Assembly: GCA_903879715.1 (NCBI GenBank)
Contig: CAIRMR010000186.1
Location: 62,001 to 126,000, forward strand
Source of the DNA: an uncultured Bacteroidales bacterium
GTDB lineage: Bacteria; Bacteroidota; Bacteroidia; Bacteroidales; UBA4417
DNA length: 64,000 nt
Reading direction: 5' to 3'
The notes beneath the pieces are model-generated. The model was given only the letters and a program-made list of their open reading frames with translations. It searched no databases and had not been told where the DNA came from. This document shows, piece by piece, positions 1-64,000 of this stretch (positions are counted from its first letter, which is position 1; the number at the start of each line of letters is the position of its first letter). A program made the position numbers and the translations under genes.

Positions 1-2275
1 AGTAACTCCTGATCAGGTGTCCCAGTTTACGGATATCTTCTTCTTTCCGCATCAGGCTGGGCAGGAAACGCTGATTCAGCAACGTACCGCCGGATTTTAC
101 ATGATCAATCTTGGTCAATGATTTTACAACTGCCGAAGGGCCGTGTGTATCAGCGCCATGCGAAGGTGAAGTGCCATCAGATATTGATTTTCCGGCTAAA
201 CGGCCATTTGGGGTCGCGCCCATAACTTTCCCAAAATAAACATGGCACGTAGTGGAAAGCATATTCAGGTGATATTTCCCGCCTGGTTTGATATTTGGTT
301 TCCCATCGATGGTATCAACCAGGTCATCATAAACTTTAACCGCAATGGCATCCGCATAATCATCGTCGTTTCCGAAAAATGGTGTACGGTTTATGATGGT
401 CTGCCTTAGCAATTCCTCTCCTTCGAAATTTTTCAGAACAGCATTTAAAACCCTGTCCATACTGAATGATTTATCTTGGAAAACATGTTTTTTCAGTGCG
501 GCCAGGCTGTCAGTTATAGTTCCCAGTCCGCAGCATTGAATATAGCTTGTATTGTAGCGCGGTCCGCCATCGTAGTAATCTTTGCCTTTGGAAATACAAT
601 CTTCTATTACCACCGAAAGAAAAGGAGCCGGGGCGTATTTTGCAAACATGCGGTCGATATAGTTGCTGACCCGCATTTTCTGATCAACTACAAATTGAAG
701 CTGTTTCAGAAAAGCATCATAAAGTTCATCGTAAGATTTGAAGTTGCGAGGATCACCGGTTTGTATCCCGACCATTTTTCCGCTTACAGGATTTATCCCG
801 TTGTTGAGTGTTATTTCCAGGATTTTCGGGACATTTAGATAGCCTGTCAGCAAATATGCTTCTTTGCCAAATGCTCCGACTTCAATACAACCACTGCACC
901 CACCTTCGCGGGCGTCCTGCAAGGATTTACCCTGACGCAGTAACTCCAGGATATAAATATCCGGATTAAAAACAGAAGGATAACCATGGCCCTGCCGTAT
1001 AACATGGGCTGCGGCATGCAGAAATTTATCCGGCGTTTTTGCGCTGATGTGAACAGAGTTACCCGGTTGTAAAACATGTAGTTCTTCAATTACGTCAAGC
1101 ATGATATACGAAACTTCGCTGGTTCCGTCGGTTCCATCGCCTTTTAATCCGCCTATATTAATATTTGTAAAATCATTGTATGTGCCGCTTTCGCGGGCAG
1201 TAATACCAACTTTTGGTGGCGCTGGATGGTTATTCACCTTGATCCAGAAGCAGGAAATCAGTTCTTTGGCTTCATCGCGCGAGAGAGTTCCTTCCGCAAT
1301 TTCTTTGGTATAAAATGGTGCCAGGTGTTGGTCAAAATGGCCAGGATTCATGGCATCCCAACCATTCAGTTCAGTAATTGTCCCCAGGTGAACAAACCAA
1401 TACATCTGTATGGCTTCCCAAAGGTTTCGCGGAGCCTTTGCTGGAACCCAGCGACAGACTTCAGCTATTTTAGTTAACTCTGCAACTCTTTTCGGATCAC
1501 TTTCTGTTAAGGCAAGACTTTCAGCGAGTTCAGCATGGCGTTCGGCAAATAAAATAACAGCGTCGCATGAAATATCCATAGCTTTCCACTGCTCTGATTT
1601 ATCGGTTGCTCCCGGGTCATTTATATAATCAAGAGATGCCAGGTTTGCTGCAATTTCCTTTTTAAAATCGATCATCCCTTTCTGATAAATTTTGCCGTCA
1701 AGCGCGGTATGACCTGGCGCACGCTGTTCCATAAATTCTGTAAACAATCCGGCTTCATAAGCTGCTTTCCATTCGTCAGGAACATGGCTGAAGATTCGCT
1801 CGCGCTGGGTTTTACCCTCCCAGTAAGGGATCACCTCTTTTTCGTAAATGTCAATATCCTGCTGGCTGATCGTGTAGCGTTGCATATCACGGGTATTCAG
1901 CACATGAAAATCTTCGACGCTATGGCAGGTAAGTTCCGGGAAAGTAGGTACACACTTTGGTTTTGGACCACGTTCGCCTACTATTAATTCACCTTCACCT
2001 ATATATATAGTCTTTTTCTGACAGTGATCCAGGAAGTTTAAAGCCCTTAAAACCGGAATTGAGAATTTCCCGTAGTTTGCTTTGTAGAATGCAGTTTCAT
2101 GAAGAGCTCTTTCAATTGATAATGTGGGCTCTGCTTCAAAACTCAGTTTCCTCAGTTTTTGAATGCGCTCATTCATTCCCGGTCCAATTTTAGCTTGTTG
2201 GGGTTTATAGAAATTGCCTTCGGCAGTGGCTGGCCTTTCAGGAGTTATAGTGTGTGGTTTGATTTTTTCAAACAT
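1..2275 (-). CDS. Glycyl radical enzyme, trans-4-hydroxy-L-proline dehydratase type (C-terminus off window)
   Basis: I translated this reading frame by hand from the ATG at 2275-2273; it stays open to base 1, giving 758 residues. The catalytic cysteine motif GGCSGCIEVGAFGKEAY is seen, with the thiyl cysteine at about residue 463 (codon 887-889), followed by TGYLNVPKILEITLNNG and GGPRYNTSYIQCCGLGTITD. These blocks match the glycyl radical superfamily (PFL-like). The GCxEVGAFGKEAY block is what I remember from trans-4-hydroxy-L-proline dehydratases, which make pyrroline-5-carboxylate anaerobically. This family is also called HypD, unrelated to the hydrogenase maturase HypD at 55419. The family is usually about 790 residues, so only some 30 are missing, including the RVxGY glycyl radical loop. 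The radical SAM activase is presumably beyond the left edge. Family assignment is firm; substrate assignment is inference. Confidence 0.85.
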   Translation of the reverse strand, partial: MFEKIKPHTITPERPATAEGNFYKPQQAKIGPGMNERIQKLRKLSFEAEPTLSIERALHETAFYKANYGKFSIPVLRALNFLDHCQKKTIYIGEGELIVGERGPKPKCVPTFPELTCHSVEDFHVLNTRDMQRYTISQQDIDIYEKEVIPYWEGKTQRERIFSHVPDEWKAAYEAGLFTEFMEQRAPGHTALDGKIYQKGMIDFKKEIAANLASLDYINDPGATDKSEQWKAMDISCDAVILFAERHAELAESLALTESDPKRVAELTKIAEVCRWVPAKAPRNLWEAIQMYWFVHLGTITELNGWDAMNPGHFDQHLAPFYTKEIAEGTLSRDEAKELISCFWIKVNNHPAPPKVGITARESGTYNDFTNINIGGLKGDGTDGTSEVSYIMLDVIEELHVLQPGNSVHISAKTPDKFLHAAAHVIRQGHGYPSVFNPDIYILELLRQGKSLQDAREGGCSGCIEVGAFGKEAYLLTGYLNVPKILEITLNNGINPVSGKMVGIQTGDPRNFKSYDELYDAFLKQLQFVVDQKMRVSNYIDRMFAKYAPAPFLSVVIEDCISKGKDYYDGGPRYNTSYIQCCGLGTITDSLAALKKHVFQDKSFSMDRVLNAVLKNFEGEELLRQTIINRTPFFGNDDDYADAIAVKVYDDLVDTIDGKPNIKPGGKYHLNMLSTTCHVYFGKVMGATPNGRLAGKSISDGTSPSHGADTHGPSAVVKSLTKIDHVKSGGTLLNQRFLPSLMRKEEDIRKLGHLIRSY

Positions 2276-3052
2276 GGGAATGCCTTTTTTTTTGGAATTT
2301 AAGTTTGCTGAATGAAGTGTAGCAGGATTGAACTATTCGCACAAAAAAATGCGAAAAACTATCACTTGAAAAAAAATGATGAAGGAGGGGAAAAGCTTAA
2401 TTGTAAAACATCAGGCACTCGAATAAGCGTCTGTAGCTTTTTAATAGGGTTGGAATGTAGAGTGTTGTTTCCATGAATCCCGTTTTTGGAGGCAATCAAA
2501 TCATGCTGAATATATTGCAAGTTTGTAGTAACAAAATTACAAATTTTTGTCGGATATCGATTACAAAAAATGTTATTTTTATTTATTTTAAACGATAATG
2601 ATTTTGGCCGTTTCACAGTTTCATTTTAGCTTAAAGCAATATGGATTTTGTCGTTGGGTTTTCGCTCCGGAATTCTGAAATGATTTAATTTGGATAATAA
2701 TAATTGATTTAGACGGGGGAAACACTGCTTCCTGCCAGCAGGGAACAAGCGGAACTTTTAAGAACCGGGAAGCAGGCATTATTCCGGTAGCATTATTCTA
2801 AAAATGAGATTATTGGAAATAAATGTAAATAAGTTAATCATACAATTTGTACTTTTAACTTTTAAATCCGGGGGAAAGTGAAGTTTCACAAGCATTTTTA
2901 CCGATCAGCTAAAAGTTTTTGGTAATTAAAATCATGTGTTTTAGATGATTATATGAATTGCCGGAATTTTCCAGATCATAAATATGAGTAAGTGAATTTA
3001 TTTAAGAAGTAAAATTGCAGTTTTAATAAGAGTACTTATACGTTTGAACGGT
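2276..3052. other. Intergenic region between divergent genes
   Basis: This 777-base AT-rich gap separates the minus-strand dehydratase from the plus-strand regulator, so it should hold promoters for both. A short minus-strand open frame around 2362-2616 has no recognisable domain or start context and looks like chance. I see no RNA gene or clear repeat. Confidence 0.5.
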
Positions 3053-5950
3053 ATGGTTTTTAAAGAAATAAAAACATTTCTGATTTTATTGCTTGGATTA
3101 ATCAGTATAACAAGGATACAAGCTCAATCTACTCATTATGGCCTGCCGGGCATTAGAAATTTTTCACGTTCGGAATATTCCGGTGGAATTCAAAGCTGGT
3201 CAATCGGCGAAACGGATAATGGCTTAATGTATTTTGCCAATAACAGTGGACTGCTTGAATATAATGGCGCCAACTGGACTTTATACAAATCTGTCCAGGC
3301 AGTTAACCGGGCACTATGTACGGATGGTAACCGGATTTATACAGGCGCATTTGGAGAATTTGGTTTTTATGAAGAAAATTCAAAGGGAACCTTGGTTTAT
3401 CATTCGTTAATCCCGTTGATTAAGGGCAAGATTGGCGATTTTGATGAAATCTGGCGAATACATAAAACAAGTTTTGGAATTGTTTTTCAATCATTTAAAG
3501 CGTTATTTATATATCAGGACGGTAAAATTGAAATTGTTTATCCCCACACTAGTTTTCATTTTTCTTACTACGTTAATGGAATTTTGTGGATTTATGACGA
3601 AGAACAAGGGTTATTGCAATATCGTGATGGTAAGGTAAGGACGATGCCTGGTGGCGATTTTTTTATTGGAACACAAATCTGGTCAATACTGCCTTTAAAC
3701 GACAACGAAGTTTTGATTGGAACCAATAAGAATGGTATTTATCGTTATAACGGCGTCAAAGTACTTCCATGGAATTCAAAAATAAATGATCAATTAAAAA
3801 AATACCAGCTCTTTTCGGCGAAAAAGCTCAAAAATAATTATTTTGCTTTCGGAACCATTCAAAATGGTTTAATTGTTACCGATACAACCGGAAACCTGGT
3901 ATTTGAGATGAACAAAGAGCGTGGGTTGCAGAACAATACGGTTTTGGATATCGGGCAGGATTATAAAGGGAATATCTGGCTCTGCCTCGATAATGGTATT
4001 TCCATGATTGAATTCGATTCGCCTATTTCGTACTTTCAAGATTATTTTGACATAGGAACCGGTTATGCTTCAGCTAAATTTGGGGATAACATTTATTTGG
4101 GGACAAATCAGGGACTTTTTTATATTAGATGGAATGATTTTATAAATCCGGCAAAAACAAAGTCAAGTGTCAGGCTGATTGAAGGTACGGAAGGCCAGGT
4201 TTGGAATCTTTCGGTTATTGACAATACATTGTTGTGCGGACACAGTAATGGCATATTCCAGGTGGTAGGGAATAAAGCGTCGAAAATTTCCTCCGTTTCT
4301 GGGGCATGGAATTTTCTAAAACTCAACAATACCCGGTTTATCCTGGTAGGGTCTTATACTGGATTGTCAACATTTGAAAACAAAGGAGGCAAATGGCAAT
4401 ACCATAATGTAATTAAGGGATTTAGAGAATCATCGCGCTTTATACAAAGGGATGAGTCCGGAAATATTTGGGTCGGGCATTCATATAAAGGAATTTACAG
4501 GCTAAAGTTGGATAGTACCTTGCATAATGTATCTGAAATAAAGCTATTTACGTCAATGGATGGTTTGCCATCTGACAAGTCGAATTTTTTATTCAGAATT
4601 CAATCTGAAATAGTGGTTGCTTCAATAAATGGGATATATAAATTCAATATTAAGGCCGGGAAGTTTGAGAAAGAAATAAAATATTCTGCATATTTTGCTA
4701 AAAATCAGCAGGTTGATTATCTGTACCAGGATTCGGAACGAAATATCTGGTTCTATGCCGACAAGCATCTGGGCGTTTTGCGAATACAGGAGGATGGATC
4801 ATATAAAAAGATCATGGTTCCGTTTGCAAAACTTGCTAATATTATGCTTCCCGCTTTTGAGCATGTAAATGAACTCGATCAGAATAATGTACTTATAGGA
4901 ATTGAAGGAGGATTTGCAAACTACATTTCGAAATACAATAAAGATTATTCTATACCATGCACAATCTTTATTTGCGACCTGAGGTCGAGGGATACAGCAG
5001 AAGGTGTATTCAGGTTTAACAGCAAATGTGGCAGCCAAACGGTAATACCTGGTTTCAGGTTTAAAAACAATGCAATCTCAATTACTTTTGCAGCAAACAA
5101 TTATGAGTCGACTGAAACCGGATTTCAATATAAATTATCAGGTTTTGATGACAATTGGTCCGATTGGACAACCCAAAAGTTCAAAGAATATACCAATCTT
5201 CCTTCCGGGAAATATACCTTCTTGTTACGAGCCCGCAACAATGACCAAACTATACCTGCTGAAATATCATATAAATTCATTGTTTTAGCACCCTGGTATC
5301 GTTCCAGCTATGCTTTGATTATATATCTTTTCATTTTGTTGCTGTTTATTTACCTCGGCCAGCGCTATTTAACGTATCGAATTGAAAAATCACGCCTGGC
5401 TGAAAAACTGAAACAAAAAGAGAAATATCTTTCCCGTGAGCAGAAATTAAAAGGAGAAGCCCTGATAATTGAAAAAGAAATGGAACGCCTTCGTAACGAA
5501 GCTTTGCATCTTGAAATGATACATAAGGAAAAGGAGCTGGCTAATTCAACTATGCTTCTGATCAAGAAAAACAACTTGCTGAATAAATTGCAGGCAGATT
5601 TACGGGATGTAAATTCATCCCTGGGAAATGATTTGGCTAAAAACAGTATAAACAGCCTTATAAAGCGGATTGATAAGGAAATTGATAACGAAAAACAATG
5701 GAAAGTATTCGACTTGCATATTGAACAAGTGTATGAAGAACTATTTAAAAAATTGAAAGAAAGTTACCCTGATCTGACGCCCCGCGAATTAAGCTTATGC
5801 GCATACCTTCGGATGAATATTTCGAGCAAGGAAATTGCAACACTTATGAATATCAGTGCCCGTGGAGTTGAAATCAGCCGTTACCGCATCCGCAAAAAAC
5901 TCAGGTTGGACCGCGAAGCAAATCTCACAGAATTTATGATAAACCTTTGA
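3053..5950 (+). CDS. Membrane one-component regulator: beta-propeller sensor, Y_Y_Y domain, LuxR-type HTH
   Basis: This protein of about 965 residues probably senses a glycan in the periplasm and controls the adjacent glucan locus. It starts with a signal peptide (residues 1-25, ending IQAQS). About 640 residues of propeller repeats of the Reg_prop type follow (NIWLCLDNGISMIEF, NIWVGHSYKGIYRL). A Y_Y_Y domain comes next (near 675-745, FQYKLSGFDDNWSDW), then one membrane helix (ALIIYLFILLLFIYL), a charged coiled coil, and a C-terminal LuxR-like helix-turn-helix (LTPRELSLCAYLRMNISSKEIA). There is no histidine kinase or receiver domain, unlike hybrid two-component regulators of many such loci. 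An in-frame TTG lies at 3044, but the ATG at 3053 gives the normal signal peptide. It lies 860 bases upstream of susC, in the same direction. Confidence 0.85.
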   Translation: MVFKEIKTFLILLLGLISITRIQAQSTHYGLPGIRNFSRSEYSGGIQSWSIGETDNGLMYFANNSGLLEYNGANWTLYKSVQAVNRALCTDGNRIYTGAFGEFGFYEENSKGTLVYHSLIPLIKGKIGDFDEIWRIHKTSFGIVFQSFKALFIYQDGKIEIVYPHTSFHFSYYVNGILWIYDEEQGLLQYRDGKVRTMPGGDFFIGTQIWSILPLNDNEVLIGTNKNGIYRYNGVKVLPWNSKINDQLKKYQLFSAKKLKNNYFAFGTIQNGLIVTDTTGNLVFEMNKERGLQNNTVLDIGQDYKGNIWLCLDNGISMIEFDSPISYFQDYFDIGTGYASAKFGDNIYLGTNQGLFYIRWNDFINPAKTKSSVRLIEGTEGQVWNLSVIDNTLLCGHSNGIFQVVGNKASKISSVSGAWNFLKLNNTRFILVGSYTGLSTFENKGGKWQYHNVIKGFRESSRFIQRDESGNIWVGHSYKGIYRLKLDSTLHNVSEIKLFTSMDGLPSDKSNFLFRIQSEIVVASINGIYKFNIKAGKFEKEIKYSAYFAKNQQVDYLYQDSERNIWFYADKHLGVLRIQEDGSYKKIMVPFAKLANIMLPAFEHVNELDQNNVLIGIEGGFANYISKYNKDYSIPCTIFICDLRSRDTAEGVFRFNSKCGSQTVIPGFRFKNNAISITFAANNYESTETGFQYKLSGFDDNWSDWTTQKFKEYTNLPSGKYTFLLRARNNDQTIPAEISYKFIVLAPWYRSSYALIIYLFILLLFIYLGQRYLTYRIEKSRLAEKLKQKEKYLSREQKLKGEALIIEKEMERLRNEALHLEMIHKEKELANSTMLLIKKNNLLNKLQADLRDVNSSLGNDLAKNSINSLIKRIDKEIDNEKQWKVFDLHIEQVYEELFKKLKESYPDLTPRELSLCAYLRMNISSKEIATLMNISARGVEISRYRIRKKLRLDREANLTEFMINL

Positions 5951-6810
5951 ATATAATTTGTTAAAACTGATGATAGGACTTCTCATACAAGTATTCTCAT
6001 GCATTGTTTCTACATCAGGAGTCTTCGTGTTTTTCAAATACTGCCACTCCCGATTACTATAAGCTGATTTATTTTCCCTTTTGTTATTTCTGACAATATA
6101 GATAGAAGGCTTTCCGGATTCCGGCACCTTTTATTTTTCCGCATATTAATAATTAAATTTATTCAGATTTCTTTCCTGAAATATCCCGCCTTTTAAAGCC
6201 AGTTGCAATAGGACCAATAATGTTGACGTATTGATTTTAGGCCTGGATTAAGTATATATATATTATATTCAGTGATATACACTTTAATTGATGTATAAAT
6301 GATGTAATAGTAGTTAAGAGTCTGATGTATATTTGTCGCATTCCCCAATAGTATGAATATTAAATTGTAAATCTATATTTGGGCTGTCAATTACAGCTTG
6401 ACTTCAAAACATCGACTTTCATGAATCTTCCACAAATCAATTTGCTATTGTCCTTTCAAAGCGTACATTTTTAGGGATAGAATATAGAAATACATGATTG
6501 CAGGTTCCTCCCAATTAATAGCAACCAGGTTATACTTCAAAATATAAAAAAAAAGCTAGTTGATTTGAAATGTATGAAAACTTTGTATTACTTTAGTAAC
6601 TGCAAATAGAATCAAAATAGAAGGTTTTAAGTTCAGTCCTGTCATAACCCTTTTTTAAATTGTCATTATCCTTATCCGGCAATTTTACTAATGATATCAT
6701 TTTAAAGTGTTTGTACTGATTCGGTAAAAGTTACAAGTAAATAAAAATCTTAATTTCAAAATCACCAAACCCCAAATCAACCAATCAATCACATGTAATT
6801 AACCATTATT
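5951..6810. other. Long leader region upstream of susC
   Basis: This 860-base AT-rich gap between the regulator and susC contains no credible gene. It includes a run of TATATATA-like sequence near 6250-6270 and a candidate promoter at 6564-6596. Its length fits a regulated promoter with a long untranslated leader for the glucan operon, but I cannot identify the operator. Confidence 0.45.
6564..6596 (+). promoter_or_regulatory. Candidate Bacteroidota-type promoter for the susC operon
   Basis: TTTG at 6564-6567 and TACTTTAG at 6589-6596 are 21 bases apart. This resembles the Bacteroidota -33 TTTG and -7 TAnnTTTG pair with one mismatch in the -7 box. It would leave a leader of about 200 bases before the susC ATG. 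The assignment is by eye only. Confidence 0.3.
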
Positions 6811-9800
6811 ATGAAAAAAAAGCTGTTACTAAGTACGTTTTTATTAGTTTTTTCTTTCTGGGCATGGTCTCAGGAAGTTCAGATCAGTGGAGTCGTGAAA
6901 TCGGCCACGGATAACCTGCCTCTACCGGGAGCTTCAGTTGTTATTAAAGGAACTGTAACCGGAACTACTACCGATATTAACGGTAAATACACCCTTAAAG
7001 CTAACCCTAAACAGGTGTTGGTTTATTCATTCGTTGGAATGACTGCTTATGAAATTACTGTTACCGCAGGCACTAACAATGTGGATGTTATTCTGTCAGA
7101 AGCGGCAGTAATGACATCAGAAGTTGTTGTTGTTGGTTATGGAACACAAAAGAAAAGTGTTACCACAGGAGCCATTTCCAGCGTAAAAGCCAAGGATATG
7201 GAGAAAACTCCCAATGGCCGTGTTGAGCAAGCCTTACAGGGAAGAGTTTCCGGGGTAACCATAGCTGCAAATTCCGGGCAACCAGGTGCTGCCTCCACAA
7301 TTCGCATACGTGGTGTTACTACTTTCGGTGATGGTGGAAATAATCCATTATGGGTTGTTGATGGAGTGGTTGTAGCTGCTGATGGAATCGGGTATATAAA
7401 TCAAGCGGATATTGCATCTATCGAAGTTCTGAAAGATGCTGCATCTGCGGCTATTTATGGAACCAGGGCTGCTACTGGGGTTATTTTGGTTACTACTAAA
7501 AAAGGCCAGGCAGGGAAAATGCAGGTCAACTATAATGCTTTTTATGGCTCATCAGCTCCAGCCAAAACGCTGAAGTTGTTAAATGCAACACAGTATGCGA
7601 CCTTAATAAACGAACGCCAGACGAATGGTGGTTTAGACATTAAGTTTCCTAACGTAGGGCAGTATGGAACTGGTACCGATTGGCAAAAGGCAATTTTCAA
7701 TACCAATGCCATGCGTTATTCGCACGAGCTAAGCGTTAGTGGCGGGAATGACCGATCAACATTTTATACATCTATCGGTATTACTAACCAGGAAGGAATT
7801 GTTTTGCCGGAAATTTCCAACTACAATAAAATAAGTATACGTTTAAATTCCGAACATAAAATATCCAAAGTTTTTACATTTGGACAAACCCTGGGATATA
7901 CACATCAAAAATCAATCGGGATTGGAAATACGAACAGTGAATTCGGTGGACCATTAAGTTCGGCGATAAATCTTGATCCTATTACACCCTTAATTGAAAC
8001 GGATCCTTTGCTTGCCGCCGCTTATCCGGCTGTTGCCATCAGAGATGCCAATGGTAATCCTTACGGAATTTCACCTACCGTGGGGCAGGAAATGACAAAC
8101 CCTTTGGCTTATTCACAAACCAGGTTAGGACAGTTTAACTGGTCCGATGATATCGCAGGAAATGCATACCTTGAAGCAAATATCAATAAACATATTAAAA
8201 TCAGGTCATCTGCCGGTGCTAAATTAGCATTTTGGGGATGGCAGGGATTTACTCCGACTTATTATTTAAATGCTTCAACATCGAACACAGTGAATAATTA
8301 TGGTCAAAGTAACGCAACCGCCCTGGATTGGAACATTGAAAACACTTTATTGTACAGCAATAAGATACAGGATCATGAATTCAGCATTTTACTCGGGCAG
8401 GGAGCTTATGTAAATGGTATCGGAGGCGGAACCTCCAATACGATACAAGGCCTTCCAATCACAAGTTACGAGGATGCTTCCTTTAATTTCAATATCCCAC
8501 AGGCTAACAGGATATCAGGAACTTATGATTATGTAGAACATAAAATATCTTCTTTATTTAGTCGTATTAATTACAATTATAAAGAGAAATATATGTTTAC
8601 CGGTATTATCCGTCGCGACGGTTCCACCCGGTTTGGCGCGAATTATAAATATGGTATATTCCCATCTTTCTCCTTGGGTTGGGTTGTTTCAGGCGAAAGT
8701 TTCTGGAAAACCAATGATATCATCAACACCCTGAAAATCAGGGGTGGATATGGTGTAAACGGTAATGATGGCAGTATCGGAGATTTTGGTTACCTTTCTA
8801 CAGTTGTGGGTGGTTTCAATTACACCATTGGTAATACCGGAAATATTACAACAGGATATGCCCCCAGGACACTTGATAATCCTGATTTGCATTGGGAAGA
8901 AACTTCGCAGTTGAACATTGGGGTTGATGTAAGGTTTTTAACAAACTTTAATGCAGTATTTGAAGTGTTCAAGAAATCTACTAATGGGATATTAAGGAGC
9001 ATCCCAATACCTGGTTATGTTGGTACTTCGGAACAACCTGTAGGAAACGTAGCTGATATGTTCAATAAAGGTATTGAATTCGAATTAGGATATAATAAAA
9101 CATTCGGAGAAGTTACTTTTTCAGCAAATGGTAATATTGCTTATCTGAAAAATGAGGTTACCTATGTGAATTCAGATGCTGATTTTATTACAGGTGGCGC
9201 GTCATTCCAATCTATGGGACCAGTTACAAGGATCGCGGTTGGCCAATCATATAACTCATTCTATGGGTATAAAACAGATGGGATTTTCCAGAATTGGAAT
9301 GAAGTTAATGCTTATGTAAACCCGGCAGGTGGTTTGATTCAACCAAATGCCGCTCCCGGTGATTTGAAATGGGTTGACACAGATGCTGACGGCCTTATTA
9401 CTGAAGCTGATAAAACTTTCCTGGGATCGAGTATTCCTAAATATACCTTTGGTCTGACCTTAAATGCCGCTTACAAAGGATTTGATATCATGATATTTGG
9501 CCAGGGTGCTGCTGGTAACAAAATCTTCCAGGGCCTGCGCCGTTTGGATATTGAATATTCGAACTGGCAGACCATAGCATTAAGCCGCTGGACTGGTGAA
9601 GGCACTTCAAATACATATCCCCGCCTTACCGCTAATGATGCGAATGAAAACTTTGGTAAAATGTCGGATTTTTACCTCGAAAAAGGAGATTATCTGCGAC
9701 TTAAACAACTTCAGATTGGCTATACCATTAATGCGGCCATCCTGAAAAAAATTGATATCAGTAAATTACGCGTATACGTGCAGTCTGAGAATTTGTTCAC

Positions 9801-9915
9801 CTTAACCAAATATTCCGGGTATGATCCTGAAATCGGGGGTGGCGTTTCTGGTATAGACAAAGGCTTTTATCCACAAGCCCGTTCATTTATAGCCGGAGTT
9901 CAATTGCAATTTTAA
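6811..9915 (+). CDS. susC: SusC-family TonB-dependent outer membrane glycan transporter
   Basis: This 1034-residue protein is the outer membrane channel that imports glycan oligomers using TonB energy. It has a signal peptide (residues 1-20) and a carboxypeptidase-regulatory-like beta-sandwich (about 22-105, ISGVVKSATDNLPLPGASVVIKG). The plug domain follows with the SusC signature EVVVVGYGTQKK and QALQGRVSGVTI, then the long beta-barrel ending in GVQLQF with the usual terminal Phe. Length is typical for SusC. The SusD partner begins 76 bases downstream, and the two form a lidded import complex. No anti-sigma-interacting N-terminal extension is seen, which fits control by the upstream propeller regulator. 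The surrounding GH16, GH81 and GH30 genes suggest a beta-1,3/1,6-glucan substrate; this is inferred from context. Confidence 0.95.
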   Translation: MKKKLLLSTFLLVFSFWAWSQEVQISGVVKSATDNLPLPGASVVIKGTVTGTTTDINGKYTLKANPKQVLVYSFVGMTAYEITVTAGTNNVDVILSEAAVMTSEVVVVGYGTQKKSVTTGAISSVKAKDMEKTPNGRVEQALQGRVSGVTIAANSGQPGAASTIRIRGVTTFGDGGNNPLWVVDGVVVAADGIGYINQADIASIEVLKDAASAAIYGTRAATGVILVTTKKGQAGKMQVNYNAFYGSSAPAKTLKLLNATQYATLINERQTNGGLDIKFPNVGQYGTGTDWQKAIFNTNAMRYSHELSVSGGNDRSTFYTSIGITNQEGIVLPEISNYNKISIRLNSEHKISKVFTFGQTLGYTHQKSIGIGNTNSEFGGPLSSAINLDPITPLIETDPLLAAAYPAVAIRDANGNPYGISPTVGQEMTNPLAYSQTRLGQFNWSDDIAGNAYLEANINKHIKIRSSAGAKLAFWGWQGFTPTYYLNASTSNTVNNYGQSNATALDWNIENTLLYSNKIQDHEFSILLGQGAYVNGIGGGTSNTIQGLPITSYEDASFNFNIPQANRISGTYDYVEHKISSLFSRINYNYKEKYMFTGIIRRDGSTRFGANYKYGIFPSFSLGWVVSGESFWKTNDIINTLKIRGGYGVNGNDGSIGDFGYLSTVVGGFNYTIGNTGNITTGYAPRTLDNPDLHWEETSQLNIGVDVRFLTNFNAVFEVFKKSTNGILRSIPIPGYVGTSEQPVGNVADMFNKGIEFELGYNKTFGEVTFSANGNIAYLKNEVTYVNSDADFITGGASFQSMGPVTRIAVGQSYNSFYGYKTDGIFQNWNEVNAYVNPAGGLIQPNAAPGDLKWVDTDADGLITEADKTFLGSSIPKYTFGLTLNAAYKGFDIMIFGQGAAGNKIFQGLRRLDIEYSNWQTIALSRWTGEGTSNTYPRLTANDANENFGKMSDFYLEKGDYLRLKQLQIGYTINAAILKKIDISKLRVYVQSENLFTLTKYSGYDPEIGGGVSGIDKGFYPQARSFIAGVQLQF

Positions 9916-9945
9916 TTTTTACGCATGAGATTTCATTCGTAAAAA
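9916..9945 (+). terminator. Intercistronic hairpin between susC and susD
   Basis: TTTTTACG (9916-9923) pairs with CGTAAAAA (9938-9945). After one mismatch, ATGA (9925-9928) pairs with TCAT (9933-9936) around a GATT loop. The hairpin begins one base after the susC stop codon. It may protect the susC message end or attenuate read-through so that susC and susD differ in level; this role is inferred. Confidence 0.5.
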
Positions 9946-9991
9946 CTGTGCTTTATTAAATTAAGACACTCACAAACAAAATTTAAACAAA

Positions 9992-11503
9992 ATGAAAAAA
10001 AATCGAAATACATTCATATTTTTTACTGCCGCAATGGTTTTGTCCCTTGTATCCTGCAAAAAGGATTTTGTGGAGCTCACACCTAAAGGCCAGTTCCTGA
10101 CAGCCAATTATTACCAGAATGAAGATCAGGCTTATGCTGCACTTGTAGGGGTTTACGATATCATGCGTAAGAACTCAGGCGGATTCGAAAACATGATTAC
10201 CATGATGAATGCCGGATCGGATGACCAATACGCAGGGGGTGGCGGTGCTACCGACGGAGCAGGAATACAGGCATTTTCAAACTTCTCTGAAACTCAGTTT
10301 ACAGTTCCTATTAGTTACTGGAGCGATTTTTACCAGGGGATATTTAAAGCAAATATTCTTTTGCTTAAACTGCCAACCACAACCATGGATGAAGCTTTAA
10401 AAGCAAGATTTGCTGCTGAAACAAAAGCTTTAAGGGCAATGTGTTATTTTAACCTGGTAACCTTGTTTAAAAACGTTCCCTTGATTGTGGAACCATTAGC
10501 AGCCGGTGACATTTATAATGTAGTACAGGCAGACCCTGCTGATGTTTATGCTCAGATAGAAAAAGATCTGACAGAGGCTATTGCTGGATTACCTCCAACA
10601 ATTTCGGCAACCGAATATGGCCGTTTTACGAAAGGAGCCGCCCAGGCATTGCTTGGAAAAGTTTATCTCTACGAAAAGAAAAACGATTTGGCTGCAGCTC
10701 AGCTGGCTGAAGTAAATGGTACACCTGGGGGAACAAGTCAATACGGATACAAACTTTTAAGTAACTATAGTGATCTTTGGGTTGTTGCCAATAAAATGAA
10801 CAGCGAAGGGATTTTAATTACAGCCCATACCAATCTTGGTCTTGGTGGTTGGGGTAACTGGGGTTCAGGTACTGACGAAGGCAATTCCATTTGTGTAATG
10901 GTAGGTCCGAGGGGTTACACAAAAGTAGCATCACCGGCACCAGATTTACCTTCAGGCTGGAGTTTTAATGTTTTTACCGATGAATTTTATAACACTATCA
11001 GATTAGATCCACGTTTTTCTTCTACCGTATTTGATATGAAAGCACTAAAAGACGCTGGCAAGGCTACCTATATTGAGGGGTACAAGAACACCGGCTATTT
11101 CTTCAAAAAATATATGCCAACCCAGGCTGATGTAACTACACTTGGAGGTGACGCTGTACTTAACTACAAACAGGATAGTTATGTTATCCGCCTGGCCGAC
11201 ACCTATTTAATGGAAGCTGAAGCACTGGGCGGAACTGGTCAAAGAGCTCAGGATCTTTTGGATGCTGTAAGGGCAAGGGTCGATCTGTTACCGGTTACCG
11301 TATCATTAGCAGCTATAAAAGCTGAGCGTAGGCTGGAATTAGCCGGCGAGGGCTACCGTTTCTTTGACCTGGTACGTTGGGGTGATGCTGCAACCAGATT
11401 GGCAGACAGAGGTTTTACTCCTAACAAAAACGAGGTTTTCCCAATCCCAAATGCGGAATTGTTAGGTACTAAATTAGTTCAGAATACAGGCTATAACCAA
11501 TAA
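9992..11503 (+). CDS. susD: SusD-family surface glycan-binding lipoprotein
   Basis: This 503-residue partner of the preceding SusC caps the transporter and binds glycan at the cell surface. The N-terminus is a lipoprotein signal with lipobox LSLVSC (Cys about residue 22), followed by KKDFVELTPKGQF, typical of SusD/RagB proteins. Tetratricopeptide-like helices include FAAETKALRAMCYFNLVTLF. The C-terminal family signature RRLELAGEGYRFFDLVRWGDA is clear, ending with the usual PIPNAEL and NTGYNQ tail. Length is normal. It sits between susC and two surface-binding lipoproteins in one compact operon. Confidence 0.95.
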   Translation: MKKNRNTFIFFTAAMVLSLVSCKKDFVELTPKGQFLTANYYQNEDQAYAALVGVYDIMRKNSGGFENMITMMNAGSDDQYAGGGGATDGAGIQAFSNFSETQFTVPISYWSDFYQGIFKANILLLKLPTTTMDEALKARFAAETKALRAMCYFNLVTLFKNVPLIVEPLAAGDIYNVVQADPADVYAQIEKDLTEAIAGLPPTISATEYGRFTKGAAQALLGKVYLYEKKNDLAAAQLAEVNGTPGGTSQYGYKLLSNYSDLWVVANKMNSEGILITAHTNLGLGGWGNWGSGTDEGNSICVMVGPRGYTKVASPAPDLPSGWSFNVFTDEFYNTIRLDPRFSSTVFDMKALKDAGKATYIEGYKNTGYFFKKYMPTQADVTTLGGDAVLNYKQDSYVIRLADTYLMEAEALGGTGQRAQDLLDAVRARVDLLPVTVSLAAIKAERRLELAGEGYRFFDLVRWGDAATRLADRGFTPNKNEVFPIPNAELLGTKLVQNTGYNQ

Positions 11504-11514
11504 TATTAAAAGAC

Positions 11515-12624
11515 ATGAAGAAAATAAATCTAATATGCAGCATCCTGTTTTTTATAGTTGTTGCTTCAAGTTGTACTAAGATTGAAGGAATTGATCAGGA
11601 TTTATCATTTCTGAATTCTGTGAATTCATCTAACCTGGATAAAATATTTGATATCAGCACTGATAATTCAGGTATTGTAAAAATAACGCCTACAGGCGAA
11701 GGTGTTGCTACATATACTATTGGTTTCGGTCATGGTACCGGAACAACAGCTACAACTACTGTAGCTCCCGGCGGTACTGTATCCTATGCTTATCCTGAAG
11801 GGAGTTATACCGTAACAATTATTGCTACCGATCTGGCTGGGAAAAGCACCACTACTACATATCCACTGGCAATAACCTACCGTGCTCCTGAAAATGTCAC
11901 TATTACTATTGACGCTGATATGGTTGTGAGTGCAACAGCACTTTATGCAAATTCATTTTTAGTGTACTATGGTGATGTCGCTAACGAAGTTGGAACACCT
12001 TTGGCAGCCGGAGCAAAACTGGCAGCTCATACCTATCTACCTGGTGGTCCTTATGATCTGAAAGTTGTAGCTCTCAGTGGCGGTGCTGCAAAAACAGAAG
12101 TTGTTAAAACTTTGTATGGCTTGCCTTTGACTTTTGAAAGTCCTACCGTGAATTACACTTTTGGGACTTTTGGTACCGGGCAAAAATTTGACAAAGTAGC
12201 AAATCCTGATGCAAGCGGGTTAAACACCAGCGCTACTGTTGGGAAGTTTACACGTGGAGACGAAGGATGGAGTGGAACATACAGCCCGTTAGATATTCCT
12301 ATAAATTTTGCTCAAGGGAAAAAAATTCATGTGATGGTTTATAACCCTGATCCGTTATTGATTGGTAAAAAAGTAAATGCCGAATTAGAATCCGCAGTTG
12401 GTGGTAAACCGGCTAACGGTATAGCTGTTAAAAGAGCTACTATTACCAAGTCAGGTGTATGGGAAGAACTGGTTTTTGATTTCAGTACTTTCACTGCTGC
12501 TGAAATACCTTTAAATACCAGGTTTAATCAGATTGTTTTAAGGTATAACGTTACAGTTGCAGGGCCGGTAGTTGGAGGAGCAGGAACAATCCTTTACATT
12601 GATAATATTTCATTTACAAACTAA
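11515..12624 (+). CDS. Surface glycan-binding lipoprotein with PKD-like and C-terminal CBM-like domains
   Basis: This 369-residue lipoprotein (lipobox VVASSC, Cys 20) lies 12 bases after susD, in the position normally held by SusE/SGBP proteins. Residues from about 50 to 115 look like a PKD-type Ig fold (YTIGFGHGTG, YPEGSYTVTIIATD). A second repeat-like domain follows. The last 160 residues resemble a jelly-roll carbohydrate-binding fold (FARGD-like FTRGDEGWSGTYSPLDIP, and the closing ILYIDNISFTN). It probably tethers glucan at the surface and passes it to SusCD. No catalytic residues are recognised. Binding specificity is inferred only from the locus. Confidence 0.75.
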   Translation: MKKINLICSILFFIVVASSCTKIEGIDQDLSFLNSVNSSNLDKIFDISTDNSGIVKITPTGEGVATYTIGFGHGTGTTATTTVAPGGTVSYAYPEGSYTVTIIATDLAGKSTTTTYPLAITYRAPENVTITIDADMVVSATALYANSFLVYYGDVANEVGTPLAAGAKLAAHTYLPGGPYDLKVVALSGGAAKTEVVKTLYGLPLTFESPTVNYTFGTFGTGQKFDKVANPDASGLNTSATVGKFTRGDEGWSGTYSPLDIPINFAQGKKIHVMVYNPDPLLIGKKVNAELESAVGGKPANGIAVKRATITKSGVWEELVFDFSTFTAAEIPLNTRFNQIVLRYNVTVAGPVVGGAGTILYIDNISFTN

Positions 12625-12633
12625 AAAACAGCA

Positions 12634-13584
12634 ATGATGAAAAATACTCTTAAAACCGTTTTTGTAATTGCAGCGCTGGTATTGATATATAGTGCGTGCA
12701 AGAAGCAGGATTATAGCATGGGCGATTTAACCGCTCCTTCAAATATCGTAATTACTACAGAGGTCGTTGGCCAGGATGCTACCCATCCTGACGGTGATGG
12801 TTCAGGTAATGTAAATATTACCATTACCGGTGATAATGCCCTTGCTTATAAAGTAGGTTATGATGCAAAAACAGCAGCGGATTATGTAGCAATTCCTCTT
12901 ACCGGAATGGTAACCAAGAAATTTACAAAGACCGGAATAAATACATACAAAATTTCGGCCCTGGTATTTGGGAAAGGGGGTTCTTCTTCCACTGCCACTA
13001 CAGAAGTAACTGTTAGAAGTGACTTCAAACCGGATGAAGCAATTGTTACTAGTTTAACCGGCGATGCTTCTAAAACCTGGATAGTAGATAAAAGTGTAGC
13101 CGGCCATTTTGGTGTAGGGCCCTGGGATAATGCATCCGTTACTCCTAGCTGGTGGGCAGCGGCAATAAATGAAAAACTTTCGTGTTGCCCTTGTTTTTAC
13201 ACTGCGACTTTTACTTTTACAAAAGTTGCTGCGTCAGGAACCTTTAGTTTAACTGTTGCAACTCCTGATGGCGCATTTACAAAAACAGGTTCTCTGGCTG
13301 GTGGCCTACCTGATATTCCTGCTGCAGGGGATGAAGCATGTTATACTTACGGTGGTGGAACTTCCGATTTTTCGTTTGTTCCGGCCAGTACAGGAATAGA
13401 TGCTGCTACATCAACACAAACAAGTATTCTTTTGTCAGGAATTAATACTTTTATTGGGTATGGTGCAGTTCTGAAAGAATATGAAATCTTTACCATAACA
13501 GATACCTACCTGTATTTACGGGTACAAGGAACTGAAACCGGAAATGCCTGGTATTTAAAAATGGTGCCAGTTACTAAAAAATAA
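12634..13584 (+). CDS. Second surface glycan-binding lipoprotein (SusE/F position)
   Basis: This 316-residue lipoprotein (Cys about residue 22 in LIYSACKK) follows the previous gene by 9 bases. An N-terminal Ig-like domain of about 110 residues is followed by a domain starting SLTGDASKTWIVDKS. That domain continues through an unusual cysteine cluster, EKLSCCPCFYTATF, and ends in a beta strand motif LYLRVQGTETGNAWYLKMV. I do not recognise catalytic residues. The C-terminal domain resembles those found after SusCD in laminarin-type loci and is probably a glucan-binding module. Its function is inferred from position. Confidence 0.65.
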   Translation: MMKNTLKTVFVIAALVLIYSACKKQDYSMGDLTAPSNIVITTEVVGQDATHPDGDGSGNVNITITGDNALAYKVGYDAKTAADYVAIPLTGMVTKKFTKTGINTYKISALVFGKGGSSSTATTEVTVRSDFKPDEAIVTSLTGDASKTWIVDKSVAGHFGVGPWDNASVTPSWWAAAINEKLSCCPCFYTATFTFTKVAASGTFSLTVATPDGAFTKTGSLAGGLPDIPAAGDEACYTYGGGTSDFSFVPASTGIDAATSTQTSILLSGINTFIGYGAVLKEYEIFTITDTYLYLRVQGTETGNAWYLKMVPVTKK

Positions 13585-13609
13585 AAAGGCCACAGTTCAT
13601 TGTTTTATG

Positions 13610-13640
13610 GAAAGGAGGAGGCTTTTAAACTCCTCCTTTC
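13610..13640 (+). terminator. Intrinsic terminator-like hairpin after the SusCD operon
   Basis: GAAAGGAGGAG (13610-13620) and CTCCTCCTTTC (13630-13640) form a perfect 11-bp stem with a 9-base loop, followed by ATTTTGTTTC. It lies 26 bases after the last lipoprotein gene and before the GH16 gene, which is preceded by its own TTACTTTG box at 13791-13798. Confidence 0.7.
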
Positions 13641-13812
13641 ATTTTGTTTCAGAATTTAGCTCATTATGCTTAAACGATCCGCAACAAAATAAAGGGTGAA
13701 GCTTAATTTCACTCAGTATAATTAAAATTGATTTTTTTGAACAAAACCCAAACATTGCAAAGAATAAAGGTCAACCCTGTTTACTTTGTAGTCTTAATCA
13801 AACCTGATTGTT

Positions 13813-14832
13813 ATGAATAAACTTACAGCCCTTTTATTTCTTTTGTTTTTTGCCGCGCTCTCCTGTAAAAAAACAGAAAGTACAGAAGCGGATACCGCTC
13901 CGACAAATCTTACTCTAAACCAGATAGTTAGTACTGATAGTAGTGGTAGTGTTTCATTTACCACTGCCGCGACCAATGCAGTTATGTACACTTTCGATTT
14001 TGGAGATGGTACAACAGAAGTCTCTGTTACAGGTGTTGTAACACATCATTATACTACTTCCGCAGTGTATACAGTAACTGTTGTGGCTAAGAGTGCCAGT
14101 GGAAAAACGGCATCTAAGACAACTGTAATCACTGTTACTGTAGTTCAGGGCCTCGTATGGTCGGATGAATTTGATACACCTGGTCCACCTAGTTCTTCAA
14201 AATGGGGTTACGATACAGGTGCCGGCGGCTGGGGTAATAATGAAGCTGAATACTATACCACCCGGACTGATAATGCAGTTGTATCTGATGGTACTCTTAA
14301 AATTATCCTGAAAAAGGAAAGTTACCAGGGTAGTTCATATACCTCGGCCAGGATGTTAACAAAAGGAAAATTTTCCTTCAAATATGGCAAAATCGAAGTA
14401 AGGGCTAAGCTTCCTGCAGGAGGTGGCACCTGGCCGGCAATCTGGATGTTGGGAGATAATATTTCAACTGTTAGCTGGCCTGCCTGTGGAGAAATTGATA
14501 TAATGGAACATTTAGGTAATCAGCTTAACAAAATTTATGGCACTTTGCACTATACCGGTCATTCCGGGGGAAGTGCTGAAGGTGGCACAACTATGATTAC
14601 TAATGCCACAACAGAGTTTCATGTATATAAATGCGAATGGACATCATCCACTATCAAATTTTTTGTGGATGATGCACTTTTTTACACGCACGGCAACACT
14701 GGAAGTTTACCTTTCAATCAGAACTTTTTTATAATTCTTAATGTGGCAATGGGGGGCAATTTTGGAGGAACTATTGATCCGGCTTTTGTTAGCGCGGCGA
14801 TGGAAATTGACTATGTGAGAGTGTATCAGTAG
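13813..14832 (+). CDS. GH16 laminarinase (endo-beta-1,3-glucanase) lipoprotein with PKD domain
   Basis: This 339-residue surface lipoprotein (lipobox FAALSC, Cys 18) should cut internal beta-1,3-glucan bonds. An N-terminal PKD domain (about 30-115, YTFDFGDGTTEVSV) leads into a complete GH16 domain beginning LVWSDEFD. The catalytic motif GEIDIMEH gives the nucleophile Glu227, Asp229 and acid/base Glu232. The insertion residue Met in EIDIME is the laminarinase form. The end, MEIDYVRVYQ, is the usual GH16 C-terminus. It has its own upstream box but lies in the same direction as susCD, and it is the likely surface enzyme that generates oligomers for SusCD. Confidence 0.93.
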   Translation: MNKLTALLFLLFFAALSCKKTESTEADTAPTNLTLNQIVSTDSSGSVSFTTAATNAVMYTFDFGDGTTEVSVTGVVTHHYTTSAVYTVTVVAKSASGKTASKTTVITVTVVQGLVWSDEFDTPGPPSSSKWGYDTGAGGWGNNEAEYYTTRTDNAVVSDGTLKIILKKESYQGSSYTSARMLTKGKFSFKYGKIEVRAKLPAGGGTWPAIWMLGDNISTVSWPACGEIDIMEHLGNQLNKIYGTLHYTGHSGGSAEGGTTMITNATTEFHVYKCEWTSSTIKFFVDDALFYTHGNTGSLPFNQNFFIILNVAMGGNFGGTIDPAFVSAAMEIDYVRVYQ

Positions 14833-14978
14833 GAAAACAAGTAAATAGAAAATGGTCAGATGGGGAAATCGGGAGATTGATGTACTGAGGGACAGGAAAA
14901 GTCAAAACATCGGGGTTTAAGTTGCTGTAACTGGTTTTGCATATTGTTTTTATTAATTTTAGTTTGCCTCTAAAAACG

Positions 14979-16805
14979 ATGTTCAACATAAAAATTATTT
15001 TGGTGGCGATTTTGTTCCCTTTTGTGGGTCTATCGCAAGGACTTTTAACAAACACCGTAAATAGGAATATCACTTCCCTGAACGGCTCCTGGAACTATAT
15101 CATCGATCCTTATGAAAATGGTTATTATAATTTTCACTCGGAAGTCTACGATCAGAAAAACCCAACTTCAACCTCCGCTTTTTATAATAATTACCACGCC
15201 AAGGACAAGTTGGAATTGGTAGAATATGATTTTGATAAATCACCGACAATTATAGTTCCGGGAGATTGGAATACTCAAAAAGAAAACCTGTTTTACTATG
15301 AAGGTACGGTCTGGTATAAAAAATCGTTTGATTACCTGTTAAAAGAAAACAAACGGCTGTATGTTTATTTTGGGGCCATAAATTATAATGCCGATGTGTA
15401 TTTAAATGGTACCAAATTAGGTACGCATGAAGGCGGATTTACTCCGTTTGATTTTGAAGTTACTTCGATTGTAAAGCGAAAAGATAATTATTTGGTAGTT
15501 AAAGCAGACAACAAACGGTCGCTTGAAGCCGTCCCCACTGTAAATACGGATTGGTGGAATTACGGAGGTATCACCAGGGATGTATTGTTAATTGAAGAGC
15601 CAGGCGTGTTAGTTCAGGACTATACGATTCAGTTGAAGAAAGGTGATGTTAATACAATCATTGGCTATGTTACTATGAGTAATCCTGTTCAAGGTAAAAA
15701 AATCACCATTAGCATCCCTGAGTTGAAAATCGAAAAAGAAATCCAAACAACTTCCGGTGGGAAAGCTGTTTTTGAATTCAGTAATGATTCAGGTAATTGG
15801 GGGACTTTAAAATACTGGTCTCCTGAATCGCCAAAACTCTATGAAGTCCTGATTAAAACAGATCATCAGTTATTAAAGGATAATATCGGATTCAGAACCA
15901 TTGAAACTAAGGGCCCGGATATCTTGCTTAACGGCAAATCAATTTACCTGCGGGGAATCAGTATTCATGAGGAATACAAAGGGAAACGTGCTACCCGCGA
16001 ATCGGATGCCCTGGCTCTCTTAAGCTGGGCTAAAGAATTAGGTTGTAATTATGTCAGGCTGGCCCATTATCCGCATAACGAATATATGCTTCGAATGGCG
16101 GATAAAATGGGACTTTTGGTTTGGGAAGAAATTCCTGTTTACTGGACCATAGATTTTAAAAATGAAGCAACCTATAGCAATGCGAAAAACCAATTAACCG
16201 AAGCGATTACAAGAGACAAAAACAGGGCTTGTGTAATCATTTGGTCTATGGCAAATGAAACACCATTGTCCGAAGCCAGGAATTCTTTTTTAATCAAACT
16301 GATTAACCATACCAAAACTCTGGATTCTTCCCGATTAATAAGTGCTGCTCAGTTAACCCGGAATGAAAATGGTATAGGAATAATTGATGATAAAATTGGC
16401 GAATATGTTGATATCATTGCTTTTAATGAGTATATGGGTTGGTATGGCGGTGATCTGGCCACAGCTCCCGAAGTAAATTGGTCAAGCCCATACAATAAGC
16501 CAGTTGTCGTTTCGGAATTTGGCGGTGGCGCAAAACAAGGTTTGCACGGAAGCAGGGATGAACGCTGGACAGAGGAATACCAGGAGTATCTTTATCAGCA
16601 AAACCTGTTGATGATTGATAAAATCCCCAATATCCGTGGCATCAGCCCATGGATTTTAACTGATTTCCGTTCGCCGCGACGAATGTTGCCCGGAATACAG
16701 GATGGATTTAACCGGAAGGGATTGATTTCAGACCAGGGAATGAAGAAAAAAGCATTCTTTATTCTGCAGGATTTTTATAAGACCAAGAAACTTCAATTTG
16801 ATTAA
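14979..16805 (+). CDS. GH2-family glycoside hydrolase (beta-glucuronidase/galactosidase-like fold)
   Basis: This secreted protein has about 608 residues. I chose the ATG at 14979 because it gives a clean signal peptide (MFNIKIILVAILFPFVGLSQG); an earlier TTG at 14937 would add 14 unlikely residues. GH2 domains appear in order. First is the jelly-roll sugar-binding domain (LNGSWNYIIDPYENG to DWWNYGGITRDVLLIE), then an Ig-like domain, then the TIM barrel (LLNGKSIYLRGISIHEEYKG). Acid/base Glu427 lies in SMANETP and nucleophile Glu513 in VVSEFGGG. The exact sugar cannot be read from sequence. In this locus it may remove side groups or hydrolyse terminal beta-glucosyl-type linkages. It overlaps or abuts the next gene, suggesting co-transcription. 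Confidence 0.85.
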   Translation: MFNIKIILVAILFPFVGLSQGLLTNTVNRNITSLNGSWNYIIDPYENGYYNFHSEVYDQKNPTSTSAFYNNYHAKDKLELVEYDFDKSPTIIVPGDWNTQKENLFYYEGTVWYKKSFDYLLKENKRLYVYFGAINYNADVYLNGTKLGTHEGGFTPFDFEVTSIVKRKDNYLVVKADNKRSLEAVPTVNTDWWNYGGITRDVLLIEEPGVLVQDYTIQLKKGDVNTIIGYVTMSNPVQGKKITISIPELKIEKEIQTTSGGKAVFEFSNDSGNWGTLKYWSPESPKLYEVLIKTDHQLLKDNIGFRTIETKGPDILLNGKSIYLRGISIHEEYKGKRATRESDALALLSWAKELGCNYVRLAHYPHNEYMLRMADKMGLLVWEEIPVYWTIDFKNEATYSNAKNQLTEAITRDKNRACVIIWSMANETPLSEARNSFLIKLINHTKTLDSSRLISAAQLTRNENGIGIIDDKIGEYVDIIAFNEYMGWYGGDLATAPEVNWSSPYNKPVVVSEFGGGAKQGLHGSRDERWTEEYQEYLYQQNLLMIDKIPNIRGISPWILTDFRSPRRMLPGIQDGFNRKGLISDQGMKKKAFFILQDFYKTKKLQFD

Positions 16806-16818
16806 TACAAATACTCAG

Positions 16819-17748
16819 TTGAAAAAACAAAGCGCTTATCTGTTATTCATTTCAGTGTGGATTGCGGCATGCAGTTTCGCAGCAAATGCACAGAATAAAA
16901 TTTTCTTTGCATCGAATCCCGTTGTTGCTCATCGTGGTGCCTGGAAGCAGAATAACTTTCCTCAGAACTCCATAGCATCGCTGAAACATGCCATAGAGCT
17001 GAAATGTACAGGGTCAGAGTTTGATGTCCGCATGACGGCAGATGATATTCTTATCATAAATCATGATCCTGAGTATAATAAACTCCCTGTTGAAAAAACG
17101 AAATATAAAGCTTTTGCAGCTTTCAACCTTGCCAATGGCGAAAAACTGCCGACATTACAAGAGTATATAAAGGCAGGTATGAAGAATAATACTTCGACGC
17201 GCCTGGTTTGCGAAATAAAACCATCTGAAATCAGTAAAGAGCGTGGAAAAGCTGTTGCTGAAAAGGTGGTAAAACTGGTTCATAAACTGAAAGCAGATCA
17301 AAGGATTGTGTATATCAGTTTTGATTATGGTATTCTGAAAAGAATTCTTGAACTGGATCCCAAAGCGATTACCCAATATCTCGAAGGAGATAAGTCGCCC
17401 GACCAATTAAAAGCGGATGGCATCAGCGGTGCCGATTTTCATTATTCAGTCTTTGTTGAACATCCTGCCTGGATTGAAATGGCAAAAAAGAACAATATTA
17501 CTCTCAACGCCTGGACGGTGAATGAAGCTGCCGGGATGGACTGGCTTATTTCAAATAATTTTGATTTTATTACTACCAATGAACCGGAATTATTGATGGA
17601 AAGAATAAAGCATTCCCGAACATCGATGGGATGGAAGTTAAAATGTTGTGACGAATTTAATTATTTCGGGTTGCCTGATTCAACAAAATGGGTTTATGTT
17701 ACCGAAGGAAATTCACCAGGTTGGGAAAACAACGACGCACATTTTTAA
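16819..17748 (+). CDS. Secreted GDPD-family phosphodiesterase-like protein with truncated GH16 tail
   Basis: The first 270 residues form a glycerophosphodiester phosphodiesterase-like TIM barrel. Motifs are AHRGAW (His38), PQNSIA, SEFDVRMTADD and NHDP, then VCEIKP, and NAWTVNE near the end, so the metal and catalytic residues look intact. The TTG at 16819 gives a standard signal peptide (KKQSAYLLFISVWIAACSFAANAQ); an overlapping TTG at 16798 is the other option, and no ATG is available. After residue about 270 the sequence changes into the start of a GH16 domain (CCDEFNYFGLPDSTKW), which is cut by an in-frame TAA at 17746-17748. The GDPD part may still work. Its substrate in a glucan locus is unknown; phosphoglycerol-decorated glucan is speculation. 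Confidence 0.75.
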   Translation: MKKQSAYLLFISVWIAACSFAANAQNKIFFASNPVVAHRGAWKQNNFPQNSIASLKHAIELKCTGSEFDVRMTADDILIINHDPEYNKLPVEKTKYKAFAAFNLANGEKLPTLQEYIKAGMKNNTSTRLVCEIKPSEISKERGKAVAEKVVKLVHKLKADQRIVYISFDYGILKRILELDPKAITQYLEGDKSPDQLKADGISGADFHYSVFVEHPAWIEMAKKNNITLNAWTVNEAAGMDWLISNNFDFITTNEPELLMERIKHSRTSMGWKLKCCDEFNYFGLPDSTKWVYVTEGNSPGWENNDAHF

Positions 17749-17851
17749 ACCATTGGCAAAAAAGCAAATGCCGGGGTTTGAAAACGGTAATCCCGACATT
17801 ATTGCCATCAGGGAAGAAATTGAAGAACATTCTGAAACGAGTTATAATTAG
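17632..17851 (+). pseudogene. Decayed GH16 domain remnant fused behind the GDPD domain
   Basis: Reading on from the GDPD gene, the frame gives GWENNDAHF then TAA where a Tyr codon is expected, then TIGKKANAGV. One extra T in the GTTT at 17776-17779 then shifts the frame, and the homology resumes as ENGNPDIIAIREEIEE and ETSYN before a TAG at 17849-17851. This aligns well by eye with the start of the intact GH16 at 13813 (NNEAEYYTTRTDNAVVSDGTLKI). The remaining two-thirds of the GH16 domain, including the catalytic ExDxxE, is gone. At least one nonsense change, one frameshift and one deletion are needed. Confidence 0.75.
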
Positions 17852-17877
17852 AATTTAGAAATTCAAAGAAAAGTATA

Positions 17878-20800
17878 ATGACCAGGAAAGCCATTTATTT
17901 AGGAAAAGCTGAGATTAACACCAACAAGCCTCAGGTTGAGGGCCGGTTTGTGGAAATAGAAAACGAGAAATTCTACAAAATCAGCAACTACAACCAGATG
18001 CCGGATTTCTTTATGACTATTGTTAGCGATTCCGATCACTGGATGTATATTTCGAGCAATGGTTCTCTGTCAGCCGGAAGGAAGGACCGTAACAACGCTC
18101 TGTTTCCGTATTATACCGTTGATAAAATTTATGATTACAGGGATATCACCGGAAGTAAAACAATACTGCTCGTCAGCAAAGATCAGAAAACATATTTATG
18201 GGAACCTTTTACCACCGAGTCGGAGAAAATATACAGCATACAAAGGAATATTTATAAAAACATTTACGGTAATAAAATCATTTTCGAAGAGATTAATGAT
18301 GACCTGGGTGTTGGCTTTCGGTATGGCTGGAACAACAGCGAAAAATTCGGGTTTGTAAAGAAGTCGGTCATCAGCAATCTCAATAGCGGTTCAGTAACCG
18401 TTGATGTACTCGACGGGATTAAGAATATACTGCCCAACGGCGTAGATTACGATTTTCAGAATGCGTTCAGTAATTTGCTTGATGCCTATAAAAAGTGCGA
18501 GTTACTCCCTGAATCAAAGCTTGGTTTGTATATGCTCAGCTCCATTCCCGTTGACCGGGCAGAGCCGAGTGAATCTCTTAAAGCAACATCGGTTTGGATG
18601 TGCGGACCCGAAAACAATGATGTAAAAATTCTGATTTCAAACCACCAGGTTGAAAATTTCAAAAAAGGACTTCCTGTTGAAACAGAAACTGATATCAGGG
18701 CCACTCGGGGTGCATACTATGTGAATGCGAGCCTTACTCTTGAAAAAGATACCAGCAAAGAATGGATGATTGTTGCTGAAATTAACCAGCAAAGCGGAGA
18801 TGTGGCAAACCTGGATCATGCCATAAAAACAACGAATAAGATAAAACAACTGGTTGAAGCCGATATTGAAAAAGGAACCTCAAACCTGAAGAAAATTGTT
18901 TCCAAAGCGGATGGAATGCAATTGAGTAACGACGTGTTAAGCTGTACCCGCCATTTCTCAAATACGCTTTTCAACGTGATGAGAGGTGGGATTTTTCCCA
19001 ATAATTACATTCTGGATAAACCTGACTTTGTGCTTTTTGTCGGGCAAATTAATAAAGACATAAGCGATAAATATACTACATGGCTGGATCGGTTGCCTGA
19101 AACATTCAGTTATATAGAACTACTGGGTCTGGCCGAAAAAACCACAGACCAGGATCTGATCAGGATTTGCTCCGAATATCTTCCTCTTACTTTCAGTCGC
19201 AGGCATGGTGATCCAAGCCGGCCTTGGAACCAGTTCTCGATAGAAACAAAAAATGAAGATGGCTCGGTAAAATTGAATTACCAGGGAAACTGGCGCGATA
19301 TTTTTCAAAACTGGGAAGCGCTCAGCCTTTCGTATCCTGAATTCCTGGAAGGTATGATCAGCAAATTTTTAAATGCCACAACCGCCGATGGTTATAATCC
19401 ATACCGTGTTACCCGCGAAGGTCTCGATTGGGAAAGCCCTGATCCGCACGACCCCTGGGCTTACATTGGCTACTGGGGCGACCACCAGATAATCTACCTC
19501 CAGAAGTTTCTCGAATTATCGGGTGAATTCCATCCGGGTACTCTTGATGCTTTATTGCGAAAGGAAATGTTTGTTTATGCCAATGTGCCTTACCGTATAA
19601 AATCATATTCCGAAATTGTTAAGAATCCAAAGGATACCATTGTTTTTGATTTCGGATTAAATGATAAAATTAAAGCGCTTACCCGGAAAACCGGTGCCGA
19701 TGGTGTTTTGTTGAGAGACGGGGAAAATGAAATATACAAGGTTAACCTTACCGAAAAAATTCTGGTCACTTTGCTTGCTAAGCTTAGCAACTTTATTCCC
19801 GAAGCTGGCATCTGGCTCAACACCCAACGTCCTGAATGGAACGATGCCAACAATGCCCTGGTAGGCAACGGTGTTTCGATGGTCACGCTTTGCTATTTAA
19901 GGCGCTTCCTTAAGTTCTGGACTGAAAGGTTTAATGAATCATCAAGCTATGAAATTCCCGTTTCCGAAGAAGTAGGAATCTTTTTCGATAAGATATTTAC
20001 TCTTTTTTCAGAAAATACCGCTCTGCTTGTAAGCGGTTTTTCAGATGCCGACAGGCGTCTTTTTGCAGATACCCTTGGGGAAGCCGGAAGCGATTACAGA
20101 AACACCGTTTACTCAACATCTTTCTCGGGCCGGAAAATGATGATCCAGGTAAAAGCTTTGGCTGAATTCACTCAACTCGCTTTGGAATATATGGATCAGT
20201 CCATTAAAGTTAACAAACGCGAAGATGGACTTTACCATTCGTATAACCTGATTTCGCTTTCCAGCCAGAGTGTGGCTATCCGCCATTTGTACGAAATGCT
20301 CGAAGGACAGGTTGCTGTGTTAAGTTCCGGTTATTTATCGGTTCAGGAAAGCCTGGATGTGCTTAACGCGTTAAAAGCTAGTAGTTTATTCCGGAAAGAT
20401 CAATATAGTTATCTGCTTTATCCCGACAGGCAATTACCTCTTTTTACACAGAAAAACAATATCCCTGACAGCAAGGTTAAATCTTCGAGATTGCTCAGCC
20501 AGTTGGTTGCCGATGCGGATACCTCTGTTTTAAGTGCTGATAATCTGGGTAACTTCCACTTTAACGGAACATTCCGTAATTCCGGAGTTCTGGAGAAAGC
20601 TTTAAATCAGCTGGAACCGAAGAGATATGCATCACTTCTTGCCAAAGAAAAGGAAACGATACTTGCAATTTATGAAGATCTTTTCGACCATCAATCCTTT
20701 ACCGGGCGTTCGGGTACATTTTATGGGTACGAAGGATTGGGAAGTATATACTGGCACATGGTTTCAAAATTGTTGATTGCAGCCCAGGAATGCTATTTTA

Positions 20801-21348
20801 AAGCTGTGTATGAAGGAGCCGATCCGGTAGTAATCGGTAAAATTAAAGATCATTATTTCGAAATTAAAGCGGGAATAGGCTTGAATAAATCACCTGATCT
20901 GTACGGTGCTTTTCCAACGGATGCTTATTCGCACACTCCCGGAAACGCGGGCGCTCAACAGCCCGGCATGACCGGACAGGTTAAAGAAGACTTCATATCG
21001 CGCTTAAGGGAATTGGGAATTCATGTACAGGATGGGGAAATTGTATTTCAATCCAGCTTATTGAATCCGGAAGAGTTATTGAACAATGAAAGCATTTTCG
21101 GGTATTTTGATCTGAAGGGAGAGCCTCAGCAAATAACCCTTGAACAAGCTCAGCTTGGATTTACTTTCTGCCAGGTTCCCATCGTTTACCGTTCGGCAAA
21201 CGAAGCTGAAACTTCTATCGCTTTCGCAGATGGGAAACAGATTATCATAAAAGGTCATACTATCGGTAAAGAAATAAGTTCCAAAATATTTCAGCGTACA
21301 GGAGATATTGTCCGGATAGACGTTTCGTTCAATGATTTTGTAAGGTAA
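17878..21348 (+). CDS. GH94-like (GH149/GH161-type) beta-1,3-glucan phosphorylase, cytoplasmic
   Basis: This 1156-residue protein has no signal peptide, so it acts in the cytoplasm. It starts with a beta-sandwich region (YISSNGSLSAGRKDRNNALFPYY) similar to inverting disaccharide phosphorylases. An alpha/alpha barrel follows (DIFQNWEALSLSYPEFLEG, GLDWESPDPHDPWAYIGYWGD). The motif PEWNDANNALVGNG resembles the GH94 catalytic WND, making Asp656 the probable general acid. At 1156 residues it is far longer than GH94 cellobiose phosphorylases (about 800) but matches the length I know for the GH149 and GH161 beta-1,3-glucan phosphorylases, which release glucose 1-phosphate. Both occur in Bacteroidota glucan loci. 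I cannot choose between them by eye. It is followed by a GPH transporter that could supply oligosaccharides. Confidence 0.75.
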   Translation: MTRKAIYLGKAEINTNKPQVEGRFVEIENEKFYKISNYNQMPDFFMTIVSDSDHWMYISSNGSLSAGRKDRNNALFPYYTVDKIYDYRDITGSKTILLVSKDQKTYLWEPFTTESEKIYSIQRNIYKNIYGNKIIFEEINDDLGVGFRYGWNNSEKFGFVKKSVISNLNSGSVTVDVLDGIKNILPNGVDYDFQNAFSNLLDAYKKCELLPESKLGLYMLSSIPVDRAEPSESLKATSVWMCGPENNDVKILISNHQVENFKKGLPVETETDIRATRGAYYVNASLTLEKDTSKEWMIVAEINQQSGDVANLDHAIKTTNKIKQLVEADIEKGTSNLKKIVSKADGMQLSNDVLSCTRHFSNTLFNVMRGGIFPNNYILDKPDFVLFVGQINKDISDKYTTWLDRLPETFSYIELLGLAEKTTDQDLIRICSEYLPLTFSRRHGDPSRPWNQFSIETKNEDGSVKLNYQGNWRDIFQNWEALSLSYPEFLEGMISKFLNATTADGYNPYRVTREGLDWESPDPHDPWAYIGYWGDHQIIYLQKFLELSGEFHPGTLDALLRKEMFVYANVPYRIKSYSEIVKNPKDTIVFDFGLNDKIKALTRKTGADGVLLRDGENEIYKVNLTEKILVTLLAKLSNFIPEAGIWLNTQRPEWNDANNALVGNGVSMVTLCYLRRFLKFWTERFNESSSYEIPVSEEVGIFFDKIFTLFSENTALLVSGFSDADRRLFADTLGEAGSDYRNTVYSTSFSGRKMMIQVKALAEFTQLALEYMDQSIKVNKREDGLYHSYNLISLSSQSVAIRHLYEMLEGQVAVLSSGYLSVQESLDVLNALKASSLFRKDQYSYLLYPDRQLPLFTQKNNIPDSKVKSSRLLSQLVADADTSVLSADNLGNFHFNGTFRNSGVLEKALNQLEPKRYASLLAKEKETILAIYEDLFDHQSFTGRSGTFYGYEGLGSIYWHMVSKLLIAAQECYFKAVYEGADPVVIGKIKDHYFEIKAGIGLNKSPDLYGAFPTDAYSHTPGNAGAQQPGMTGQVKEDFISRLRELGIHVQDGEIVFQSSLLNPEELLNNESIFGYFDLKGEPQQITLEQAQLGFTFCQVPIVYRSANEAETSIAFADGKQIIIKGHTIGKEISSKIFQRTGDIVRIDVSFNDFVR

Positions 21349-21549
21349 ATAATAGACATAAGATCCAAATTCCAAATTTCAACCCGCAACCCGCAAATCA
21401 CAAATTTTACCCTGAGCGACAGCAGCTGAGCGAAGCCAAAGACAGCCGAAGTGCACAAATCACAAATCAAACTAATAGTGAGTCAATAACCAATATTCAA
21501 CAACCAGGATTCAGTAACCCTCAACAAATAACCACAAACCCACAACTAT
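21349..21549. repeat. Low-complexity intergenic spacer with a dispersed CCCTGAGCG element
   Basis: This spacer of about 200 bases contains reiterated phrases such as AACCCGCAACCCGCAAATCACAAA. A 16-base string AATTTTACCCTGAGCG at 21403-21418 recurs exactly at 26739-26754. It looks like degenerate repeat debris with no coding content. Confidence 0.5.
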
Positions 21550-23031
21550 ATGGCACATTTCAAAACAGCTCCGGAAGATGTTGTTCCTTTTGGACAAAAA
21601 ATCGCATTTGGATCAGGAAACCTGGCAAACCAATTATTTCCGGCCGCCTTGGGCGTATTTATGATTATCCTGGTATTAGCCTTGAAGATGAATCCATTAC
21701 TGGCAGGTTTGCTGGCTGCGCTTCCGCGACTTATGGATGCCATTATTGATCCTATCATGGGATATATCTCTGACAATACCAGAACCCGCTGGGGCAGAAG
21801 AAAACCTTATATTTTCGTGGGAAGCATTATTACCGGATTGACTTTTATGGTTATGTGGCAACTTTATCCTGAAAACTCCCAGACTTATAATTTCTTTTAT
21901 TTTCTGGGGTTTTCGTTACTTTTTTATATTGGCTATACCATTTTTGCCGCTCCACTTATAGGTTTGGGTTATGAGATGAGCCCCGATTACCACGAGCGCA
22001 CCCGCCTGATGGCAGTTTCGCAGTGGATGGGACAAATTGCCTGGATGATTGCTCCCTGGTTTTGGGTGATAATATACAATCCCGCAGTGTACGCTTCAGC
22101 TCCCGAAGGTGCCAGAAACCTTTCGCTTTGGGTTGGAGCATTATGTCTACTGCTTGGAATAATGCCGGCACTTTTTTGCAAAGAAATGGTTCTGCCCGAT
22201 ATAATTCTTCAACCGGGCTCAAAAGGCAAATCTAAGTTGTCGCTGAAAGATCTTGCAGCCAATTCAAAGGAATTTATAATTGGAATAAAGCAGACCATCA
22301 CATGTAAGCCTTTTATGAAATTATGCGGGGCAACATTTTTTATCTTTAACGGATTTCAAACGATTGCTCAGTTTGCTTTTTTCATCATTATATTTTACCT
22401 GTTCAAAGGCGATACTACTGCCGCAGGACAATGGCCTGCATGGTTTGGCACAATCAGCGCTTTAGCTACTGCTCTTCTTGTTATTCCTGTCATAACTTTT
22501 ATTTCTCAAAAAGTGGGCAAGAAAAATGCTTTTATCATCTCTACTGTTATCTCAATGGTAGGATATTTGCTAAAATGGTGGGCTTTTAGTCCGGCGAATC
22601 CTTACCTGATGTTTTTGCCGTTGCCTTTAATCTCGTTTGGCATCGGGGGCTTGTTTACTTTAATGATGTCGATGACAGCCGATGTTTGCGATATTGATGA
22701 ACTGAATAATGGCACCCGCCGCGAAGCTATGTTTGGCGCGGTTTACTGGTGGATGGTTAAACTTGGAACTGCCATGGCATTACTTATGAGCGGAGCTGTT
22801 TTAAACTGGGTCGGATTTGATCAGAATGTTACTGTGCAGTCACCGCAAGCAATTACAAACCTGCGTATTGCCGATATCTCCATCCCTATAATAACTGGTT
22901 TAATTGCTATCGTAATTATCTGGAAATATGATGTAACAGAGCTAAAAGCCCATGAAATCAGGGAGGCCCTGAAAGTACGTCGCGCGGAGATTCTTAGTCA
23001 GGATGTGATTGAAAATGTAAGTACATCATAA
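21550..23031 (+). CDS. GPH-family (MFS) sugar:cation symporter
   Basis: This 493-residue inner membrane protein has about 12 hydrophobic helices. The GPH/MelB-type signature LPRLMDAIIDPIMGYISDNTRTRWGRRKPYIF marks the first helix pair and the loop after it, with the Asp residues that usually bind the cation. It most likely carries periplasmic glucose or beta-gluco-oligosaccharides into the cytoplasm for the adjacent phosphorylase. The stop lies 37 bases before the next gene's preferred start. A second GPH transporter (25113) shares the locus, suggesting that different oligomer sizes are handled; that split is inference. Confidence 0.88.
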   Translation: MAHFKTAPEDVVPFGQKIAFGSGNLANQLFPAALGVFMIILVLALKMNPLLAGLLAALPRLMDAIIDPIMGYISDNTRTRWGRRKPYIFVGSIITGLTFMVMWQLYPENSQTYNFFYFLGFSLLFYIGYTIFAAPLIGLGYEMSPDYHERTRLMAVSQWMGQIAWMIAPWFWVIIYNPAVYASAPEGARNLSLWVGALCLLLGIMPALFCKEMVLPDIILQPGSKGKSKLSLKDLAANSKEFIIGIKQTITCKPFMKLCGATFFIFNGFQTIAQFAFFIIIFYLFKGDTTAAGQWPAWFGTISALATALLVIPVITFISQKVGKKNAFIISTVISMVGYLLKWWAFSPANPYLMFLPLPLISFGIGGLFTLMMSMTADVCDIDELNNGTRREAMFGAVYWWMVKLGTAMALLMSGAVLNWVGFDQNVTVQSPQAITNLRIADISIPIITGLIAIVIIWKYDVTELKAHEIREALKVRRAEILSQDVIENVSTS

Positions 23032-23068
23032 AAAAATGGACCAGAGTAACAACATTAAATTAAACCGC

Positions 23069-24082
23069 ATGAAAAAACTATTTGCATTAGTTCTCTTAGC
23101 TTTCATTTTCATTTTAAATCCGGGAAAAGCAAAAGCTGATAAAGTTACCATCTCCGGCCGGCAGATTTTTGTAAATGGTTCCCCTTACACGATTAAAGGG
23201 ATATGCTACAATCCTGTGCCCAAGTACACAGATAAAGTAAGTTTTAGCAATTTGACCGAAGATCTGGCCCTGATGAAAGAGGCTGGGATAAACACTATAA
23301 GGGTCTATTCCCCGATAGCAGATAAAGCAGTACTCGATGAGATAAATGCAGCAGGGATAAAGGTTATAATGGGCTTTGGATACAACCAGGATGGGAAATA
23401 TGATATTCTTTCGGGATCATTTATCAATTATGTAAATACCTATAAAAATCATGGGGCAATACTATTATGGGAACTTGGTAATGAATATAACTACCATGCT
23501 GAGTGGTTCGAAGGTGATATTCAAATCTGGTACCGGGCATTAAATAATGCTGTAGAAATGATTCATAAAACTGATCTTGATCATCCGGTTTCTACCGCTT
23601 GCGGAGGGCTTCCCGATGCGAACACGCTTTCGGCTTGCCCGAATGTAGATGTGTGGGGAATGAATGTTTACTCCTGGGACAATCCGGAGGGTATTTTTTC
23701 GGATTGGAGTACGCAAAGTTCAAAACCTATGTACTTGTCAGAAACCGGAGCCGACAGTTATATGACCTTAAAAGCGAATGGCTATGAGCAGGGCGAAAAT
23801 CAAAAAGCGCAGGCTGATGCTACCAGTAAAATTTTGGAGAGTGTTTTTGCGCATCCGGATATTTGTTCAGGTGTTACCTTATTCGAATTTGCTGACGAAT
23901 GGTGGAAAGCAGGCGATAGCAAAACACATGATCAGGGAGGATGTGCTCCGAACAGTTGCGGCGTTCCCTACGATGGTGCCGCCAATGAAGAGTATTGGGG
24001 TATATTAACAACTGAAAGAAATAAGAAAATGGCTTTCCAAATAGTGAAAGAAAAATACTTGAGCTTAGTCAAATCAGAGTAG
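23069..24082 (+). CDS. Secreted TIM-barrel (clan GH-A-like) glycoside hydrolase, family uncertain
   Basis: This protein has about 337 residues. The ATG at 23069 gives a good signal peptide (MKKLFALVLLAFIFILNPGKAKA); an ATG at 23036 would add 11 polar residues. A single TIM-barrel domain shows IKGICYNPVPKY, MKEAGINTIRVYSP and LLWELGNEYNY, where the Glu of GNE is the likely acid/base. YLSETGADSY carries a likely nucleophile Glu, and LFEFADEWWKAG follows. This is the clan GH-A layout, close to the GH2 C-terminal barrel and to glucanosyltransferase-like proteins (GH72/GH17 style), but without accessory domains. I cannot assign a family. In context it may hydrolyse or transglycosylate beta-glucan oligomers in the periplasm. 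Confidence 0.7.
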   Translation: MKKLFALVLLAFIFILNPGKAKADKVTISGRQIFVNGSPYTIKGICYNPVPKYTDKVSFSNLTEDLALMKEAGINTIRVYSPIADKAVLDEINAAGIKVIMGFGYNQDGKYDILSGSFINYVNTYKNHGAILLWELGNEYNYHAEWFEGDIQIWYRALNNAVEMIHKTDLDHPVSTACGGLPDANTLSACPNVDVWGMNVYSWDNPEGIFSDWSTQSSKPMYLSETGADSYMTLKANGYEQGENQKAQADATSKILESVFAHPDICSGVTLFEFADEWWKAGDSKTHDQGGCAPNSCGVPYDGAANEEYWGILTTERNKKMAFQIVKEKYLSLVKSE

Positions 24083-24102
24083 CATTAATCAATACGGGAA
24101 TA

Positions 24103-25062
24103 ATGAAAAGAAATGTCTTGTTTTTGCTGTTAATTTTACCATTAGTTGCAAGTAGTCAGCTCAAAAAAAAACCAATAATGACCCATGAACTGAAAAATAA
24201 GAACCTGGAAATTCAAATTGATTTGCCCTTGGCAAATTATGACTTTTCAAGATTTGACTGGACCGGTAAAATTGTTTCTGTGAAATACAAAGGTATTTAT
24301 ATCACAAGCCTTGAAAATACCGATATTGAAGATGATAACAAGCACGGTAAAGGTTTATACAACGAATTTGGTATTGAAGCGGTCGTAGGTTATGATGATA
24401 TTAAGGAAGGTGAATGGTTTCATAAAATTGGTGTTGGCTTACTGAAAAAAGATAAGCAGGGATATTTATTTAGCAGGAATTATGATATTCAGCCTGCCGA
24501 ATTTAAGGTTGCAGATAAAAAGGATAAATTAATAATCAGCTGTAAGTCGCAGAGCGTTAATGGTTATTCTTATGTTTTGAAAAAAGAAATTGAATTACTT
24601 GAAAGCGGTTTTATTATTAAATATCATTTAAAAAATACAGGCAGCAAAACAATTAAGACCAATGAATATGTCCATAATTTTTTAGCTGTCAACAAAGAAC
24701 TCATAGGCAGTGATTATATTTTAAAATTTCCTTTCCGAATTAAGCCTGAGCTGTTTGAAGGGAATGTTAATCCGGAAGGGAAAGTTGAAATTGGTCAAAA
24801 GGAAATTACATTTAATAGTACACCTGATAAACAATTCTTTTTCAGCAACCTTTCCGGCAACGAAAGTATAGAAGCGGCCTGGGAATTGATAAATACTAAA
24901 AATAAAATCGGAATCAGTGAAACCGGCAGCTTTAAAACAGCTAAAGTGAATGTTTGGGGATGGAAACATGTTGTCAGCCCGGAGTTATTCTTCGACATAA
25001 ATGTTGAACCTGGTAAGGAAATAGAATGGTCCAGAACGTATAAAGTATTTGAAATTGATTGA
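24103..25062 (+). CDS. Secreted galactose-mutarotase-like (aldose epimerase fold) protein
   Basis: This 319-residue protein has a signal peptide (LFLLLILPLVASSQ). The rest reads as a beta-sandwich of the mutarotase superfamily: FDWTGKIVSVKYKG, NEFGIEAVVGYDDIKEGEWFHKIGVGLL, TNEYVHNFLAVN and NVWGWKHVVSPELFFDINVEPGKEI. The TNEYVHNF segment carries the histidine expected in such folds. I do not recognise it as a classic GalM. It may interconvert sugar anomers released in the periplasm or be a catalytically silent binding protein. It lies 20 bases after the TIM-barrel hydrolase, in the same operon. Confidence 0.6.
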   Translation: MKRNVLFLLLILPLVASSQLKKKPIMTHELKNKNLEIQIDLPLANYDFSRFDWTGKIVSVKYKGIYITSLENTDIEDDNKHGKGLYNEFGIEAVVGYDDIKEGEWFHKIGVGLLKKDKQGYLFSRNYDIQPAEFKVADKKDKLIISCKSQSVNGYSYVLKKEIELLESGFIIKYHLKNTGSKTIKTNEYVHNFLAVNKELIGSDYILKFPFRIKPELFEGNVNPEGKVEIGQKEITFNSTPDKQFFFSNLSGNESIEAAWELINTKNKIGISETGSFKTAKVNVWGWKHVVSPELFFDINVEPGKEIEWSRTYKVFEID

Positions 25063-25112
25063 GGAAGTGTAACAATACCGGCAAATAGATCTGGAAAGAA
25101 TTAAAAATTAAG

Positions 25113-26588
25113 ATGATGGAAAAGATAACCCTGAATTTAAGTGTAAAGGAAAAAATTGGTTACAGTTTGGGCGATACCGCATCTCACTTTGTATGGGATA
25201 TGGTTGGATTCTGGCTCTTGTTTTTCTATACCGATGTATATGGGATTTCTGCGGCAGCTGCCGGGACAATTATGTTGGTTGCACGTTTCTGGGATGCGGG
25301 CATCGACCCTGTGATTGGCATATTATCCGACAGGACCAACACCCGCTGGGGGAAATTCCGCCCTTATATATTATTTGGTGCTATTCCTTATGCAGTTATA
25401 GCTGTTTTGGCCTTTTCTACTCCTCACTTAGGCGAAACAGGAAAAATTGTATATGCCGTAGCAACGTATGTACTTTTGATGACTGCCTATGCTTCTGTAA
25501 ACTTACCATTTTCAGCTTTAGGAGCAGTTATGACAGATGATACATACGAGCGTGCAGGATTAAATACCTACCGGTTTATTGCTGGGTTTACTGGTCAGTT
25601 TATTGTGAGTGGACTAGCTCTGACACTAGTTAGCTTTTTAGGAAAAGGAAATCAAGCGCAAGGATTTCAGTACACGGTTATGTTGTTTGCAGGGTTAAGT
25701 TTAGTGTTCTTTTTTATCACTTTTCAAACCACTAAAGAGCGGGTTAAACCTCCAAAAGCGCAGCAAAATTCGATAAAAGAAGATTTCGGGAACTTGTTCA
25801 AAAATAAAGCATGGGTTATTCTGGCGATAGTAGGTATTGTTTCTTTTGTGATGTTTGCCATGCAGAATGCGGCAATTGCCTATTATTTTAAATACTACCT
25901 TGGGAGTGAAGGTAATGAACCGTTTAGTAAAGCCTGGACTTTATTAAAAGAAGGCCAATTGTTAGATAAAATTAAAACTTTAAATAGTGAAGGAAATCTG
26001 TATAATACATTTCAACATTTACTTAATGATGTTCAGTTGTTTAACATTCTTGGTACAATCGCATTAATTGTTGCCTTGCCTCTCTCAAAACCACTGGCCA
26101 AAAGGTTCGGAAATAAAAATGTATTTATAGCCAGTTCATTGATTTCTGGGTTATTTTTTATGCTCATCTACTTGCCTGGGGTTACTGATCTTACTACGAT
26201 TTACGTATTTAATATCATCGCAAAAATGGCTTATGCGCCTGCAGTCCCATTACTCTGGACCATGATTGCCGATTCAGCCGATTATGGCGAATGGACAACC
26301 GGACGGCGGGCTACCGGGTTGTATTTTTCGGCTGCGGTATTTGCTCAAAAAGCAGGCTGGGGTATCGGTGCCGCCATAGCAGGTTGGATATTAGCAGCTT
26401 CGGGCTTTGTAGCTAATATTGTACAAAACGATACTGCCATTACAGGAATAAAACTGCTGGTATCTGTTATTCCCGGTATTTTATACATGTCGTGTGCCAT
26501 CTTTATGATCTTTTACAAGATTGACGCTAAAACCACTACCTTGATGAAGCAAGAGTTGGATGCCAGAAGAGCAAAAGAGAATGAATAG
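25113..26588 (+). CDS. Second GPH-family (MelB-like) sugar:cation symporter
   Basis: This 491-residue inner membrane protein has about 12 helices. N-terminal motifs are KEKIGYSLGDTASHFVWD and ARFWDAGIDPVIGILSDRTNTRWGKFRPYI, the canonical GPH signature with the RWGKFRP loop. The C-terminal half has DSADYGEWTTGRRATGLYFS, also typical of MelB/YicJ-type transporters. It is similar in role to the transporter at 21550 but clearly divergent from it. It should import glucosides made by the periplasmic enzymes of this locus; the exact substrate is not visible. Confidence 0.9.
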   Translation: MMEKITLNLSVKEKIGYSLGDTASHFVWDMVGFWLLFFYTDVYGISAAAAGTIMLVARFWDAGIDPVIGILSDRTNTRWGKFRPYILFGAIPYAVIAVLAFSTPHLGETGKIVYAVATYVLLMTAYASVNLPFSALGAVMTDDTYERAGLNTYRFIAGFTGQFIVSGLALTLVSFLGKGNQAQGFQYTVMLFAGLSLVFFFITFQTTKERVKPPKAQQNSIKEDFGNLFKNKAWVILAIVGIVSFVMFAMQNAAIAYYFKYYLGSEGNEPFSKAWTLLKEGQLLDKIKTLNSEGNLYNTFQHLLNDVQLFNILGTIALIVALPLSKPLAKRFGNKNVFIASSLISGLFFMLIYLPGVTDLTTIYVFNIIAKMAYAPAVPLLWTMIADSADYGEWTTGRRATGLYFSAAVFAQKAGWGIGAAIAGWILAASGFVANIVQNDTAITGIKLLVSVIPGILYMSCAIFMIFYKIDAKTTTLMKQELDARRAKENE

Positions 26589-26692
26589 TGGTTAGTGAGA
26601 AGTTAATAGTTAATTGATAATAGTTATGTACACAGCTCATAAATACACCGTGTAACTTTTAGTGAAGAACTTCCTGGCAACAAATAACAAAA

Positions 26693-26741
26693 AACAAGTA
26701 ACAAGTAGCAAGTAACGAATAACGAATAACGAATAACGAAT
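26693..26741. repeat. Tandem heptanucleotide array (7 units)
   Basis: Seven consecutive 7-base units fill 49 bases: AACAAGT twice, AGCAAGT once, then AACGAAT four times. It lies in the 211-base gap before the GH3 gene, directly ahead of the CCCTGAGCG hairpin. A similar ACTAATA array occurs at 57991-58025. Confidence 0.8.
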
Positions 26742-26745
26742 TTTA

Positions 26746-26765
26746 CCCTGAGCGTAGTCGGAGGG
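26746..26765. repeat. Copy of a CCCTGAGCG...GAGGG palindromic intergenic element
   Basis: CCCTGAGCGTAGTCGGAGGG is an imperfect palindrome of the widespread CCTGAGC-GTCGAAGG type that occurs between genes in many bacteria. Related fragments occur at 21403-21418 and 57929-57953. Confidence 0.5.
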
Positions 26766-26799
26766 AACGAATAACCATTCCTTTTTTGTCATAACAACC

Positions 26800-29037
26800 A
26801 TGAACGCAAAAATCAATACAGCACTCTTGCTGATACTTTTATTCCTGAACCCGATCCTTTTTGCGCAATCTCAGCAAAAAACTGTTGATCAGCGGGTTGA
26901 TTCCGTTATGCGGTTAATGACTCCTGAAGAAAAAATAGGACAGCTAAATCAATACAGTGATGACTGGACTGCAACCGGACCGGTAACAGTTGACAATGAT
27001 AAAACCAGACAGGTGCGCAACGGTCAGGTTGGTTCCATGTTAAACTGCAAAGGAACTGACCGTACCCGGTGGTGGCAGGAAGCTGCCATGAAATCCCGTT
27101 TAAAAATTCCGCTGCTGTTTGGACAGGATGTGGTCCACGGGTATAAAACCACTTTCCCAATTCCTCTTGCTGAATCCTGCAGCTGGGACCTGGATGCTAT
27201 GACACTGTCAGCTCGAATTGCTGCCACCGAAGCAAGTGCAGGCGGCATCCACTGGACTTTTGCACCTATGGTTGATATTGCCCGCGATCCCCGCTGGGGA
27301 AGAATGATGGAAGGTGCCGGCGAAGACCCTTACCTGGGTTCTATGATTGCGGCCGCCAGGGTTAAAGGCTTCCAGGGCAATAAATTAGGCGACATCAATT
27401 CAATGATGGCTTGTGCCAAGCATTTTGCAGCTTATGGAGCAGTAATTGGCGGCAGGGATTATAATTCCGTTGATATGAGCGAACGGCTTTTGCTGGAAGT
27501 ATACCTGCCTCCTTTTAAAGCAGCTGCAGAGGCAGGTGTTGCAACATTTATGAATTCATTTAACGATATAAACGGAGTTCCTGCAACCGGGAACAGTTAT
27601 CTGCAACGCGATATACTTAAAGGTCAATGGGGTTTCAAAGGATTTGTGGTGAGTGATTGGGGTTCTGTGGGCGAAATGGTATCTCATGGCAGTGCTAAAA
27701 ACGACTATGAAGCAGCCTTTTCCGCTATAACTGCCGGCTGCGATATGGACATGGAAAGCCGTTGCTACAAAAATTACCTTGCCCAACTGGTAGCCGATGG
27801 AAAAGTGTCAATGGCATTGATTGATGATGCAGTGCGAAGAATCCTGGAAAAGAAATTTGAACTTGGCTTATTTGATGATCCTTTTAAATATTGCGATGCA
27901 GAACGTGAACAGAAAGAACTGAACAACCCGGAGCATCCAAAGATTGCCAGGGAAATGGCTGACAGGAGTATCGTTTTACTGAAAAATCAGAATAACCTGC
28001 TGCCATTATCCAAAAACACAAAAACAATTGCATTTATTGGGCCGTTGGTAAAAGCGGTAAAGCAAAACAAAGGATTCTGGGATGTGGAAGTTCCCGGAGT
28101 TGATTCCAGCTATATTGTTTCGCAATGGGCAGGATTGGTCAATAAAGTTGGTGCTACTACGAAATTACTTTATGCAAAAGGTTGTGAAATTGAAGGCAGT
28201 GATAAATCAGGATTCGATGAAGCTGTCAGGATCGCGAAACAATCGGATGTTGTTATTCTTAGCATTGGCGAAAGAAGGGATATGAGCGGTGAAGCCAGGA
28301 GTCGCAGTAATATAGATATTCCGGGCGTTCAGGAAGATTTATTAAAGGTTCTGCTGGCAACGGGTAAACCGGTGGTAGTTTTAATTAATGCCGGCCGTCC
28401 GCTTGTGTTTAATTACACCGCCGACAACGCAACAGCTATTTTATATACCTGGTGGCTGGGTAGCGAAGCCGGTAATGCCATTGCTGATGTTCTTTTTGGC
28501 GACTTTAATCCTTCTGCCAAGCTGTCTGTCACTTTCCCTCAGAGTGTAGGGCAAATACCAATTTATTACAGTCATCTAAATACGGGCCGGCCTGTAACTA
28601 ATGGCGATGTTCCTAATACTTCCTACATCGATTTATCCATTTATCCGAAGTTTGAATTTGGTTTTGGATTAAGTTTTACCACATTTAAATACAGTGATCT
28701 GAAATTGAACAAAAATAAAATCAGCAATACTGGGGAAATTGAAGTATCTTTAACCGTCTCTAATACAGGGAAATATGCCGGAGAAGAAATCGTCCAGTTA
28801 TATCTCAGAGATTTAGCAGGCTCAATCTCAAGGCCGGTGAAAGATCTGAAGGATTTCGCGAAAATAGCTTTGAACGCAGGAGAGTCCAAAATAGTCAGAT
28901 TCACGATTGACAAAGAAAAACTCTCTTTCTACAACCAAAAACTGCAATGGGTTGCCGAGCCAGGTGAATTTGAACTGATGATTGGTGCATCTTCCTCCGA
29001 TATCAGGTTGAATTCAGTATTTGAGTTGGTTAATTAG
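26800..29037 (+). CDS. bglX: GH3 beta-glucosidase (BglX-like)
   Basis: This 745-residue secreted enzyme (signal peptide LLLILLFLNPILFAQ) should release glucose from beta-gluco-oligosaccharides in the periplasm. The TIM-barrel domain shows GQDVVHGYKTTFPIPLAES, FAPMVDIARDPRWGRMMEGAGEDPYLGS and KHFAAYGA. The nucleophile Asp286 lies in VVSDWGSV. The alpha/beta sandwich domain (IVLLKNQNNLLPLSK) and C-terminal fibronectin-like domain (FGFGLSFTTFKYSDL, IQLYLRDL-like VQLYLRDLAGS) complete the standard architecture. Length matches BglX. It has no sorting domain, so it is probably periplasmic. It lies between a GPH transporter and the GH81 gene. Confidence 0.93.
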   Translation: MNAKINTALLLILLFLNPILFAQSQQKTVDQRVDSVMRLMTPEEKIGQLNQYSDDWTATGPVTVDNDKTRQVRNGQVGSMLNCKGTDRTRWWQEAAMKSRLKIPLLFGQDVVHGYKTTFPIPLAESCSWDLDAMTLSARIAATEASAGGIHWTFAPMVDIARDPRWGRMMEGAGEDPYLGSMIAAARVKGFQGNKLGDINSMMACAKHFAAYGAVIGGRDYNSVDMSERLLLEVYLPPFKAAAEAGVATFMNSFNDINGVPATGNSYLQRDILKGQWGFKGFVVSDWGSVGEMVSHGSAKNDYEAAFSAITAGCDMDMESRCYKNYLAQLVADGKVSMALIDDAVRRILEKKFELGLFDDPFKYCDAEREQKELNNPEHPKIAREMADRSIVLLKNQNNLLPLSKNTKTIAFIGPLVKAVKQNKGFWDVEVPGVDSSYIVSQWAGLVNKVGATTKLLYAKGCEIEGSDKSGFDEAVRIAKQSDVVILSIGERRDMSGEARSRSNIDIPGVQEDLLKVLLATGKPVVVLINAGRPLVFNYTADNATAILYTWWLGSEAGNAIADVLFGDFNPSAKLSVTFPQSVGQIPIYYSHLNTGRPVTNGDVPNTSYIDLSIYPKFEFGFGLSFTTFKYSDLKLNKNKISNTGEIEVSLTVSNTGKYAGEEIVQLYLRDLAGSISRPVKDLKDFAKIALNAGESKIVRFTIDKEKLSFYNQKLQWVAEPGEFELMIGASSSDIRLNSVFELVN

Positions 29038-29252
29038 AAACCTGACAAAAGAAATAAAAGTCTGTTTCCCTCATAAGATCAGGTTGTGCTTTCTTCTTTT
29101 TTGTTATAATTTCTGATCCTCATTTTATAGTATCAGCCTGATTGCCTGATAAAACAGATTCATGTTGCGGAATCACATGAGTTTTTTAAGTCATCTATTC
29201 GTTGCTGCCAGATACAAATACCACAAATTGAAATGAATCTAATCTTAAAATA

Positions 29253-32200
29253 ATGAATAAACTTTTTAGTCTTGCATTAATTTCTCTTTTATCGGTCTCA
29301 ATCCCGGTACTAAGTCAGGTGATACCTGTTGGAAGCGGTAGCTATACCAAAACATTCCCTGGTACTGATGTGCTGGGACGAAACTTAATCCCTTCGGGTA
29401 CGCCCCAGGTTAGTGGTAACGCAATTGGTAAACCTGCGCCAACAAGCGACTGGTGGTCGGCATTGATAAAGAATGGACAGGCTTCCAACCTTTTTAACTA
29501 CCCGTTTACTATGAAAACCAAAAACAGCGGTTTGGTCGTAACCTATATTCCTTCGGGAGTGATCGACGATATTGAGCCCGTTACTGTTGGCGTTTCCGGG
29601 ATGACAGCTACAAAAACCACTGTTTCTGATTTTTCTGACTGGACAGTTACAATGGATTGGAATGATGGAATTCATGATTTTAAGACAACTTCCGGAGTAG
29701 GTATGCCATTCCTGTATTTTACTAAAAGTGCAGCTGATGTGGCCCAGGTAACAGTGACTTCAGGAACTGTAGTTGTTTCGGGCGAAATGCTTGTTATTAC
29801 TGACTTGAGAAACGGAGCCGATTTTGCTGTTTATGCTCCGTCAGGAAGTACCTGGTCACAGAATGGAGCAATTTACACCTCTACCCTGAATGGACAGAAT
29901 TATTGGTCGATGGCGTTTATTCCGCTTACCGCAGCCAATGTTACTGCCGTAGCTACTGAGTACAAGAAATATGCTTACGTTTTTCCTGTAAATACTACAG
30001 CTACCTATAGTTATAATGAAAGTACTTCGGTAATGCGAACCGACTTCAATGTAGTTACAGAAGTTAAAGAAGGATCCGAAACAAATATGCTGATCGGATT
30101 GCTGCCTCATCAATGGGCACATCTTTCGGCTGATTCGCCGGTTCCGGATAAATACAGTTACACAATTGTTCGGGGCCAAATGAAAACAATGGCAGGCAAT
30201 AGTTTTAGCGTCGAGAATACGTTTCACGGCATTTTGCCGACATTGCCTTATTTAGATAATTACAGTACTGGATTTTCGCCTTCAGCATTAACGGAAAAAA
30301 TTGCAAGCCTGGAAAATAATACGCTCGCAACCTGGACAGATTCATATAACGAAGGCCAGGTTATGAACCAACTGGTGCAAACTGCACGGATCGCCGACGA
30401 AATGGGAAATATTGCTTCGCGGAACAAAATTCTATCCACAATTAAAACCCGCCTCGAAGACTGGTTTAAAGCCGAAAGCGGTGAAGTGGCATTTATTTTT
30501 TATTACAATACGGCATGGTCGGCGATGATTGGCTATCCTGCCGGATACTATCAGGATCAATACCTGAATGACCGTCATTTTCATTGGGGGTACTTTATTC
30601 ATGCTGCTGCTTTTATTGAGCAGTACGAACCAGGTTGGGCTGCTCAATGGGGCGGTATGGTTAATATGCTTGTTCGTGATGCCGCTTGTCCTGATCGGAA
30701 TGATGCAATGTTTCCTTACCTGCGGAATTTCAGCCCCTATGAAGGACATAGCTGGGCCGATGGTTTTGCCGGTAACCCGGCTGGTAACAACCAGGAATCG
30801 AGTTCCGAAAGTATGGTTTTCGCTTCTTCACTTATACACTGGGGCGAATTAACAGCGGATAAAACCATCCGCGATTTAGGTATTTATATTTATACCACGG
30901 AGCAAACCGGGATTGAAGAATATTATATGGATACCAAAGAGCGGAATTTTCCGGCTTCGCAGCAATACAGCCTGGTATCGCGTGTATGGACTAACAGCAT
31001 CGATAACGGTACTTTCTGGACCAGCGATATAGCTGCATCCTATGGCATTGAAATTTATCCTATTCATGGCGGTTCACTTTACCTGGGACTTGATACAGCT
31101 TATGTTGCGAAACTTTGGAACGAAGTGGCGGCCAATACCGGTATTTTGAACAACCAGGTGAATCCAAATCTGTGGCACGACATGTGGTGGGAATACCTGG
31201 CTTTCATAGATCCCGCAAAAGCAATTGAAATGTATAATTCATACCCTGAACGGGAAATAAAATTTGGTATTTCTGACGCTCAGACTTACCATTGGCTGCA
31301 TGCCATGAATGCCTTGGGAAGGGTTGATGCTGCTATTACGGCAGATTATCCTGTTGCGGCGGCTTTTATTCTTCATGGAGAAATCAATTATGTCGCCCAC
31401 AATTATTCCGATGCGCCTATTACTGTCACTTTTTCAACCGGCTATCAACTTGTTGTTCCGGCCCGGAAAATGGTAACCAGCAAGGACAGTCCAATAACAG
31501 GAATCTTAACATCTTCGTTTCAGCAAGCGGCTGTTAAGGGCAGTGTTATTCTAAATGTTATGGCTTCAGGCGGAACACCAACCAAAGTTGAATTTATGGA
31601 TGGAACCGTATCGTTAGGATCAGTAACCACGGAACCCTACACCTGGAACGCAACCAATTTACAGTTGGGGGTACATAGTTTTTATGCTAAAGTGTATGCC
31701 GCTGATAAGTTTAATGTTACCAATAGTTCTGAAATTCAGGTTGGTCAACAGTTACCTTATGGTGGAACCGCATGGGCCATTCCGGGGACTATCCAAGCTG
31801 GAAACTATGATACCTATGAAGGCGGAAAAGGCCAGAATATAGCATATATGGATGTGACGACCACTAACTCAGGTGATTTCAGGACAGACGAATATGTTGA
31901 TGCTACAAGCAATGTTACCGAAGGGGCATATGTCGGGTCAATTGCTGCGGGTGAATGGCTGGAATATACCGTAAATGTTACCCAGGCAGGTATCTATTCG
32001 TTTGCTTTCCGTTATGCTTCCGGCAATTTAGCTGGCGGAGGACCATTCCATCTTCAATTAGATGGTCAGACTATTTCCGGTGATATTTCCGTTTCTGCAA
32101 CTTCCGGCACCGTTTGGACTGTCTGGTTAACAAAAAATGTTACCGGCATTCCTCTCACTCCCGGTCAGCATGTATTGCGGTTAGCTTTTTCATCCGGCGA

Positions 32201-34004
32201 ATTTAACCTGGCAAAAATGACTTTTACCCGAACAGGTGATCTTGCATTTAGCTATCCGACAGCTTTATCAGGAAGTAAATTAATATTGATTCTGCCACAA
32301 TCTTCGGCTACACTTGATGGTTCGGCAAGCACTGAATCTGCTAGTCAACCATTGACTTACTTATGGACACAAAATTACGGTCCTACGGAAATTCAGTTTT
32401 CTGATCCAACTTCCGACAAACCCGTTATCAGTGGGTTGGTGGAAGGAATGTATAGCCTGAAACTAACTGTTGCCAATACCGATTTGCGTACTGACGAAGA
32501 TGAATTGATTGTTGTAGTGAGTAATACCGCCAATATTTTGCCGACGGTCTCCCTGGTTTCACCTGCTGATCTATCAGTTTTCACTGCAGGAAATCCCGTG
32601 ACTATTACAGCCAATGCCAGCGATTTTGACGGGAGTATCCAAAAAGTAGATTTCTATCAGGATGATATTCTGATCAGTTCGGACGATACAAGCCCGTATA
32701 GTGCAACATGGAATCCGGATGCAGGAAATTATATACTTACAGCTGTGGCCACCGATAATGACGGAGCCCCGGGTAATTCTCAGGAAGTGAATGTAACCAT
32801 AGCACCAAAGATGTCATGTACTGAAGTCTCAAATATAGCTACGGAAGGCGTATTCTCGCTGGGCTACAAATGCACTTTCGAAACGGTGGGGACCAGTGTT
32901 ACAATTACTTTTGAATTGCTGGATACCGACAAACCCGGACTTGTTGCTTATCTCAGGAGAGAAATTCCTTTTACCGAATCCATAATGACCTATGTTTCCG
33001 ACAAAATATTTTCAACCACCATCAATGGGCAAATCATTGGTTCAACAATCAGTTATGCTTGTAAATTTGCTTTCTCGGGTGGCCTGGCGGTAACAGAATA
33101 CTTTTCGTACAAGGTTGGAACCGATTGCGGCAGTTCAGTCAGCGATACCGAAAAACCAAGCAGTTTCACCGCTACTGTCGGCACAACGGCAGCAAACAGT
33201 ATTGAGTTGTTGCTTCAGGCTTCTGATAATTCGGGCAATGTAATCTATACTATAAAATACGGTACAACAACACTGAATGTTTCTGTTGAATCTGGGGTTT
33301 CGAAAAGTTTTTTTGTTAATGGGCTAACGCCAAACACAATTTACACTTTTGCTGTTTCGGCAAGCGATTTAACAGGAAATACAGCTGAAAACAACCCTAT
33401 ATCACTCACAGCATCTACAACTGCAAATCTGAATACAGAATGTTCCGGTTCATCTTTTGAAGCATCGGAGGGAACTTTCAGTATTGGATACAAATACAGT
33501 TTCGTTACTACCGGAACGGATGTGAAAATCACATTCGAACTGCTCGATGATAAATCAGGACTTAATGCTTATTTGTGGAAAAAAGATCCTTTTGCAGAGA
33601 CTAAGATGACCAGTGTTTCCGGAAAGATTTTTACAATAACCATTTCTAATCAAACTATAGGTTTACCCATTATGTATGCCTGTAAATTTGCCTATGCAGG
33701 TGGAATGTCGGTTACTAAATATCTGTCGTATGTTGTGGGTAATACCTGTTCTGTAACAGGATTGGAAACATCAGATCCGATGAATCAGTTTGTTTTTCCG
33801 AATCCTGTTAAAAATATCTTGCATCTGCAATTGCTCGATCAACAAAACAGGATCATTTTAAGGGATATGTTTGGGAATACCTTATCCGACGGTGTAGTTC
33901 CGGCATCTAATACCTTGGACATGAGTTCATACAAACCCGGAGTCTATTTGCTGAAAATTGAAAATAAGCATGGAGTTCAATACAAGAAAATAGTTAAGAA
34001 TTAG
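29253..34004 (+). CDS. GH81 endo-beta-1,3-glucanase, multimodular, T9SS-secreted
   Basis: This 1583-residue enzyme cleaves long beta-1,3-glucan at the surface. After a signal peptide, the GH81 domain spans roughly residues 25-720: PTSDWWSALIKNG and YPFTMKTKNSG near the start, YLNDRHFHWGYF with Asp440 as probable acid, and NNQESSSESM with Glu515 and Glu519, whose four-residue spacing is the GH81 catalytic pattern. Next come an Ig-like domain (about 765-830), a CBM6-like jelly roll (about 835-1000, GEWLEYTVNVTQAGIY), a PKD-like domain, and another Ig domain (to about 1185). Two copies of a module of about 103 residues (1189-1292 and 1397-1499), each bounded by cysteines, flank a fibronectin III domain. 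The C-terminus is a T9SS sorting domain (FVFPNPVKNILHL to YKKIVKN). Confidence 0.93.
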   Translation: MNKLFSLALISLLSVSIPVLSQVIPVGSGSYTKTFPGTDVLGRNLIPSGTPQVSGNAIGKPAPTSDWWSALIKNGQASNLFNYPFTMKTKNSGLVVTYIPSGVIDDIEPVTVGVSGMTATKTTVSDFSDWTVTMDWNDGIHDFKTTSGVGMPFLYFTKSAADVAQVTVTSGTVVVSGEMLVITDLRNGADFAVYAPSGSTWSQNGAIYTSTLNGQNYWSMAFIPLTAANVTAVATEYKKYAYVFPVNTTATYSYNESTSVMRTDFNVVTEVKEGSETNMLIGLLPHQWAHLSADSPVPDKYSYTIVRGQMKTMAGNSFSVENTFHGILPTLPYLDNYSTGFSPSALTEKIASLENNTLATWTDSYNEGQVMNQLVQTARIADEMGNIASRNKILSTIKTRLEDWFKAESGEVAFIFYYNTAWSAMIGYPAGYYQDQYLNDRHFHWGYFIHAAAFIEQYEPGWAAQWGGMVNMLVRDAACPDRNDAMFPYLRNFSPYEGHSWADGFAGNPAGNNQESSSESMVFASSLIHWGELTADKTIRDLGIYIYTTEQTGIEEYYMDTKERNFPASQQYSLVSRVWTNSIDNGTFWTSDIAASYGIEIYPIHGGSLYLGLDTAYVAKLWNEVAANTGILNNQVNPNLWHDMWWEYLAFIDPAKAIEMYNSYPEREIKFGISDAQTYHWLHAMNALGRVDAAITADYPVAAAFILHGEINYVAHNYSDAPITVTFSTGYQLVVPARKMVTSKDSPITGILTSSFQQAAVKGSVILNVMASGGTPTKVEFMDGTVSLGSVTTEPYTWNATNLQLGVHSFYAKVYAADKFNVTNSSEIQVGQQLPYGGTAWAIPGTIQAGNYDTYEGGKGQNIAYMDVTTTNSGDFRTDEYVDATSNVTEGAYVGSIAAGEWLEYTVNVTQAGIYSFAFRYASGNLAGGGPFHLQLDGQTISGDISVSATSGTVWTVWLTKNVTGIPLTPGQHVLRLAFSSGEFNLAKMTFTRTGDLAFSYPTALSGSKLILILPQSSATLDGSASTESASQPLTYLWTQNYGPTEIQFSDPTSDKPVISGLVEGMYSLKLTVANTDLRTDEDELIVVVSNTANILPTVSLVSPADLSVFTAGNPVTITANASDFDGSIQKVDFYQDDILISSDDTSPYSATWNPDAGNYILTAVATDNDGAPGNSQEVNVTIAPKMSCTEVSNIATEGVFSLGYKCTFETVGTSVTITFELLDTDKPGLVAYLRREIPFTESIMTYVSDKIFSTTINGQIIGSTISYACKFAFSGGLAVTEYFSYKVGTDCGSSVSDTEKPSSFTATVGTTAANSIELLLQASDNSGNVIYTIKYGTTTLNVSVESGVSKSFFVNGLTPNTIYTFAVSASDLTGNTAENNPISLTASTTANLNTECSGSSFEASEGTFSIGYKYSFVTTGTDVKITFELLDDKSGLNAYLWKKDPFAETKMTSVSGKIFTITISNQTIGLPIMYACKFAYAGGMSVTKYLSYVVGNTCSVTGLETSDPMNQFVFPNPVKNILHLQLLDQQNRIILRDMFGNTLSDGVVPASNTLDMSSYKPGVYLLKIENKHGVQYKKIVKN

Positions 34005-34404
34005 ATAGATACAGTCAGTTTATCCAGCGCATTGCTGTACGGGATACACTGGATAAACCGGCTGATTAAAGTAAATGCCATATTCAATAAAATGTAAATA
34101 ACTTATTTATTCAAACTACTGAAATACTTTTAGTTTCGGTGAATTGAAAAGACATTTTAAACTGGATATTCAGCGAGAAGGCTTTCCTTTTATTAACTTT
34201 GCTGTTGGTAATTAGAATACCAAAGATTTGATGGATGCGTTTTTTTGTTAACGAAACTTGTCTGTTTGTAGAAGTTTTAAAAAGGTTGATACTCAAAAGT
34301 ATTGTTGCTCAAAATGTAATTAATAAAACTTTTCAAGATAGGTAGTAACATTACCCTATCGTAAGAAATCAAGGATAAATTCGAAATAATCACATTCTCT
34401 TAAA
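34005..34404. other. Intergenic region with hairpin, GH81 to GH5
   Basis: This 400-base gap has a perfect 10-bp inverted repeat GTTTATCCAG (34018-34027) and CTGGATAAAC (34049-34058), starting 13 bases after the GH81 stop. It has a 21-base loop and no T tract, so terminator function is uncertain. A TAACTTTG box at 34194-34201 could be the -7 element of a promoter for the GH5-GH30 genes. No gene is seen. Confidence 0.45.
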
Positions 34405-36186
34405 ATGAATAAAAAAAATCAGAAACTAAGCTTATGGTTACTATTGGTAACAGTAATTATGTTATTGAACCTGGCCACTTCAGCTCAGGGACTAAGAGCC
34501 AGCGGAAAAAAAATAATAGATGAGAATGGTGATGAAGTAATTTTACGCGGTATGGGCCTCGGTGGCTGGATGCTCCAGGAGCCTTATATGATGGAGATGG
34601 GTGGCTTTGCAGGAACTCAATGGCAAATAAAAGCGAAAATAGAAGCCTTGATCGGTACTATAAATACGGAAGCCTTTTACGATGCATGGCATGCCAATCA
34701 TTTAACCCGGGCTGATATTGATTCAATGGCCTCATGGGGTTTCAATTCCGTAAGGCTGCCTATGCATTATAACCTTTATACTCTGCCTATTGAAGGTGAA
34801 CCCGTTACTGGTGGAAATACATGGCTCGAAAAAGGCTTTGTTATGACAGATAGTTTGATTAGCTGGTGTAAGGCAAACCACATGTACGTTATCCTCGATT
34901 TACACGCGGCACCCGGAGGACAGGGTAAAGATGCTGCCATCAGCGACGCTGATCCGTCAAAACCCACATTATGGGAAAGCGATGCAAATAAAAATAAAAC
35001 CATCGCATTGTGGAAAAAACTGGCTGAACGATATGTGAATGAGCCATGGGTTGGCGCTTACGACCTGATAAACGAGCCTAACTGGGCCTTTACAGCAGGT
35101 GGAAATCAGAACGGTTGTTCTGAGAATTCAAATGCGCCATTACGAAAGTTGTACGTTGATATCACCAATGCAATACGGCAGGTTGATACAAAGCATATGA
35201 TCATAATTGAGGGGAATTGCTGGGGCAACAATTACAACGGCATTTTACCTGCCTGGGATAACAATATGGCCCTGAGTTTCCATAAATACTGGTCCAACAA
35301 CGACCAGGGATCTATTTCAGGAATTATCGGGTTACGCAATACGTATAATATCCCTATCTGGTTGGGCGAATCGGGCGAAAATTCTAATGTGTGGTTCACG
35401 GATGCTCTTCAACTGGTTGAAAGCAATGGAATAGGCTGGGCCTGGTGGCCATTGAAAAAAATAAATTCCGTTGTTAATCCTCTTACCATTGTTAAAACAG
35501 CAAATTATCAGACTTTACTCAATTATTGGAACAATGGGGGAACCGCGCCTACAGCCAGTTTTGCTTTTAATGCACTCATGCAAATGGCCGAAAATGCTAA
35601 AATACAAAACTGCATCTATCGTAAAGATGTAATTGATGCTATGTTCAGGCAGGTAAGCGATTCCACGACTCTTCCATTTGCGGTTCATCATGTGCCGGGT
35701 TCCGTTCCTGCCTGTGATTATGACCTTGGCCGGAATGGTAAAGCATACATGGATGTGGATAATGCCGACTATCATGTTACAACCGGAACTTATACCGCAT
35801 GGAACAGCGGATATACATACCGCAATGATGGGGTTGATATCAGTACATCCTATGATTCAGAAATATCCTCGATAGTCAATTATATCGGTTGGACAGCTGA
35901 CAACGAATGGTTGCAATACACTGTAGATGTAGACTCAACATCGACGTATGCAGTGAAGTTCAGGTATGCATCCCCCAATGCCGAATCTAAAATAAGGCTT
36001 ATGGTTAATGGTGCTGATATTTCAGGCCCGCTATCACTTCCGGCAACAGGTAGTTATACCTTGTGGGCATCATTAACAATTAATGATGTAGTACTTTATA
36101 AAGGTCGCCAGAAGATCAAAGTTTTTTACGAGAAAGGTGGAGCCAATTTTGGATATCTCGTGTTCACTCTTCAAAAAAAAAACTGA
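34405..36186 (+). CDS. GH5 beta-glucanase with CBM6 (5' part of a frameshifted T9SS protein)
   Basis: The first 593 residues have a signal peptide (LLLVTVIMLLNLATSAQG) and a GH5 barrel: ILRGMGLGGWMLQEPY, FNSVRLPMHYN, VILDLHAAPGGQG. Acid/base Glu224 lies in DLINEPNW and nucleophile Glu322 in IWLGESGE. A linker then leads to a CBM6-like domain (about 435-590, YMDVDNADYHVTTG to NEWLQYTVDVD). The frame then runs into ten adenines (36173-36182) and stops at TGA. With nine adenines the protein would continue in the next reading frame into a second CBM6 and a T9SS tail. As it stands it lacks a sorting domain, unlike its GH81 neighbour. The substrate is probably a beta-glucan; the subfamily cannot be set. 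Confidence 0.85.
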   Translation: MNKKNQKLSLWLLLVTVIMLLNLATSAQGLRASGKKIIDENGDEVILRGMGLGGWMLQEPYMMEMGGFAGTQWQIKAKIEALIGTINTEAFYDAWHANHLTRADIDSMASWGFNSVRLPMHYNLYTLPIEGEPVTGGNTWLEKGFVMTDSLISWCKANHMYVILDLHAAPGGQGKDAAISDADPSKPTLWESDANKNKTIALWKKLAERYVNEPWVGAYDLINEPNWAFTAGGNQNGCSENSNAPLRKLYVDITNAIRQVDTKHMIIIEGNCWGNNYNGILPAWDNNMALSFHKYWSNNDQGSISGIIGLRNTYNIPIWLGESGENSNVWFTDALQLVESNGIGWAWWPLKKINSVVNPLTIVKTANYQTLLNYWNNGGTAPTASFAFNALMQMAENAKIQNCIYRKDVIDAMFRQVSDSTTLPFAVHHVPGSVPACDYDLGRNGKAYMDVDNADYHVTTGTYTAWNSGYTYRNDGVDISTSYDSEISSIVNYIGWTADNEWLQYTVDVDSTSTYAVKFRYASPNAESKIRLMVNGADISGPLSLPATGSYTLWASLTINDVVLYKGRQKIKVFYEKGGANFGYLVFTLQKKN

Positions 36187-37168
36187 AGACGTTTCCTTAA
36201 AAGCGATTTCGGCTGAAACTTATGGGAAATCTGAGCTTATCTATATTTCATTTAACAAAAATCTGGAAAATCTGCCTGTTTCTCCTACCGGATTTAGCTG
36301 CACTGTGAACAGTAATGCTGTAACTATCAGCAGCCTTTCTCTTAATGCTGCCAATTCTTCACAAATTATTATCAGCCTGGCTGAGCCAATTTTTGATATC
36401 GATACTATTAAGCTCAATTATTCCGGTACCCTTGTTGCAGCAACTGATGGCACCTTGCTCACAACCTTCAGTAACTTACAGGTAAAAAACAATTTGCCTG
36501 TTTATACTTTGATACCCGGCAAAATTGAAGCAGAGTCGTTTGAAATGAACCAGGGTTTGGTTCTCGAAACCTGTACCGATACTGGTGGAGGACAGGACCT
36601 TGGATATACTAGCACAGGCGATTATCTCGAATACAAAGTCAGGGTTGTGAAAACCTCAAAATACGATCTGGAAGTTCGGGTTGCATCCGCTGGTACAGCC
36701 GGCAAAATCGAAGTGCAGCAAATCAATTCAAGTGGGGCTAATGTAAACTGGGTAACCCTGAATACTCCTGTTACCGGGGGATGGCAAACATGGCAGACTA
36801 TCAGTGCCACTATTGTTCTAACCGAAGGAATCTGGACATTACGCGTTAAAATACTACAGCCGGAATTCAATCTGAACTGGTTCCGGTTTACTGAAAATAC
36901 CATAGGCATTCAGGAAGATGCAAGATCAGTATTCACTGTTTTCCCAAATCCTGCCAACGATGTGGTGTCAATCCTTATCCCGGGATCTACCGGTCAGAAG
37001 AAGACTGTAACTCTAAAGTCATCGAATGGATCAGTAGTGGAAACTGTGGAAGTAGCGGACTCGGAAGTAACAAAAAAACTTTTTGTGGGGAATATTCCTA
37101 AAGGTTTTTATATCGTTGAACTGGAAATGTCGGGGAAAATATTCCGCAGTAAACTTATTCTGAACTAG
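36137..37168 (+). pseudogene. 3' part of the frameshifted GH5 protein: Ig-like domain, CBM6, T9SS sorting domain
   Basis: This frame is open from 36137, but meaningful homology starts just after the A10 tract (TEDVSLKAISAETYG). It encodes a SWM/Ig-like domain (LIYISFNKNLENLP to LVAATDGTLLTTF) and a CBM6-like domain (GKIEAESFEMNQGLVLETC, TGDYLEYKVRVVKTSKYDLEVRVA). It ends in a T9SS type A sorting domain (VFPNPANDVVSI to GKIFRSKLILN). It has no signal peptide of its own, and its start overlaps the end of the GH5 frame, so it is the natural C-terminus of that protein. Either the extra A is a sequencing or assembly error, a true mutation, or slippage produces some full-length enzyme (about 920 residues). 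Confidence 0.8.
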
Positions 37169-37244
37169 TTAGATTCCATGGTATTCGACAGTATTTATTC
37201 AAATAAACAATTGGTATCTCATTCAGTTAAAGATAAAACGTAAG

Positions 37245-38699
37245 ATGCAACACACATTTTTCAAATCACCAGTCCTTTTGTTGCTTTGTTTTGGGTTTTC
37301 ATCATTAAGTGGTATTAGCAAGGAACGCAATCCGAAACCGGTTAAAAACAAGGCTATTATCAAAACAGAAGCTGAAAGCGCTATTTCTTGCTGGCTGACC
37401 AATCCTGATAAATCAGCATTACTACAAAAACAGGATCTGAAAATACCATTTAATGCTCCAGTAAATCAGTATCCGACCATTAATATTGATGCTGCGACTA
37501 CCTACCAGGAAATGGATGGTTTTGGTATTGCTCTCACCGGAGGAAGCGCATCGCTTATTACTAATTTAGCTCCTGAAATTCGCGACACTTTATTGAGAGA
37601 ATTGTTTCTGAATAATGACAATTCAATTGGAATAAGCTATCTCCGGATTAGTATCGGGGCTTCCGATCTGGATGCGAATGTGTTTTCATACAATGATCTG
37701 CCTTCCGGAGAAACCGATGTACAGCTTAAAAAATTCGACCTTGGACCGGATAAAACTCACCTTATTCCTGTTCTGAAATCAATCCTGAAACTGAATCCGG
37801 AAATAAAAATTATGGGTTCGCCATGGTCAGCGCCATTGTGGATGAAAAACAATAAAAATTCGATAGGCGGAAGTCTTTTACCGGAATACTATGATGCTTA
37901 CGCAAAATACTTTGTCCGCTATATTACCGAAATGAAAGCGCAAGGCATTCCAATAGATGCTATAACCATACAGAATGAACCTTTATATGGGGGCAATAAT
38001 CCAAGTATGGTGATGCAGTCTGCCGAGCAAAGAGATTTTATTAAAAACAATCTTGGGCCGGCATTTAAAGCGGCAGGAATAAAAACAAAGATCATTTTGT
38101 ACGATCATAACTGCGATGTACCGGAATATGCCACGGATATTCTGAGTGATTCCAATGCCAGTCAATACATTGACGGATCGGCCTTTCACCTCTACGGTGG
38201 CGACATTTCTGCCTTATCAAAGGTCCATGATGCCTATCCTGCCAAGAATCTCTATTTTACCGAACAATGGGTGGGCGGCCCGAGTAAATTCGGCCCGGAT
38301 ATGAAATGGTACGTTCAGAATGTAATAATAGGATCAACGCGTAACTGGAGCAAGGCTGTTATCGAATGGAACCTGGCTTCGGATTCGTTATACAATCCGC
38401 ATACTCCCGGTGGCTGCACATCCTGCGAAGGAGCCATTACAATAAGTTCCGGAATTTCCCGTAATGTTTCTTATTACACGCTTGCGCATGCGTCCAAATT
38501 TGTTCCTGCAGGTTCAGTGAGGATCGCATCAAATTCACTCCCGACCCTGCCTAACGTTGCTTTTAAAACTCCCGATGGCCGGAAAGTGCTGATAGTTTTA
38601 AACAACAGCGATAAAACGGAAACATTTAATATAGCATTTAGCAAAAAAAACGCAACTACCTCATTAAATAGTGGCTCTGTGGCTACCTATGCCTGGTAG
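37245..38699 (+). CDS. GH30 beta-glucanase (first of three)
   Basis: This 484-residue protein has an N-terminal hydrophobic segment (LLLLCFGFSSLSG) followed by a GH30 catalytic barrel and C-terminal beta domain. Motifs are MDGFGIALTGGSASLI, YLRISIGASDLDAN and IMGSPWSAPLWMK. TIQNEPLYGG carries acid/base Glu245 and LYFTEQWVGG carries nucleophile Glu340. GH30 enzymes in glucan loci are often endo- or exo-beta-1,6-glucanases (GH30_3), which would remove laminarin branches; that is inferred. The closing VATYAW segment is shared with the next gene. The two catalytic domains look like a tandem duplication. Confidence 0.9.
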   Translation: MQHTFFKSPVLLLLCFGFSSLSGISKERNPKPVKNKAIIKTEAESAISCWLTNPDKSALLQKQDLKIPFNAPVNQYPTINIDAATTYQEMDGFGIALTGGSASLITNLAPEIRDTLLRELFLNNDNSIGISYLRISIGASDLDANVFSYNDLPSGETDVQLKKFDLGPDKTHLIPVLKSILKLNPEIKIMGSPWSAPLWMKNNKNSIGGSLLPEYYDAYAKYFVRYITEMKAQGIPIDAITIQNEPLYGGNNPSMVMQSAEQRDFIKNNLGPAFKAAGIKTKIILYDHNCDVPEYATDILSDSNASQYIDGSAFHLYGGDISALSKVHDAYPAKNLYFTEQWVGGPSKFGPDMKWYVQNVIIGSTRNWSKAVIEWNLASDSLYNPHTPGGCTSCEGAITISSGISRNVSYYTLAHASKFVPAGSVRIASNSLPTLPNVAFKTPDGRKVLIVLNNSDKTETFNIAFSKKNATTSLNSGSVATYAW

Positions 38700-38731
38700 T
38701 ACTAATTAATAATTTGAAAATTAAAACTTTA

Positions 38732-40498
38732 ATGAATAACCGTACATCTCCTTTTCTTTGCCTGATTCTACTTGGAATTATTTTTGGCTCCTGTAAAAAA
38801 ACGGAATCAGTAACTCCTGCTATGAGTATCACGGATACAATCAGCATTGCTGAAGGTACTCTTCAGGAATATAAAGTAATTATTCCTGTAACACTTAGTG
38901 CCGCTGCGGATAAGCAAGTCAGTCTGTTTTGGTCGACATCTGATAATACTGCCATTGCCGGTGAAGATTATTTAGCGGCAAATGGTTCCTACATTGTTTT
39001 TAATCCGGGTGAAACAACCAAAAATATTGAAATTCTGATTTTTGCTGACTCAACCTATGAACCCGATGAAACTTTTTCTGTTACCATCAGCAATGTTAAA
39101 AATGCTGTTGTGAAAACATACACTACAACTGTAATTATTACGAATGATGATGTCTTTGATCCAAATCCGGCTCAATCGGATATTTCCTGTTGGCTTACAA
39201 AACCTGATAAATCGGTATTGCTTAAGAAACAAAATGTTGGTTTAAATTTCACAGTTTCAACAAATCAGTATCCGACCATAAATGTTGATACAACCACGAC
39301 CTACCAGGTTATGGATGGTTTTGGATATGCGTTGACTGGTGGAAGTGCATACCTGATCAATAACCTGACTTCAGTAACACGCGATGCCTTATTGAAGGAA
39401 ATGTTTTTACTGGATGATAATTCTATCGGTGTTAGCTATCTTCGGATAAGCATCGGGGCTTCCGACCTGAGTTTATCTGTTTTTTCGTACGATGATATGC
39501 CTTCCGGTCAAACAGATGTGAATCTTACCAATTTCAGCCTGGCACCAGATCGGGTAGACCTGATTCCCGTTTTGAAGTCTGTTTTACAACTCAATCCAAA
39601 AATTAAAATACTGGGTTCACCCTGGTCGCCCCCGGTTTGGATGAAAAGCAATAAAAGTTCAGTAGGTGGGAGCCTTCTTCCCGAGTATTATGATGTGTAT
39701 GCGCGCTACCTGGTGCGCTATATAACCGAGATGAAAGCTGAGGGAATTCCGATTGATGCGATTACCATACAGAATGAACCTTTAAACGGTGGTAATAATC
39801 CAAGCATGGTAATGCAGGCAACCGAACAAAGAGATTTTATTAAAAATAACCTTGGACCAGCTTTTAAAACTGCAGGCATTACAACAAAAATCATACTCTA
39901 TGATCATAATTGTGATGTTCCCAATTATCCTATTTCTATTCTCGATGATCCTGATGCAGCTCAATATGTCGACGGATCGGCATTTCATCTGTATGGAGGC
40001 GAAATTTCGGCTCTGTCAACTGTGCATAATGCGCATCCCGAAAAAAATCTTTATTTTACAGAACAATGGGTTGGCGGCCCCGGAGAATTCAGTGGAAATA
40101 TTAAATGGCACGTGCAGAATTTGATCATCGGAGCCACGCGAAACTGGAGCAAAAATGTTATTGAATGGAACCTGGCTTCGGATCCTTTGTACGATCCTCA
40201 TACGCCAGGCGGATGCGTCACCTGTGAAGGAGCCTTGACAATAAGTTCAGGCTATACCCGCAATGTTTCTTACTACATTGTCGCCCATGCCTCTAAGTTT
40301 GTACCTGCAGGATCAGTCAGGATTTCTTCGGTGCTGCAAACCAATCTGCCGAACGTAGCCTTTAAAACTCCTGATGGCAAGAAAGTCCTGATTGTTTTAA
40401 ATAATGGCAGTACTACTCAAACATTCAATATTGGATTCAAAAATCGGGTTGCTGTTACATCATTAGGCAGCGGTTCTGTTGCAACCTATGTTTGGTGA
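38732..40498 (+). CDS. GH30 beta-glucanase lipoprotein with Calx-beta domain
   Basis: The ATG at 38732 gives a lipoprotein signal (LILLGIIFGSC, Cys 21); a TTG at 38714 is less likely. The protein has about 588 residues. After the lipid anchor, a Calx-beta domain (about 35-140: AEGTLQEYKVIIPVTLS, ADSTYEPDETFSVTISNV) spaces the catalytic part from the membrane. The GH30 domain closely follows the previous gene (MDGFGYALTGGSAYLI, LGSPWSPPVWMK). Acid/base Glu349 is in TIQNEPL and nucleophile Glu444 in LYFTEQWVGG. The lipid anchor suggests an outer membrane surface location, in contrast to the previous soluble paralogue. The likely role is attack on beta-1,6 branches of glucan at the surface, by inference. 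Confidence 0.9.
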   Translation: MNNRTSPFLCLILLGIIFGSCKKTESVTPAMSITDTISIAEGTLQEYKVIIPVTLSAAADKQVSLFWSTSDNTAIAGEDYLAANGSYIVFNPGETTKNIEILIFADSTYEPDETFSVTISNVKNAVVKTYTTTVIITNDDVFDPNPAQSDISCWLTKPDKSVLLKKQNVGLNFTVSTNQYPTINVDTTTTYQVMDGFGYALTGGSAYLINNLTSVTRDALLKEMFLLDDNSIGVSYLRISIGASDLSLSVFSYDDMPSGQTDVNLTNFSLAPDRVDLIPVLKSVLQLNPKIKILGSPWSPPVWMKSNKSSVGGSLLPEYYDVYARYLVRYITEMKAEGIPIDAITIQNEPLNGGNNPSMVMQATEQRDFIKNNLGPAFKTAGITTKIILYDHNCDVPNYPISILDDPDAAQYVDGSAFHLYGGEISALSTVHNAHPEKNLYFTEQWVGGPGEFSGNIKWHVQNLIIGATRNWSKNVIEWNLASDPLYDPHTPGGCVTCEGALTISSGYTRNVSYYIVAHASKFVPAGSVRISSVLQTNLPNVAFKTPDGKKVLIVLNNGSTTQTFNIGFKNRVAVTSLGSGSVATYVW

Positions 40499-40592
40499 TA
40501 TTTCCCGTTTTGAAATTGTTCGCGCTTCTTTCGCGATGAGACAGATTTAAATCAGCATTAAAAATAATAACTGTATAATTAAACAATTCAAT

Positions 40593-42050
40593 ATGAACAA
40601 GTTAATTCTTCTGCCTGCCTTCTGTTTGTTGTCAGTAAACATTTTGACAGCCGGTAACGAAACGGTTTCCCCGGTGAAGCCTGTCGTTAAAAAAGTAATA
40701 GTTTACACTACTGCCGAAAACACAAAACTGAGAATCTCACAAACGGAAACTGTCCAGTTTGTAGATTTTGGGCAGCCTAAGGAAACGCAACCCTGCGTGT
40801 TTATCGACCCTGCAAAAACCTTTCAGACTTTTATTGGAATAGGCGGAGCCTTAACCGATGCATCCGCTGAAACATTTGCAAAACTTCCGAAAGACAAACA
40901 ACAGGAAATCATGCAACAATACTTTGATGTGAATAAGGGCATCGGCTATACTTTAGCAAGGACTAATATTCACAGTTGCGATTTTTCAAGCGGCAGTTAT
41001 ACCTACGTTGATGATAATGATGCTGCTTTGAAATCATTTAGTGTGACTCACGATAAGCAGTACCGCATTCCGTTTATTAAACAGGCAATTGCAGCTGCAG
41101 GCGGGAAACTAACTCTTTATGCCTCACCCTGGAGCCCACCGGCATGGATGAAAGATAATAACAACATGCTCAAAAGTGGAAAACTTCTTCCCGCATACTA
41201 TCAAAGCTGGGCTGATTATTATATTAAATTTATCAAAGCCTACGAAGCTGAAGGCATGCCAATTTGGGGATTAAGTGTTCAGAATGAACCTATGGCTACT
41301 CAAACATGGGAATCCTGCCTGTATACAGGCGAAGAAGAACGTGATTTTATTAAAAACTTCCTGGGACCTACGTTACATAAGGCTGGAATGGCTGACAAAA
41401 AGTTGATTGCATGGGACCATAACCGCGATCTGATTTATCAGCGTGCAAGCACTGTGCTTGATGATCCAGAAGCTGCAAAATATGTTTGGGGTATCGGATA
41501 TCATTGGTACGAAAGCTGGACCGGAGGTGGAAATACTTACGAAAATGTTAAACGTGTAGCCGAAACCTATCCCAACAAAAGCCTCATATTTACTGAAGGA
41601 TGCGCCGAAAGCTACGACTTTAATAAAATGGGAGAATGGAAATGGGGCGAAAAGTATGGACTTTCAATGATCAACGATTTTAACAACGGGACTGCTGCCT
41701 GGACAGACTGGAATGTATTGCTTGACGAAACGGGCGGACCAAACCATGTTGGTAATTTCTGTTTTGCTCCCGTTCATGCTGATACCAGGACTGGTGAATT
41801 AATCTATCTCAGCTCTTATTATTACATCGGGCATTTCTCGAAATTTATTCGTCCCGGCGCAAAGCGGATAGTAAGTTCAGGGAGCCGTGGTCAATTGCTC
41901 ACAACTGCATTTTTGAATACCGATGGCAAAATCGCTGTTATCGTTATGAATCAGAGCAATGAAACAATCCCTTACCGCTTATGGATAAAGGGCCAGGCAG
42001 CGGAAGTTACAAGCCTGCCACATTCAATCCAGACTTTGGTGGTAGAATAA
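40593..42050 (+). CDS. GH30 glucosidase-like enzyme (third GH30)
   Basis: This 485-residue secreted protein has signal peptide LLPAFCLLSVNILTAG. The GH30 barrel shows FIGIGGALTDASAETF, LARTNIHSCDFSSGSY and LYASPWSPPAWMKDNN. Acid/base Glu232 lies in VQNEPMATQTWESC and nucleophile Glu335 in LIFTEGCAES. These motifs follow the glucosylceramidase-like GH30_1 pattern more than the two preceding GH30 paralogues. It may act as a beta-glucosidase or beta-1,6-glucanase on small oligomers. A strong terminator follows it, marking the end of the glucan locus. Confidence 0.9.
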   Translation: MNKLILLPAFCLLSVNILTAGNETVSPVKPVVKKVIVYTTAENTKLRISQTETVQFVDFGQPKETQPCVFIDPAKTFQTFIGIGGALTDASAETFAKLPKDKQQEIMQQYFDVNKGIGYTLARTNIHSCDFSSGSYTYVDDNDAALKSFSVTHDKQYRIPFIKQAIAAAGGKLTLYASPWSPPAWMKDNNNMLKSGKLLPAYYQSWADYYIKFIKAYEAEGMPIWGLSVQNEPMATQTWESCLYTGEEERDFIKNFLGPTLHKAGMADKKLIAWDHNRDLIYQRASTVLDDPEAAKYVWGIGYHWYESWTGGGNTYENVKRVAETYPNKSLIFTEGCAESYDFNKMGEWKWGEKYGLSMINDFNNGTAAWTDWNVLLDETGGPNHVGNFCFAPVHADTRTGELIYLSSYYYIGHFSKFIRPGAKRIVSSGSRGQLLTTAFLNTDGKIAVIVMNQSNETIPYRLWIKGQAAEVTSLPHSIQTLVVE

Positions 42051-42100
42051 GGTTTTATAAAATAAAAGCATAAAGTTATTGGGCTTGGTATTTGAAATAA

Positions 42101-42131
42101 AAAAGCCGGAAATGAAGTTCCGGCTTTTTTT
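42101..42131. terminator. Strong intrinsic terminator at the end of the glucan locus
   Basis: GCCGGAA (42105-42111) pairs with TTCCGGC (42118-42124) around a 6-base loop. It is flanked by an A tract upstream and seven T residues downstream, which also pair, so it could work in both directions. It begins 51 bases after the last GH30 stop. Confidence 0.85.
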
Positions 42132-43101
42132 ATTAACTCATGAAACGAGCCATGACTATAAATTGTCTCACAGAGGGATGATTATCTCCATGGCGAACCT
42201 TTAGCTCACAGCCTGCCCCGCAAAATGCGGGGAACACCATTAAAAATAAGCAAGATGTGAGTAGCCAAGCGAACTTAACAAAGCGGTCTCATGAGCGAAG
42301 CGAATAACAAAGCGTTCTCATTAACACCCGTAAAAATAAGCAAGCTGTTAATAATTCCATCTGACCCGTAAAATTTATAGTGAGCCTGCCGAACTAAACA
42401 AATTATAAACAGATTAAATTAAAAATAGTTCTTTCTTTTGCCCATACTAGTCTCAGATTATATTTTGAAAGGGATTGTTTGTCGTTGTCAAAATAAATCT
42501 TCCTGTAAGCTGTTAATCAGCAATTTTTTCGAAATAAAATTCTCATATTTTAATTCATTTTCGAAATCAGGATTACAGGTCTGACACTGGTACGTTAAAA
42601 ACAGTGATGCCAAATGGGTATTGTAAGCCTGGGTACATTATTAACGAGAAAACAAATGCCTGCACCGGAAGTATATATGAATTTTAATAGCCAGGCTGCC
42701 CTTACATATCAGTGGTCTCCTGCAAACCGGTTCAGCAATTCAGCAATTCAAAATCCGACTGTATTTATTGACAGCACACGCACATATTACCTTGAGACAA
42801 CAATCAATTTCAATAAGTGAGCCGGGCAGATACCGGGTAACTGCTACAGACCTGTATATTTATCTTGTTTCTTATATTCTGCAGGATGCTGTCGTAACAA
42901 AAACAATGAGAGGAAGTTTTACTCTTATAAAGTAACTTTTTATACCGCTCTTTATACTTCCTGATATCTGCCATCATAGACGGGATGCAAATAGGTTGAG
43001 AATATACTATAAGTGATAGTATTTGATAATAGGTTTATTTATTTCAAAAAAACAAAGAACTTCGAAAATAATCGTAAATTTATGCGTGCAATATTATCGG
43101 T
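42132..43101. other. Long non-coding, repeat-rich and degenerate region
   Basis: This stretch of about 970 bases holds no intact gene. Between 42180 and 42370 there are repeated phrases: TAAAAATAAGCAAG occurs twice, and AACAAAGCG followed by TCTCAT occurs twice. A remnant coding piece lies at 42614-42820. The rest is AT-rich with no feature I can name. Confidence 0.5.
42614..42820 (+). pseudogene. Remnant of a Bacteroidota PKD/gliding-type surface protein
   Basis: The 68-codon frame contains LTYQWSPANRFSNSAIQNPTV followed by DSTRTYYLETTI. This is the repeat signature of PKD-like domains in large adhesins and gliding-motility-associated proteins. It has no signal peptide or full domain and no supporting neighbour, so it looks like a leftover piece of a larger gene. 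Confidence 0.45.
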
Positions 43102-43806
43102 ATGTCTACTATTAAAATATTTCTTATTTCTGTTTTTATAGTTGTTGTTTCTGTCAAAACAGTTGCACAGGATTTCGATACAAAGACTGATATAAGCAAA
43201 CAAAACATACTTAACCCAGCCACATTTTCTCCTGACCAAAAACAGCAGCAAAAAAGTGAACAGAACCAGATTTATATAGGTAATGACTGGTCACTTGGAA
43301 CAATAGTGCTTCGCAATGGAGGGGTAATTGATAGCTATTTTCTGAGATACAATATATTGGCTGATCAATTAGAGTTTATTGCCGGAAAGGATACACTCGT
43401 TTTTAAAAATCCGGAGGAGCTAAACACGGTAAGTTTTGGAGGACACACTTTTGTATTCGAAATGTACATTATTGAAAACATTATCCAACAGGGATATTTC
43501 GAATTGATTGTTCCGGGAAAAAATAAGCTGATGATGAAAAGGTCTGTAACTAACCGGATACCGGACTCAAAATATCAAAATGTTAAATCACTGGCAAAGT
43601 ACCATGTTGAAAAGTCGTATTTTATTTGCAAGCCCGATACGCCTGCCAGTAAAGTGGAGTGCAACCGCAAAAGTGCCCTCACATACCTGAATGAACATAA
43701 AGAGGATATTGCTGAATATCTGCGTATTACCGAAAACAAAGTACGTACGGTTGATGCGCTGAAACTTCTGGTTTCATATTACAATTCACTTGACGAGGAA
43801 TATTAA
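43102..43806 (+). CDS. Secreted protein of unknown function
   Basis: This 234-residue protein has signal peptide FLISVFIVVVSVKTVAQ. A Gln/Lys-rich linker (SPDQKQQQKSEQNQ) leads to a beta-rich central region (YFLRYNILADQLEFIAGKDTL, VSFGGHTFVFEMYII, FELIVPGKNKLMMKRSV) and a helical C-terminus with two cysteines (FICKPDTPASKVECNRKSALTYL). I recognise a general Bacteroidota pattern of small secreted proteins with a KKLLKAL-like end (DALKLLVSYYN) but no functional domain. It lies upstream of a radical SAM gene without an obvious functional link. Confidence 0.7.
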   Translation: MSTIKIFLISVFIVVVSVKTVAQDFDTKTDISKQNILNPATFSPDQKQQQKSEQNQIYIGNDWSLGTIVLRNGGVIDSYFLRYNILADQLEFIAGKDTLVFKNPEELNTVSFGGHTFVFEMYIIENIIQQGYFELIVPGKNKLMMKRSVTNRIPDSKYQNVKSLAKYHVEKSYFICKPDTPASKVECNRKSALTYLNEHKEDIAEYLRITENKVRTVDALKLLVSYYNSLDEEY

Positions 43807-43850
43807 AAACGGGTTTAAAACCAGTATATTTGCGCCCTTATTGCACTAAA

Positions 43851-44801
43851 GTGAATAAAGCATTATCCGGATCACGCTTCAGTTTTTTGCTCGAACCCTT
43901 ATCTGCCTGTAACATTTGTCCGCGCAACTGCAATGCCGACAGGTTGCATGGCACGATTGGAGTGTGCGGAAGTAATGCCGGTTTCAATATCAGCTCCATC
44001 TGCATTCATCAGGGTGAAGAACCTGTTATCAGTGGTGTAAATGGAATCTGCAATGTGTTTTTCAGCCGGTGTAACCTCTCCTGTATTTATTGCCAGAATT
44101 ACCAGATCAGCTGCAACAGGGGAGAGGTTAACGAACAGGAAATGCAGTTGCAGGATGTAGTTGATTTAATCATTAAAAATCTTGATCAGGGCTGCCATGC
44201 AGTTGGTTTTGTATCGCCTTCGCATTATATTCCTCATGTAAAAGCTATTATCGAATCGTTGCGGTTACGGGGATACAATCCGGTATTTGTTTATAATACG
44301 AATAGTTACGATAAAGTTGAAGAAATTCAGGCCCTCGAAAGTTATGTAGATATTTATCTTCCGGATTATAAGTATTCCGATAACGACCTTTCTCGTAAAT
44401 TTTCAAAAGTCGCAGACTATCAACAAACTGCACTTGCGGCCATTAAAGAAATGTACCGGCAGAAAGGTTCGACACTGGTAATGAATGAAAACGGATATGC
44501 TGAAAGCGGACTGATTATTCGCCACCTGGTATTGCCCGGAAATATTGGGAACAGCCTTAATGTATTGCGGCAAATTGCTGATATTTCAACTTCCATTGCT
44601 GTTTCACTTATGGCACAATATTGGCCCACACAAGCTGTATTGAATCATCCTACCTTAAACCGGACACTTTCAATAGAAGAATACGAAATCGTTAAAACGG
44701 AACTCGACAATCTTGGATTTTATAAAGGCTGGGTTCAGGATATCGAAAGTGGTGATCATTATCTTCCTGATTTTGATAGTAATAAGCCCTTTAACCACTA
44801 A
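43851..44801 (+). CDS. COG1313-type radical SAM protein (PFL-activase-like)
   Basis: This protein has about 316 residues. A GTG at 43851 (VNKALSGSRF) is a plausible start. The TTG at 43830 overlaps a perfect TATATTTG promoter-like box (43825-43832) and is therefore less likely. N-terminal cysteines (CNICPRNCNADR) and the radical SAM motif CNLSCIYCQNY (CxxxCxxC) are clear, with GGE-like and downstream motifs (GFVSPSHYIPHV, YLPDYKYSD). This group resembles pyruvate formate-lyase activases but its substrates are generally unknown. It is unlikely to be the activase for the distant glycyl radical enzyme. Its 3' end overlaps the convergent gene by 4 bases. Confidence 0.85.
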   Translation: MNKALSGSRFSFLLEPLSACNICPRNCNADRLHGTIGVCGSNAGFNISSICIHQGEEPVISGVNGICNVFFSRCNLSCIYCQNYQISCNRGEVNEQEMQLQDVVDLIIKNLDQGCHAVGFVSPSHYIPHVKAIIESLRLRGYNPVFVYNTNSYDKVEEIQALESYVDIYLPDYKYSDNDLSRKFSKVADYQQTALAAIKEMYRQKGSTLVMNENGYAESGLIIRHLVLPGNIGNSLNVLRQIADISTSIAVSLMAQYWPTQAVLNHPTLNRTLSIEEYEIVKTELDNLGFYKGWVQDIESGDHYLPDFDSNKPFNH

Positions 44802-46030
44802 TTGCTCCCGTTCAGATTGATTATTTTTCGGACTTCAATTCCATCAACTGACTGCAACCTCAACAAATTTACTCCCTGAGGAATTACAAAGGAATCAAAT
44901 TTAAGAACATACCTTCCTGCAGGCTTCTGGTCATTTACAAGCACTTTAATTATTCTTCCATTCCTATCAACCAGGTCTAGTGAAACATGGCTATCTCTTT
45001 TAATATTGTAATTAATCGTAATAATACCTGCAGCCGGATTTGGGAACATGTTTAACATTAAATTGTTATCGCCAATACTTGAATTTTCATTGATGCCGGT
45101 TAAAACCATTTCTGATAGCGGTCTCCTGAAAACGCCATTTGCTGCTGATCCGGCAAAACAATATTCGTTAGTAGCAGCAATACATTGTATCATGTTTGAA
45201 GTGAGACCTTGAGGTACAGCCCGCCACGTTGTACTATCCTTGTGTTGTATAAACACTCCGCTTAAGATTTGTGTCGCAAATATGTAATCTCCGGAACTAC
45301 AGAGGTCAAGAACGTATAAACTTGAGGAAAGTCCGCTCATAATATTGTTCCAGTTATCGCCAAGGTTAGTGCTGTATGCAAGTACGGTGACTTCGATTGC
45401 ATATAGCCGGTTATTAAGCATCTCGAAATCAGTAACATCTGTCGTTATTCCATTATTGCTCTCTTCCCAGGTGTTGCCCAAATCTGCTGAACGGTATATA
45501 CCATGGCCGGTTCCGGGTCCTGCTCCGGATAAACCGGCAAAAAGAAAACCCTCCTTTTCAACAATGCCTCTAACAGAAGGAGATGGCAAACCTGTAACTT
45601 TTTCCCAGGCTTGCCCGTTATCCGACGAACGAAACAATCCGGAGTTACTGCTAACAAATAGCTTTCCAACGGTCTCAATCAGATGCATGAAAGTTGCATC
45701 AGGCAGGTTGTTTTTCAGGCTTGTCCAGTTTAGTCCCTGGTCAGTGGACACAAAAACAGCATTAGTACCGCATGCATAAATATTTCCACTCTTACCAACC
45801 GAAAGGGTTCCCAAATTCATATTTGTAAGTCCGTTGTTGGATGCCTGCCAGGTAAGCCCATTGTCCGTTGAGACTACAATTCCTGTATTACCTGAAACAG
45901 CAAATATTTTTGTATTATTTACTGCTATTGAATAGTAGCTTACACCTGTTGGAGCGCTTGTAATTTGCCATTGTGCAAAAATGCAACTTGAAAACAAAAC
46001 GAATAACGGAAGTAGAATGTGCTTTTTCAT
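44798..46030 (-). CDS. T9SS-secreted sialidase/YCF48-like beta-propeller protein
   Basis: This 410-residue protein has a signal peptide (HILLPLFVLFSSCIFAQ). Repeated propeller blades carry the DNGxxW pattern of BNR/YCF48 repeats (VVSTDNGLTWQASNNGL, FVSTDQGLNWTSLKNNL, LFRSSDNGQAWEKV, IYRSADLGNTWEESNNGI). The C-terminus is a T9SS type A sorting domain (MFPNPAAGIITINYN to GIEVRKIINLNGSN). It is probably surface-exposed and may bind a ligand; no catalytic residues are identified. A TATATTTG box lies upstream at 46053-46060. Confidence 0.85.
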   Translation of the reverse strand: MKKHILLPLFVLFSSCIFAQWQITSAPTGVSYYSIAVNNTKIFAVSGNTGIVVSTDNGLTWQASNNGLTNMNLGTLSVGKSGNIYACGTNAVFVSTDQGLNWTSLKNNLPDATFMHLIETVGKLFVSSNSGLFRSSDNGQAWEKVTGLPSPSVRGIVEKEGFLFAGLSGAGPGTGHGIYRSADLGNTWEESNNGITTDVTDFEMLNNRLYAIEVTVLAYSTNLGDNWNNIMSGLSSSLYVLDLCSSGDYIFATQILSGVFIQHKDSTTWRAVPQGLTSNMIQCIAATNEYCFAGSAANGVFRRPLSEMVLTGINENSSIGDNNLMLNMFPNPAAGIITINYNIKRDSHVSLDLVDRNGRIIKVLVNDQKPAGRYVLKFDSFVIPQGVNLLRLQSVDGIEVRKIINLNGSN

Positions 46031-46052
46031 ATCTGGTATAGTTAAGGAATCC

Positions 46053-46084
46053 CAAATATAACGGAATTATATGATTAGTGCAAC
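46053..46084 (-). promoter_or_regulatory. Candidate promoter for the propeller gene
   Basis: On the minus strand, GTTG (46084-46081) is followed after 20 bases by a perfect TATATTTG (46060-46053), 23 bases upstream of the ATG. This fits the Bacteroidota -33/-7 layout with one mismatch in the -33 box. Confidence 0.35.
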
Positions 46085-46256
46085 TATATTTAGAAGTGAT
46101 TGCAGTGTTATAAGGTGAAAAGAAAAACAGACAATTATGCAAATAAAAGTAAAGTCTTTTTCAATGCCGAATTTGTACTTTTGTGAACACGATTTTAATT
46201 ACGATTCAATATTCGAAGGAGTGAAAAAGTAGGAATCTATTTCCAATACTATTAAA

Positions 46257-47078
46257 ATGAACGTACCCTTTAAAATAATCAGGCTTACCAAGGAATCTCT
46301 GGAACCAATCATACTGAATCCAATTCCTTTGCACAGGCATGACCACGAAGAACTGCTTATTATCACTCACGGAAAACCTGTTCATACTCTCGATTATACA
46401 AAAGAAGAGCTTCAGCCACCTGTAATAGTGTATGTTGCCCAGGGGAAAGTGCATAATTTTACTCCTGATACTGAAACCGGCGGCTGGGTGATCCGTTTTA
46501 AAAATGAACTTGTTCCTAATAGTCGTTTCAACTTTTATTCCAATTTCCTCGACAGGGTGAATTACAAGCTCAATGAAGATTATTGCAGCACAACTTTAAA
46601 TTCGTTATGCGAAATTATGATGAAAGAATTTCAGGAGGAGGCTATCAATTATCTGGTAATTAAGCATTTACTGAGTGCACTTTTAACTAAGCTTGAAGCT
46701 GATAGTAAGACGGAATATCTTGACACCCAGGCTGCAAACCGGTGGCAGATGGTTACATTCAATAGCTTTTTGAAAATATTGGAATTTAATTATATGCGTC
46801 CCGAAGGCGCTGATTTTTACTCCGGGAAACTCAATATGAGTACCCGAAACCTGAACCTGATCAGCCAGTCTGCGTTTGGTAAAAGTGTGACAGAAATTAT
46901 TGAAACCCGTAAACTTATCGAAGCCCGGAACCTTCTTCTGAATTCAGCCAAAACGGTTTCTGAAATAGGATATGACCTGGGATATAATGAGAAATCGCAT
47001 TTTACAAAGGTTTTCCGCAAACGGACCGGTGTAACGCCAACTGAGTACCGCGACCAGATGCACACCGACATTTCCTGA
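46257..47078 (+). CDS. AraC-family transcriptional regulator
   Basis: This 273-residue cytoplasmic regulator has an N-terminal cupin-like effector domain (PIPLHRHDHEELLIITHGKP, with two histidines near 25). A C-terminal AraC double helix-turn-helix spans roughly 165-265: MSTRNLNLISQSAFGKSVTEIIETRKLIEARNLL and the family signature VSEIGYDLGYNEKSHFTKVFRKRTGVTPTEYR. Length is typical. A perfect TACTTTTG box lies at 46176-46183. The following YceI gene starts 94 bases downstream with its own TAATTTTG box (47130-47137), so the regulator may control yceI and the dioxygenase; this is inference. Confidence 0.9.
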   Translation: MNVPFKIIRLTKESLEPIILNPIPLHRHDHEELLIITHGKPVHTLDYTKEELQPPVIVYVAQGKVHNFTPDTETGGWVIRFKNELVPNSRFNFYSNFLDRVNYKLNEDYCSTTLNSLCEIMMKEFQEEAINYLVIKHLLSALLTKLEADSKTEYLDTQAANRWQMVTFNSFLKILEFNYMRPEGADFYSGKLNMSTRNLNLISQSAFGKSVTEIIETRKLIEARNLLLNSAKTVSEIGYDLGYNEKSHFTKVFRKRTGVTPTEYRDQMHTDIS

Positions 47079-47171
47079 TGTTACCACACCTCTTCCTGAA
47101 AGTGTAACCTCTGGCCAGCCTGGCTATTGTAATTTTGCTGCATCAAACTAATCATTTTAAAAAACAAAAAA

Positions 47172-47711
47172 ATGTCAGCAAAAACATCCTGGGTTATTGA
47201 CCCTACACATTCAGAAATAGCTTTCAAAGTAAAGCACCTTATGATTTCAAACGTTAAAGGTTCGTTCGGCGAATTCAGCGGTCAGCTGGTTACCGATGGT
47301 GACGACTTTTCAACTGCCGAAATCAGTTTTCAGATAAATCCTGCATCAATCAGCACAGGATCTGCTGATCGCGACGGACACCTGAAAAGCCCTGATTTCT
47401 TCGATGTTGAGAATTTTAAAGAAATTACATTTACTTCGGGTAAGCTTGCAAAAACAGGTGAGGACGAATTTGCACTATCTGGAGATCTTGCTATAAAAGG
47501 AGTTTTGCAATCAGTAAAACTTGATGTAGAATATGGCGGACTGATGACTGACCCATGGGGAAATGTTAAAGCCGGATTTACAATCAACGGTAAAATCAAC
47601 CGCAAGGATTTCGGACTTACCTGGAATGCAGCACTCGAAGCAGGCGGAGTTTTGGTTGGTGACGAAATACGTCTGAATATGGATGTTCAGCTACTGCAAC
47701 AAAAAGCATAA
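47172..47711 (+). CDS. yceI: YceI-family lipid-binding protein
   Basis: This 179-residue protein is a complete YceI lipocalin-like barrel: SWVIDPTHSEIAFKVKHLMISNVKGSFGEFSG at the start, SADRDGHLKSPDFFDVENF in the middle, and GFTINGKINRKDFGLTWNAAL near the end. There is no signal peptide, so it is a cytoplasmic member of the family, which binds polyisoprenoid-like lipids. It lies just upstream of a DODA-type dioxygenase gene, a pairing that may form a two-gene unit under the AraC regulator. Confidence 0.92.
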   Translation: MSAKTSWVIDPTHSEIAFKVKHLMISNVKGSFGEFSGQLVTDGDDFSTAEISFQINPASISTGSADRDGHLKSPDFFDVENFKEITFTSGKLAKTGEDEFALSGDLAIKGVLQSVKLDVEYGGLMTDPWGNVKAGFTINGKINRKDFGLTWNAALEAGGVLVGDEIRLNMDVQLLQQKA

Positions 47712-47748
47712 TTTACTTATTAAAATTTCGGAAACAATCTCATTGCCA

Positions 47749-48624
47749 ATGAATAGAAAAGATTTTCTGAAATCACTCGCACTTTTACCTTTAGCCGGAT
47801 TTGCCATGAATTTAAACAAACTAAGTGCGCTTACCGATCCCTTCGAAAGCACAGTGAAAATGCCTGTGCTCTTCGTAGGGCATGGCAGCCCCATGAATGC
47901 AATCGAAACCAACGAATTCAGCCTTGAATGGCAGAAACTTGGGAAATCATTGCCTAAACCAACTGCAATTCTTTGTGTATCTGCTCATTGGGAAACAAAA
48001 GGTACCTATGTAACAGCGATGGAAAAACCCCAGACCATTCACGATTTCGGCGGATTCCCGCAGGCACTGTTTGATGTTCAGTATCCCGCTCCTGGCAGTC
48101 CTGAGTTGGCTGACGAAGCAAAAAAAACAGTTTCAAAAACCACTGTCGGTCTCGATGAAAAATGGGGCTTAGATCATGGCGCATGGAGTGTGATACGGGT
48201 TATGTATCCGGAAGCGGATATTCCTGTTATCCAGATGAGTCTCGATTATTATCAGAATCCACAATATCATTATGATCTGGCTAAACAGCTAGCATCGTTG
48301 CGCAAAAAAGGAGTACTGATGATCGGCAGCGGTAACATGGTACACAATCTGCGGGCTGTGGATTGGGGCAAACCCAACCAGGGTTTCGACTGGGCACAGG
48401 AGGCGAACGAAAAGTTCAAGAAATTGATTCTCGCTAATGACCATCAGCAACTGATTAATTATAAGACGCTGGGCCGCGAAGTGGAATTATCCATTCCAAC
48501 TCCTGAGCACTATCTTCCACTGCTTTATGCGTTGGCATTACGATTTGAAAATGAGCAAGTTGCTTTCTTTAACGATAAATCTGTAATGGGATCATTATCT
48601 ATGACTTCAGTGAAGATTGGTTAG
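47749..48624 (+). CDS. ygiD: DODA-type extradiol aromatic ring-opening dioxygenase (YgiD family)
   Basis: This protein has about 291 residues. The ATG at 47749 is chosen over an in-frame TTG at 47683 that would overlap yceI. Family motifs are VGHGSPMNAI (His45), SAHWETKGT, LDHGAWSVIRVMYP and GSGNMVHNLR, giving the conserved metal-ligand histidines of 4,5-DOPA-type extradiol dioxygenases. The N-terminus MNRKDFLKSLALLPLAGF looks like a twin-arginine-like or ordinary export signal with RK instead of RR, uncommon for this normally cytoplasmic family. The true substrate is unknown; a quinol or catechol is the family expectation. Confidence 0.88.
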   Translation: MNRKDFLKSLALLPLAGFAMNLNKLSALTDPFESTVKMPVLFVGHGSPMNAIETNEFSLEWQKLGKSLPKPTAILCVSAHWETKGTYVTAMEKPQTIHDFGGFPQALFDVQYPAPGSPELADEAKKTVSKTTVGLDEKWGLDHGAWSVIRVMYPEADIPVIQMSLDYYQNPQYHYDLAKQLASLRKKGVLMIGSGNMVHNLRAVDWGKPNQGFDWAQEANEKFKKLILANDHQQLINYKTLGREVELSIPTPEHYLPLLYALALRFENEQVAFFNDKSVMGSLSMTSVKIG

Positions 48625-48837
48625 TTGGTTTAGCACCGTTCTAACTTTGTATTTTAAGTTAAGCATGCAGAAAATCTTCTTTTTATTTGTAAAATAAGGC
48701 TTGGTTCTCAGCTAATTACTCTATTTAGGGCTATAAATGTGAATATAATGAATTTATTTTGAAAATTTATTTGATAAATGTAATAGTGATGTATTTATAA
48801 CATATCTTTGCGGAAAATCAAAATAAAATAAAACATC

Positions 48838-49029
48838 ATGAGTAAAGGAACAGTAAAATTTTTCAATGATTCCAAAGGATTTGGATTTATCAAAGATGAC
48901 GCATCGGACAAAGAATATTTTGTACACGTTACAGGCCTGATCGATGAGATCAGAGAGAATGACCAGGTATCTTTTGACCTTCAAGAAGGTAAAAAAGGAT
49001 TAAATGCAGTAAATGTTAAAGTAATTTAA
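48838..49029 (+). CDS. Cold-shock-domain protein
   Basis: This 63-residue single cold-shock domain has both RNA-binding motifs, KGFGFIKDD (RNP1) and EYFVHVTGL (RNP2-like). It is an RNA chaperone of the CspA family. A perfect TATCTTTG box at 48803-48810 lies 27 bases upstream of the ATG, and a clear terminator follows, so it is a single-gene transcript. Confidence 0.95.
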   Translation: MSKGTVKFFNDSKGFGFIKDDASDKEYFVHVTGLIDEIRENDQVSFDLQEGKKGLNAVNVKVI

Positions 49030-49051
49030 TATATTCAAAACATTATTCTGT

Positions 49052-49082
49052 AAAGCCCCGCTGTGAAGCAGGGCTTTTTTTG
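49052..49082 (+). terminator. Intrinsic terminator after the cold-shock gene
   Basis: AAAGCCCCGCT (49052-49062) pairs with AGCAGGGCTTT (49067-49077) with one C-A mismatch and a GTGA loop, followed by a run of T residues. It is 22 bases after the stop. Confidence 0.85.
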
Positions 49083-49188
49083 TGCCTGGTTTTAACGAAA
49101 TGTTTTTTCAAATAATACTGTTTTTCTTTTCCAGTCAAAGCAATAGAATTCATAGTATTTTTGTGCAATATTTGACAAGCATCAAAAT

Positions 49189-50286
49189 ATGTCTGACTTT
49201 ATCGATACAATATTACTGAAACAAGAATTTTCACATGCCGACCTGGTTCTTTTGCTCAATGCCTTGGGACAGGATAAGAAAAAACTATTTACGCGTTCAG
49301 CTGAAATCAAAAAGCAATATGTCGGAAACAAAGTATATTTCCGTGGATTAGTTGAGTTATCAAATATCTGTTCCAAAAACTGCCTGTACTGCGGCATACG
49401 CGCCGGAAATACAAAACCGGAAAGATACATGGTTACGGAAGAAGAAGTGCTTGATGCGGCGCAATTCGCTCTTGATAATGGGTATGGCTCCATGGTATTG
49501 CAATCGGGCGAACGTAGCGATGAACAATTTGTGGATACAGTCTCAACCCTGCTGCAAAAAATAAAAGAACTTTCAGGAGGGAAACTGGGTATTACACTTT
49601 CAATGGGTGAGCAAACAGAAAAAACATATCGCCAATGGTATGCCGATGGCGCCCACCGTTACCTGATACGCATCGAAACTTCGGATCGTGAATTGTATTA
49701 CAAAATACATCCAAATAATAAAAAGCACGATTTCGATATCCGCATTAATGCCTTGAAATTATTACGCGAAATCGGGTATAACGTTGGTTCCGGGGTAATG
49801 ATCGGACTTCCCTTTCAAACGATTGAGCATCTTGCCAATGACTTGCTGTTTTTAAAGCAGCTCGATGTGGATATGGTCGGAATGGGACCGTTTATTGAAC
49901 ATGAAGATACGCCGCTTTACGAATTCAAAGATTCACTATGGCCTAAAAAAGAGCGATTCGATGTATCGTTGAAAATGGTTGCCTTGTTGCGGATCATGAT
50001 GAAAGATATAAATATTGCCGCCACCACTGCCATGCAGGCTATTGATAAGCAAGGCCGTGAGAAAGCCCTGAAAGTGGGCGCCAATATCATAATGCCCAAT
50101 CTTACTCCTGTTAAGTACCGCGAGGATTATCTTTTATACGAAGACAAACCCTGCCTGGACGAAGATGCCAGCGAATGCCGCAACTGCCTCGAAGCCCGTA
50201 TTCATATGGCCGGTGATGAAATTGGCTTTAATGAATGGGGCGACTCTAAGCATTTTGCGAAACGGAATAATTCTCCCAAAGAGTAA
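49189..50286 (+). CDS. hydE: [FeFe]-hydrogenase maturation radical SAM protein HydE
   Basis: This 365-residue protein has the radical SAM motif CSKNCLYCGIR (Cys61, Cys65, Cys68) inside YFRGLVELSNICSKNCLYC, characteristic of HydE rather than BioB. Further HydE-like blocks are GYGSMVLQSGERSDEQFV, YLIRIETSDRELYYKIHP and AATTAMQAIDKQGREKALKVGANIIMPNLTPVKYR. C-terminal cysteines CLDEDASECRNC are also typical. HydE builds part of the di-iron centre of [FeFe] hydrogenase. No hydF, hydG or [FeFe] structural gene is in the window, and the nearby hydrogenase is [NiFe]. A TATTTTTG promoter box lies at 49156-49163. Confidence 0.88.
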   Translation: MSDFIDTILLKQEFSHADLVLLLNALGQDKKKLFTRSAEIKKQYVGNKVYFRGLVELSNICSKNCLYCGIRAGNTKPERYMVTEEEVLDAAQFALDNGYGSMVLQSGERSDEQFVDTVSTLLQKIKELSGGKLGITLSMGEQTEKTYRQWYADGAHRYLIRIETSDRELYYKIHPNNKKHDFDIRINALKLLREIGYNVGSGVMIGLPFQTIEHLANDLLFLKQLDVDMVGMGPFIEHEDTPLYEFKDSLWPKKERFDVSLKMVALLRIMMKDINIAATTAMQAIDKQGREKALKVGANIIMPNLTPVKYREDYLLYEDKPCLDEDASECRNCLEARIHMAGDEIGFNEWGDSKHFAKRNNSPKE

Positions 50287-50765
50287 ATTACCTTTGAATA
50301 GAGGGGCGAGTGGCGACAAGGCGAGGGGCGAAAGGTTGATAGGGGAAAAGGAAACGCCCTAACTTCAAAACCATCTAATTCTACAAGTCCTCCCCAAAAA
50401 AAGAAATTCCACTTTCCTTCTCCTTGAGGAGAAGGTGTCCAAAAGGCGGATGAAGTGGAGGATTTAGTATCTAATCTTTTAAGTTGATGTTTTTTCTGGC
50501 ACAATATTTCAGGAAGAAATTAAAAACATTAAACACAAAACACAAAATGTAAAAGTATCGTACGCCCCTTACTTTAGTGTTTATTATTCAGTGTTATATG
50601 TTTTTCATTACTTTTTAACTCTGGCTTGTTCAGGTTAGGAGGAATTCAAATCAGAAATACTTCTACTTCAAAAGCTTCTGATTCTACAAGTCCTCCCCCA
50701 CGGGGAGGATTTAGGAGGGGTTTAACAAGAAATAAGAAACATTGTATATTTATCAATTTCCTCTA
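50287..50765. repeat. Intergenic region with nested palindromic repeat copies
   Basis: This gap of about 480 bases carries two copies of TTCTACAAGTCCTCCCC (50379-50395 and 50682-50698). The second continues as CACGGGGAGGATTTAGGAGGGG to about 50720, a short palindromic element. In the first copy the two halves are separated by about 55 bases containing another hairpin, CCTTCTCCTTGAGGAGAAGG (50418-50437). Upstream, 50301-50346 is a G-rich GGGGCGAGTGGCGACAAGG type phrase repeated with variation. No gene is present. Confidence 0.6.
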
Positions 50766-51971
50766 ATGCAAAAAAAACAAATCGTAATAATCGGCGGCGG
50801 CCCTGCCGGACTTATGGCAGCCGATGTATTGAGCCCGTTTCACAATGTGCGTATCTATGACAAGGAGAAAGGTGTCGGGCAAAAGTTCCTGGTTGCCGGG
50901 AAAGGCGGTTTTAATATTACCAATAGTCTGCAAGGCGAAGACCTGGCCAGGAAATATACTCCGGAATATTTTCTGAAAGATGCTTTACTCGATTTTGATT
51001 CAACTGCTGTTCGCGAATGGCTTCTGCAAATGGGTATTCCAACATTTGCCGGAACAAGCGGACGGATCTTTCCGGAAAAAGGGCTGACACCAGCGGATGT
51101 ATTGAAAAAGCTGAAAGAAAAGCTTGTTCTGCAGGGTGTTGAGTTTCATCTCAAACATGCTTTTGCCGGTTTTGACGGAGATCAAAGCCTCACCTTTAAA
51201 AGCGGCCGGAATAAAATTGTGGTTCAGGCTGATTATTTTATTTTTGCCCTGGGTGGCGCTTCCTGGCCAATAACCGGATCAACCGGCGAATGGAGCAAGA
51301 TATTTGAGAAAAATGATATCCGGACTTTGTCTTTTCAGTCATCGAACTGCGGAATTCATGTGGCATGGCCCGAAAATATTATTTCAAACCATTCAGGAAA
51401 ACCACTTAAAAATATTGCTGTTACTGTAAACGGTTTTCATTCGAAAGGCGAAGCCCTGATCACCGAATATGGTTTGGAAGGAAATGCAATCTATCCCGTA
51501 GTTCCTGAAATTAGAAAGTCACTTGCAGCAAAAGAGGCCATCCAGATTATACTCGATCTGAAACCTTTCAATACCGAAGAACAATTAGTCCAAAAAGTGC
51601 GGGGCAAAACTTCAACGAAAACCAGGAACTACGCTGAAATCTTTAATCTCGACAATGTTCAACTTGCACTTGTCAAAGCATTTACATCAAAGGAAACATT
51701 CCTTTCGCCTGAGCTTTTTGCTGCCAGCCTGAAACAAATCGCATTGCCAGTTCAGTCACTCCGACCGGTTGAAGAAGCCATTTCAACCATTGGTGGAATT
51801 GATCTGAACGAAATGAACTTGGATTTTTCATTCAAAAAACGCCCAAACTGTTTTGCCATAGGCGAAATGCTCGACTGGGATGCTCCAACAGGTGGTTTTT
51901 TATTGCAGGGAAGTTTCTCGATGGGGCATTGGGCAGGAAAGAAAATTCTGGAACGGGAAGGCAAATTTTAG
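50766..51971 (+). CDS. FAD-dependent oxidoreductase, HI0933/BaiN family (TIGR03862-like)
   Basis: This protein has about 401 residues, starting at the ATG at 50766 (MQKKQIVIIGGGPAGLMAAD); a TTG at 50742 would add 8 residues. The dinucleotide-binding motif GGGPAGLMAAD, the GQKFLVAGKGGFNITNS loop, GRIFPEKGLTPADVL and the C-terminal GGFLLQGSFSMGHWAG (second FAD contact) are characteristic of the HI0933-like flavoproteins. The reaction is unknown. The stop codon lies within a perfect hairpin. Confidence 0.88.
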   Translation: MQKKQIVIIGGGPAGLMAADVLSPFHNVRIYDKEKGVGQKFLVAGKGGFNITNSLQGEDLARKYTPEYFLKDALLDFDSTAVREWLLQMGIPTFAGTSGRIFPEKGLTPADVLKKLKEKLVLQGVEFHLKHAFAGFDGDQSLTFKSGRNKIVVQADYFIFALGGASWPITGSTGEWSKIFEKNDIRTLSFQSSNCGIHVAWPENIISNHSGKPLKNIAVTVNGFHSKGEALITEYGLEGNAIYPVVPEIRKSLAAKEAIQIILDLKPFNTEEQLVQKVRGKTSTKTRNYAEIFNLDNVQLALVKAFTSKETFLSPELFAASLKQIALPVQSLRPVEEAISTIGGIDLNEMNLDFSFKKRPNCFAIGEMLDWDAPTGGFLLQGSFSMGHWAGKKILEREGKF

Positions 51972-52006
51972 TCGGAGTGCGACTCACAGTCGTGCCCCGA
52001 CTAAAA
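51966..52006. terminator. Bidirectional hairpin between convergent genes
   Basis: TTTTAGTCGG (51966-51975) and CCGACTAAAA (51997-52006) form perfect 10-bp arms, with an inner GCGACT/AGTCGT pairing. The TAG stop of the flavoprotein is inside the left arm. The following CCCCGACTAAATGCG is a direct partial repeat (to about 52025), so this is probably a dispersed palindrome used as a terminator for both convergent genes. Confidence 0.6.
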
Positions 52007-52029
52007 TGCGCCCCGACTAAATGCGCCCG

Positions 52030-52842
52030 CTAAATCGGATGTACAATCCAAAGTATCCCAATCGCAATTGCCATGCATGCTCCCGTAATAGTAAACCGTT
52101 TCAGGAATACCTGTTTGTCTTTCACAACTGATTGAAATGCCACCAATCCTAAAATAAAGGCAAAAATAACCATCGTCATAATGGTTCCCAGTGCGAATGC
52201 TGAAATGTAAATAACAGATGCCCATACCGTTGGAAGTGCAAGCGAAGGCAGCAGCGCAAACAAATGACTGAAGCCCGCAAATCCGTGTATAATCCCAATT
52301 CCTAAAGCCGTAAATACATTTTGTTTCAGCTTACCGGTATATGAATGTTTGTGCCCGTGTCCATGATCGTGATTGTGTTCATGCTTGTGATTGGTTTCCC
52401 TGTTGTACACATGCAGGTAATTATGCGTGTGCCCGTGATTGTCATTCCTGATCAGATCAAAAGCCGGTTTTATGTTATGGGTATGCTTATGAATATGGGC
52501 ATATAAATATGGCTCTGTGTGAAAATGAGCATGCGGCTTGTTCCCGTGTTTATGACGGATATAAATCCGCACTAATGCCCAGCTTCCAATTCCTATTAAT
52601 AATATTCCGATTACTGTTTCGCTGTGCTTTGAAATTGCTTCGATTGGCAGGTATTCTTTAAACAGAATAAACAGCAACCCGATTAGCAACATTCCGATTG
52701 TATGACCCAATCCCCACGCAAAGCCTACAATCCATGACTTTTTTCGGCTATCAATGGCCAAAGGTGTAACAGCAGCCAGGTGATCAGGCCCGGTTGCTAC
52801 ATGAGCTACGCTTGCTATTAATCCGGTGAGAAATGTGAGCAT
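52030..52842 (-). CDS. NicO/UreH-like nickel permease with His-rich loop
   Basis: This 270-residue inner membrane protein has about six helices. The N-terminus has VATGPDHLAAVTPLAI and GLGHTIGMLLIG, resembling the HxxxxDH-type metal-binding helix of nickel/cobalt permeases and UreH/HupE-like proteins. The middle (about 105-175) is a strongly His-rich loop (HKHGNKPHAHFH, HKHEHNHDHGHGHKH) that probably buffers Ni2+. The C-terminal half has GIGIIHGFAGFSHL. Its position directly beside, and divergent from, hypF suggests nickel supply for the [NiFe] hydrogenase. The divergent spacer is only 52 bases. Confidence 0.85.
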   Translation of the reverse strand: MLTFLTGLIASVAHVATGPDHLAAVTPLAIDSRKKSWIVGFAWGLGHTIGMLLIGLLFILFKEYLPIEAISKHSETVIGILLIGIGSWALVRIYIRHKHGNKPHAHFHTEPYLYAHIHKHTHNIKPAFDLIRNDNHGHTHNYLHVYNRETNHKHEHNHDHGHGHKHSYTGKLKQNVFTALGIGIIHGFAGFSHLFALLPSLALPTVWASVIYISAFALGTIMTMVIFAFILGLVAFQSVVKDKQVFLKRFTITGACMAIAIGILWIVHPI

Positions 52843-52894
52843 GTAAATTATTTAAAGAGTAAATATAAAAACAAATATGCATACTTTTACATAA

Positions 52895-55195
52895 TTGATC
52901 AAGAAAGATACATTGAGAGATATATCCCTGGAAGTCGTAGTTACAGGATTGGTGCAGGGCGTCGGTTTCCGGCCCTTCGTGTATCGTATTGCCACAAAAT
53001 CAAAACTTGCCGGCTGGGTATTAAATACCAATGAAAATGTAAAGATCCAGGTTACAGGAACTCCAGAAAATATTGAAAGTTTTCTTCATTCTCTTAAAAA
53101 TGAATCCCCACAGGCTGCAGCTATTGATAAAATTTCGACACAGACAATCGCGACAGAAAATTTCGAATCATTCAGCATTCATGGCAGTCATGATGTTTCG
53201 GATGAAATCACAGAAATCAGTCCTGATATTGCAGTTTGTGATGAATGTCTTCAGGATATTGATCAGCCGGGATCACGCCTCAATTATGCTTTTGTGAATT
53301 GTACTAATTGCGGGCCACGCTTTACGATCATCCAGGATCTTCCTTACGACCGGGCCAAAACGACCATGAAATCATTTGCAATGTGTCCCGATTGCCATAC
53401 AGAATATAAAAATGTTTTGGATCGCAGGTTTCATGCGCAGCCAACTGCCTGCAGCATTTGCGGACCTGAATATGAAATGTTTATTGGAAAGAAAAAGATT
53501 AGTGCAGATATAAGTCACATCATTAATGAGGTGTCTCAGTGCATTGAAAATGGCGAAGTTCTTCTTATTAAAGGACTTGGTGGTATGCACCTGGCTTGCG
53601 ATGCGTTTAGTGAAACAGCTGTTCAAAAACTCCGCGATCTGAAAATCCGGGAAGGAAAACCTTTTGCTGTCATGTTCCGGGATATTGAAAGTTTGAAACT
53701 GTATGCAGAAGTAAATGCAATTGAAGAACAATCACTTATTTCGTGGAGGAGACCAATTGTCTTACTCAACCAGAAAAATGCGATAAATCTCCCGGTTTTG
53801 GCGAATGGGTTGAATTCCGGCTTGAATCTCCTTGGCGTTATACTTCCTTATATGCCATTTCATTATTTGTTATTTCGCAACCTGAAAACCAATGCAATTG
53901 TGCTCACCAGCGGCAATTTCAGCAGCGAACCCATTCTGATTGATAACGAATTAGCCCTTGAGCATTTTTCGCCATTGGTTGATGCCGTAATTCTTCATAA
54001 CCGGGATATTTACAATAGAACAGATGATTCAGTAGTCCGGATTATTGGAGACAAGGAACGGGTTTTCCGCCGTTCACGTGGTTATGTTCCAACTCCTGTC
54101 CGGACAGCATTGAATACTGAAGGAATTTTAGCTTTCGGAGCTGAGTTAACTAATTGTTTTTGCGTTGGTAAAGGGCAGAAAGCATTTCTCAGTCAGCATA
54201 TAGGTGATTTGCAGGGATTGGAAACTACATTATTTTACGAAAAGACGCTTGCTCAGTTTATACAATTGTTCCGTGTAAAACCTTCCTTATTGGCTGTGGA
54301 TATGCATCTTGAATATGTTTCTACAAAAACAGGCTTACGTTTGGGCGATTATCCTGTAGTTCAGGTTCAGCATCATCACGCCCATATTGCTTCCTGCATG
54401 GCCGAACATCACCTGAATGAAAAGGTGATTGGTGTGGCGTTTGATGGAACTGGTTATGGTACAGATGGGAATATCTGGGGAAGTGAATTCCTTGTTTGCG
54501 ATCTGAATGATTTTACCCGTGTCACTCATTTTGATTACATTCCTATGCCTGGAGGCGATCTTGCTGCCGAAGAAACATGGAGAACGGCTGTTTCCTATCT
54601 GTATAAAGTTTTCGGAACTGGTTTTCTTTCACTTGAATTACTATTGCTCAAGAAGATTGATCCCGAAAAAATCAGGCTGATCATTCAGATGATTGATAGA
54701 AATATAAACTGCCCTTTGACTTCCGGCGCAGGACGCTTGTTTGATTGTGTCGCCTCCTTGCTTGACCTGGTTCAGGTGGCAACCTTCCAGGCTGAAGGGC
54801 CGATGCGACTGGAATCTATTATAGAAAACAACTGTACTGAGAGCTATCCGTTTACATCAGGCGAAACCATCCGGTTTGATAAAACCATCCGTTGTATTGT
54901 CGAAGATATTCAGCTAGGCATTGATAAGGCGACAATTTCAACAAAATTCCATAATACAATAATTTCCGCTATCTTTGAGTCTGTAAATATCATTCGCCAG
55001 GCGGAAAGCATAAATAAAGTCGTGCTTTCGGGTGGCGTTTTTCAAAATAAATATCTGCTTGAAGGAACTACAGCAATGTTGCTGTCAACTAATTTTGAAG
55101 TTTATTCACATGCAAGCGTGCCCACCAACGACGGTGGAATAGCACTCGGGCAATTAGCCGTTGCATCTAAAAGAAGGGAACTCTTATGTGTTTAG
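52895..55195 (+). CDS. hypF: [NiFe]-hydrogenase maturation carbamoyltransferase HypF
   Basis: This 766-residue cytoplasmic protein makes the thiocarbamate used for the CN ligands of the [NiFe] centre, working with HypE. Domains in order are an acylphosphatase (about 10-100, TGLVQGVGFRPFVYRIA) and a zinc-finger pair with CDECLQDI, CTNCGPR, CPDCHTEY and CSICGPE (about 108-190). A YrdC-like domain follows (about 200-390, IKGLGGMHLACDA), then a Kae1-like C-terminal domain (VQHHHAHIASCMAEH, GVAFDGTGYG, LSGGVFQNKYL). No ATG exists near the start, so the TTG at 52895 is the probable initiator. Its stop overlaps hypC by 10 bases. Confidence 0.95.
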   Translation: MIKKDTLRDISLEVVVTGLVQGVGFRPFVYRIATKSKLAGWVLNTNENVKIQVTGTPENIESFLHSLKNESPQAAAIDKISTQTIATENFESFSIHGSHDVSDEITEISPDIAVCDECLQDIDQPGSRLNYAFVNCTNCGPRFTIIQDLPYDRAKTTMKSFAMCPDCHTEYKNVLDRRFHAQPTACSICGPEYEMFIGKKKISADISHIINEVSQCIENGEVLLIKGLGGMHLACDAFSETAVQKLRDLKIREGKPFAVMFRDIESLKLYAEVNAIEEQSLISWRRPIVLLNQKNAINLPVLANGLNSGLNLLGVILPYMPFHYLLFRNLKTNAIVLTSGNFSSEPILIDNELALEHFSPLVDAVILHNRDIYNRTDDSVVRIIGDKERVFRRSRGYVPTPVRTALNTEGILAFGAELTNCFCVGKGQKAFLSQHIGDLQGLETTLFYEKTLAQFIQLFRVKPSLLAVDMHLEYVSTKTGLRLGDYPVVQVQHHHAHIASCMAEHHLNEKVIGVAFDGTGYGTDGNIWGSEFLVCDLNDFTRVTHFDYIPMPGGDLAAEETWRTAVSYLYKVFGTGFLSLELLLLKKIDPEKIRLIIQMIDRNINCPLTSGAGRLFDCVASLLDLVQVATFQAEGPMRLESIIENNCTESYPFTSGETIRFDKTIRCIVEDIQLGIDKATISTKFHNTIISAIFESVNIIRQAESINKVVLSGGVFQNKYLLEGTTAMLLSTNFEVYSHASVPTNDGGIALGQLAVASKRRELLCV

Positions 55196-55422
55196 CCATA
55201 CCTGCCAAAGTTATTTCTGTTAACGAATATACAGCCCTTGTTACTATCGAGGATGTTGAGTATACCGCAAGTCTTCTGATGCTGCCTGATGTTGTGCCGG
55301 GCGATTATATTATGCTTCATGCCGGTTTTGCCATCGAAAAAGTTGATCCGGAATTTGCGGCTGAAACGTTGCGATTATTACAGGAAGAAGAATCAGCAAG
55401 GCCTAACCGGATTGGACAATGA
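55186..55422 (+). CDS. hypC: Hydrogenase maturation chaperone HypC
   Basis: This 78-residue protein begins MCLAIPAKVIS, the HypC signature whose Cys2 binds the Fe(CN)2CO unit and the large-subunit precursor. The OB-fold core is seen (ALVTIEDVEYTASLLMLPDVVPGDYIMLHAGFAIEKVD). It overlaps hypF and its last bases overlap the hypD start (ATGA), indicating translational coupling. It works with HypD to assemble the iron ligands. Confidence 0.97.
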   Translation: MCLAIPAKVISVNEYTALVTIEDVEYTASLLMLPDVVPGDYIMLHAGFAIEKVDPEFAAETLRLLQEEESARPNRIGQ

Positions 55423-56498
55423 AATACGTTGATGAATACCGTAAAAAGGATCTGATTATTTCAGTATCGGAAAAATTAAAGGCAGTCTCTAAAAAGGAGA
55501 TTGTGCTGATGGAAGTTTGTGGCGGGCATACGATGGCTATTCAGCGCTTCGGGCTTCACTCGTTACTTCCTCATACTGTTCGCCTTATTTCCGGACCGGG
55601 TTGCCCTGTTTGCGTTTCGAGCCAGCATTTTATTGATATGGCCATGGCTTACAGCAAGATACCAGGAGTTATTATTGCTACTTATGGTGATCTGATCCGT
55701 GTTCCCGGCTCAACAACTTCGCTGGAAAAGGAAAGAGCAAACGGCAGCGATGTCAGGATTGTTTATTCAGTTTTAGAATCACTGGAAATCGCCAAGAATA
55801 ATCCGGAAAAGAAGATTGTCTTCCTTGGAATCGGCTTCGAAACTACAGCTCCATTAACAGCAGCAGCGATTTTGGAGGCAAAAAAGGAAAATCTTGAAAA
55901 CTTTTTCGTTCTGAGTGCGCACAAAGTCATGCCACCCGTAATGAAAGCTCTCGTTGCAGAAGGTGTTAAGATAGATGGTTTTATTGCTCCGGGTCATGTT
56001 ACAGCCATTACCGGCACTGCCATTTATAATGAACTCGCCGAGGTATGCGGATTAGGTGTTGTAGTTTCCGGCTTCGAACCGGTTGATATGATGCAGGCCA
56101 TCCTGATGCTGACGATGCAGATAGAAGCAGGAACTCCGAAGGTTGAAATTCAGTATCAGCGGGTTGTTCATAACGAAGGGAATAAAATTGCGCAACAGAT
56201 GTTAGAGGATGTTTTCGAACTTCGCGATGACCGTTGGCGTGGACTTGGTGTTATCCCAAAAAGCGGGTTAGGTATCCGGAAAGAATTATCATCTTTTGAT
56301 GCCGAAAAAAAATTCAACGTTGAAGTGCCCGAATCTACTGAACCAAAAGGCTGTATCTGCGGACAAATTCTCCGCGGACTGAAAACTCCGGTCGATTGCG
56401 GGCTTTTCGGCAAAAAATGTACACCTACTGATCCAATTGGCGCCTGTATGGTTTCGGGCGAAGGAACTTGTGCCACTTATTATAAATACCGCGTATGA
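55419..56498 (+). CDS. hypD: Hydrogenase iron-cyanide/CO assembly protein HypD
   Basis: This 359-residue protein has all HypD motifs: MEVCGGHTMAIQRFG, ISGPGCPVCVSSQHFID, FFVLSAHKVMPPVMKAL, GFIAPGHVTAITGT and the C-terminal [4Fe-4S] region CICGQILRG, DCGLFGKKC and PIGACMVSGEGTCATYYKY. HypD and HypC form the platform on which CN and CO ligands are attached to iron. It overlaps hypC and hypE by ATGA, typical of a tightly coupled operon. Confidence 0.97.
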   Translation: MKYVDEYRKKDLIISVSEKLKAVSKKEIVLMEVCGGHTMAIQRFGLHSLLPHTVRLISGPGCPVCVSSQHFIDMAMAYSKIPGVIIATYGDLIRVPGSTTSLEKERANGSDVRIVYSVLESLEIAKNNPEKKIVFLGIGFETTAPLTAAAILEAKKENLENFFVLSAHKVMPPVMKALVAEGVKIDGFIAPGHVTAITGTAIYNELAEVCGLGVVVSGFEPVDMMQAILMLTMQIEAGTPKVEIQYQRVVHNEGNKIAQQMLEDVFELRDDRWRGLGVIPKSGLGIRKELSSFDAEKKFNVEVPESTEPKGCICGQILRGLKTPVDCGLFGKKCTPTDPIGACMVSGEGTCATYYKYRV

Positions 56499-57514
56499 AC
56501 AACCAGGAAGCTAAAATAATGCTCGGTCACGGCAGCGGAGGCAAAATGATGCACTCGCTTATCGAAGATGTTTTTATTAAACATTTCAGCAACAGTATTT
56601 TAAAGGAACAAACCGACTCTGCCATTCTGCAGGTTGGCTCGTCTGAAATCGCTTTCACCACCGATTCGTTTGTAATTGATCCTTTATTTTTTCCTGGAGG
56701 GAATATCGGAAAACTGGCAGTCTGCGGAACCGTGAATGACCTGGCAGTTTCGGGAGCTGAGCCTCTTTATCTCAGTGTTTCATTTATCATTGAGGAAGGT
56801 TTTCCGATCAGTGAACTTGAAGTGGTTGTAGAATCACTGGCTTCCGAAGCTAAAAAAGCGGGTGTTCTGATAGTTACTGGCGATACCAAAGTAGTGAACA
56901 AAGGCAAGTGCGATAAGCTGTTTATTAATACTGCCGGCATAGGAAAAATAACAAAAAAAGATAGTTTTATCAGCAAAGCTTTAGATATTCAAGCTGGCGA
57001 TGTTATCATTGTAAATGGTACAATTGGTGATCATGGCATGGCCGTAATGAATGCACGCGAATCTTTTAATTTTAAAACGAATGTTGAATCGGATTGCGCT
57101 TCGTTGAATCATATGATTCGTGAAGTGCTGGATAAATCTGCTGTGAAATTTATGCGCGATCCAACCAGGGGCGGGGTTGCCACCGTTTTGAATGAGTTGG
57201 TTGGAAAAACGAAATTGGGAATTGAAATAGATGAATCATCCTTACCCATAAATCCGGGAGTAAAAGCTATGTGCGAACTCCTTGGTTTCGATCCGCTGCA
57301 TATTGCCAACGAAGGAAAAGTGCTGATCGTAGCCGGTGAAGAAGAAGGTCTTGAAATACTTGAAATTTTAAAAATGAATGAACTGGGAAAGAAAAGTACG
57401 ATAATTGGCCGGGTTGTGAGTGATCATCCTGGGAAAGTTGTTTTGAAAAACGAAACAGGTGGCCGTCGTATCATCGATTCCTTATCTGGCGACCAGTTAC
57501 CTCGAATTTGTTAA
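56495..57514 (+). CDS. hypE: Carbamoyl dehydratase HypE
   Basis: This 339-residue protein is an AIR-synthase/PurM-like fold (LGHGSGGKMMHSLIED, FTTDSFVIDPLFFPGGNIGKLAVCGTVNDLAVSGAEPLYLS, RDPTRGGVATVLNEL). It ends in PRIC, the terminal Cys that accepts the carbamoyl group from HypF and is dehydrated to a thiocyanate. The complete tail is present, so it should be functional. It overlaps hypD by 4 bases and is 10 bases from the preferred hypA start. Confidence 0.97.
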   Translation: MNNQEAKIMLGHGSGGKMMHSLIEDVFIKHFSNSILKEQTDSAILQVGSSEIAFTTDSFVIDPLFFPGGNIGKLAVCGTVNDLAVSGAEPLYLSVSFIIEEGFPISELEVVVESLASEAKKAGVLIVTGDTKVVNKGKCDKLFINTAGIGKITKKDSFISKALDIQAGDVIIVNGTIGDHGMAVMNARESFNFKTNVESDCASLNHMIREVLDKSAVKFMRDPTRGGVATVLNELVGKTKLGIEIDESSLPINPGVKAMCELLGFDPLHIANEGKVLIVAGEEEGLEILEILKMNELGKKSTIIGRVVSDHPGKVVLKNETGGRRIIDSLSGDQLPRIC

Positions 57515-57524
57515 ACAGGATTGT

Positions 57525-57866
57525 ATGCACGAATTTTCCATGGCCATAGAAGTTATCAATCTTGCCCAACGCGAGGCAGAAAGGAATTTGGCTGAATCTA
57601 TCCAGGAAATCACCATTGAAGTCGGTGATCTGAGTGGTGTTGAAGCGGATGCGTTTGAGTCCGCATTGGAACTTCTTGTTAAAGATTCAATTCTTGCAAA
57701 TGCTGATATCAATATTATCAGAACTGCTGGAAAAGGAAAATGTAACGCCTGTGACCATGAATTTGAAATGAAATACCGAATGGCTACCTGCCCCAAATGC
57801 CTATGCTTCCCTTCAGAAATAAGTGGAGGTGAAGAATTCAGGGTGGTTTCGCTGGTGGTTGAGTAA
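57525..57866 (+). CDS. hypA: Nickel insertion chaperone HypA
   Basis: This 113-residue protein is best started at the ATG at 57525 (MHEFSMAIEVI), because the MHE N-terminus with His2 is the nickel-binding site of HypA. The longer open frame from 57459 would bury it. The zinc-binding cysteines are Cys73, Cys76, Cys89 and Cys92 (CNACDHEF and CPKC). It delivers Ni with HypB to the large subunit. A 199-base repeat-rich gap separates it from hypB. Confidence 0.93.
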   Translation: MHEFSMAIEVINLAQREAERNLAESIQEITIEVGDLSGVEADAFESALELLVKDSILANADINIIRTAGKGKCNACDHEFEMKYRMATCPKCLCFPSEISGGEEFRVVSLVVE

Positions 57867-57881
57867 AAAAGTTTTTTGTTG

Positions 57882-58025
57882 CTGGTTTCAAGTTTCTGGT
57901 TTCAAGTTTCTGATTTCTTGTTTCTGGGCACTGAGCGGAGTAAAAGTGAAGTGATTAATTGAAATTATTATGGAGTACCAGGCACCAGAAACTAATAACT
58001 AATAACTAATAACTATTAACCAATA
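57882..58025. repeat. Tandem repeats between hypA and hypB
   Basis: Three 14-base units occupy 57882-57923 (CTGGTTTCAAGTTT twice, then CTGATTTCTTGTTT). A CACTGAGCGGAGT element follows at 57929, then five heptamers at 57991-58025 (ACTAATA three times, ACTATTA, ACCAATA). They fill the only long gap in the hyp operon. Confidence 0.75.
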
Positions 58026-58065
58026 ACACTTTAGATCTTAAAAATAATCTTTTAAATTACTTTAT

Positions 58066-58893
58066 ATGTGCGAGACTTGCGGTTGCGGAGATACAAATGA
58101 ATTGAAAATTCATGACAGGCAGCATAGCCATGATCACGACCATGATCACAATCATTCGCATGACCATACTCATGAGAACGACCACGACCATTCTCACTCA
58201 CATTCCCACGAAAGCGTTCTCTTTACCCATTCGCACGATCACGGAGCGAAAAAAGTGATAAGTCTGAATGTGGATATACTTTCGGATAATAACAGGCTGG
58301 CACAGATAAACCGTAAATCCTTTCAGGACAGGAATGTGTTAAGTTTAAACCTGGTAAGTTCGCCGGGCTCAGGCAAAACCACCATTCTGGAAAAAACCAT
58401 TCAGGCGCTTATTGCAAACAGGAAGATATTTGTGATTGAGGGAGATCAGCAAACACTTCTGGACGCAGAAAGAATTGAAAAATCAGGTGCACCGGCTATT
58501 CAGATCAACACGGGTTCCGGCTGCCATTTAGATGCAAGGATGGTGGAAACTGCTTTTAAAAAACTGGATGTTGAACCCAATTCCATTCTTTTTATTGAAA
58601 ATGTCGGCAACCTGGTTTGCCCTGCATTATTTGACCTTGGAGAATTTAAACGTGTTGTGGTTATAAGCGTTACCGAAGGTGAAGATAAGCCTCTGAAGTA
58701 TCCGTATATGTTCAAATCCTCGCATTTATGCATCATCAATAAATCGGATTTGCTGCCGTATGTTGATTTCGATGTTGATAAAACTATTGAATATGCCCGG
58801 TCGTTAAATCCGAACCTGGAATTTATCCTTTTATCGGCAAGGACCGGCGAAGGGATGGAATTGTGGTATAAATGGCTGGGAAAGCAGAAATAG
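58066..58893 (+). CDS. hypB: Nickel GTPase chaperone HypB
   Basis: This 275-residue protein begins MCETCGCGD, the high-affinity Ni motif of HypB. A His/Asp-rich stretch follows at about 20-60 (HSHDHDHDHNHSHDH) that can store nickel. The GTPase domain shows the P-loop SSPGSGKTT (98-106), IEGDQQTLLDAERI, NVGNLVCPALFDLGE and NKSDLLPYV. It inserts Ni with HypA. It lies after the repeat gap; whether it shares the hypF-A transcript is not visible. Confidence 0.97.
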   Translation: MCETCGCGDTNELKIHDRQHSHDHDHDHNHSHDHTHENDHDHSHSHSHESVLFTHSHDHGAKKVISLNVDILSDNNRLAQINRKSFQDRNVLSLNLVSSPGSGKTTILEKTIQALIANRKIFVIEGDQQTLLDAERIEKSGAPAIQINTGSGCHLDARMVETAFKKLDVEPNSILFIENVGNLVCPALFDLGEFKRVVVISVTEGEDKPLKYPYMFKSSHLCIINKSDLLPYVDFDVDKTIEYARSLNPNLEFILLSARTGEGMELWYKWLGKQK

Positions 58894-58934
58894 AATCTTC
58901 TGCTTATTGAATAGTATGAAGCAATAGATTTCTA

Positions 58935-59399
58935 TTAGTTTTGAAGCGATTCTACCAGGTCCTTTACTATTCTAACTGCTTCCGGAATTGCCGCCTCAAC
59001 TTCCGGTGTCAATTCCATTCCCATATCCTGGAAATCTTTAATTGAAATAGCAACCAGGTGGATTTTAGGCATATTTCCCAATAAAAAAGCCGCATCCAGC
59101 AAATCCTTAAGCCCGACTTCATGCGCACTTAACTGTACCGGGAAGTCTTTGGCATATTTTGGATATAGTACTCTTACATGTCCTGCCGGAAACTGGTCGA
59201 GTGCGGCATCAATAATTATTACTGTTTTATACGATTGAATAAAACCTAGCAGGTGGAATCCTCCTGTTCCTCCATCCATGAGATCCGCTCCCGAATATCC
59301 TTCTTTTTCCAATGCTGAAACAACGTGTATTCCAACACCTTCATCATTCAGTAATATATTCCCAATCCCGAGAACCAGGATTTCATTTTGTAATGGCAT
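58935..59399 (-). CDS. [NiFe]-hydrogenase maturation protease (HyaD/HybD family)
   Basis: This protein of about 154 residues starts at the ATG at 59399; an adjacent upstream TTG would give one more residue. Motifs LVLGIGNILLNDEGVGIHVV (nickel-contacting acidic residue), LMDGGTGGFHLLGF and LSAHEVGLKDLLDAA fit the HyaD/HybD endopeptidases. They remove the C-terminal peptide of the large subunit after the metal is in place. It lies downstream of the structural genes on the same strand and convergent with hypB. Confidence 0.92.
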   Translation of the reverse strand: MPLQNEILVLGIGNILLNDEGVGIHVVSALEKEGYSGADLMDGGTGGFHLLGFIQSYKTVIIIDAALDQFPAGHVRVLYPKYAKDFPVQLSAHEVGLKDLLDAAFLLGNMPKIHLVAISIKDFQDMGMELTPEVEAAIPEAVRIVKDLVESLQN

Positions 59400-59559
59400 C
59401 AAATTTTCGATTTGTAAATATGGATTAACCTACAAATATAGGCTCAATTTAAGAACAAGGATTAACGGTTTTTGATTTTAGATGTCCCACTTATTCAGTT
59501 TTACTTCTAAAATCTTAAAGTCGGTAATCCTTGTTCAATATTCAGTATTAGAAATTCTA

Positions 59560-60279
59560 TTAATCTTTAGGGCAGTCTTCCGACCTGTTTTCATGACGCT
59601 CAATCACATCTTCCTCGATAAATTTCCAGCCACCAATCATGGAGGAAGTTACACCGCGGCGTTCGATATAATCATGATAAAATACCAGGTAAATATGTAC
59701 CATGGCAAACAGGATGAAACCCCACATCAGTATATGGTGCAATTGCCTTACATGCATATCGCCACCCATAAAAGGAACGATCCATGAAAACAGTTTTGGT
59801 AGAAATGCTGTGCTCATTGCAGCATACATCCCAAATCCGGTGAGGCATTGCAACAGGAAGATCAGGAAAGTAAGGAAATAGATAAAACTGGCAAGTGAAT
59901 TATGCCCGATCGAATCTATCTCTTTATGCGATACCTGTAAAACATCAACTTTAATTACATTTATAATTTCCTTCCATTGGCAACGTTTCAAAGGAATAAA
60001 ATTGTACCAGCGCGAAAATTCATTTCCAACAAATCCCCAATACGTGCGGAAAATAAAGTTGAAGAAGAATACAAACGCGCTTACGAAGTGGATGAAGCGT
60101 ACGGTCCCGAACCAATAATTCAGGTAGGCTTCAGTGCCTTTCATAAATGCAAGAGGGTTGCCAATCAGAAAGCCTGTAACGCACAGCACGGTAACGCAAA
60201 GTGCATTAACCCAATGATAAACTCGAACAGGCATTTCCCAGACATGCACTTCACGCATGGGTAGAGTCCGGCTTCTCAT
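59560..60279 (-). CDS. Ni/Fe-hydrogenase b-type cytochrome subunit
   Basis: This 239-residue protein has four membrane helices and the pattern of the di-heme HyaC/HupZ family: VHVWEMPVRVYHWVNALC, GTVRFIHFVSAFVFFFNFIFRTYWGF, LLQCLTGFGMY and HVRQLHHILMWGFILFAMVHIYLVFYHDYIERRG. Conserved histidines in helices 1, 2 and 4 should bind the hemes. It anchors the hydrogenase to the membrane and passes H2-derived electrons to the quinone pool. It lies just 2 bases after the large subunit stop in the same operon. Confidence 0.93.
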   Translation of the reverse strand: MRSRTLPMREVHVWEMPVRVYHWVNALCVTVLCVTGFLIGNPLAFMKGTEAYLNYWFGTVRFIHFVSAFVFFFNFIFRTYWGFVGNEFSRWYNFIPLKRCQWKEIINVIKVDVLQVSHKEIDSIGHNSLASFIYFLTFLIFLLQCLTGFGMYAAMSTAFLPKLFSWIVPFMGGDMHVRQLHHILMWGFILFAMVHIYLVFYHDYIERRGVTSSMIGGWKFIEEDVIERHENRSEDCPKD

Positions 60280-60281
60280 AA

Positions 60282-62003
60282 CTAATAGGTTTTAACTTCG
60301 TGGATGCTGGTTCCGTTTTCATCGTACACATGCACGGCACATGCCAGGCAAGGGTCAAAAGAGTGGATGGTCCGCAGCACTTCGAGCGGCACCTTTGGAT
60401 CAGCAACCGGTGTTCCTATCAGTGATTCTTCATATGCCGAACGTTTTCCTGCAGGATCACGCGGTGAAGCGTTCCATGTTGTCGGGACTACCAATTGATA
60501 ATTTTCAATCTTTTTGTCCTTAATTACAATAAAGTGTGATAAGGCGCCACGGGGAGCTTCAACCATTCCAATACCTTTAGCTTCTTTTGGCCAGGATGCA
60601 GGTTCCCATTTTTCATTGTTCATGGTGCGGGAGTCGCCGTTTTTAATGTTGGCCAGGAGTGACTGGTAAAATTCTAATGCCCAGTCGCAGGTAAGTTTGG
60701 TTTCGAGTCCACGGGCTGCTGTACGGCCAAGCGTTGAGAATAATGCCGTTACAGGAACATCCAGCGCTTTCAGTGCACTATCAACAACTTCCTTGAATTC
60801 AGGTTTGCCGGAAGCATACCCGACAAGCATTCTTGACAGAGGTCCGACTTCCATCGGGTAGCCTTTCCATCTTGGAGTTTTTACCCAACTGTATTTTTGC
60901 GAAAAATCGAGGTGATCGTATGGTGGTTTAGGACCGGTGTAATTAAACTTGGTCTCGCCATCCCATGGATGTAATCCAACTTTGTCGCCTTTTGAATAAT
61001 CGTACCATGAATTATTTACATATTCCTGGATTTGCTCAGGATCATCTGCTTTAATTTCATGGATTTTACTCAGGTCGCGGTTTAAAATAACACCACGAGG
61101 GATTTTAAAGCTATCCGGATTGTTGTACCCGTTGGTCGGGAAATCGCCAAACGACATATAATTTGTCAGTCCACCACCGATAGCACCCCAATCGCTCTTA
61201 TAGAAAGAAGCAATTGCAAGCAAATCGGGAATATAAACCTGGTCGACGAAAGTTTTTGCGTCTTCGAAAAGTTTACCAACCATAGCAAGCCTTTCCGCAT
61301 TAACGGCATTGGCTTCGTCGATATTGATGGAACAAGGTACGCCACCTACAAGATAATTCGGGTGCGGATTTTTACCACCGAAAATGGTATGAACTTTTAC
61401 AATTTCCTTTTGCCATTCAAGAGCTTCCAGGTAATGGGCAACGGCAATAAGATTTACTTCAGGGGGCAGCTTGTAAGCTGAATGTCCCCAGTAACCGTTT
61501 GCAAAAATGCCTAACTGCCCGCTTTCAACAAAGTTTTTAAACTTTTTCTGAACATCGGTAAAATATCCTACAGAGCTTTTTGGCCATGCGGAAATGCTTT
61601 GTGCTAAGGTGGAAGTTGCTGCCGGATCAGCTTTAAGCGCTGATACTACATCAACCCAGTCGAGTGCATGCAGAACATAAAAATGTACCACATGATCCTG
61701 GATATACAAGGCATTTGCCATCAGGTTACGGATAAGTTCAGCGTTGGGAGGGACAGAAATGCCTAGGGCGTTTTCAACGGTTCTGACAGAGGTAAGCGAA
61801 TGTGTGGAGGTGCAAACACCGCAAACGCGTCCTACAAAAGCCCATGCATCACGCGGATCACGGCCTTTTAATATGGTTTCAATGCCACGAACCATTGTCC
61901 CGGCGCTGTAGGCATCGGTGATTACTCCGTTTGTAACTTCAATTTCAACCCGTAAATGACCTTCGATCCGGGTAATGGGATCTATAACGATTCTTTCAGC
62001 CAT
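60282..62003 (-). CDS. hyaB: [NiFe]-hydrogenase large subunit (membrane-bound uptake type)
   Basis: This 573-residue catalytic subunit oxidises H2. The N-terminal nickel ligands are in RVCGVCTSTH (Cys61, Cys64) and the C-terminal pair in DPCLACAVH (Cys552, Cys555, His558). The residues after His558 (VYDENGTSIHEVKTY, 15 in all) are the tail removed by the maturation protease. N-terminal VIDPITRIEGHLRVEIEV is standard for group 1 enzymes. It is exported across the membrane together with the Tat-dependent small subunit. The operon order, small subunit, large subunit, cytochrome b and protease, is that of hya/hup systems. Confidence 0.97.
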   Translation of the reverse strand: MAERIVIDPITRIEGHLRVEIEVTNGVITDAYSAGTMVRGIETILKGRDPRDAWAFVGRVCGVCTSTHSLTSVRTVENALGISVPPNAELIRNLMANALYIQDHVVHFYVLHALDWVDVVSALKADPAATSTLAQSISAWPKSSVGYFTDVQKKFKNFVESGQLGIFANGYWGHSAYKLPPEVNLIAVAHYLEALEWQKEIVKVHTIFGGKNPHPNYLVGGVPCSINIDEANAVNAERLAMVGKLFEDAKTFVDQVYIPDLLAIASFYKSDWGAIGGGLTNYMSFGDFPTNGYNNPDSFKIPRGVILNRDLSKIHEIKADDPEQIQEYVNNSWYDYSKGDKVGLHPWDGETKFNYTGPKPPYDHLDFSQKYSWVKTPRWKGYPMEVGPLSRMLVGYASGKPEFKEVVDSALKALDVPVTALFSTLGRTAARGLETKLTCDWALEFYQSLLANIKNGDSRTMNNEKWEPASWPKEAKGIGMVEAPRGALSHFIVIKDKKIENYQLVVPTTWNASPRDPAGKRSAYEESLIGTPVADPKVPLEVLRTIHSFDPCLACAVHVYDENGTSIHEVKTY

Positions 62004-62005
62004 GG

Positions 62006-63118
62006 TTATAATGCTTTAGGTTTTTCTGTTTCGGAAGCTGTTTCAGGAGCATTTGTGATCTCCTTCTTTTTGCGGATATTGGTATAAATGGCATGTCCTG
62101 CAACGCCAACTGCTGTAGCAACGCCAAGTCCGAGACCGATTTTGTCGGCTGTGGTTTCAATTCCAAATCCTGCAATGCTTGGCAGATGCTGGTAGAACGG
62201 ACCATTGTCCCAGAATCCTTCTTCAGAGCATCCGATACAAGGATGACCGGATTGGATTGGATAACTGACTCCGTCGTTCCATTTAATGATTCCGCATGAA
62301 TTGTAGGTAACGGGCCCTTTACATCCCATTTTATAGAGACAGTAACCTTTCTTTGCTCCTTCATCGTCGAAAGACTCAACAAACAAACCGGCATCGAAAT
62401 TAGCACGGCGGTAGCATGTATCATGCACCCGGCGCGAATAGAAGGCTTTAGGGCGACCCAGGGCATCAAGTTGAGGAATACGGTCGAACGTAAGCAGGTG
62501 AACCACTACGCCAGCCATAACGTCGGCAATAGGGGGGCATCCTTGTACATTGATAACAGGTTTACCACTGATAATTTTATGAACGGGTTTAGCTCCTGTA
62601 GGATTTGGGCTTGCAGCCTGAACGCATCCGGCCGAAGCGCAGTTACCCCAGGCCACAACTGCTTTACAATTTTGAACGGCTTCTTCCAGGATCTGTTTCG
62701 CGCTTCTGCCACCTATGCAGCAATAGGCTTCGTTTTCTGTCGGAATTGAGCCTTCCACCATAACGATATATTCGCCGGGGAATTTAGCCATCACAGCTTT
62801 ATACGCTTCTTCAGCCTGAACACCGGAAGCTGCCATCAGGGTTTCCTGGTAATCCAGCGAAATTTTACCCAAAACAATATCTGCTACTATTGGGTGCGAA
62901 GCCCTGATAAAAGATTCGCTGCAGCAGGTGCATTCCTGGAAATGGAACCAAATGACCGGGAGCCGGGGTTTGGTTTCAAGTGCTTTAACGATCTGGCCGA
63001 TACCGCTGGATTCTAATCCAAGGAAGGCCGCCATTGTTGCACAAAATTTAAGAAAATCTTTACGGGATATCCCATCCCCCCTGACTTCCTCATAAAATGA
63101 GGGTTGCTTATTTTCCAT
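62006..63118 (-). CDS. hyaA: [NiFe]-hydrogenase small subunit (group 1d-like), Tat-exported
   Basis: This 370-residue Fe-S subunit starts MENKQPSFYEEV, then SRKDFLKFC (19-26) as a twin-arginine-type export signal with RK in place of RR. ECTCCSESF has Cys63, Cys65 and Cys66. The extra middle cysteine matches the proximal 4Fe-3S cluster of O2-tolerant group 1d enzymes such as E. coli HyaA, and another cysteine pair sits in YCCIGG. The medial and distal cluster regions follow (RVHDTCYRRANFD, GYCLYKMGCKGP, GHPCIGCSEEGFWD). A C-terminal helix (GLGLGVATAVGVAGHAIY) anchors the enzyme. O2 tolerance is inferred. Confidence 0.95.
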   Translation of the reverse strand: MENKQPSFYEEVRGDGISRKDFLKFCATMAAFLGLESSGIGQIVKALETKPRLPVIWFHFQECTCCSESFIRASHPIVADIVLGKISLDYQETLMAASGVQAEEAYKAVMAKFPGEYIVMVEGSIPTENEAYCCIGGRSAKQILEEAVQNCKAVVAWGNCASAGCVQAASPNPTGAKPVHKIISGKPVINVQGCPPIADVMAGVVVHLLTFDRIPQLDALGRPKAFYSRRVHDTCYRRANFDAGLFVESFDDEGAKKGYCLYKMGCKGPVTYNSCGIIKWNDGVSYPIQSGHPCIGCSEEGFWDNGPFYQHLPSIAGFGIETTADKIGLGLGVATAVGVAGHAIYTNIRKKKEITNAPETASETEKPKAL

Positions 63119-63151
63119 AAAGCTGTAGGTTTAAGTTAGTTCAATCGAATG

Positions 63152-63185
63152 TAAATATATAGATATAAGTAGCAGATTCGACAAA
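63152..63185 (-). promoter_or_regulatory. Candidate promoter of the hydrogenase structural operon
   Basis: On the minus strand, TTTG (63185-63182) is followed after 22 bases by TATATTTA (63159-63152), one mismatch from TAnnTTTG. The box is 33 bases upstream of the small-subunit ATG. The spacing is slightly long, so confidence is low. Confidence 0.35.
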
Positions 63186-63375
63186 CAATATAGCAGATTT
63201 TTGTAATTTATACTCGTTATAAATAAGTTAGTTTGAGATGTTTATACTAAATAGTAACACTAATAATAGCTGTAAGAATTGTTTCCAATCCAAAAATTAT
63301 TCGGTACTTATTTTCCTGTATATTGAAATAGTAATAGCGAATAAATGATTTTCTTCAGGATTGAACCAGCTGAAA

Positions 63376-64000
63376 CTAAAAACTGATCTTTGCCGAAACA
63401 TTAAAGGTCCTGCCCAAAGACCAGAATCCAGTGAATGTTTCCAGATCATGACCGTAGCCATCATCTCCCCGGATTATGCTTTCCTTATTGAATATATTCT
63501 GGCAACTTAACTGCAGCGAAACCGGGAATTGCTTTACCTTTAAATCATATCCTGCATACAAATCGATCAGCGAATAGGCAGGGATTTTATAAGGCTGGCT
63601 GCTATCATCCGGGTTATTGCGGTTTACAGGATCGAAATTGGCATACAGCCTGTCGTAAAACACCCAATCGGCTGAAAGCCGGAAACCGTCAATAGTATGG
63701 TATTCTGCCGAAAGTCCCAGCTGAGTCTGAGGAGCATCACCTACATACAATCCTTTGGTATACACCATCATGCTGTCAACCAAAACCTGGTTATCATTAT
63801 AAATACTGGCTGAGACATCATTCTGCCATTTCCAGTCGCCAAGCGAAAGAGTTGCAGCAAGAGTTAGATTTTTTAGAATTTTATAACTCACTTCAGCTTC
63901 AATTCCCTGGTGAAGCGCATTTAATCCACGAACCAGTGAACGGGTAAGAGTACTATCGGCCAGCTGAATGTTTTCGCGCGATAAAAGGGATTTATCTTTC
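63376..64000 (-). CDS. TonB-dependent receptor, C-terminal fragment
   Basis: The frame is open from base 64000 (KDKSLLSRENIQ, then LNALHQGIEAEVSYKILKN) to the stop at 63376, so the gene continues beyond the right edge. Beta-barrel strands end in the SLGRTFNVSAKISF outer membrane signature with terminal Phe. Further barrel motifs are GFRLSADWVFYDRLYANFDP and YAGYDLKVKQFPVSLQLSCQNIFNKE. It is the C-terminal barrel of a TonB-dependent receptor. An apparent internal start at 63891 (GTG) is not real. Substrate is unknown; it is not the SusC type seen at 6811 as far as the visible part shows. Confidence 0.85.
   Translation of the reverse strand, partial: KDKSLLSRENIQLADSTLTRSLVRGLNALHQGIEAEVSYKILKNLTLAATLSLGDWKWQNDVSASIYNDNQVLVDSMMVYTKGLYVGDAPQTQLGLSAEYHTIDGFRLSADWVFYDRLYANFDPVNRNNPDDSSQPYKIPAYSLIDLYAGYDLKVKQFPVSLQLSCQNIFNKESIIRGDDGYGHDLETFTGFWSLGRTFNVSAKISF

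Follow-up and report, generated by a model that had tools for sequence, protein, structure and literature searches.

Organisation of the beta-glucan PUL

A beta-glucan PUL occupies the first 42 kb of the window (the whole 64,000-nucleotide stretch of DNA analysed here), in a host genome of 6.07 Mb (223 contigs, 1.59% contamination). All window features given below lie on the + strand. The PUL begins with a Y_Y_Y/LuxR-type regulator (3053..5950), located upstream of SusC, and continues with SusC and SusD (6811..11503, profile matches), two proteins without a Pfam family, an intact PKD-GH16 gene (13813..14832) that is the sole PF00722 match of the genome, and a GH2 glycosidase (14937..16805, first ATG at 14979). 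The GH2 gene adjoins the 5' side of the GDPD gene (16819..17748), which lies two genes downstream of the intact GH16. The GDPD gene is followed by a GH149 beta-1,3-glucan phosphorylase (17878..21348; NF058639, 1724.7 bits, cut-off 1150; PDB 6hq6), an MFS gene, two more genes and a second MFS gene. Domain searches assigned the rest (26800..42050) to GH3, GH81-CBM6, GH5-CBM6, a CBM6 frame and three GH30 genes. The GH5-CBM6 gene (34405-36186) overlaps the CBM6 frame (36137-37168, CBM6 and Por_Secre_tail), and 34405-37168 is possibly a single protein split by a frameshift. Of two proteins encoded at 23036-25062, within the PUL, one is weakly GH2_C/GH72-like and the other matches neither Pfam nor NCBIfam. 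There was no tRNA in the window, no Rfam match in positions 1-30000, and a Pfam scan that covered 24 window proteins gave no Exo_endo_phos domain; glpK of this genome lies on another contig.

The laminarin PUL of Muricauda lutaonensis is similar in encoding a PKD protein, GH2, GH16, GH149 or GH3, GH30 and MFS proteins, and a LuxR-type gene comes first in many of the clusters described with it, as in the window PUL (PMC13188888). Unlike the window it has two GH17 genes, and its description in that paper names no GDPD; the words 'phosphodiesterase' and 'glycerol' are absent from the main text (PMC13188888).

The GDPD gene and its GH16 remnant

The GDPD gene (309 codons) encodes a signal-peptide-like N-terminus, a GDPD barrel and about 40 residues of a GH16 N-terminus, and ends at a TAA (17746-17748). 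Its GDPD domain (16930..17589) matched PF03009 with an E-value of 8.1e-26 (92.0 bits, cut-off 23.6) over profile positions 1-243 of 244. The defining catalytic motifs of GDPD are HRG, ExD and HD, and the translation carries HRG, EFD, HD and EIK. The gene likely starts at TTG 16819, since this codon aligns with the ATG starts of two same-genus relatives (G009 and G008); a third, G003, also has TTG at that site, but with an in-frame ATG just upstream. TTG 16798 is an alternative start, and the first in-frame ATG (17032) lies inside the barrel. In the predicted model of the 309-residue product, most barrel blocks have pLDDT values above 90, and the GH16 tail has values of 40-61. The nearest stand-alone solved GDPD, 3NO3 (BDI_0402 of Parabacteroides distasonis), has the same fold and motifs and matches the window protein at 177.0 bits by sequence; the GDPD part of the G003 model superimposes on this TIM barrel with Z 35.2 and rmsd 1.4 over 235 residues. 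Unlike the GDPD-GH16 fusion, 3NO3 is a single domain, and we know of no link between it and glucans. The window GDPD is the only PF03009 gene of its genome and may for that reason have a housekeeping role. A tblastn search of the protein against plasmids gave 69 records, every one below 60% identity.

The GH16 remnant (17626..17832, start approximate) corresponds by homology to the opening third of GH16 in intact fusions, and the DNA alignment with the intact G003 fusion is unbroken up to 17832. It carries three lesions. A TAA stop (17746..17748) replaces the TAT (Tyr) of intact relatives such as G003; one extra T (17776..17779, at about 17777) shifts the frame relative to G003 and G008; and a deletion joint (17833..17849) of about 17 bases, aligning with neither side, stands where the rest of GH16 is missing. 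The GH149 gene leader begins about 17 bases after 17832. Consequently, the window copy has neither a complete GH16 beta-jelly-roll with ExDxxE, as homology stops before the active site, nor both domains in one open frame.

The missing end was searched for in the window genome, using the last 217 residues of the G003 fusion as query, and was not found; apart from the remnant, the search matched only the intact GH16 paralogue at 45% identity and gave one further hit without significance (E 0.15). Three other readings were rejected. Chance similarity does not account for an unbroken alignment across the GDPD end and GH16 start of a relative's gene. The remnant is not a partial copy of the GH16 at 13813, as the fusion GH16 is just 45% identical to that paralogue and the remnant DNA aligns with the G003 fusion gene, likewise in frame after GDPD. 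Relocation of the GH16 end along with the regulator left no trace in the window or the genome.

Intact fusions in the same genus

Intact GDPD-GH16 frames were present in 4 of the 15 same-genus genomes (G002, G003, G008 and G011; 507-524 residues from the first ATG). In G009 GDPD stands alone in an open frame; read by eye, a short stretch past its stop still resembles a GH16 start, and nearly all of the GH16 half is lost. The remaining ten genomes, some of them incomplete, gave no good fusion match, and two of these had a weak hit to the GH16 stretch. The gene order is GH16, GH2, fusion, regulator, GH149 in G003; GH16, fusion, GH149 in G008; and fusion, GH3 in G002 and G011.

An earlier note on this DNA, made from the letters alone, had described a GDPD barrel with intact motifs running into a broken GH16, and the PF03009 match and the four motifs bear out the first part. 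The DNA alignment reproduces the lesions it listed, at the positions it gave: TAA for Tyr, an extra T at about 17777-17779, and loss of the rest of the domain including the active site. Its proposal of a fused ancestor agrees with the intact fusions of relatives, which occupy the same PUL position, next to the phosphorylase in G008 and one gene away from it in G003, and with the continuous alignment of the remnant to the G003 gene.

The nearest relative of the window is G003; as G003 keeps GH16, the window and G009 likely lost it separately, with the branching order among these four same-genus rows not resolved by the tree. The PUL regulator, upstream of SusC in the window, lies between the GDPD gene and GH149 in G003 and G009, with DNA identities of 74.5% and 75.2% to the window copy respectively. 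At its different positions (window 3053-5950, L032 5005-7899, L034 6221-9115) it is more diverged than its neighbours. Identity between window and G003 DNA is 94% at 6566-7704, 89% at 7705-14848, 85% at 14847-17832 and 81% over GH149. The GH16 deletion may have arisen through gene shuffling within this PUL.

Selection on the two halves of the gene

The dN/dS of the window GDPD domain (238 codons) was low, 0.111 against G003, 0.083 against G008 and 0.067 against G009, compared to 0.064-0.100 for pairs among the relatives where computable; these values are rough, as dS exceeds 1 in most pairs. By this measure the window GDPD half looks still constrained, evolving like the GDPD of intact relatives. 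Changes were also polarised by G008 and G009. In GDPD, 13 synonymous and 10 nonsynonymous changes fell on the window branch and 15 and 17 on the G003 branch (51 ambiguous). Across the 38 codons of the remnant that precede the stop, the window branch had 1 synonymous and 7 nonsynonymous changes, and the G003 branch 4 and 2 (4 ambiguous). Numbers are small (one-sided Fisher, window remnant vs. window GDPD, p 0.038; window remnant vs. G003 remnant, p 0.063), and the counts fit a relaxed remnant and a retained GDPD. Because the GDPD half appears constrained and an intact GH16 lies two genes upstream, the loss may concern a redundant half rather than the target, and perhaps is limited to the GH16 half.

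The whole gene could instead be a pseudogene, with the GDPD half unused too and its constraint predating a recent break. We consider this improbable but worth keeping in mind. It would suit a gene with TTG only and no ATG start, and with three lesions near each other; but in G009 and G008 an ATG start aligns with the TTG, which recurs in G003, the window-branch changes are less skewed in GDPD than in the remnant (in small numbers), and G009 too keeps an open GDPD without GH16. An assembly artefact is very improbable in spite of the 223 contigs and 1.59% contamination, as one misjoin would not give three separate lesions in a short stretch, the remnant changes are mostly nonsynonymous, and a second same-genus genome (G009) has a still shorter remnant.

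Spread and structure of the GDPD-GH16 fusion

A scan of genome contigs, queried with two GDPD peptides, confirmed 206 relatives, of which 80 loci were kept. Complete fusions were present in 34 of these 80, including the four of the same genus. As the queries were GDPD peptides, fusions with a broken GDPD would escape the scan; this, together with the keeping of 80 of 206 loci, may partly be why GH16 rather than GDPD is seen as the broken half. In an even draw of 198 genomes of the phylum, a full-length fusion match was found in six (one counted with a TAA inside) and a split pair in one more. The tree contained 90 rows, 83 of the clade and 7 of the outgroup (L032, L033, L035 and L036 were omitted as duplicates of L037-L040). 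The clade rows comprised 36 fused genes, L050 (fused, but with GH16 interrupted early by an in-frame stop), 5 split but adjacent pairs of GDPD and GH16 genes (Pricia, Maribacter, Zobellia), 40 GDPDs alone (including G009) and the window. Fused rows came from Flavobacteriaceae, Chitinophagaceae, Sphingobacteriaceae, Leadbetterellaceae, Saprospiraceae, Prolixibacteraceae and others.

Frames of 501-591 residues were open in 34 of the 36 fused rows; the other two were L066, with a stop in GH16, and L074, with a run of N. L074 was rejected as a decaying GDPD, its gap being the run of N read as X. HRG, ExD and HD were present in 37 of 37 fused rows (L050 counted), and the GH16 motif ExDxxE in the open frame of 36, lying beyond the in-frame stop in L050. 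PF00722 matched the two intact relatives tested at 86.1 (G003) and 89.9 bits (L065), with a cut-off of 22. L050 (Lacihabitans soyangensis, 9998-11500) and L066 (a MAG titled LacPavin, 10771-12273) each have a single in-frame stop in an otherwise complete GH16, which may be either real or a sequencing error. In L068 (Fulvivirga, 9941-12400) the fusion is directly followed by a second GDPD of the clade. In both Aureibaculum genomes the fusion is the sole PF03009 gene.

The fusion is already known as a structure, to which the window adds a decayed version. PDB entries 7WW4 and 7WWC ('multidomain beta-1,3(4)-glucanase') have the same two domains in the same order, and the predicted model of the G003 fusion (pLDDT 91.8, pTM 0.85) aligns with 7WWC over 476 residues (Z 46.8, rmsd 1.4 A, 51% identity). 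From the window copy, two thirds of GH16 are missing. The titles of the PDB entries mention the glucanase alone. One passage of PMC12448869 presents 7WWC as a Pedobacter terrae glucanase crystallised with laminarin, without accompanying publication, and another attaches the code to a xylanase. The GH16 half of the fusion matched 3ILN, the GH16 laminarinase of Rhodothermus marinus, at 375.6 bits by profile. ExDxxE is common to the fusion GH16 halves and to GH16 laminarinases (3ILN, Zobellia LamA), unlike the window remnant, which has no active site. In the open-access literature we found no paper linking GDPD with GH16, laminarinase or laminarin utilization, and no test of the second (GDPD) active site of 7WW4/7WWC.

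Gene neighbourhoods of the GDPD clade

Neighbours were surveyed within 10.5 kb, contig ends permitting, and labelled by their best phmmer hits. Near the 36 fused genes we found SusC (21), regulator (18), SusD (15), Exo_endo_phos (14, one on the other strand), GH3 (13), a further GH16 (9), GH30 (7), GH149 (5), GlpF (5) and GlpK (5), and neither GH144 nor a SOGP-type phosphorylase within that distance of any of them. Seven fused rows (L046-L049, L053, L062 and L067) had no marker gene besides themselves, some of which contig ends may hide; some fused loci lie outside any recognisable PUL. Near the 40 rows of GDPD alone there were SusC (24), SusD (21), GH3 (18), GH43-type (16), GH144 (15), regulator (12) and SOGP-type (1) genes, and 12 rows were without marker genes, contig ends again possibly hiding some. 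At 17 GDPD loci outside the clade, SusC was present in two, GH3 with GH2 in one, and GH16, GH144 or GH149 in none.

GH16, GH144, SOGP, GH149 or GH3 lay near 24 of 45 split or alone clade rows vs. 1 of 17 other GDPDs (p 0.0005), the 24 being counted by hand on contigs of differing length and 15 of them belonging to one Flavobacterium clade. In those 15 Flavobacterium loci (L081, 806-12732, and 14 others) the stand-alone GDPD lies near GH144 and GH3, in a PUL of SusC, SusD, (LamG), GH144, GH3, GDPD and GH43. The GH144 of L081 matched the solved endo-beta-1,2-glucanases 5GZK (513 bits) and 5GZH (about 511.4 bits); PF10091 was matched in L081 and L088, and in the other 13 loci GH144 was called by phmmer against L081 only. 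GH144 endo-beta-1,2-glucanase PULs hold stand-alone members of the same GDPD clade and, within 10.5 kb of GH144, none of the 36 fused genes; a GDPD beside a beta-1,2-glucanase suggests a decorated periplasmic glucan as food. L076 (Chitinophagaceae, 1734-18550) has GH35, a SOGP-type phosphorylase, GH3, GDPD, a regulator and SusCD.

Phosphatase-family and glycerol genes

An Exo_endo_phos-type gene lay 3' on the same strand in 13 of the 42 fused or split loci, as the next gene in 11 and after one GH16 gene in L055 and L059. The one member tested, that of L051, matched PF03372 at 47.5 bits (cut-off 24.5); two others did not reach NCBIfam cut-offs. The protein of L061 was nearest to 3MPR (a putative family member) and then to 4C1R, named mannosyl-6-phosphatase (165.7 bits). 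The Exo_endo_phos family holds nucleases as well.

The glpK-glpF pair lay 5' of the PUL in 5 of the 42 loci (Algibacter miyuki, Aureibaculum flavum, A. luteum and two Gelidibacter species), a lower bound, as some loci are cut off short of where glp genes would be expected. The order in these loci is glycerol kinase and MIP channel, regulator, SusC, SusD-type, fusion, (GH16), Exo_endo_phos and GH3. GlpD-like and DeoR-type (glpR-like) regulator genes precede glpK-glpF in the four genomes followed, in each of which the PUL-linked glycerol kinase is the only one above the TIGR01311 cut-off (590.35). Two partial frames of the kinase scored 632.4 and 691 bits with this model. The MIP channel exceeded the cut-offs of PF00230 (141.7, cut-off 25) and TIGR00861 (182.4, cut-off 171.25), with a lactate transporter as its best equivalog, far under the cut-off of that equivalog. 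The GlpD-like protein reached 305.7 bits with the best GlpD model (cut-off 360) and the DeoR-type regulator 234.4 bits against AgaR (cut-off 260). Outside the glp-PUL block the genes differ among the three genera (ORF lists, by eye).

As a control, glpK was searched in 60 Flavobacteriaceae genomes (one being Gelidibacter itself) and matched in 24; 20 loci were fetched from the other 23, spanning about 3 kb 5' and 13-14 kb 3' where contigs allowed and less in L159 and L169. SusC, SusD, GDPD or GH16 was found at 40 bits in none of these 20 loci. One of the 20 (L156, 3207-8700) has glpD-, glpK- and glpF-like genes directly followed by GH3, with no GDPD nearby, and is perhaps a relic of the glp-PUL block.

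Proposed substrate and mechanism

The window gene is a GDPD-GH16 fusion decayed in its GH16 half. In our judgement the chances are about even that its intact counterparts act on a beta-glucan with a phosphodiester substituent, most likely phosphoglycerol. The ancestral enzyme would have been bifunctional, probably secreted, and part of a beta-glucan PUL. In intact copies GH16 would cut the beta-1,3-glucan chain and GDPD would hydrolyse the phosphodiester on the glucan, for which phosphoglycerol, as it occurs on periplasmic glucans of bacteria, is the likeliest group. In loci with the accessory genes, an Exo_endo_phos-family phosphatase would free the phosphate, and glycerol would enter through the GlpF-like channel and be used by GlpK and the GlpD-like enzyme. 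In the window, a deletion took two thirds of the GH16 half, the stop and frameshift broke the rest, and GDPD would persist as a shorter protein; the second GH16 of the PUL would cover the lost glucanase step, so that the free-standing GDPD could keep working.

The phosphoglycerol group of periplasmic glucans is the 1-enantiomer, which would explain the uptake of glycerol and not glycerol phosphate. B. subtilis GlpQ is described as specific for sn-glycerol-3-phosphate (PMC7086022). Backbones of Gram-negative periplasmic glucans are described as beta-1,2 or cyclic beta-1,3/1,6, and they can carry phosphoglycerol, succinate and phosphoethanolamine, as studied above all in E. coli (PMC10514313). 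A GDPD that accompanies GH144 and GH16 PULs, partly with phosphatase and glycerol genes, fits the removal of phosphoglycerol from such glucans. The link to glycerol is limited to a glp block in five Flavobacteriaceae, and the GH81 and GH30 genes of the window suit fungal glucan or laminarin as well as bacterial glucan.

The earlier note had already suggested a beta-glucan with a phosphodiester substituent as the target. Indirect support for this comes from what surrounds the clade: genes of a phosphatase family, genes for glycerol use and PULs for beta-1,2-glucan. Its wording that this was 'once' a target is not supported, as the GDPD half evolves like that of intact relatives and an intact GH16 lies two genes upstream.

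More broadly, and with rather less confidence than the even case above, we suggest that some Bacteroidota PULs are devoted to phosphoglycerol-decorated beta-glucans, with one GDPD clade as the remover of the decoration, either fused to GH16 (beta-1,3) or free beside GH144 (beta-1,2). In some Flavobacteriaceae the PUL would be joined to a phosphatase and glycerol uptake block, the decoration being eaten with the glucan. If so, these PULs would form a route by which periplasmic glucans from dead Gram-negative cells are recycled, and the window would represent its state after loss of a redundant half. Decorated periplasmic glucans are a sugar of bacterial necromass, and a candidate enzymatic route for their breakdown would then exist. 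A domain that annotation assigns to lipid breakdown would be a glycan-decoration enzyme, the crystallised 'glucanase' (7WW4/7WWC) would have a second active site, and PULs acting on phosphorylated glucans would be recognisable from sequence.

The strongest competing explanation, which we rate as unlikely but not by a wide measure, is that the GDPD half scavenges free glycerophosphodiesters, derived from the membrane lipids of algae, fungi or bacteria that are eaten, and travels with beta-glucan genes since a single lysed cell offers both substrates. Glycerophosphodiesters are the usual substrates of GDPDs, the motifs are canonical here, a glp block would serve glycerol of any origin, and marker genes are absent near 12 of 40 stand-alone and 7 of 36 fused rows. 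However, fusion to an endo-glucanase in one polypeptide across many families, and the presence of clade members in both beta-1,3- and beta-1,2-glucan PULs, fit a glucan-bound substrate better, and at the 17 other GDPD loci a neighbouring beta-glucan enzyme (GH3) was seen only once. Phosphocholine occurs on bacterial glucans, and in fungi a phosphodiester joins cell-wall proteins to beta-1,6-glucan. That one of these, or phosphoethanolamine on bacterial glucans, is the true substrate seems to us distinctly improbable: phosphoethanolamine is possible on periplasmic glucans (PMC10514313) and GH81 and the three GH30 of the window PUL suit a beta-1,3/1,6-glucan, but the kinase gene linked to the PULs is a glycerol kinase.
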